Virus record (IMG/VR): IMGVR_UViG_3300047392_000009
Coordinates: 1 to 24,559 of that record
Source: a virus
Strand: one strand, 5' to 3'
Length of the DNA stretch: 24,559 nucleotides
Shown: positions 1 to 24,559 of the stretch, piece by piece
How the letters are laid out: each line of letters starts with the position of its first letter
Position numbering within the stretch: the stretch's first letter is position 1
Notes under the pieces: generated by a model
What the model saw: only the letters and a program-made list of their open reading frames with translations
The model's database searches: none
Told to the model about the DNA's origin: nothing
Made by a program: the position numbers and the translations under genes

Positions 1-1
1 T

Positions 2-52
2 ACGCACGAGGTAAACTTTAATGCAGCAGAGGTTTTTAAATTTAAGGAGTGA
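2..52 (+). CDS. 3' end of an upstream gene (partial; possibly terminase small subunit)
   Basis: The frame beginning at base 2 is open to a TGA at 50-52 and encodes a short tail ending ...AAEVFKFKE. Its stop overlaps the GTG start of the large terminase (GTGA), the same stop-start overlap seen at many junctions in this window, which supports it as a real gene end. Only about 16 residues are visible, so identity rests on position alone: the gene directly before terL is most often terS. It could be any other gene. Confidence 0.45.
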   Translation, partial: THEVNFNAAEVFKFKE

Positions 53-1257
53 TAATTCTTAATAAAAAATATCAGGCTTTAGGAAATACAACACGATTCT
101 TTATTATTACAGGAGGTCGTGGCTCATCTAAATCATTTGGGGTTGGCACATTTGCCAGCCTCTTATCATTTGAGAAAGGGCATAAGATTCTATTTACAAG
201 GCAGACAATGACATCTGCACACCTATCTATCATTCCAGAGTTTCAAGAAAAAATAGAGCTATTAGAAGCAAGCCATCACTTCGAAATAACAAAGTCGGAA
301 ATAATAAATAAGACTTCAGGCTCTGAAATTATCTTCAAAGGGATTAGAACTTCTTCAGGCGATCAAACGGCAAACTTAAAATCACTGCAAGGTGTTACCA
401 CTTGGATATTAGATGAAGCTGAGGAGCTAACAGATGAGGCAACGTTTGATAAAATAAATCTATCGATAAGACAAAAGGGAGTTCAGAATAGAGTGATTCT
501 AATCTTAAACCCTGCAACAAAAGAGCATTGGATTTATCAGCGATTCTTTGAGCAGGCAGGAGTTGAAGAGGGATTTAATGGTATAAAGAATAACGTTACT
601 TATATTCACACAACTTTTGAGGATAACATTGAGCATTTAGACCAATCATTCCTAGATGAAATTGAAAGGATAAAGCAATACAATCCTAAAAAATATAAGC
701 ACCAAATTTTAGGTGGATGGCTAGATAAAGCAGAGGGTGTAGTATTTACTAACTGGAGCTTTGGTAACTTTAATCCTAATAACTTACAAACATCATTTGG
801 GCAAGACTTTGGATTCTCTATTGATCCGACTACGCTTGTAGAGGTTGCCATTGATAAGAACAAGCGGAAGCTTTATGTCAAAGAGCATTTATACAAACCA
901 AAGCTAACCACTAGCGAGATTGCCATAATTAACAAGCAGGTATGCGGAGGCAGTCTAATAGTAGCCGATAGTGCAGAGCCTAGACTAATAGCCGAGCTAT
1001 CTAATCAGCGTTGTAATATCGTAGCAACTGAGAAAGGAGCAGGAAGTATCACGGCTGGACTAGCATTGATGCAAGACTTTGAAATAGTTTTAGAACCTAA
1101 TAGCCAAAACATTGCAAAAGAACTTAACAATTACACCTACTCGGATAAGAAGTCTGGACTGGTCATTGACAACTACAATCACGCAATCGATGCCATACGT
1201 TACAACGTATTCTACCACCTATCTAATCCCAACAAAGGGCAGTATTTCGTCTACTAA
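49..1257 (+). CDS. terL: Terminase large subunit (TerL), PBSX/phage_terminase_3-like
   Basis: Packaging motor ATPase and nuclease that cuts concatemeric phage DNA and pumps it through the portal into the prohead. Visible motifs: Walker A GGRGSSKS at residues 22-29, a Walker B-type strand WILDEAEE with D122/E123, and a C-terminal RNase H-like nuclease with three well-spaced acidic residues as metal-ligand candidates (D253 in GQDFGFSID, D307 in VADSAEPR, D381 in NHAIDAIRY). The length of 402 aa is normal for PBSX-type TerL. The start is GTG, because no ATG lies before the Walker A motif and this start places the motif at the usual distance. It overlaps the upstream stop as GTGA. The assignment is firm; the GTG start is likely. 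Confidence 0.95.
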   Translation: MIILNKKYQALGNTTRFFIITGGRGSSKSFGVGTFASLLSFEKGHKILFTRQTMTSAHLSIIPEFQEKIELLEASHHFEITKSEIINKTSGSEIIFKGIRTSSGDQTANLKSLQGVTTWILDEAEELTDEATFDKINLSIRQKGVQNRVILILNPATKEHWIYQRFFEQAGVEEGFNGIKNNVTYIHTTFEDNIEHLDQSFLDEIERIKQYNPKKYKHQILGGWLDKAEGVVFTNWSFGNFNPNNLQTSFGQDFGFSIDPTTLVEVAIDKNKRKLYVKEHLYKPKLTTSEIAIINKQVCGGSLIVADSAEPRLIAELSNQRCNIVATEKGAGSITAGLALMQDFEIVLEPNSQNIAKELNNYTYSDKKSGLVIDNYNHAIDAIRYNVFYHLSNPNKGQYFVY

Positions 1258-1276
1258 TAACAAAAAAATCAACTTA

Positions 1277-1284
1277 ACGTTTAT
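1277..1284 (+). promoter_or_regulatory. ACGTTTAT element 13 nt before the tail chaperone start
   Basis: The 8-mer ACGTTTAT is followed by 5 nt and then ATG (1290). The same 8-mer with the same 5-nt spacing precedes the starts at 7851 and 10862. It partly resembles the Bacteroidota -7 promoter box (TAnnTTTG), which would imply a leaderless or near-leaderless mRNA. A translation or operator element is the alternative. Confidence 0.4.
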
Positions 1285-1289
1285 AGATT

Positions 1290-1967
1290 ATGAAGTTAGC
1301 AATAACGATTCCAACTGAATTAAGCGAAATTAAGCTTAGGCAGTACCAAAAGTTTATGAATATCGCAGAGCAGAACGAAGAGTCTGAGTTTGTGCATCAT
1401 AAAATGATTGAGATATTCTGCAATGTAGAATTAAAATATGTAGCCCAGTTTAAACGAAAGCAAATCGTTGAAATTGTAACTACAATTAATAAGCTATTTG
1501 AAAAGATACCACCGTTTAAAAATAGGTTTACTTTAAACGAAGTTGAATACGGATTTATTCCAAACCTAGATGATATTTCTCAAGGGGAGTATATTGATTT
1601 AGATACTTATATTGTAGACTGGAGAGATTTGCACAGGTCAATGGCAGTAATGTTTAGACCAATAAAGACTAAACTAAAAGATAAATATACTATTGAATCC
1701 TACGAGGGATCTGATTGGTATTCAGAGAAAATGCTTGATGCACCGCTTGATGTAGTTTTAGCATCTAGGGTTTTTTTTTATCATTTAGGGAACGAGTTGC
1801 TGAAAAGTACCCTGACTTATTTGGAGGAGAATCCGCAGATTCAGACTATTCTGAACAAGCGCAATTCGGAAAAAGATGGGGTTGGTATTCTTCAATTTAC
1901 GCACTTGCTCAAGGAGATGTCAGGCGATTTGCTGAAATATCCAAGCTTCCGCTTAACCAATGTCTAA
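1290..1967 (+). CDS. Tail assembly chaperone (zero-frame product, G-like)
   Basis: This protein has the features of the tail assembly chaperone family common in Bacteroidota phages: an N-terminal IPTELSEIKLRQYQKF-type segment, the central GFIPNLDDISQGEYIDLD block near residues 88-104, then a MAVMFRPI block and an FFYHLGNELL segment. Such proteins bind the tape measure during tail assembly and are not in the virion. The zero frame ends at TAA 1965-1967. A run of nine T near codon 160 gives access to a -1 frame open to 2035 whose sequence is also protein-like, so most of the zero-frame end (about 1780-1967) is dual coding. The gene is preceded by a 32-nt gap with an ACGTTTAT element. Family assignment is from recalled pattern, not a search. 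Confidence 0.8.
   Translation: MKLAITIPTELSEIKLRQYQKFMNIAEQNEESEFVHHKMIEIFCNVELKYVAQFKRKQIVEIVTTINKLFEKIPPFKNRFTLNEVEYGFIPNLDDISQGEYIDLDTYIVDWRDLHRSMAVMFRPIKTKLKDKYTIESYEGSDWYSEKMLDAPLDVVLASRVFFYHLGNELLKSTLTYLEENPQIQTILNKRNSEKDGVGILQFTHLLKEMSGDLLKYPSFRLTNV
1768..1780 (+). promoter_or_regulatory. Candidate programmed -1 frameshift site (GGG then nine T then A)
   Basis: In the zero frame the run reads GTT TTT TTT TAT. A -1 slip re-pairs tRNA-Phe perfectly and moves ribosomes into a frame whose last upstream stop (TAG 1766-1768) ends just before the run. About 6 nt downstream a weak 5-bp stem can form (1786-1790 with 1810-1814). Transcriptional slippage or a missed T in the homopolymer would have the same effect on the protein. 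Confidence 0.7.
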
Positions 1968-2035
1968 TGTTTTTGACATTTGAAAAGCAAAAGAATGAAT
2001 TAGAAACTAAATTAATTAAAAAGCAAACCCGATGA
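1769..2035 (+). CDS. Frameshift extension of the tail assembly chaperone (GT-like)
   Basis: This reading frame has no usable early start of its own but is open from the poly-T run to TGA 2033-2035. It encodes a segment with FGKRWGWYSSIYALAQGD followed by FAEISKLPLNQCLMFL and a charged helix, a pattern I recognise from the second tail-chaperone product of Flavobacterium-type phages. Joined to the upstream frame by a -1 slip it would give a fusion of about 248 aa. Its stop overlaps the next start as ATGA (2032), the coupling used throughout this window; by contrast the zero-frame stop lies 65 nt upstream of that start. In lambda the equivalent G and GT products are both needed for tail assembly. 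No protein data are available here. Confidence 0.75.
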   Translation, partial: GFFLSFRERVAEKYPDLFGGESADSDYSEQAQFGKRWGWYSSIYALAQGDVRRFAEISKLPLNQCLMFLTFEKQKNELETKLIKKQTR

Positions 2036-2487
2036 ACGGATATTTCTACGTTGTAAATACATTAAAGACTTACTTAAAAGCAACTCCGTTTGTTAATACC
2101 GTAACGATTGGCGATATTTTTGCAGTTGATTTAACTAAGCAAACGATATTTCCTTTAAATCATATTATCGTAAACACCGCTACACTTGGCGAGGTAGCAA
2201 TGACAATGAACGTTTCAATTCTTTTTATGGATTTGGTGGATGATTCGAAGTCAGAAATCACAGACATCTGGGAGGGCAACGATAATGAGCAAGATGTTTT
2301 AAATTTAACGCTTACTTTGGCGCAAAAGTTATCAGCTGATTTGATGCGAGGCTCATTATATTCTAGTCAGGTGGTAGTAACTAGCGAGCCAACGGCAGAG
2401 CCATTCACAGATAGATTTGAAAATAAGATTGCAGGCTGGACTTTAACATTTGATGTTATTGTTCCAAACGATATGACAATATGCTAG
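2032..2487 (+). CDS. Tail terminator/completion-like conserved phage protein
   Basis: A 151-aa protein of a family conserved in Bacteroidota phages. Recognisable blocks are TKQTIFPLNHIIVN (about residues 35-48), a central WEGNDNEQDVLN block, and the end FDVIVPNDMTIC preceded by DRFENKIAGW. Size and place, between the tail chaperone and a gp10-like gene, fit a tail terminator or tail-completion protein that caps the tail tube before joining to the head. The function is inferred from size and synteny only. ATG overlaps the stop of the chaperone -1 frame (ATGA), and the 3' end overlaps the next gene by 7 nt, so translation is probably coupled. Confidence 0.6.
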   Translation: MNGYFYVVNTLKTYLKATPFVNTVTIGDIFAVDLTKQTIFPLNHIIVNTATLGEVAMTMNVSILFMDLVDDSKSEITDIWEGNDNEQDVLNLTLTLAQKLSADLMRGSLYSSQVVVTSEPTAEPFTDRFENKIAGWTLTFDVIVPNDMTIC

Positions 2488-3020
2488 AGAAAAGTTATAA
2501 GCTTCTTGAGCAATACAAGAATTACGTTATCCAGCAGGCAAGAGCAAATCTGTCTAAGGGGCGCAATAACTTATCTAAGACGCTTTATAATTCTTTAAAA
2601 GGGGAAATAGTAACAGAGAATAATTACGCGATTGTAGGCTTTAGAATGGAGCTATACGGTCAGTTTTTAGATGAAGGTGTCAAGGGTGCTATGCCTAGTA
2701 TGGTTAAGAACGGAAAGCAGAAAGCTCCAAACTCACGCTTTATGTTTACCAATAAGAGACCACCATCTCAACCGATTGCAGAATGGGCTAAGAAAAGAAA
2801 AATTCGTTTAAGAGATGAATCAGGTAAGTTTAAAAAAGGCAATTATAAAACGCTAGGATTTATTATAGCTAATAGAATTTATGCGCAAGGCATTAAGCCA
2901 ACGCTTTTTTTTACTAAGCCATACGAAGCAGGATTCAAAAAATATATAACAGACCAAATGCCAACGCAAGTGGCAATTGATGTAGACAGAATAGTAGATC
3001 TTAATTTAAAACAGAAATGA
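2481..3020 (+). CDS. HK97 gp10-like head-tail joining/tail completion protein
   Basis: This basic 179-aa protein has the gp10-like layout: an N-terminal helix, then YGQFLDEGVKG near residues 52-64, a Pro-rich RPPSQPIAEWAKKR segment, and a late IYAQGIKPTLFFTKPY motif. In HK97-type phages gp10 family proteins act at the head-tail connector or neck. It overlaps both neighbours by a few bases within the tail operon. The recalled motif order is good evidence for the family; the exact place in the virion is not shown by the sequence. Confidence 0.6.
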   Translation: MLEKSYKLLEQYKNYVIQQARANLSKGRNNLSKTLYNSLKGEIVTENNYAIVGFRMELYGQFLDEGVKGAMPSMVKNGKQKAPNSRFMFTNKRPPSQPIAEWAKKRKIRLRDESGKFKKGNYKTLGFIIANRIYAQGIKPTLFFTKPYEAGFKKYITDQMPTQVAIDVDRIVDLNLKQK

Positions 3021-4093
3021 TAATTTACGCTAGAAGCCCTTATTTTATTACAGTAAATGAATCAGGTCAAGTAGGATCGAAGATTGAAATCCGTATTTGG
3101 AACGATCCAAATTCAAGACCAGATACTGCAACTTATATTTTAACAAAGTCAATTGCCTCCACTTCACAAAGAGCGAACGTTTATAATATAAGTCCATTTA
3201 TTAGAGAGTATATTGATGCTATTAAACCAGCAGACAATACAAACTCTATGCTTGCAAAAATAGAGGTAAAGCGATTTAAGGAAACTTCTGTCGGAACTTA
3301 TAGTTCAGCATTAGACACGACTACATACTACGCAACGGCTGGATACACTAGTTATTCTGGAGGCTATAACCAAACTGGATCTACTGCAACAATTTTACCG
3401 CTTGCCAATACTACCCTTGAGTATTTTTATGATGATGAAGTAACGGAAGCTAAATATCCTTACATTAATGTCTGGGCTAATAACGCAAGCCCTTCAACGC
3501 TAACCGTTTTATACAAAGATTTAAGAGGTCGCAACGAGGTTACGGTTACTATTGCAAGAGATGGAATTAAGCTATATAAAATTCCTTTAAGAACTACTTC
3601 GGTTAAATACAACAAAGGGAATACCTGCACAATACAATGGAAGCCAACAGGAGAATATACAGATGACATCGCAACGATTAAAGTCACTCCTGTATGCGAG
3701 CCTAAATATAGCCCAGTTCAATGTCAGTTTATTAACCGATATGGAGGTTGGCAATTCCTAACTTTCTTTAAGGCTAAAACAAATAATATCCAAACTCAAG
3801 GAACTACGTTTAAATTGCTTCCTGATGCGGTAAATTATAACGCTTCAAGAGCGCAGACTAAAAGCTTTAATATAAATGGAGGTCAGACCGTTAGATTAAA
3901 TACAGGCTGGATACCAGAAAACTACAATGAGCTAATCCAAGATTTGCTATTAGCGGAAACAATCCTTTTAGATAACATTCCAGTCGAAGTTAAAACGACA
4001 CAGACAGATTTAAAGACTTCGTTAAAAGATAGGAATATCAATTACGAGATAGAGTTTGAGTATGCTTTTGATCTTATAAATAACGTGATTTAA
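3017..4093 (+). CDS. Tail-tip associated protein (Bacteroidota phage family), function unproven
   Basis: This 358-aa protein is rich in beta-strand-type alternation, with no signal peptide and no membrane segment. The N-terminus (IIYARSPYFITVNESG) and YNISPFIREYI around residue 55 match a protein that I recall sitting beside the 660-700-aa tail-tip protein in Flavobacterium-type phages. That pairing and the junction here, where one base is shared between stop and start, suggest the two act together at the distal tail or baseplate. The sequence gives no catalytic motif. A Dit-like role is possible but unsupported beyond position. Confidence 0.55.
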   Translation: MIIYARSPYFITVNESGQVGSKIEIRIWNDPNSRPDTATYILTKSIASTSQRANVYNISPFIREYIDAIKPADNTNSMLAKIEVKRFKETSVGTYSSALDTTTYYATAGYTSYSGGYNQTGSTATILPLANTTLEYFYDDEVTEAKYPYINVWANNASPSTLTVLYKDLRGRNEVTVTIARDGIKLYKIPLRTTSVKYNKGNTCTIQWKPTGEYTDDIATIKVTPVCEPKYSPVQCQFINRYGGWQFLTFFKAKTNNIQTQGTTFKLLPDAVNYNASRAQTKSFNINGGQTVRLNTGWIPENYNELIQDLLLAETILLDNIPVEVKTTQTDLKTSLKDRNINYEIEFEYAFDLINNVI

Positions 4094-6081
4094 TGGTAAT
4101 TGTAGCTCTATATATTTATGATGAAGTAACTGGTTTAGCTAATCGGGTTGAATTATTCAACGATGAAAAGATACAAGTAACTTCATCTATTCAAAACGTT
4201 AATGATATTAGTAAAATCTACACCGATTTTTCTCAATCGTTTACCGTTCCTGCTTCAGTCGCTAACAATAAGATATTTAAACATTGGTATGAAAACACTA
4301 TTGTAGGCGGATTCGATGCTAGAACTCGAAAGAATGCATTCATAGAGCTTGACACGATTCCATTTAGAAAAGGAAAAGTGCAACTTGAAAAGGTTAGCTA
4401 CAAAAAAGGCTATCCAGATAACTACCAAATTACTTTCTTTGGCTCTTTAATTTCTTTAAAAGATGCTTTCGGTGGTAAATTTTTAAAAGATTTAGATTTA
4501 AGCACATTAAATTTTAGTTATACTGGAACGGTTGTAAAAAATCGTGTAACAGGAGGAGCGGGAAATGATGTAATGTTTCCGCTAATATCTTCTAAAAATG
4601 TTTGGGGATACGGTGCTGGATCAGTTTACGATATTTCTCAAACTGCAACTCCAATATATCACACAGATTTATTCCCAGCGGTAAGAGTAAGTAAAGTATT
4701 TGATGCGATTGCTTCTAGTTTAGGAGTCACATTTGAAGGAACTTTTCTATCGGATTCTAGATTTACTCGTGCATTCTTATGGCTTAAGAATAGCGAAACG
4801 TTTGAGCTTAAAACGGTAGCTAATAAATTAAACTTTCAAACCAATACTTCGACAACTGGAACGCAAGGGATATTTAACGTATTTAGCGACACGCTTAATT
4901 ATATTAAACCTACTGCGCCAGAATACCAAAGCCAGTCTAATATAACAATTACATTTAGCTCTCCGGGAGTTGGAGAAGATGCTAAACTATTTTATTTCTA
5001 CGTTTATAAGGATGGAGTTGTAATTAATACGCAGAGCTATTTGACTCAGACTTCGCCAATGTATTTGGAAGTGCCATTAGAGGAGTCGGGAGCTTACACG
5101 TTTTATATCGCATCTACTGCCGCAATCTCATTCACATCTGTTTACTATTATGAAACAGGTCGTTTAGATGGTAGCACTTACATTAAGATGACTGATTTAA
5201 CGGTAACGCAAAGCACGACTCAGACTACCACTACAACAATGGCAATAAATCAATATATGCCAGAGATGACAATTGAAGAGTTCTTTAGCGGTATCTTAAA
5301 AATGTTTAATCTGACTTGCTATTCAGAGGTTGCAGGATTATTTAAAATAGAGCAATTAGAAAACTGGTACACAAACGGAACGACTAGAGATATTACCACC
5401 TATATTATAAGCGATCAGTTTGATATAGAGCGGAGCAAGGCATACAAAAAAGTTAATTTTAAATATCAAAAAGGCGAGTCATTTATTAACGAAAATTATA
5501 TGTCACGCTCTAAAGTTCCTTATGGGGACTTGTACTATGAGCTAGACAATGATGGCGAGCAATATAGTGTAGAATTACCTTTTGAGGTTATAATGCAGAC
5601 TAAGTTTACAGGAACTAATTTGCAAGTAGGATATACTTTAAAACCTGGTTATGTTACTTATATTCCGAAGCCAGTTATATTTTACGATTATGGTTCAACT
5701 CAAACCGTTTCGGCTTTTAAATTTAATGATGGCACATCAACTACCAGCGTTACTACCGCCAATATATTTGGGCAGGACACATCAATTAGCTCTGTAATTT
5801 ACACGCTTAATTTTGGAGCTGATCAATCTACTTATACATTAAACGTAGAGGAAGAGTCATTATTTAAAAATTATTATTCTTCTTATATCACAAATATATT
5901 TAGCGAACGCTCAAGAATTTATAAGATAAAGGCGATGTTTCCTACCAGCTTGTTATCACAAATTAAAGTAAATGATAGAGTAATTATTAGAGATAAAAGA
6001 TATACGATTAACACGTTTACAACTGACTTAACAACTGGGGAGGTTAGCCTTGAATTATTAACAGATTTTAGAGACGTATGA
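4093..6081 (+). CDS. Large tail-tip/baseplate protein (Tal/hub candidate)
   Basis: A 662-aa protein whose N-terminal third contains YTDFSQSFTVPASVANNKIF and then KHWYENTIVGGFDARTRK. Further on are FIELDTIPFRKGKVQLEKV and ITFFGSLISLKDAFGG. I recall this order from a conserved tail protein of Bacteroidota siphoviruses. The middle is beta-rich with Thr/Ser stretches (TQSTTQTTTTTMAI), and the end (RVIIRDKRYTINTFTTDL) resembles a hub-like domain that closes on the tube. No peptidase or hydrolase motif is seen. It ends in an ATGA overlap with a small ORF. Likely part of the tail tip that contacts the tape measure or the fibre; not certain. Confidence 0.6.
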   Translation: MVIVALYIYDEVTGLANRVELFNDEKIQVTSSIQNVNDISKIYTDFSQSFTVPASVANNKIFKHWYENTIVGGFDARTRKNAFIELDTIPFRKGKVQLEKVSYKKGYPDNYQITFFGSLISLKDAFGGKFLKDLDLSTLNFSYTGTVVKNRVTGGAGNDVMFPLISSKNVWGYGAGSVYDISQTATPIYHTDLFPAVRVSKVFDAIASSLGVTFEGTFLSDSRFTRAFLWLKNSETFELKTVANKLNFQTNTSTTGTQGIFNVFSDTLNYIKPTAPEYQSQSNITITFSSPGVGEDAKLFYFYVYKDGVVINTQSYLTQTSPMYLEVPLEESGAYTFYIASTAAISFTSVYYYETGRLDGSTYIKMTDLTVTQSTTQTTTTTMAINQYMPEMTIEEFFSGILKMFNLTCYSEVAGLFKIEQLENWYTNGTTRDITTYIISDQFDIERSKAYKKVNFKYQKGESFINENYMSRSKVPYGDLYYELDNDGEQYSVELPFEVIMQTKFTGTNLQVGYTLKPGYVTYIPKPVIFYDYGSTQTVSAFKFNDGTSTTSVTTANIFGQDTSISSVIYTLNFGADQSTYTLNVEEESLFKNYYSSYITNIFSERSRIYKIKAMFPTSLLSQIKVNDRVIIRDKRYTINTFTTDLTTGEVSLELLTDFRDV

Positions 6082-6236
6082 TAAAGCACATAATTGAAAT
6101 GCTAGGATTATTAAACCACTATAATCAAAGCGAAACGATAGAAATTGCCAAAGGTAAGTATGAATTACCAACGACAATAGGTAAAGGATGGAATCAAATT
6201 AAACGTAATTACAAATGGCAAAAAGCGTCGAAGTAG
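6078..6236 (+). CDS. Small conserved-looking 52-aa protein between tail tip and tape measure
   Basis: An ATG overlapping the stop of the large tail-tip gene (ATGA) opens a 52-aa frame, MIKHIIEMLGLLNHYNQ... ending NYKWQKASK, which closes 22 nt inside the tape measure gene. It fills what would otherwise be a 133-nt gap in a block with almost no gaps, and it shares the coupling style of its neighbours. The protein is basic with an amphipathic N-terminal helix. Function unknown; a tail assembly or tip component is a guess from place. Confidence 0.6.
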   Translation: MIKHIIEMLGLLNHYNQSETIEIAKGKYELPTTIGKGWNQIKRNYKWQKASK

Positions 6237-7810
6237 ATATTAATGTAAACAATAATATCGAGGGATCAATATCGCAATTAAAAGCTTTAAAAAGAGAGCT
6301 TAAGAATACTGCCGTTGGTACGGAAGAATTTAAAAGACTCTATAATCAAATTGATGATTTAGAAGATAAAATTAAATCAGCTAAAAACGTTTCGAGCGAT
6401 TGGGTTGATTCCTTAGAGATGGCAGGCGGCCCAGTTGGTATGCTAGGTGGTGCATTAAACAAAGCTAAGGTAGCGACTCAGTCTTGGGGAGCTGCTTTAA
6501 AAGCAACTGGTATCGGCTTAGTTGTTGCAGCGGTTGGTATGCTTGTAAATGCGTTTAGTCAATCGGAAACTTCGATGAAAAAACTAGAGCCATTATTTGA
6601 GGCTTTAGATAAAACTATGGGCGGTATCCTTGAGGTAGCCCAGCCGATGATTGATATGTTTATTGAGCTTGCTATTAAAGCAATGCCTTATGTTACTAAG
6701 GCTCTAGGAATGTTCTATTCTGCTTTAGCTGGTTTATTTACTTATATCAAGACAATGGCGATGGGAGTCGGCAAAGTCTGGAAAGGTATATTTACTCTAG
6801 ACTGGAGTACAATCGTTGAGGGTGTTAAAGAAATGGGTTCATCGTTTGGTAAAACAGCAGAAACCTATACTGCCGCAATGGATCGTTTCGATAAAGGCTA
6901 TGCTAATACAACTAAAAAAATAAAAAGAGGCTCAGTTGAAAGAATTAAAGCCGTAAAAGAAACTGCTGAAACAAGTCTAGATATTTATACGCAAGGATTA
7001 ATAGATGAGTTATTTGCATACGAAGAGCATCAGAAAAAACTAATAGATCTTCAAAAACAATATGCAACAGAGATAGAAGATTTAGAAGCAAATAGTGAAC
7101 AAAAAAAACTTGACTTATGGTATAAAAGACAAAAAGCGGAAATTGATGCTATTGTCAAAACAGAAACTGAAAAGGCAAATTTGTATGCTTTATTAGATAA
7201 ACAAAAAGCAATAAAACAAAAAGAGATTAATGACAAAGCCGAAGAAGATGGTAAACAAATTAGAATTAATAAAGATGCTAAGAAAAAAGCAGATGACGAT
7301 AAAAAAGTTGAGGACGAATTAGATAAAGCTAGAAAAATAGCAGAGGCAAAGAAAAAAATCCTGATGGATTCTGCTACCGTTTTAGGCGAGTATGCAAATA
7401 TATTAGGACAACAAACCGCAGAGGGAAAAGCATTAGCAATTGCTCAAGCAACAATAAACGCATACTTAGGTATATCAGAGATTTGGAAAGCACCTAACCC
7501 TTATCCAGAGCCTTTTGGAACTGCAACTAAAATTGCATCTACGGTAGTTTTAGGAACTGCTGCATTCCAAAACGTGCGGAAAATTTTAGATGTACAAGTT
7601 CCGGGCGGAGGCGCAGGTGGATCAGCCCCTGCAATGACTTCTACAAACGCACCAAATTTTAACGTAGTAGGAACTGGAGGTGCAAATCAAATAGCTCAGT
7701 CTATTGGACAAGCATCTAAAGCCCCATTAAAGGCTTACGTTGTATCTTCTGATGTAACTACTCAACAAGCATTAGATAGAAATATCGTAAAATCTGCGAC
7801 ATTAGGATAA
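6215..7810 (+). CDS. Tail tape measure protein
   Basis: Tape measure proteins set tail length and are ejected into the host envelope ahead of the DNA. This 531-aa protein begins with a helical IEGSISQLKALKRELKN segment and has a hydrophobic stretch at about residues 97-114. A second hydrophobic, Gly/Ala-rich region lies around 155-185. A long charged coiled-coil with many Lys/Glu occupies about 235-370, and the C-terminus is Gly/Ala-rich. Using the rule of about 1.5 angstrom per residue, the tail would be roughly 80 nm (an inference). It lies downstream of the tail-tip genes, the reverse of the usual siphovirus order. No peptidase motif is seen. Confidence 0.8.
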   Translation: MAKSVEVDINVNNNIEGSISQLKALKRELKNTAVGTEEFKRLYNQIDDLEDKIKSAKNVSSDWVDSLEMAGGPVGMLGGALNKAKVATQSWGAALKATGIGLVVAAVGMLVNAFSQSETSMKKLEPLFEALDKTMGGILEVAQPMIDMFIELAIKAMPYVTKALGMFYSALAGLFTYIKTMAMGVGKVWKGIFTLDWSTIVEGVKEMGSSFGKTAETYTAAMDRFDKGYANTTKKIKRGSVERIKAVKETAETSLDIYTQGLIDELFAYEEHQKKLIDLQKQYATEIEDLEANSEQKKLDLWYKRQKAEIDAIVKTETEKANLYALLDKQKAIKQKEINDKAEEDGKQIRINKDAKKKADDDKKVEDELDKARKIAEAKKKILMDSATVLGEYANILGQQTAEGKALAIAQATINAYLGISEIWKAPNPYPEPFGTATKIASTVVLGTAAFQNVRKILDVQVPGGGAGGSAPAMTSTNAPNFNVVGTGGANQIAQSIGQASKAPLKAYVVSSDVTTQQALDRNIVKSATLG

Positions 7811-7837
7811 CGAAAATAAAACAAGGGTAATTTTTAA

Positions 7838-7845
7838 ACGTTTAT
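7838..7845 (+). promoter_or_regulatory. ACGTTTAT element 13 nt before the head protease start
   Basis: This is the second copy of the 8-mer, again followed by exactly 5 nt and an ATG (7851), in the 40-nt gap that separates the tail block from the head block. A promoter or regulatory site at this boundary would let head genes be expressed independently of tail genes. Confidence 0.4.
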
Positions 7846-7850
7846 GCGAT

Positions 7851-8429
7851 ATGAGAATAGTAGAATTAGTAATCGAAAAGGACTTAGATGGCATTGATGC
7901 CGTTAGCTTAGTAGATGCACCAGCTATCGAAGAGAACTTTATTGCTTTGGCTAAAGAATACAAAATGGATTTGGCTGAAGTGGATGCAGAGAAACGTATT
8001 CTGATGGGTGCGGCTTTAGTTCCTAATAAGCAAATCTACCGTAAGCACGGCAAAGATGAGTTTTATGTTTTCTTTTCTGAGAATACGGTTAAGAAAGCAA
8101 GCGAATTATTTTTACAAAATGGCAACCAGTCAAACGCTACGCTAGAACACAAGACCAAATTTGATGGCGCAACGGTAGTAGAATCGTGGATCGTAGATAA
8201 TCCAGAAATGGATAAGTCTAAAAACTACGGATTTAGTTTACCAAAAGGCACTTGGATGATTTCTATGAAAATAGAAGATGACAAAGTTTGGAAAGATGCT
8301 AAAGATGGTAAGTACAAAGGCTTTTCAATTGAAGGCTATTTTGCAGATAAATTAGAAATGTCGCTTCAAGAAATAGAAGCAGAGAATTTAATAAGTGAAA
8401 TTTTAAACATTTTAAACGATGGCAAATAA
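7851..8429 (+). CDS. XkdF-like prohead (capsid maturation) protease
   Basis: Prohead proteases cleave scaffold and capsid precursor during head maturation. The 192-aa protein shows the XkdF-type pattern: an N-terminal DGIDAVSLVDAPAIEENF, then ILMGAALVPNKQIYR near residues 50-64, LEHK with H100, VVESWIVD with E111 and S112, WMISMKIEDDKVWKD, and GFSIEGYF with S159. His and Ser in this spacing fit the serine-protease core of herpes/HK97-type prohead proteases, with H100 and S112 the best catalytic candidates. It is followed closely by a small ORF, a scaffold-like gene and the major capsid gene, the expected context. The start follows an ACGTTTAT element. Confidence 0.8.
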   Translation: MRIVELVIEKDLDGIDAVSLVDAPAIEENFIALAKEYKMDLAEVDAEKRILMGAALVPNKQIYRKHGKDEFYVFFSENTVKKASELFLQNGNQSNATLEHKTKFDGATVVESWIVDNPEMDKSKNYGFSLPKGTWMISMKIEDDKVWKDAKDGKYKGFSIEGYFADKLEMSLQEIEAENLISEILNILNDGK

Positions 8430-8604
8430 AAAATCAAGTCCACAAGCAAGTAATGATAGTGCTTGTCTTTGCGAAGATGGCACTTACTCAAAAGAGTGTT
8501 GTCAAGGGGAAGAAATTAATCAAGGCATTGGTGCTTTGGTTGGTCAATCTAATTCGAATGTAGTTAATACAAATCAGCCTAGAACGGTAGGCTCATCAAG
8601 CTAG
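8419..8604 (+). CDS. Small Cys-rich phage protein (CLCEDGTYSKECC motif)
   Basis: This 61-aa protein overlaps the end of the protease gene by 11 nt. Four cysteines are concentrated in ACLCEDGTYSKECC at about residues 16-29, followed by QGIGALVGQ and a Ser/Asn-rich end. I recall a similar motif in small proteins next to head genes of Bacteroidota phages, which suggests a conserved structural or assembly role; no function is known to me. Paired CxC and CC could bind a metal or form disulfides. The position between protease and scaffold suggests an abundant minor head component, an inference only. Confidence 0.65.
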   Translation: MANKKSSPQASNDSACLCEDGTYSKECCQGEEINQGIGALVGQSNSNVVNTNQPRTVGSSS

Positions 8605-8625
8605 TAAATTAAAACAAATAAATAA

Positions 8626-9210
8626 ATGGAATACAAGAACAAATTAAACCAAATCAAGGCACTTTTGTCTTTAGAGGTTAAGCTTGCTCAGATGAAGTTA
8701 GAGGACGGAATTACCGTAGTCGAAGCAGAATCTTTTGAGCCTGAATACTCTATCGGCATTGTGACTCCAGATGGTATCGTTCCGATGCCTGTTGGAGAGT
8801 ATGAGTTAGAAGATGGATCAATGGTTAAAGTTGAAGTTGAAGGTGTTATTGCTTCAATTGGAGAAAAAGCTCCAGAAGAAGTAGGCCCTGAAAACGAAGC
8901 CGCACCTGAGGAAGTAGTTGCACCAGAAATGGAAGCATCTCCATCTGCACCACAACCTAAAAGAATTGTGGAGTCAGTTTCAAAAGAATCTTTCTTTGAG
9001 GCACAAGTTGCTGAATTGAAGGCTGAGATTGAAGCATTAAAATTAGCTGCTCAAGCTAAGGAAGAAGCAATCGAATTAGCATCTCAAGAAGAAGCTGCTG
9101 AGCCATTGGCTTTTAATCCAGAATCAGCAGTAAAGCCAGAAGGTTTTAAATACGGAAAGAACCGTAACAAAAATATCCAAGATTCAGTATACAACAAATT
9201 ATTCAACTAA
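8626..9210 (+). CDS. Capsid scaffold-like acidic protein
   Basis: This 194-aa, strongly acidic protein lies directly before the major capsid gene and after the protease, the usual site of the scaffold. The middle is Glu/Pro/Ala-rich (about residues 80-118), followed by a predicted coiled coil (FFEAQVAELKAEIEALKLA, residues about 122-145). A basic C-terminus (YGKNRNKNIQDSVYNKLFN) is suited to binding capsid subunits. The N-terminal SIGIVTPDGIVPMPVGEYEL segment looks like a small beta domain. No enzyme motif is seen. It probably guides capsid assembly and is removed by the XkdF-like protease. Confidence 0.65.
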   Translation: MEYKNKLNQIKALLSLEVKLAQMKLEDGITVVEAESFEPEYSIGIVTPDGIVPMPVGEYELEDGSMVKVEVEGVIASIGEKAPEEVGPENEAAPEEVVAPEMEASPSAPQPKRIVESVSKESFFEAQVAELKAEIEALKLAAQAKEEAIELASQEEAAEPLAFNPESAVKPEGFKYGKNRNKNIQDSVYNKLFN

Positions 9211-9229
9211 TTATTAAAATAATACAAAA

Positions 9230-10183
9230 ATGGCGACTAGCACATCAATAACGACCACTTATGCGGGTGAATTTAAAGACAAAATCATCGCAGCAGCTTT
9301 ATTATCTTCTCCAACTATCGACAACGGTGGTATCGAGATCAAACCAAACATCAAGTACAAAGAAGTTATCAAGAAATTAGCTACTGATGCTATCTTGAAA
9401 AATGCAACTTGTGACTTTGATGCAACTTCAACAGTTACTTTAACTGAGCGTGTTTTAACTCCAGAAGAGTTCCAAGTAAACTTACAACTTTGCAAGAAAG
9501 ATTTCCACTCAGATTGGTTATCAGCTCAACAAGGATATTCAGCATTTGATGTTTTACCAAAATCATTCGCTGATTTCTTAGTTGCTCACGTTGCTGCTAA
9601 AGTTGCTGCAAAGAACGAGACTAACATTTGGTCTGGTGTTACTGCTAACGCAGGCGAGTTTGATGGTTTCGCTACTTTATTAGCTGCTGATGCTGCTCTT
9701 CCAACTGCAAACGAAGTTGCTGGTACTACGGTAACATCTTCAAACGTTGTTGCTGAATTAGGCAAAATCGTTGATGCTATCCCTGCTGCTCTTTACACTA
9801 ACGAAAACCTTTACATCTATGTTTCTCAAAACATTGCTCGTGCTTACGTTCGTGCATTAGGTGGATTTGGTGCTTCTGGTTTAGGTGCTAACGGTACTAA
9901 CTCAATGGGAACTCAATGGTACAACAATGGTTCATTATCATTCGATGGTGTTAAAATCTTTGTTGCAAACGGTATGGCTTCTAACAAAGCAATCGCTACT
10001 ACTAAAGACAACTTATACTTCGGTACAGGTTTATTGACTGACCACTCAGAGGTTAAAGTTATTGATTTAGCAGACATCGACGGATCTCAAAACGTTCGTG
10101 TTGTAATGCGTTTAACTGCTGGTGTTCAATACGGTGCGGTAGAAGATATCGTAACTTACGGTATCACTAACTCAGCTAACTAA
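9230..10183 (+). CDS. Major capsid protein (HK97-fold)
   Basis: This 317-aa protein forms the icosahedral shell. The assignment rests on place (protease, scaffold, then this gene), size, the early YKEVIKKLATDAILK segment, an Ala/Gly-rich central part, and the end VMRLTAGVQYGAVEDIVTYGI, which is typical of capsid proteins in Bacteroidota phages. Codon use is visibly different from neighbours: many GCT, AAC, TTC, ATC and GTT codons and few AAA/AAT runs, as expected for a very highly expressed gene. A strong intrinsic terminator starts 12 nt after the stop, which may limit readthrough into the tail tube gene. Confidence 0.85.
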   Translation: MATSTSITTTYAGEFKDKIIAAALLSSPTIDNGGIEIKPNIKYKEVIKKLATDAILKNATCDFDATSTVTLTERVLTPEEFQVNLQLCKKDFHSDWLSAQQGYSAFDVLPKSFADFLVAHVAAKVAAKNETNIWSGVTANAGEFDGFATLLAADAALPTANEVAGTTVTSSNVVAELGKIVDAIPAALYTNENLYIYVSQNIARAYVRALGGFGASGLGANGTNSMGTQWYNNGSLSFDGVKIFVANGMASNKAIATTKDNLYFGTGLLTDHSEVKVIDLADIDGSQNVRVVMRLTAGVQYGAVEDIVTYGITNSAN

Positions 10184-10194
10184 TAGCACAAAAA

Positions 10195-10225
10195 AGCACC
10201 TCGTTAATTCGGGGTGCTAATTTTT
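10195..10225 (+). terminator. Intrinsic terminator after the major capsid gene
   Basis: A 9-bp stem (AGCACCTCG with CGGGGTGCT, one G-T pair) with a 6-nt loop is followed by TTTTT after two A. It starts 12 nt beyond the capsid stop codon and is a classical rho-independent structure. Confidence 0.85.
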
Positions 10226-10247
10226 AACTTTTTAAATAATAATCAAT

Positions 10248-10772
10248 ATGTGCGATATTTCATTAGGGCGCATTGAACCTTGCAAAACCAGTCAAGGCGG
10301 TTTAAGAGCCGTTTATTTTGTAAACTGGAAAGATGCAACGACGATGACCTACGATGCAACAAATACGGATGTAATTACTGCGGTAGCTGGAACTCCACAA
10401 GCTTTCAAATATGAGCTAAAAGGAACTTCAAGCTTTGAGCAAACTATTACTTCTAGTCGTGATAACGGCACAACTTTCTTTGAGCAAACATTAACTTTGA
10501 CTTTGAAGAAATTGTCTATTGTGGATCATAAGCAAATTAAATTATTGGCATACGGAAGACCGCAGGTTGTGGTTGAAGATATGAACGGTAATTTCTTTTA
10601 TGCAGGTTTGACAAACGGAATGGAAGTATCAGGTGGCACGATTGTTACCGGTGCAGCAATGGGCGATCTTTCGGGATACACATTGACACTTATGGGACAA
10701 GAGCCAGTTCCTGCTAACTTCATTGGAGCTTCATTGACTACTGCTGGATTCACGATAGTTTCTGGATCTTAA
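10248..10772 (+). CDS. Major tail tube protein
   Basis: A 174-aa protein that would polymerise into the tail tube. It begins MCDISLGRIEPCKTSQGG, then SSFEQTITSSRDNGTTFFEQ near residues 63-83. Further blocks are LLAYGRPQVVVEDMNGNFFYAG and GAAMGDLSGYTLTLMGQEPVPANF near the end. I recognise this motif order from the tail tube family of Bacteroidota phages. It sits between two strong terminators (10195-10225 and 10797-10826), so it may be expressed as its own transcript or by readthrough from the capsid gene. It lies 2.4 kb after the tape measure and before the portal, an unusual place for this gene. Confidence 0.75.
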   Translation: MCDISLGRIEPCKTSQGGLRAVYFVNWKDATTMTYDATNTDVITAVAGTPQAFKYELKGTSSFEQTITSSRDNGTTFFEQTLTLTLKKLSIVDHKQIKLLAYGRPQVVVEDMNGNFFYAGLTNGMEVSGGTIVTGAAMGDLSGYTLTLMGQEPVPANFIGASLTTAGFTIVSGS

Positions 10773-10796
10773 TTAAGATTGTTTTTTGTGGTTTTG

Positions 10797-10826
10797 AAGG
10801 GGGGCTTGATTGCCCCTCTTCCATTT
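10797..10826 (+). terminator. Intrinsic terminator after the tail tube gene
   Basis: A 9-bp stem (AAGGGGGGC with GCCCCTCTT, one G-T pair) with the 6-nt loop TTGATT spans 10797-10820. The following CCATTTTATA is only a weak U-tract, so termination may be partial. It is followed by an ACGTTTAT element and a GTG-start gene, consistent with a restart of transcription. Confidence 0.7.
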
Positions 10827-10848
10827 TATAAACAAACGATATTAAAAT

Positions 10849-10856
10849 ACGTTTAT
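10849..10856 (+). promoter_or_regulatory. ACGTTTAT element 13 nt before the GTG start at 10862
   Basis: This is the third copy of the 8-mer with the same 5-nt spacing to a start codon, here GTG. It lies just downstream of a terminator, where a promoter is expected for the portal operon. With the preceding T it reads TACGTTTA, close to the Bacteroidota -7 box TAnnTTTG. I see no clear -33 TTG at good spacing. Confidence 0.45.
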
Positions 10857-10861
10857 CTATT

Positions 10862-11188
10862 GTGATAGTATTAAAAGAACAAGGAACTGCACAAACGGTG
10901 CGCTTTATCCCTACTCGAAAAAGTAGCGGTACTTCTTTAATTTTAAGAAACGAATCAACAAATGCTTCGACTACCTATTCAATCACGACAACGCAATCAT
11001 CTTACTACGCTACATTCTCCAAGATACTTACTTTAAAAGAGGGGCATTTTTATGAGATGACTATTTTAGATGGAGAGGATTTAGTTTATCGTGATAAAGT
11101 ATTCTGTACAAATCAAACGATTGCAACGTATTCGGTCAATAAAGATGAATATGTAGAAAGCACTCAAAACATAATTTTCTATGAGTAA
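10862..11188 (+). CDS. Small conserved phage structural protein upstream of the portal
   Basis: A 108-aa beta-rich protein starting at GTG (MIVLKEQGTAQTVRFIP). It contains repeated Ser/Thr-rich strands (SLILRNEST, TYSITTTQSSYY) and ends YVESTQNIIFYE. I recall the MIVLKEQGTAQ-type start from small proteins preceding the portal in Flavobacterium-type phages. It has neither signal peptide nor membrane segment. The 3' end overlaps the portal gene by 8 nt. A small Ig-like or head-decoration-type fold is possible; the function is not known. The GTG start is supported by the fixed spacing to the ACGTTTAT element. Confidence 0.6.
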   Translation: MIVLKEQGTAQTVRFIPTRKSSGTSLILRNESTNASTTYSITTTQSSYYATFSKILTLKEGHFYEMTILDGEDLVYRDKVFCTNQTIATYSVNKDEYVESTQNIIFYE

Positions 11189-12914
11189 CGTTCACGTTTT
11201 TAATTTTGAATCGCATAAGCCACCGACAAGCACAGAATCAAAAAGAGATAACTGGGTGGAGTTTGGCGATGACAACGATTACTTTCAGTATTTAATTGAA
11301 CGCTACAATAATAGCACGACTAACAACTCTGTTATTAATTCAATTAATAAGCTAATCTATGGTCGTGGCTTAGATGCAACGGATTCAAATAAGAAGCCGA
11401 ACGATTACGCTCAGATGAAAATGTTATTCCGTCCTGAGGTATTAAAGTGCGTTATTACAGACTATAAATTATTAGGTCAAGGTTACTTTCAGCTAATCTA
11501 TAACAAGGCAAAAAATGCCATTGTAAGAGTTGAGCATATTCCAGCGCAGTTATTAAGAGCTGAGAAATGCAATGAGAAAGGCGAGATTACAGGATATTAT
11601 TATTCTGATAACTGGAAAGAAACCAAGAAATTCCCACCTAAAAGAATACCAGCCTACGGATACGGAGATCAAACTCTTGAATTGCTTTGCGTTCGGGATT
11701 ATTCAGTAGGACAAAAGTATTATTCCAATGTAGATTATATCGGTGCTTTAGCTTATGCAACCTTAGAAGAAGAAATTGCTGATTATTTAATCAACGATGT
11801 TCAAAATGGATTCTCACCTACTTCTGTAATTAACTTCAACAACGGTGTACCTGATGAAGAGAAGCAAAGCCTAATCGCCTCAGATGTAAAGCGTAAATTA
11901 AGCGGATCAAATGGTGCTAAGATTGTTGTAGCATTTAATAGCGATGAAACTAAGAAAACGACTATCGATTCAGTTCCATTAAACGATGCGCCTGCTCATT
12001 ATCAATATCTGAGTGAAGAATCAAGAGGTAAGATTTTGCTTGGTCACTCTATTACATCTGGTTTATTATTTGGTATCCCATCTAGCAACGGATTCAGTTC
12101 TAATGCAGATGAATTAAAGAACGCTTCTATCTTATTTGATAACTTGGTAATTAGACCAAAGCAACACAGAGTATTAGAGGCTTTAGATGAGATTTTAGCA
12201 TTTAATAAAGTAACGTTAAACCTTTACTTTAAGACTTTACAACCTTTGGAATTTATTGACCAAAATCCAGTAATGGATTCGGCAACAATGGAAGAGGAAA
12301 CAGGTGTAAAATTATCATCTCATATTGATGAATTAGATGTCGAAGAATTTGGCGCAGAAATGAATCCTGATGAATGGGAATTGATTGATGCTAGACCAGT
12401 ATCATACGAAGATGAAGATCGCTTAGATGCAGAGTTAGAGGCTTTAAATAATCCATCTAAATCTATTATGTCTAAGGTATGGGAATTTGTAACGACAGGA
12501 GTTGCTAGACCAGACTTAAAGTCAGAGCAAGATGGTAAACTATTTGCATCTCGTTACAGATATAGCGGTACTATTTCGCCTGATTCTCGTGAGTTTTGTC
12601 AGAAAATGCTGATTGCAAATAAGCTTTATCGTAAAGAGGATATAGTTAGAATGGGACAAAAGCCTAAAACTAATCCAGGATTTGGGCCAAAAGGTGCAGA
12701 TACTTATGATATATTCCTTTACAAAGGAGGCGGTGCTTGCCATCACTTCTGGACTCGTGAAACTTACAAGCGTTTTATTGATCCAAGAAGAAGCGGAGCT
12801 GAACAAATTACTCCATCTCAAGCAAGGAGACAAGGAGAGATATTACCAACTAATCCAAGCAAAGTATATCAGAAACCCATTGATATGCCTAATAAAGGAT
12901 TTTTACCTAAATAA
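11181..12914 (+). CDS. Portal protein with C-terminal minor-head-like domain
   Basis: The portal is the dodecameric ring through which DNA enters and leaves the head. Residues about 1-400 show the portal pattern seen in Bacteroidota phages: WVEFGDDNDYFQYLIERYNNS, NSINKLIYGRGLDATD, LLGQGYFQLIYNKAKN, IPAQLLRAEKCNEKGEI, and a helical FGIPSSNGFSSNADELK segment. The last 130 or so residues carry a separate domain (RYRYSGTISPDSREFCQKML, YRKEDIVRMG, YKGGGACHHFWTRETYKRF) with a Cys/His/Trp cluster. This resembles a head-morphogenesis (Mu gpF-like) domain usually found as a separate minor head protein. The 577-aa length is consistent with such a fusion. A DUF6712-type connector gene follows 3 nt later. 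Portal role is firm; the domain label is tentative. Confidence 0.85.
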   Translation: MSNVHVFNFESHKPPTSTESKRDNWVEFGDDNDYFQYLIERYNNSTTNNSVINSINKLIYGRGLDATDSNKKPNDYAQMKMLFRPEVLKCVITDYKLLGQGYFQLIYNKAKNAIVRVEHIPAQLLRAEKCNEKGEITGYYYSDNWKETKKFPPKRIPAYGYGDQTLELLCVRDYSVGQKYYSNVDYIGALAYATLEEEIADYLINDVQNGFSPTSVINFNNGVPDEEKQSLIASDVKRKLSGSNGAKIVVAFNSDETKKTTIDSVPLNDAPAHYQYLSEESRGKILLGHSITSGLLFGIPSSNGFSSNADELKNASILFDNLVIRPKQHRVLEALDEILAFNKVTLNLYFKTLQPLEFIDQNPVMDSATMEEETGVKLSSHIDELDVEEFGAEMNPDEWELIDARPVSYEDEDRLDAELEALNNPSKSIMSKVWEFVTTGVARPDLKSEQDGKLFASRYRYSGTISPDSREFCQKMLIANKLYRKEDIVRMGQKPKTNPGFGPKGADTYDIFLYKGGGACHHFWTRETYKRFIDPRRSGAEQITPSQARRQGEILPTNPSKVYQKPIDMPNKGFLPK

Positions 12915-12917
12915 GAA

Positions 12918-13418
12918 ATGGCACAAGCATTATTTATTACTCGTGAGGATTTAGTTAAGTTTACTGCGTTAAATGGAAACATTGACACAGACCGCTTTAT
13001 CCAATGGATTAAGGTGGCTCAAGACATCCACATTCAAAACTATTTAGGTACTAAATTATTCAACAAAATTAACGATGGTATTGTAGCTAACAATTTAGCA
13101 AATCCTTACTTGACACTTTTAAACGTTTATATCAAGCCAATGGTTATTCATTGGTCAATGGTTGAGTTTTTGCCGTTTAGTGCTTACACTTTTGCAGGTA
13201 AAGGAGTATATAAACATTCATCTGAGAACTCTCAAAACGTGGATAAGGAAGAGATTGATTTCTTAATCGAAAAGGAGCGTTCTATCGCAGAGCATTACAC
13301 TCGCAGATTTGTAGATTATATGAGTTTTAATCAGTCGCAGTTCCCAGAATATAACACGAATAGCAATGCAGATATGTTCCCTGACAAACAAGCGGACTTC
13401 GGTGGCTGGTATCTCTAG
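12918..13418 (+). CDS. Head-tail connector/adaptor (DUF6712-like)
   Basis: This 166-aa, mostly helical protein begins MAQALFITREDLVKFTALNGNIDTD. It continues with IKVAQDIHIQNYLGTKLFNKI at about residues 31-51, and then KPMVIHWSMVEFLPFSAYTF. The end is FPDKQADFGGWYL. This order matches, from memory, the DUF6712 family, which sits directly after the portal in Bacteroidota phages and is thought to form the adaptor ring under the portal (gp6-like). The gene starts 3 nt after the portal stop. No unusual codon use or disruption is seen. Confidence 0.75.
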   Translation: MAQALFITREDLVKFTALNGNIDTDRFIQWIKVAQDIHIQNYLGTKLFNKINDGIVANNLANPYLTLLNVYIKPMVIHWSMVEFLPFSAYTFAGKGVYKHSSENSQNVDKEEIDFLIEKERSIAEHYTRRFVDYMSFNQSQFPEYNTNSNADMFPDKQADFGGWYL

Positions 13419-13494
13419 AGGTAAATATGCCACTAAAGAAACAAACGTTAAAAAATTAAAGGTTTACCTTAACAAAATAGAAAATGGCTCTTAA
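13366..13494 (+). CDS. Tiny basic ORF (42 aa, or 30 aa from GTG 13402)
   Basis: The gap between the connector and the next gene is covered by a frame ending TAA 13492-13494. Its last 30 residues read like a real protein: MAGISRGKYATKETNVKK LKVYLNKIENGS if GTG 13402 is used, or with 12 more residues from ATG 13366. It is Lys-rich and helical, and overlaps both neighbours. I have a faint memory of similar SRGKYATK-type small proteins in flavophages. It may be a connector accessory or simply an open frame. Confidence 0.45.
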   Translation: MQICSLTNKRTSVAGISRGKYATKETNVKKLKVYLNKIENGS

Positions 13495-13822
13495 TTTCAC
13501 GCACACAAAAGGCGATACATTTAGTGAAGTAGCTTTCGAAGTAAAGAAAAACGGAACGGCTATCAACTTAACTGGTGCGACAATCAGAATGCAACTGCGT
13601 AAAATTTACTCGGACACGACTGCGGCCTTGTCATTGACTTCCGCATCAAGCGCAGGCATCACAATTACAGGTGCATCGGCTGGTCAATTCAAGATCAATG
13701 CTCAAATTATTGACATCGAAGTATTTAATTACGTTTACGACATTCAATTCACGCTTTCAAGTGGCGAAGTTAGAACGTATGTAAAAGGAGGATTTAACGT
13801 TACACCAGAAGTGACTCGCTAG
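13484..13822 (+). CDS. Ig-like/BppU N-terminal-like tail or baseplate protein
   Basis: A 112-aa single beta-sandwich domain: FTHTKGDTFSEVAFEVKKNG, then INLTGATIRMQLRKIYSD, a Gly/Ala/Ser loop region (TSASSAGITITGASAGQFKI), and a final YDIQFTLSSGEVRTYVKGGFNVTPEVTR. This layout resembles the N-terminal domain of upper baseplate proteins (BppU) that anchor receptor-binding fibres to the tail. Lying one base before the giant tail fibre gene, it could be the anchor for that fibre. The similarity is by pattern only. Confidence 0.65.
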   Translation: MALNFTHTKGDTFSEVAFEVKKNGTAINLTGATIRMQLRKIYSDTTAALSLTSASSAGITITGASAGQFKINAQIIDIEVFNYVYDIQFTLSSGEVRTYVKGGFNVTPEVTR

Positions 13823-13823
13823 A

Positions 13824-16800
13824 ATGGAAGATATAATAGACATCATAGTAACCGAAACAACGAATACAATCGAAATTACTTCGCAATCTACAGATGAGGT
13901 AATTGATGTCAATATCATAGACAATAGAGAGGATATAGTTTTAAACGTAACTCCTACCGTTGTCGAGATTAATATCAATTCCTTAACTGGTAATTTTGGA
14001 GTTACTTGGGGCGAGATAACTGGAACGCTTTCGAATCAAACGGATCTAAATACGGCTCTAGGTTTAAAGGCTGATTTAGTAGGTGGAAAAGTTCCATCTA
14101 GTCAGCTACCTAGTTATGTAGATGATGTGGTAGAAGTGGCTAATTATGCAGCTCTTCCAGCGACTGGCGAGACTGGTAAGATTTACGTGATATTAGACAC
14201 GAATAAAATCTACCGATGGTCTGGTTCAGTTTATGTAGAGATTGCAGATTCTACGGCAGTATGGGGGGCAATTACAGGTACGTTAAGCTCTCAGACTGAT
14301 TTACAATCAGCCTTAAATGCTAAGTTTAATAATCCAACTGGCGATTCAACTCAATATCTTAACGGAGCTGGAACTCCTGTAACTTTTCCAATAGCTGGAC
14401 AATCAGGCACTTTAGTTAGGGAGGTTAGAAATACAACTGGAGCGACATTAACAAAAGGCACAATCGTTTATATTAGTGGAGCGACTGGTAATAAGCCAAC
14501 GGTTTCAAAAGCTTTAGCGACTGGAGATTCTACATCGGCACAAACTTTCGGAATGTGTCAAGCTGATATTTCTAATAACTCTAATGGGTATGTAGTTTGC
14601 GTAGGCGATATAACTGGATTGGATACTTCGGCACTTACTGAGGGTGCGCAATTATATCTTTCATCTACAACGGCTGGAACGTATACAACGACTAAGCAAT
14701 TAGCACCAGCTCACTTAGTTTATATTGGTATTGTAACTAGAGCGCATCCTACTTTAGGACAAATTGAGGTTAAGATTCAAAACGGTTATGAGCTAGATGA
14801 AATACACGATGTAGCAATTTCATCGGTTGCTAATAATCAAGGTATATTTTATGAATCATCAACTAGCCTTTGGAAGAATAAAAGCATTGCAACGGTTTTA
14901 GGTTATACACCAGCAAACGGTGCTGATTACTTGCCTTTAACTGGTGGAACTTTAACTGGTACACTAATAGGAACTAGAGCAGAATTTACAACTTCTACTT
15001 TAGTGGATGGTGTTCTAGTAAATAATGGTTCAGGAAGAGGTATAAGAATTGTAAACGCTGGCGCTGGTTATGGTTTAATAATCAATAACGAAACGGCTTC
15101 TTCTGCTATACCTTTTTTAATTCAAAAGTCAGGAGTAGATAAAATTTATTTTACAGATGCAGGTGCGGGTAATTTTACTAGTTCATTAACTGCTTCCTCA
15201 TTTATTAAATCTGGCGGTACTTCAGCTCAATTCTTAAAAGCAAATGGCTCAGTAGATTCTAGCACTTATGCTTTAGATTCTGCGGTAGTTCATAATACTG
15301 GTAGTGAAACAATATCTGGTCTTAAATACTTTTTATCAGGCACTAAAAACGATTTACTTTTTGTAAGTGAAACGGTAGGATATGCAAGTGTTTCTGGATA
15401 TTCTCATTTTAAAGCAAATACCAATCACGTAGAATTCATTAATAGCACAAATACAAAAGCTACTAAATTTATTCACGGTAATGCAGCTTATGAGTTTACG
15501 ATGCCTAATGCAAGTGGAACTATTGCACTTACTAGCAATTTATCCTCTTACCTACCTTTAAGCGGAGGCACACTTACGGGAGCTTTAAGCGGTACAAGTG
15601 CTAGCTTTTCGAGTAGTGTTACGACAGCGACTTTTTTACAAGCTTCAGCTGGTGCACAAACAAATCCAACTGGAGGCGCTTCTGTTGCTATTGATTATCA
15701 AACAACTTCAGACGGTCAAGGAAGAATTCGTTCTAGAGATTGGGATGCAGCTGCTTGGAGAAATTTGACGATTGAGGCAAATAATATAGTATTAACACCG
15801 TCTGGTAAGGTGGCCATAGGCACAACTGCTCCAGAGGGTTTATTGACTATTCAAGGAACATCTGCGCAACCACCTACAAGTGGAACTACTGCAAACTCTT
15901 TATTGCAAATAGTAGGAAGTTTAGGAGGTCAACTTAATATAGGTTCAAATACTGTTACTGGTGAATACGGCTCTTATATTCAAGTAAGCGATAATAATTT
16001 AGCAGTATCTTATCCTTTAATACTTCAACCTAATGGAGGGCAAGTAGGTATAGGAACTTACAATTTGTCATCTGTTGGAAGTGCTTTAGTAGTAGCTCAG
16101 TCAGGCACTCCAAATATATTAACAATTAGGAGGCTAGATGCCTCAAATACTGGCACGGGAAGATTATTCTTTCAGGCTACAAATGCTAGTAGTTCTGTGC
16201 AAAATGTGGCATTTATCGAGGCTGGTTTAGAAAGTAGTTCTACTGCTGGATATTTAGCTTTTGCTAGTAATACTACCGAACGTATGCGGATTACTAGCGG
16301 GGGTTCTTTATTAATTGGGGCAACGACAGGAAGCGGTAAATTAAACATTACTTCAGACCAAGGTTCTAATAATCAATACTTAAACTTTGTAGGAACTCAA
16401 TCTGGATTTTCTCAAGAGTATGGTTTTGGTATCGTAAATGGTACAAAGGATTTTAGACTTTATGATTATACTGTAGGAGCAGAACGTATGCGGATTACTA
16501 GCGGGGGTAATATAAGATATTATATTACTGCGGCTTATGGTGATACAAATTTAGAATGGTATAATACAAGCAGTAATACAGTTCAAGCAAAAATTTGGGC
16601 AGATGGAAATCCTAGAATTAATGCACAAGTAGGCGGTTCTGGAGGAGTATATTTAGCAAGTGGTGGAACTTCTTGGACTTCTGCTTCGGATGAAACATTA
16701 AAGACAGATTTAATTCCTATTGAAAATGCGTCTGAAAAAGTAGCTCAATTGCGTTCTGTTATAGGCAGATATAAAACTGATGAAGTAGGAACTAAACGTT

Positions 16801-16961
16801 CATTTTTAATTGCTCAGGATGTAATGTCTGTATTGCCAGAGGCAGTAGATATAGATGCAAAAACTGGAATTATGGGAGTGCAATATACTGAAGTAATTCC
16901 TTTGCTTGTTGCTTCAATTAAAGAATTAAAAGCAAAAATAGAAACTTTAGAAAATAAATAA
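13824..16961 (+). CDS. Tail fibre with C-terminal S74 intramolecular chaperone
   Basis: A receptor-binding fibre of 1045 aa, probably trimeric. The N-terminus is acidic and beta-rich. Two copies of a WGxITGTLSxQTDLxxAL segment (about residues 61-79 and 148-166) flank a SGKIYV-type strand region. Two LPLxGGTLTGxL shaft repeats lie near residues 371 and 576. The distal shaft contains two identical ERMRITSGG segments. The last 90 residues are an S74-type chaperone (SDETLKTDLIPI, then IGRYKTDEVG, FLIAQDVMSVLPEAV, and a closing coiled coil). In this family the chaperone cuts itself off at the Ser of the SD motif after trimer folding. The sequence between shaft repeats is the likely host-range region. 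Confidence 0.9.
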   Translation: MEDIIDIIVTETTNTIEITSQSTDEVIDVNIIDNREDIVLNVTPTVVEININSLTGNFGVTWGEITGTLSNQTDLNTALGLKADLVGGKVPSSQLPSYVDDVVEVANYAALPATGETGKIYVILDTNKIYRWSGSVYVEIADSTAVWGAITGTLSSQTDLQSALNAKFNNPTGDSTQYLNGAGTPVTFPIAGQSGTLVREVRNTTGATLTKGTIVYISGATGNKPTVSKALATGDSTSAQTFGMCQADISNNSNGYVVCVGDITGLDTSALTEGAQLYLSSTTAGTYTTTKQLAPAHLVYIGIVTRAHPTLGQIEVKIQNGYELDEIHDVAISSVANNQGIFYESSTSLWKNKSIATVLGYTPANGADYLPLTGGTLTGTLIGTRAEFTTSTLVDGVLVNNGSGRGIRIVNAGAGYGLIINNETASSAIPFLIQKSGVDKIYFTDAGAGNFTSSLTASSFIKSGGTSAQFLKANGSVDSSTYALDSAVVHNTGSETISGLKYFLSGTKNDLLFVSETVGYASVSGYSHFKANTNHVEFINSTNTKATKFIHGNAAYEFTMPNASGTIALTSNLSSYLPLSGGTLTGALSGTSASFSSSVTTATFLQASAGAQTNPTGGASVAIDYQTTSDGQGRIRSRDWDAAAWRNLTIEANNIVLTPSGKVAIGTTAPEGLLTIQGTSAQPPTSGTTANSLLQIVGSLGGQLNIGSNTVTGEYGSYIQVSDNNLAVSYPLILQPNGGQVGIGTYNLSSVGSALVVAQSGTPNILTIRRLDASNTGTGRLFFQATNASSSVQNVAFIEAGLESSSTAGYLAFASNTTERMRITSGGSLLIGATTGSGKLNITSDQGSNNQYLNFVGTQSGFSQEYGFGIVNGTKDFRLYDYTVGAERMRITSGGNIRYYITAAYGDTNLEWYNTSSNTVQAKIWADGNPRINAQVGGSGGVYLASGGTSWTSASDETLKTDLIPIENASEKVAQLRSVIGRYKTDEVGTKRSFLIAQDVMSVLPEAVDIDAKTGIMGVQYTEVIPLLVASIKELKAKIETLENK
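16278..16304 (+). repeat. 27-nt direct repeat, copy 1 (within tail fibre)
   Basis: Encodes ERMRITSGG and is identical, base for base, to 16482-16508. The copies are 204 nt (68 codons) apart and in the same frame. Flanking bases differ, so this is a small repeated module of the fibre shaft. Confidence 0.85.
16482..16508 (+). repeat. 27-nt direct repeat, copy 2 (within tail fibre)
   Basis: The second exact copy of the ERMRITSGG-coding repeat at 16278-16304. Identity at every synonymous position suggests recent duplication or recombination between copies rather than protein-level constraint alone. Confidence 0.85.
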
Positions 16962-17162
16962 ATGGCATTCAACTGGGTAATATCACAATTAGATTCTATC
17001 CCATCGCTTGATGGAATGGACAAAGTAATTAGCGTAATTCATTACAGAGCGCAAAAGCAATACGAAGAGGATGTCATTCACTTTACGGCAGATACTTACG
17101 GAGCTTTGGCAGTACAAGCACCACACGAGGCGAGCTTCACTCCTTATGATGAAGTCACTTAA
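16962..17162 (+). CDS. N-terminal part of a DUF7936-like phage protein (interrupted by in-frame TAA)
   Basis: This 66-aa protein begins MAFNWVISQLDSIPSLDG and continues through VIHYRAQ and TYGALAVQAPHEASFTPYDEVT before TAA 17160-17162. In the family I recall (DUF7936-type proteins downstream of tail fibres in many phages), the corresponding point is the middle of a domain of about 100 aa. It continues with a helix containing a Trp and ends in Pro-rich LPW. Exactly that continuation follows here in the same frame at 17166-17288, with one intervening alanine codon. So this reads as one gene cut by a nonsense codon, or one made with readthrough or re-initiation. Function of the family is unknown to me. 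Confidence 0.65.
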   Translation: MAFNWVISQLDSIPSLDGMDKVISVIHYRAQKQYEEDVIHFTADTYGALAVQAPHEASFTPYDEVT

Positions 17163-17165
17163 GCA

Positions 17166-17288
17166 ATGGTCGAAAGCTGGTTAAATGAATTATTAGATAC
17201 GGAAGCAATTGAGGCTAATTTAGATGGTCAAATTGAAAACTTTTTAAATCCTCCGATTGTAGCTTATCCTTTGCCTTGGCAATCATAA
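17166..17288 (+). CDS. C-terminal part of the same DUF7936-like protein
   Basis: Same frame as 16962-17162, beginning at an ATG two codons after the TAA. The 40-aa product, MVESWLNELLDTEAIEANLD through NPPIVAYPLPWQS, matches what I recall as the second half of the family (Trp-containing helix, ANLDxQI, final LPW). It could be translated separately by re-initiation because the stop and start are only 3 nt apart, with the two halves pairing as a split domain. A single base change (TAA to AAA, GAA or CAA) would restore a 108-aa protein. Confidence 0.6.
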   Translation: MVESWLNELLDTEAIEANLDGQIENFLNPPIVAYPLPWQS

Positions 17289-17328
17289 TTAATAATTTTA
17301 CTACAAAAAAAACAAAAACAAAAAACAA

Positions 17329-17490
17329 ATGAAAGTAACACTTAACGAAGAACAAATCAAAATGCTAGAAGCATGGGCGCAAGAATTGCCGACAAAGTAC
17401 GGTATGTCCTTTATCCAATTTCTAGCTCAGCAAGTGCAAGAGCAAAATCCAAAACAAGAAACAGAATTAGACACAACAAAAACAGAATAA
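17329..17490 (+). CDS. Small helical protein, 53 aa
   Basis: An ATG after an A-rich leader opens a 53-aa frame: MKVTLNEEQIKMLEAWAQEL, then TKYGMSFIQFLAQQVQEQN and a Gln/Thr/Glu-rich end. It ends 3 nt before the holin candidate and fills the only sizeable gap in this stretch. It looks like a short amphipathic two-helix protein with no membrane segment. I do not recognise a family. Its place at the head of the lysis group might mean a regulator of lysis, but nothing in the sequence shows it. Confidence 0.55.
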   Translation: MKVTLNEEQIKMLEAWAQELPTKYGMSFIQFLAQQVQEQNPKQETELDTTKTE

Positions 17491-17493
17491 ACT

Positions 17494-17781
17494 ATGGCAT
17501 TTTTAGACATTTTCAAGGATGACAATGAGATCAACGAGAAAGCAATTTTAGGATTTGCATCGTTTGGTATCTTAACTATCTACGGCATTGCAGATGTAGT
17601 GACTGGATTAGAGCAACAACAATTTGTAATTGAGCCAATTATCTTAGAGGTATTTGCAGGCTTGACATTCGGTTGCTTTGGTATAGCTTCTTACGAGAAA
17701 GTTGCTAACCGTAAAACGGATGCAGAGCGTGAGAAAAACTTACAAGGTGGTTTAGCTCCACTTCCAGAAGATGAAGGTTAA
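17494..17781 (+). CDS. Holin candidate (two membrane segments)
   Basis: This 95-aa protein has two hydrophobic segments, about residues 18-39 (AILGFASFGILTIYGIADVV) and about 45-66 (FVIEPIILEVFAGLTFGCFG). They are joined by a short polar turn and followed by a charged tail (NRKTDAEREK). Size, two-helix topology and place before a GH19 endolysin fit a holin that opens the inner membrane and times lysis. Many Flavobacterium-type phages have a similar small membrane protein here. The 3' end overlaps the next gene by 11 nt. Alternative: a membrane protein of other use. Confidence 0.6.
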   Translation: MAFLDIFKDDNEINEKAILGFASFGILTIYGIADVVTGLEQQQFVIEPIILEVFAGLTFGCFGIASYEKVANRKTDAEREKNLQGGLAPLPEDEG

Positions 17782-18376
17782 TATAGCCCTTTTCATTTGT
17801 TGTATGATTGCCATCTTCTATGCTTATACAAAGCATAAGCAAGCAGGAGAGGCGAAGCCGAATGATACATTAGTCGTTCACGATACAACGTGGCGCATAC
17901 ACGATTCTATAATCGTAAAGAAAGTGCCTATATTAAAAGAGATTGTTGTAGAGGTAGCATCTAAACCAGAGATGCTACCTGACACAAATTACGCAAATCT
18001 TAAGCGCCAATATATGGCTTTACTTCAGTTGTATATGAATAAAGTAATTTATTCCGATACGATTAGAGTGGGCAATTACGGATACATTGCAGTTTTAGAT
18101 TCAATTCAAAATAATAAATTAACCAGCAGAAGAACTCGTGAGAACTATCAGATTCCTGAGATTAAAGAAACGAAAACTATCACACGCTATTTACCGCCAT
18201 CACGATCTTTGTTTGTGGGCGGTGGAATTACTACAAGCAATTCAATAGGAATCAGGGGCATCGAAGCTGGAATACTTTACAAAACAAAAAAGGAATCAAT
18301 TTTTAATATCAAAGCGCAGGTAGATTTAGATGGTCAGCCGATGTATGGCTTTGGCTATTATCACAAAATTAAATAG
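17771..18376 (+). CDS. Membrane-anchored periplasmic protein (DUF6808-like); spanin-like candidate
   Basis: A 201-aa protein with an N-terminal membrane anchor (about residues 4-20), then a periplasmic region with repeated short acidic strands (NDTLVVHDTTWRIHDSIIVKK). An RQYMALLQLYMNKVIYSDT segment follows. The C-terminal third (SLFVGGGITTSNSIGIRG to MYGFGYYHKIK) alternates like two or three beta-hairpins of an outer-membrane strand set. I recall similar DUF6808-type proteins beside lysis genes in Bacteroidota phages. An anchored inner-membrane protein reaching to the outer membrane, between holin and endolysin, would suit a unimolecular spanin-like function. That is inference. Confidence 0.6.
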   Translation: MKVNIALFICCMIAIFYAYTKHKQAGEAKPNDTLVVHDTTWRIHDSIIVKKVPILKEIVVEVASKPEMLPDTNYANLKRQYMALLQLYMNKVIYSDTIRVGNYGYIAVLDSIQNNKLTSRRTRENYQIPEIKETKTITRYLPPSRSLFVGGGITTSNSIGIRGIEAGILYKTKKESIFNIKAQVDLDGQPMYGFGYYHKIK

Positions 18377-18378
18377 AT

Positions 18379-19227
18379 ATGCTTTTAAGAGTAGGTTCAA
18401 CAGGGGATGATGTCGTAAAACTTCAAGTAAAATTAGGAGTTGATCCGATTGGTAAATTTGGCCCAAAAACTGAGGCCGCAGTAAAAGGCTGGCAATTAGC
18501 TCACGGATTAAATCCTGATGGTATTGTTGGCGATTCAACGTGGGGCAAGTTATTTGCAGAGGTGGCACAAGTACCCACTCCGCAGATTATCGTTCAACCT
18601 GAGCCAACTATCGTGCCTCAAAGCGGATTCAAATTAGATAGATTGGTTGGTCATATTCCTCAAGCGGTTATTAATCAGATTCCTGATACCGCAGCTAGAT
18701 TTGGAATTACAAGTTCATTAAGACTGGCACATTTTCTAGCGCAATGCGGACACGAAAGCGGAGGATTCAGAGCAGTTAGCGAAAACCTAAACTATTCTGC
18801 TAAAGGATTGCTAGGTATTTTCCGCAAGTATTTCACAAATGTAAACTTGGCGATGCAATACGAGCGCAAGCCTGAGAAGATTGCTAACAAGGTTTATGCT
18901 AACCGTATGGGTAATGGTAACGAAGCAAGTGGAATGGGTTGGAAGTACCGTGGACGCGGATATATTCAATTGACGGGTTTTGAAAATTATAAATCATTCG
19001 ATGCTACAGTACCTGAAGATATCGTAGTTAATCCTGATTTAGTGGCTACTAAATACGCACTAGCATCAGCTGCTTTCTTTTTTAAGAAGAATGGCTTATG
19101 GGCAATATGCGATAGAGGTGCTTCGGCTGATGTAGTTACCACAGTAACTAAGCGTGTAAACGGTGGAACAATCGGTTTAGCTGACAGACAAAAACACTTT
19201 AACGAATACTATAAACTTTTAAGCTAA
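18379..19227 (+). CDS. Endolysin: peptidoglycan-binding domain plus GH19 lysozyme/chitinase
   Basis: This muramidase-like enzyme degrades peptidoglycan at lysis. Residues about 1-60 form a PG_binding_1 domain (LLRVGSTGDDVVKLQVKLG, GKFGPKTEAAVKGWQ, PDGIVGDSTWGKLF). A short Pro/Gln linker follows, then a GH19 catalytic domain from about residue 85. The acid E126 lies in GHESGGF and a second Glu, E135, in SENLNYS. YRGRGYIQLTG, the family's substrate-cleft motif, is at about residues 193-203. There is no signal peptide, so release to the periplasm would need a holin. The 282-aa length is normal for a two-domain GH19 endolysin, and I see no missing catalytic residue. Confidence 0.9.
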   Translation: MLLRVGSTGDDVVKLQVKLGVDPIGKFGPKTEAAVKGWQLAHGLNPDGIVGDSTWGKLFAEVAQVPTPQIIVQPEPTIVPQSGFKLDRLVGHIPQAVINQIPDTAARFGITSSLRLAHFLAQCGHESGGFRAVSENLNYSAKGLLGIFRKYFTNVNLAMQYERKPEKIANKVYANRMGNGNEASGMGWKYRGRGYIQLTGFENYKSFDATVPEDIVVNPDLVATKYALASAAFFFKKNGLWAICDRGASADVVTTVTKRVNGGTIGLADRQKHFNEYYKLLS

Positions 19228-19349
19228 TGGCAAAGGCTACCAATGGCAATACCAAAATCTCTTTCGGAAAGAAGAAAAAAGGAAAAGCAAAGCGATCCTA
19301 TTCAAAACTTGAACAAAAGCCAAAGGCTTATAAAGGACAAGGAAGATGA
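19227..19349 (+). CDS. Small very basic conserved-looking phage protein, 40 aa
   Basis: ATG 19227 overlaps the endolysin stop (TAATG), and the TGA 19347-19349 overlaps the next ATG (ATGA). The 40-aa product MAKATNGNTKISFGKKKKGK ... ending PKAYKGQGR is extremely Lys-rich. I recall this type of ISFGKrk...KGQGR protein as a recurrent small gene in Bacteroidota phages near the lysis or tail genes. It may bind nucleic acid or a membrane; function unknown. It fits the coupling on both sides, unlike the longer overlapping frame starting at 19243. Confidence 0.7.
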   Translation: MAKATNGNTKISFGKKKKGKAKRSYSKLEQKPKAYKGQGR

Positions 19350-19861
19350 GCAACGCATTTGCAATTACCGCAAAGATTGTTTCAGTTATTATTGGAATGA
19401 GTTTTACGGTACAAACTTATTTCATCTATAAGCACTTTGTTCCTAGTGAGCCAATAACGGTTGCACCAGTTGAGAATCGGGTGCAGATAGGAGCTTTGGC
19501 TGGGAATAGAAACATTGCCTTTGGTGTAAAGAATATACTAGAAGAATACTTAATAGTAAAGGAATACGATTTAGCAGATGGATCGGATAAAGTATTGAAA
19601 GTAGAAATTCTTTACTTAGATGTTTACAAGCGTGAGGCTAATCTATCTATATTTCACGGTGCTACCGATGCGGTTGTAATTCGATTGAGAGGCACGTTAT
19701 ACAATAAAGGTAAGGTAGTAAGTAAGGCAATAGTAGAAGAGCAAGCGGAAGAGGTGTCAATGTCCACTTTGCTAATAGATGAAGGCGGTGAATTTAACCA
19801 GCAGAATCTTTCAAGTGCTTTAAAAAAATCGTGCAACTCTTTAATCAATAAATTGCTTTGA
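19346..19861 (+). CDS. Membrane-anchored CsgG/LpoB-fold-like protein, paralogue of 22278-22985
   Basis: A 171-aa protein with a hydrophobic N-terminal segment (about residues 8-27) and a soluble domain: VQIGALAGNRNIAFGVKNIL, EEYL, LKVEILYLDV, VVIRLRGTL, EEVSMSTLLIDEGGEFNQQN and a final helix. The motif FGVKNILEEYL matches LGVTNIVVEYL of the CsgG-like protein at 22278-22985, each followed by strands in similar order. This suggests the two are paralogues of the CsgG/LpoB fold. I recall similar small proteins beside csgG-type genes in marine phages. It may be an inner-membrane or periplasmic partner of the outer-membrane CsgG-like ring. ATGA/TTGA overlaps tie it to both neighbours. Confidence 0.6.
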   Translation: MSNAFAITAKIVSVIIGMSFTVQTYFIYKHFVPSEPITVAPVENRVQIGALAGNRNIAFGVKNILEEYLIVKEYDLADGSDKVLKVEILYLDVYKREANLSIFHGATDAVVIRLRGTLYNKGKVVSKAIVEEQAEEVSMSTLLIDEGGEFNQQNLSSALKKSCNSLINKLL

Positions 19862-21627
19862 AAAATCTTATCGCTTTTGCCTTAGTCTTAATTAGCCTTT
19901 CTGCTAATAGCCAAACTATTAAGCTTGCTTTCCAGAATGATACTACCAATACAAACGTAAACGGTCAAGTCATTAATAAAGGCGATATATTTGATGTAGT
20001 AGTCAATGCCGATGGCAATGGTAATTTATCTGCAAGAGCTTTATATTTTGACTTTGAATTTCAAAACGATGCGTTTGAGTTTATCTCAATTAATCACACA
20101 GGTACAGGTGGCAATGGTGGCATAATTCCTTACGGATCACAAATTTCTGATTCTCATTATTTATATCCGGGATATACTTATTATAAGACATCTCAGAATA
20201 ATACTTCAAATGGTAATATAAATTACAACTTTGCTCAATATAACTACACGCAGAATGGCAATAAAACGATTCTACGCTATTATCTCAACTGGGCAATACA
20301 ATCGGGTGGATTAGGAAAAGATAGGCTCTTAGTGCTAAAGTTTAGACTTAAAACAACTGCACCGGGTTTCGCTTGGAATCCTATCTTAATGAATTTTGCT
20401 GCTGCGTTTAATCAAAACGGCTCGGCTGGTGCTACATTAATGGAGATTCCTTTGACAAATGTTATAATGTTAGATCCTACGGCTTCCAAATATGTGACTG
20501 CAAAGCTAGAAACTAACTCTAATATCAATCAGCTATCGCTTAATCGTGTAGTATTTGAGGATACTTTGCGCAAAACTATCCACAGATTTGATGCTTTAAG
20601 CGATGGAACTATTCCAATTGATCAAACGGTATTGCAACCTAATACCGTTTATCGTGTTTATAATAGCGTTAATGCAGATTCATACCTTGATTTACACGCT
20701 TCAGCAGTTACGGTTTCAGACTTTACAACGGCACAAGCTGAGTTTAATACCCAAAATTTAGATGGCACTTTTAAAGGGCAATCTATTATAACTGGTCAGG
20801 GTTATTTAGCGGCAGATATTAACCAGAATAAAAAGTTTGATGGGGGCGATGTCGTTAGGATATTTAGCCAAGCGGTGGGAGTTGATCCGATTGTTTCAAT
20901 GAAACCTAACTACCAAGCTGGAGTTGATATGTACTACGGTGTGCCTACGTTTACCGATTCTACTTTTAACGCTATAAGCGTAGCTAATTGGAAAAATATC
21001 ACTAGCGATGTAGTATATTTTAAAACGCAGGAGATAGGCAAGAATCTACCGCTTAATTTAAAGTATGGTTTAATTGGCGATATTAACCGCTCGCATTCAT
21101 CGCAGGTTATGAACGGCAATACAATTGTAAGTAACGCAATCCCATCGCTTAAAAAGAATCTAGGTAGCCCTACATCGAATTTATTAATCAATACAACGCA
21201 ACCGCTTCAAGCTATTGATGTAACTATTAAAAGCCAAACCGTAACTAGCAACACGATAGAGATTCCAATTGCCATTGATACTAAATCCTTGACACTCTCA
21301 GGGCTTCAATTTGAATTAATATACGATGCTACCAAAATAAAATTTGAAAGCATTACAAACGAATTACCGAATACTTGGTACACGTTTGTAAGCAACAAAG
21401 ATGGCAAGATTAAATTTGGATCGTTGGATAAGGAAATGAAAACAACTGTAAGCGGTAAGTTGATTCCTTTTAAATTAAATTTTAGTTCTATTAATAACGG
21501 AACAGACTTAAATACGTTTATCAAAGTGAGTCCAGTTATGGATGCCAGCTCTAAAACTGGCTACCAATTAGGCATAAATCTAAATACAGATAACATAAAA
21601 CTAACAGGAATAAATTTATTTCAATGA
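19858..21627 (+). CDS. Secreted cohesin-dockerin-cohesin-like protein
   Basis: This 589-aa protein starts at TTG overlapping the previous stop (TTGA). Only this start includes the signal peptide (KNLIAFALVLISLSANSQ). The N-terminal region (TIKLAFQNDTTNTNVNGQ, GDIFDVVVNADG, DFEFQNDAFEFISI) resembles a cohesin-type beta-sandwich. A central dockerin-like calcium loop pair follows: AADINQNKKFDGGDVVRIF at about residues 318-336 and LIGDINRSHSS at about 405-415. The last 150 residues again look cohesin-like (IEIPIAIDTKSLTLSGLQFE, LIYDATKIKFESI, GKIKFGSLDKE). The protein is probably exported and may bind a dockerin- or cohesin-bearing partner or itself. It has no enzyme motif. It is most likely cargo or partner of the neighbouring CsgG-like proteins. 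Confidence 0.65.
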   Translation: MKNLIAFALVLISLSANSQTIKLAFQNDTTNTNVNGQVINKGDIFDVVVNADGNGNLSARALYFDFEFQNDAFEFISINHTGTGGNGGIIPYGSQISDSHYLYPGYTYYKTSQNNTSNGNINYNFAQYNYTQNGNKTILRYYLNWAIQSGGLGKDRLLVLKFRLKTTAPGFAWNPILMNFAAAFNQNGSAGATLMEIPLTNVIMLDPTASKYVTAKLETNSNINQLSLNRVVFEDTLRKTIHRFDALSDGTIPIDQTVLQPNTVYRVYNSVNADSYLDLHASAVTVSDFTTAQAEFNTQNLDGTFKGQSIITGQGYLAADINQNKKFDGGDVVRIFSQAVGVDPIVSMKPNYQAGVDMYYGVPTFTDSTFNAISVANWKNITSDVVYFKTQEIGKNLPLNLKYGLIGDINRSHSSQVMNGNTIVSNAIPSLKKNLGSPTSNLLINTTQPLQAIDVTIKSQTVTSNTIEIPIAIDTKSLTLSGLQFELIYDATKIKFESITNELPNTWYTFVSNKDGKIKFGSLDKEMKTTVSGKLIPFKLNFSSINNGTDLNTFIKVSPVMDASSKTGYQLGINLNTDNIKLTGINLFQ

Positions 21628-21980
21628 GATATTTAGTAGCATTGGCGATTTTAGTGGCGTTTGCATCTTGTAATGAGCCAGAAATTGCCATACAAGAGCC
21701 GATAAGTTTGGGAAGTAAGCCAGAAAATAATGCTTTGATTGGCTATAATATAGTAAATAGAACGGCTTACATCAGGGCAAAGACTACAATTGGCGCAAAA
21801 TACTCGCTTCAGTTGTCTAAGCTAGGCGAATCTGAAGCAATAAAAGCGCAAGGATTTACGGCTTCAGCAGATGAATCCAATTTAGTTGTCAATTTTGATA
21901 ATACTAAAACTGGCATTTACGACTTAATTTTAATTGATACAGAGGGAAACGTGTCTAAATTACCTATAAACATTCTATAA
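21624..21980 (+). CDS. Small lipoprotein of the envelope module
   Basis: A 118-aa protein with a lipoprotein-type signal (MRYLVALAILVAFASC, candidate lipidated Cys16) followed by acidic NEPEIAIQEP. In Bacteroidota an acidic stretch right after the Cys can act as a surface-export signal, so this protein may sit on the outside of the outer membrane. The rest is one small beta-rich domain (YSLQLSKLGES, LVVNFDNTKTGIYDLILID, NVSKLPINIL) like a short Ig/TQ-type fold. ATG overlaps the previous stop (ATGA). Function unknown; a pilot or docking lipoprotein of the module is a guess. Confidence 0.6.
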   Translation: MRYLVALAILVAFASCNEPEIAIQEPISLGSKPENNALIGYNIVNRTAYIRAKTTIGAKYSLQLSKLGESEAIKAQGFTASADESNLVVNFDNTKTGIYDLILIDTEGNVSKLPINIL

Positions 21981-21981
21981 A

Positions 21982-22284
21982 ATGGCAGAAGAACAAGAAT
22001 CAGGAGGCTCATTAAAGAGTATTTTAATTGGCTTATTATCTACAATTGCTATTGCAGTAGGTGGATATGTAACAAAACAATTAACTGGCGATGATGAAGT
22101 TAAAGTAGAAGCTCCAGCTACTACTGCGCAACAACCGCAAATCGTTATTAATAACGCTCAAACTCAGCAACAATCTAGCGGAGGCAAAACGGTCATTATT
22201 AAAGAGAAATCGGCAGATCCAGTCAAAGAAAAGCCGAAGCCTAAAACGGCTAAAGAAGAATTAGAAGAAGCCCCAAAATGGTAA
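21982..22284 (+). CDS. Single-pass membrane protein with charged tail
   Basis: A 100-aa protein: an acidic start (MAEEQESGG), a hydrophobic segment at about residues 11-30 (LKSILIGLLSTIAIAVGGYV), a Gln/Ala-rich stretch, and a Lys/Pro/Glu-rich tail (KEKSADPVKEKPKPKTAKEE). It is probably anchored in the inner membrane. Lying between a lipoprotein and the CsgG-like gene, with a 7-nt overlap into the latter, it is likely part of the same module; the long Pro/Lys tail could reach into the periplasm. No family recognised. Confidence 0.55.
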   Translation: MAEEQESGGSLKSILIGLLSTIAIAVGGYVTKQLTGDDEVKVEAPATTAQQPQIVINNAQTQQQSSGGKTVIIKEKSADPVKEKPKPKTAKEELEEAPKW

Positions 22285-22985
22285 AATGGACTATTTGCTT
22301 ATTGCTCTTATCGTTGTCCTGCTTTGGGCAGATAGCTTCGACAAAGACTGAAAGCTATACGGCATCGTTTGAAAAGAAAATCAATATCGATTCTCTAATG
22401 GATTACGATGGTGTTAAGATTCCTATTCAATTATTATCATTAGGAATTAGCGATGAGGTTTATGCATCATATCCAGAGCTTAAAGATAAGCGTGTCGGGC
22501 TTGGTGTAACTAATATCGTAGTCGAATACCTAGAGGAAACTAATCGCTTTACATTCACAGAGGATAAGGCTGAGATAAAGAACAGAATGGTTAAGCAGTT
22601 CCAAGCCAGCCAGTCAGGAATCACAGAGAATAAACTAGATGGTAGAGGCAAGATAAAGCTTGCTCAATACTTTGTTTATATAGAGGTTTATGATTTTAGC
22701 GTTTCAGAAGATGAATCAATCAGCTTCAAAGATGGAGTCAAGCAAACCGTAGTGACACGTTTAGGATTGCAGGTTAAGTTTGTAAACGCTGAAACTGGCG
22801 AATACTTTACAGGCTCTGGATTGGGCGAAGCAAAGACAACCAGAGAAGCAACGCTTATGAACGATGGCAACTTTGCTGAAATCAAGTTTAATCAATCTAC
22901 AATAGGAAGCACAACAAAGAAAGCATTAGAGAACGCATCAGCTAAAATCATTGTAAGAATGATTAAGAAAAAGCTATTCAAATGA
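22278..22985 (+). CDS. CsgG-like outer-membrane protein (curli-type secretion pore family)
   Basis: CsgG proteins are lipoproteins that form a nonameric outer-membrane channel for curli export. This 235-aa protein has a signal peptide with a possible lipidated Cys15 (LLLLSLSCFGQ); the -3 residue is atypical, so cleavage after FGQ is the alternative. The domain follows the CsgG order: VGLGVTNIVVEYLEETNRFTF (first strand and helix), RGKIKLAQYFVYIEVYDF, then TRLGLQVKFVNAETGEYFTG. The final part is FNQSTIGSTTKKALENA plus a helix. The size fits CsgG (about 260 aa). A smaller relative is encoded at 19346-19861. Its stop overlaps the next start (ATGA). I recall csgG-type genes in some marine phages. 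Pore formation here is not shown. Confidence 0.75.
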   Translation: MVKWTICLLLLSLSCFGQIASTKTESYTASFEKKINIDSLMDYDGVKIPIQLLSLGISDEVYASYPELKDKRVGLGVTNIVVEYLEETNRFTFTEDKAEIKNRMVKQFQASQSGITENKLDGRGKIKLAQYFVYIEVYDFSVSEDESISFKDGVKQTVVTRLGLQVKFVNAETGEYFTGSGLGEAKTTREATLMNDGNFAEIKFNQSTIGSTTKKALENASAKIIVRMIKKKLFK

Positions 22986-24196
22986 AATGGCTAGTCGTAT
23001 TGTTTACATTTGTAACCGTTACGGCTTCGGCTCAAGTATTAACGCAGACATTTATTGATCCTTGCTCTGGTCAGGTTACGGTTGTAACCGTTCCAATTGC
23101 TAATGGCAAAACAACTATTGTATATCGTGGTAAATTTAGAATAGTAACGGCTAACGATATCACATCGGGAGAGCTGCAAGCTTGGATTAATAACCTTACT
23201 ATTAATTTTCCTTGTCCACAGGCATCGGTAGCGGTCACGCAAACGGTTACTAAAGCAGTTCAGCAAGCAGTCGCACAGGCTACATCATCGGCTACAAGTC
23301 AAGCAACTAGTCAGGCAGCAAGTTCAGCGGTGGCCGCATCCGTTTCTTCGCCTCCGCCTATTGCATCGCCTCCGCCAGCGACATCTTCATCGCCAGCTCC
23401 AGCAGCAAAATCAGAATCATCAACACCACAAGCCGAAAGTAAAAGTGAAAGCAAATCAGAAAGTACAGAAGCTAAGGCTGAATCTAAAAGTGAAGAGAAG
23501 AGCGAATCGAAAAGCGAAAGCAAAAGCGAAAAGAAATCTACGGCTAAGAGTGTTGCTAAAAGCAATCCAATTATTTACTCGTCTGATTTTACGGTTGCCC
23601 CTACTTCTGATGTTATATCGGTCATTGCTTCCGCTGGTATTAGCCAGTCTAGTTTAATGGGCAATTCATCGTGGGGAATTAGCACAATGATTTGGTCTAC
23701 ACTAGATCAGTTTGCTTTAAGTGGTAGATATACTAAAATGAACTTCAACTCTGGCAAGCTAGAGAGTATTGTAAACTATGGAATTACAGGCGTTTATTTG
23801 GGTGGTTCTATACTTGGATTCGGAACGGCTGCTTATATCTATCCTATGGGCAAGTATGGTGTATCTGGTGCTAACTATACGCTATCCTTTGCAGGTGCAG
23901 ATGTCGGATTGAATATAGCAAATAACATTCTATTATTTTATACAATACCAATACCGTTAAATAAACGGCTTACAATATCACCAGATTTGTACATTTCAGG
24001 ATCCTCAACTGGATACCTAACTAGTCAAAAGATATTTGTCACAAGCGATGATGTAGGCTTTTTAGGTGGAGCTTCATTTGATATTGCACTCACAAAACGC
24101 TTCAAATTAAACTTTGCACTTAAGTCTGGAATCAATACTAATCCTGAGATCCCAATAAATTACCTTATGATGGTAGGTACTAAACTAAATTTATAA
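22982..24196 (+). CDS. Secreted/outer-membrane protein with Lys-Ser-Glu linker and beta-barrel-like C-terminus
   Basis: This 404-aa protein has a signal peptide (residues 1-18, ...TASAQ) and an N-terminal domain of about 60 residues bounded by C28 (FIDPCSGQ) and C78 (NFPCPQ), which could form a disulfide. Low-complexity linkers follow: Ala/Ser/Gln about 80-120, Pro/Ser/Ala about 120-140, and Lys-Ser-Glu repeats about 140-190. The last 210 residues alternate like transmembrane beta-strands (FALSGRYTKMNF, GITGVYLGGSILGFGTAAYI, FGGASFD-type strands, final MVGTKLNL). It is probably inserted in the outer membrane with the N-terminal domain tethered by a long linker. It follows the CsgG-like gene by ATGA overlap and ends the operon. 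Family not identified. Confidence 0.65.
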   Translation: MKWLVVLFTFVTVTASAQVLTQTFIDPCSGQVTVVTVPIANGKTTIVYRGKFRIVTANDITSGELQAWINNLTINFPCPQASVAVTQTVTKAVQQAVAQATSSATSQATSQAASSAVAASVSSPPPIASPPPATSSSPAPAAKSESSTPQAESKSESKSESTEAKAESKSEEKSESKSESKSEKKSTAKSVAKSNPIIYSSDFTVAPTSDVISVIASAGISQSSLMGNSSWGISTMIWSTLDQFALSGRYTKMNFNSGKLESIVNYGITGVYLGGSILGFGTAAYIYPMGKYGVSGANYTLSFAGADVGLNIANNILLFYTIPIPLNKRLTISPDLYISGSSTGYLTSQKIFVTSDDVGFLGGASFDIALTKRFKLNFALKSGINTNPEIPINYLMMVGTKLNL

Positions 24197-24258
24197 GTAC
24201 ATTTGTGAGGTTAATGATTTTTTCATACAAAAGTAGGTTTAGAACAGACACACGGAAA

Positions 24259-24287
24259 GGCTTGAGGTAATGCTTCAAGTCTTTTTT
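24259..24287 (+). terminator. Intrinsic terminator ending the envelope operon
   Basis: A 9-bp stem (GGCTTGAGG with GCTTCAAGTC-side pairing, two G-T pairs) closes a short TAATG loop and is followed by TTTTTT. It lies 62 nt after the last stop codon of the cluster. Nothing I can support lies between 24197 and 24258. Confidence 0.8.
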
Positions 24288-24391
24288 ATTACACATTAAA
24301 AAAAAGATTAAAAAAGATTTTTTTATTCCAAATAAAAGGTAGATATTTGACTCAAGATAGCAACGAAGCTATTTCTAAACTACCTAAAACA

Positions 24392-24502
24392 ATGAGAGAA
24401 TCATTAAAAAACCTTGACAAAAACGACATCGCTGGTGCGATTCTAGTATCCACAGTCGTTTTCATTACTTACTACATCATTAACTTAATTTCAACTATCT
24501 AA
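24392..24502 (+). CDS. Small single-pass membrane protein, 36 aa (51 aa if TTG 24347 is the start)
   Basis: ATG 24392 opens MRESLKNLDKNDIAGAILVS followed by a hydrophobic TVVFITYYIINLI stretch and a stop at 24500-24502. The frame is also open upstream to TTG 24347, which has AAAAGG 8 nt before it. The extra 15 residues (TQDSNEAISKLPKT) look protein-like, and TTG is used as a start elsewhere in this window. It is the first gene after the terminator. Short charged helix plus one membrane segment; no family recognised. Could be a membrane regulator, toxin-like or superinfection protein, none of which is shown. Confidence 0.5.
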   Translation: MRESLKNLDKNDIAGAILVSTVVFITYYIINLISTI

Positions 24503-24506
24503 ACAA

Positions 24507-24559
24507 ATGCAAATCTTAAAAGCACAATTCAAGGATGATGCTGGTTTATACACTATGAC
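24507..24559 (+). CDS. Start of a gene running off the window (partial)
   Basis: ATG 24507 follows the previous stop by 4 nt and the frame stays open to the end: MQILKAQFKDDAGLYTM... Only 17 residues are visible, so no identity can be given. Spacing suggests it shares a transcript with the small membrane protein before it. Confidence 0.5.
   Translation, partial: MQILKAQFKDDAGLYTM

Follow-up and report, generated by a model that had tools for sequence, protein, structure and literature searches.

Which role could be played by six consecutive genes with features of envelope proteins that lie directly after the endolysin gene of a phage? We considered this question for the IMG/VR virus record IMGVR_UViG_3300047392_000009, positions 1-24,559 (hereafter the window, meaning the whole stretch of ~24.6 kb that was analysed). 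The record carries terminase, portal and tail genes, and its portal is 34% identical to the portal of Nonlabens phage P12024S. The original prediction, made from the sequence, had described the six genes as an outer-membrane module centred on a CsgG-like protein and modelled on curli-type secretion. We analysed the products of these genes, their neighbours and their relatives in other phages.

The six-gene locus and its recurrence in phages

All six predicted ORFs, here named A to F, were found in the predicted order (Table 1), and the near-seamless arrangement that had been claimed for them was also confirmed, with distances of -4 nt between A and B, -4 between B and C, +1 between C and D, -7 between D and E and -4 between E and F. 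A further ORF of 62 aa (19243-19431), located between the endolysin gene and A, overlaps the beginning of A but is read in a different frame; it had no family match in Pfam or PHROGs and is possibly spurious. Scans for promoters and terminators gave no signal above chance.

Table 1. Features of the module and of its linked neighbours in the window
Feature	Position	Strand	Description and basis
A	19346..19861	+	171 aa; predicted N-terminal membrane helix, then periplasmic domain assigned to the CsgG/LptE/PelC superfamily (AF2 model and Foldseek)
B	19858..21627	+	589 aa; predicted exported (signal-peptide-like start); dockerin-like module and C-terminal cohesin
Dockerin-like module of B	20815..21102	+	EF-type loop DINQNKKFDGGD to GDINRSHSS (loop pattern and module HMM)
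Cohesin domain of B	21223..21495	+	aa 456-546; PF00963, 3.7e-7
C	21624..21980	+	118 aa; predicted lipoprotein, lipobox FASC at aa 13-16 (sequence)
Sorting-domain homologue (T9SS type A) within C	21750..21962	+	hhalign profile comparison
D	21982..22284	+	100 aa; predicted single membrane segment at 22018-22074; Pro/Lys/Ala-rich tail ending in KEELEEAPKW (sequence and alignments of relatives)
E	22278..22985	+	235 aa; predicted exported, predicted CsgG fold, no lipobox (AF2 model and Foldseek)
F	22982..24196	+	404 aa; predicted exported; two-Cys domain, linker, putative barrel (sequence)
G (endolysin, linked neighbour)	18379..19227	+	phrog_181, 2.7e-70
I (two-helix membrane protein)	17494..17781	+	holin-like by position; no family match

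Relatives of E are encoded on at least 509 IMG/VR contigs in the wider of two scans (105 in the other), and these contigs reach a length of 317 kb. For the survey of gene content we clustered all the ORFs of 115 loci and counted gene presence in the 72 loci with at least 8 kb of upstream and at least 4 kb of downstream sequence (hereafter flanked loci). B and F were present in all 72, A in 70 and D in 63, in agreement with the expectation that the genes of the module would occur together in other phages. The corresponding count for C, 38 of 72, is an undercount caused by the ORF filter. All the A, B, D and F genes found within 8 kb shared the strand of E. The same genes thus recur in the same order in about a hundred phage loci, far beyond chance, with the reservation that the loci are related and their counts do not represent independent events. 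The genes of the module are under purifying selection: dN/dS, calculated against four relatives, was lowest for E (0.02-0.03) and A (0.03-0.05) and amounted to 0.07-0.23 in the other four genes.

Only two of 84,980 bacterial species genomes carried E, both of them MAGs, and a search of 396 Bacteroidota genomes with the E profile gave one match, which was already known. We therefore ruled out E as a bacterial gene, and the family appears to be confined to phages because it is nearly absent from bacterial genomes. Among cultured phages (50,697 records), E was found only in the Flavobacterium phage immuto (four records, 160 kb), an isolated relative that infects Flavobacterium and in which D-, F- and cohesin-type genes adjoin E. 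A tblastn search of B and F against the cultured phages gave no match.

Cohesin, dockerin-like and sorting domains of B and C

B had been proposed as an exported, cohesin-like partner of the module, and both its signal-peptide-like start and its match to PF00963, which scored 30.8 bits against a cutoff of 24.1, support this proposal. An EF-type loop pattern was present in 122 of the 132 B-family proteins, compared with 10.5 expected by shuffling, and in most of the family it is followed by GDxNxSHS. We termed this module dockerin-like because the Pfam model Dockerin_1 stays below its cutoff in the B-family proteins (best score 16.1 bits, against 22.9).

In the host, the T9SS type A sorting domain directs proteins to the cell surface. 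Many relatives of B terminate with a domain of this type (PF18962 up to 2.4e-10, TIGR04183 above cutoff), and gp015 of immuto consists of a cohesin and a T9SS type A sorting domain (9.3e-12). An HMM built from eight of these domains and run on the 3126 ORFs of the 115 loci matched only B proteins and C, the best C at 3e-10. When C and the sorting domain were compared directly by hhalign, the probability was 95.9% (E 5.4e-9), versus 0.9% for an unrelated control, and in one locus (L099) C alone exceeds the TIGR04183 cutoff. C, whose lipobox agrees with the lipoprotein that had been predicted at this position, is by these profile comparisons a lipoprotein homologue of the sorting domain.

The distribution of the two forms was mutually exclusive. 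Precisely, the sorting domain was fused to B with no C in 37 loci (fused type), and C was present with no fused domain in 70 (split type); no locus had both and none had neither. Parsimony on the tree of E requires at least 5 changes of state, of which 3 are forced by well-supported branches; with shuffled states the mean is 21. This repeated exchange provides good evidence for a joint action of B and C. The window belongs to the split type, in which B has no sorting domain and the homologue is on the separate lipoprotein. No T9SS signal in the window itself passes a cutoff, a point against the display of B that is proposed below. C of the window has lost the PNPxxG motif, so that a tether is to be favoured over a secretion signal. 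At least two acidic residues are found at positions +2 to +6 in 25 of 39 C members (counted with no control set), a weak resemblance to the SDDFE export signal of F. johnsoniae lipoproteins (PMC5080379).

Three loci (L048, at 2298-10705, and also L049 and L051) carry two B-type proteins and two C-like lipoproteins; the gene order in L048 is A-B-B-C-like-C-like-F-D-I-E. The copy number of C seems to follow that of B, given that loci with two B have two C-like lipoproteins.

In the fused type a second B-type protein is usually encoded downstream of F (27 of 30 fused loci, against 1 of 63 others). With the module HMM derived from the first copies, the second copies were matched at their C-termini (2e-16 to 6e-11), and in 22 second-copy proteins the C-terminal end coincides exactly with the dockerin-like module. 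A Pfam C-type lectin domain was detected in the second copy of L046 and in gp013 of immuto, and weakly in L108, while a lectin motif is present in 13 of 25 downstream copies. Two separate genes of immuto encode the dockerin-like part (gp014) and the part with cohesin and sorting domain (gp015). As judged from domain matches, an effector with its dockerin-like module, a cohesin and a surface-sorting domain are fused or split in several ways among these phages. In locus L094, a protein that does not belong to the B family (11969-13108) also carries the dockerin-like module (HMM 8.8e-10), which hints at other proteins with this module in these phages.

The sorting domain of B relatives, its homologue C and the second dockerin-like protein had all gone unnoticed in the original prediction, and they point to surface display through or alongside the T9SS, not to curli-type secretion or to a release pore. 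We propose that this module of Bacteroidota phages, probably expressed late, equips the infected cell with a surface scaffold of cohesin/dockerin type, for which A, D, E and F would provide support in the envelope. We consider the chances of this reading being right and of its being wrong about equal. In the fused type, processing by the host T9SS would tether B to the outer surface, and in the split type the lipid anchor of C would do so. Contacts between cohesins and dockerin-like modules would then either join copies of B or recruit the second dockerin-like protein, often a lectin. The displayed scaffold would most likely alter the adhesion of the infected cell, by the capture of neighbouring cells or glycans, or else it would act as a shield.

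Some phage lipoproteins act by blocking superinfection. A displayed complex of B and C might mask or bind receptors and in this way prevent the adsorption of other phages; B and C are in fact much more variable than E, as expected for parts that face variable targets, and the idea has been raised both for phage curli (PMC9599517) and for the T9SS cargo of Cryophage (PMC7468147). We regard this explanation as unlikely, if the least so of the alternatives considered, since a late position by the lysis genes would leave little time for any benefit and no receptor-like or inhibitor domain was found.

Predicted envelope components and lysis context

For E, searches of Pfam, PHROG and PDB by sequence gave nothing useful, and only the fold search worked. 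The CsgG fold of this protein, on which the original prediction had been made to depend beforehand, was recovered: with the AF2 model of E (pLDDT 72, pTM 0.63) the top Foldseek matches in the PDB were CsgG (E 7e-7, prob 1.00, TM about 0.45, for a moderate model), followed by structural matches to FlgT, HpaA and GNA1162, and the top viral structural match was a phage protein annotated as CsgG. The AF2 model of A (pLDDT 73) matched LptE, PelC, FlgT, GNA1162, HpaA and CsgG with prob 1.00, and also CT253. The profile of A compared with that of E gave 75% (E 2.5e-5) with a wider alignment of A and 13% with a narrow one; the low value is explained by alignment depth. On the basis of models and profiles, A and E both belong to the CsgG/LptE/PelC superfamily, and the claim of two such proteins in the module stands, E with a predicted CsgG fold and A with one of LptE/PelC/FlgT type.

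The role that had been suggested for E, a curli-type outer-membrane pore, is not supported. No lipobox was found in any of the 115 members of the E family, and the Pfam family CsgG (PF03783) had no match at E up to 10 in the window, a search in which positive controls were detected. With the two hairpins that would cross the membrane anchored at VNxxTGE, hairpin 1 of E has 34 residues and hairpin 2 has 29, the corresponding lengths in E. coli CsgG being 40 and 39; they are hence 6 and 10 residues shorter and both ~30% charged, and the short, acidic hairpin 1 contains the invariant E144-D145-E146. Because it lacks a lipobox, a PF03783 match and full-length hairpins, E is unlikely to be a standard CsgG pore. 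Furthermore, no Pfam match to CsgE, CsgF or curlin was obtained among the ten proteins scanned. A pore of E that exports B or aids lysis, for which the fold, the nearby endolysin and holin-like genes and the published proposal of a CsgGF lysis role in the OM43 methylophage Melnitz (PMC9004378) would speak, has for these reasons a low probability, which we place below that of a superinfection block.

The fold of A and E is shared with LptE, PelC, FlgT, HpaA and GNA1162, members of the CsgG superfamily without a pore, to which no sequence similarity was detected. PelC and FlgT form rings and yet no CsgG-type pore. No polysaccharide, flagellar or LPS genes were seen in the module. Within the surface scaffold that we propose, A and E would act in the periplasm, most likely as rings. 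Along with D in the membrane and the barrel protein F, they would bridge the envelope and hold or guide B across it; for all four proteins such a role is suggested by fold, signal and position only.

D has the single hydrophobic segment of the membrane protein that had been predicted. Its C-terminus (KEELEEAPKW, 22252-22281; often PKW) is nearly constant in the relatives, even in those without the overlap of D and E, and is therefore kept at the protein level; it may be a binding peptide. In F, an N-terminal two-Cys domain extends to ~23221 and a linker to ~23563, after which a putative outer-membrane barrel follows. Of the predicted linker and barrel, the former was confirmed as a low-complexity segment of 116 residues, rich in Ser, Ala, Lys and Glu, and the latter looks like a beta barrel by eye, F having no Pfam family. 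We also considered a barrel of PorP/SprF type, rejected as there was no Pfam match. The two cysteines of the N-terminal domain (22982-23221; DPC and PCP) are kept despite very different linkers and barrels.

The endolysin gene G is directly upstream of the module in the window. Of the 72 flanked loci, 69 have a holin-like or an endolysin gene within 8 kb, and holin-like genes, including I in other loci, lie between D and E in 45 of the 72; the label holin-like is based on position and hydrophobic segments only, and I has no PHROGs match. Endolysin genes occurred in 59 flanked loci, I in 53 and a second membrane protein (t) in 41. In a set of 16 distinct contigs (80-309 kb), 13 had the endolysin gene inside the fetched locus, compared with 2.6 expected. 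The description of an envelope module placed beside lysis genes is thus supported, and this place suggests a late role: it supports late expression, without proving a lysis function.

Gene H (17771-18376), between the holin-like gene and the endolysin gene, is present in 37 of the 72 flanked loci. Its product begins with a hydrophobic segment, continues with a middle part that looks periplasmic and ends in a strand-rich part; it could be a one-piece spanin.

The least probable explanation is that D in the inner membrane, E and A in the periplasm and F in the outer membrane form a bridge of spanin type by which the outer membrane is ruptured at lysis, with B and C as accessories: the holin-like genes between D and E, the frequent lysis genes nearby, the extended Pro/Lys tail of D and the absence of H from about half of the loci are consistent with it, but phages of the window type already have H as a separate spanin-like gene, B is as constant as F (both 72 of 72), and a role in lysis leaves the sorting domain, the cohesin and the lectin unexplained.

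Known systems and meaning of the module

Curli modules have been described in pelagiphages, with ideas of sibling capture and of superinfection control (PMC9599517), a lysis role has been proposed for CsgGF of Melnitz (PMC9004378), and csgG is a common so-called virulence gene of marine phages (PMC7003362). Like those of pelagiphages and Melnitz, the present module consists of several phage genes for the envelope with a CsgG-fold protein at their centre, is situated close to lysis or late genes and occurs in various phage groups. Unlike it, the curli (type VIII) modules carry recognisable CsgG and CsgF (and CsgA/B), whereas the predicted secreted protein is here a cohesin protein linked to the T9SS. 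T9SS cargo genes are known from Cryophage (PMC7468147), where genes of Bacteroidota phages likewise encode type A sorting domains and are presumed to use the host system; there, however, the cargo consists of variable enzymes and a PA14 protein, and here it is a conserved module with a predicted cohesin scaffold, in which the sorting domain has moved onto a lipoprotein. As in cellulosome-type scaffolds, cohesin and dockerin-like parts are on predicted secreted, surface-sorted proteins, fused or separate, but the module has no enzymes, is encoded by phages and has an atypical dockerin module that stays under the Pfam cutoff. In the open-access literature (most subscription papers and all preprints were outside the search) we found no description of the present gene combination.

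As a more tentative proposal, which we hold to be possible but rather doubtful, the module could be a transferable kit for a surface scaffold, made of cohesin and dockerin-like parts, a lectin, a T9SS domain fused or acting in trans and an envelope complex with two CsgG-fold proteins, by which doomed cells would be made sticky shortly before lysis.

The replacement, several times, of the sorting domain by a homologous lipoprotein is a natural experiment on how this domain works and on its possible action in trans. Moreover, phage genes of the CsgG fold usually carry a curli or virulence label, and the module suggests a non-curli function for them. If the proposed display is true, it would be common for phages of a dominant environmental phylum to reprogram the surface of the cells they infect by means of a dedicated kit for export and display, a kit almost hidden among cultured phages, where it is represented by one isolate group in 50,697 records.
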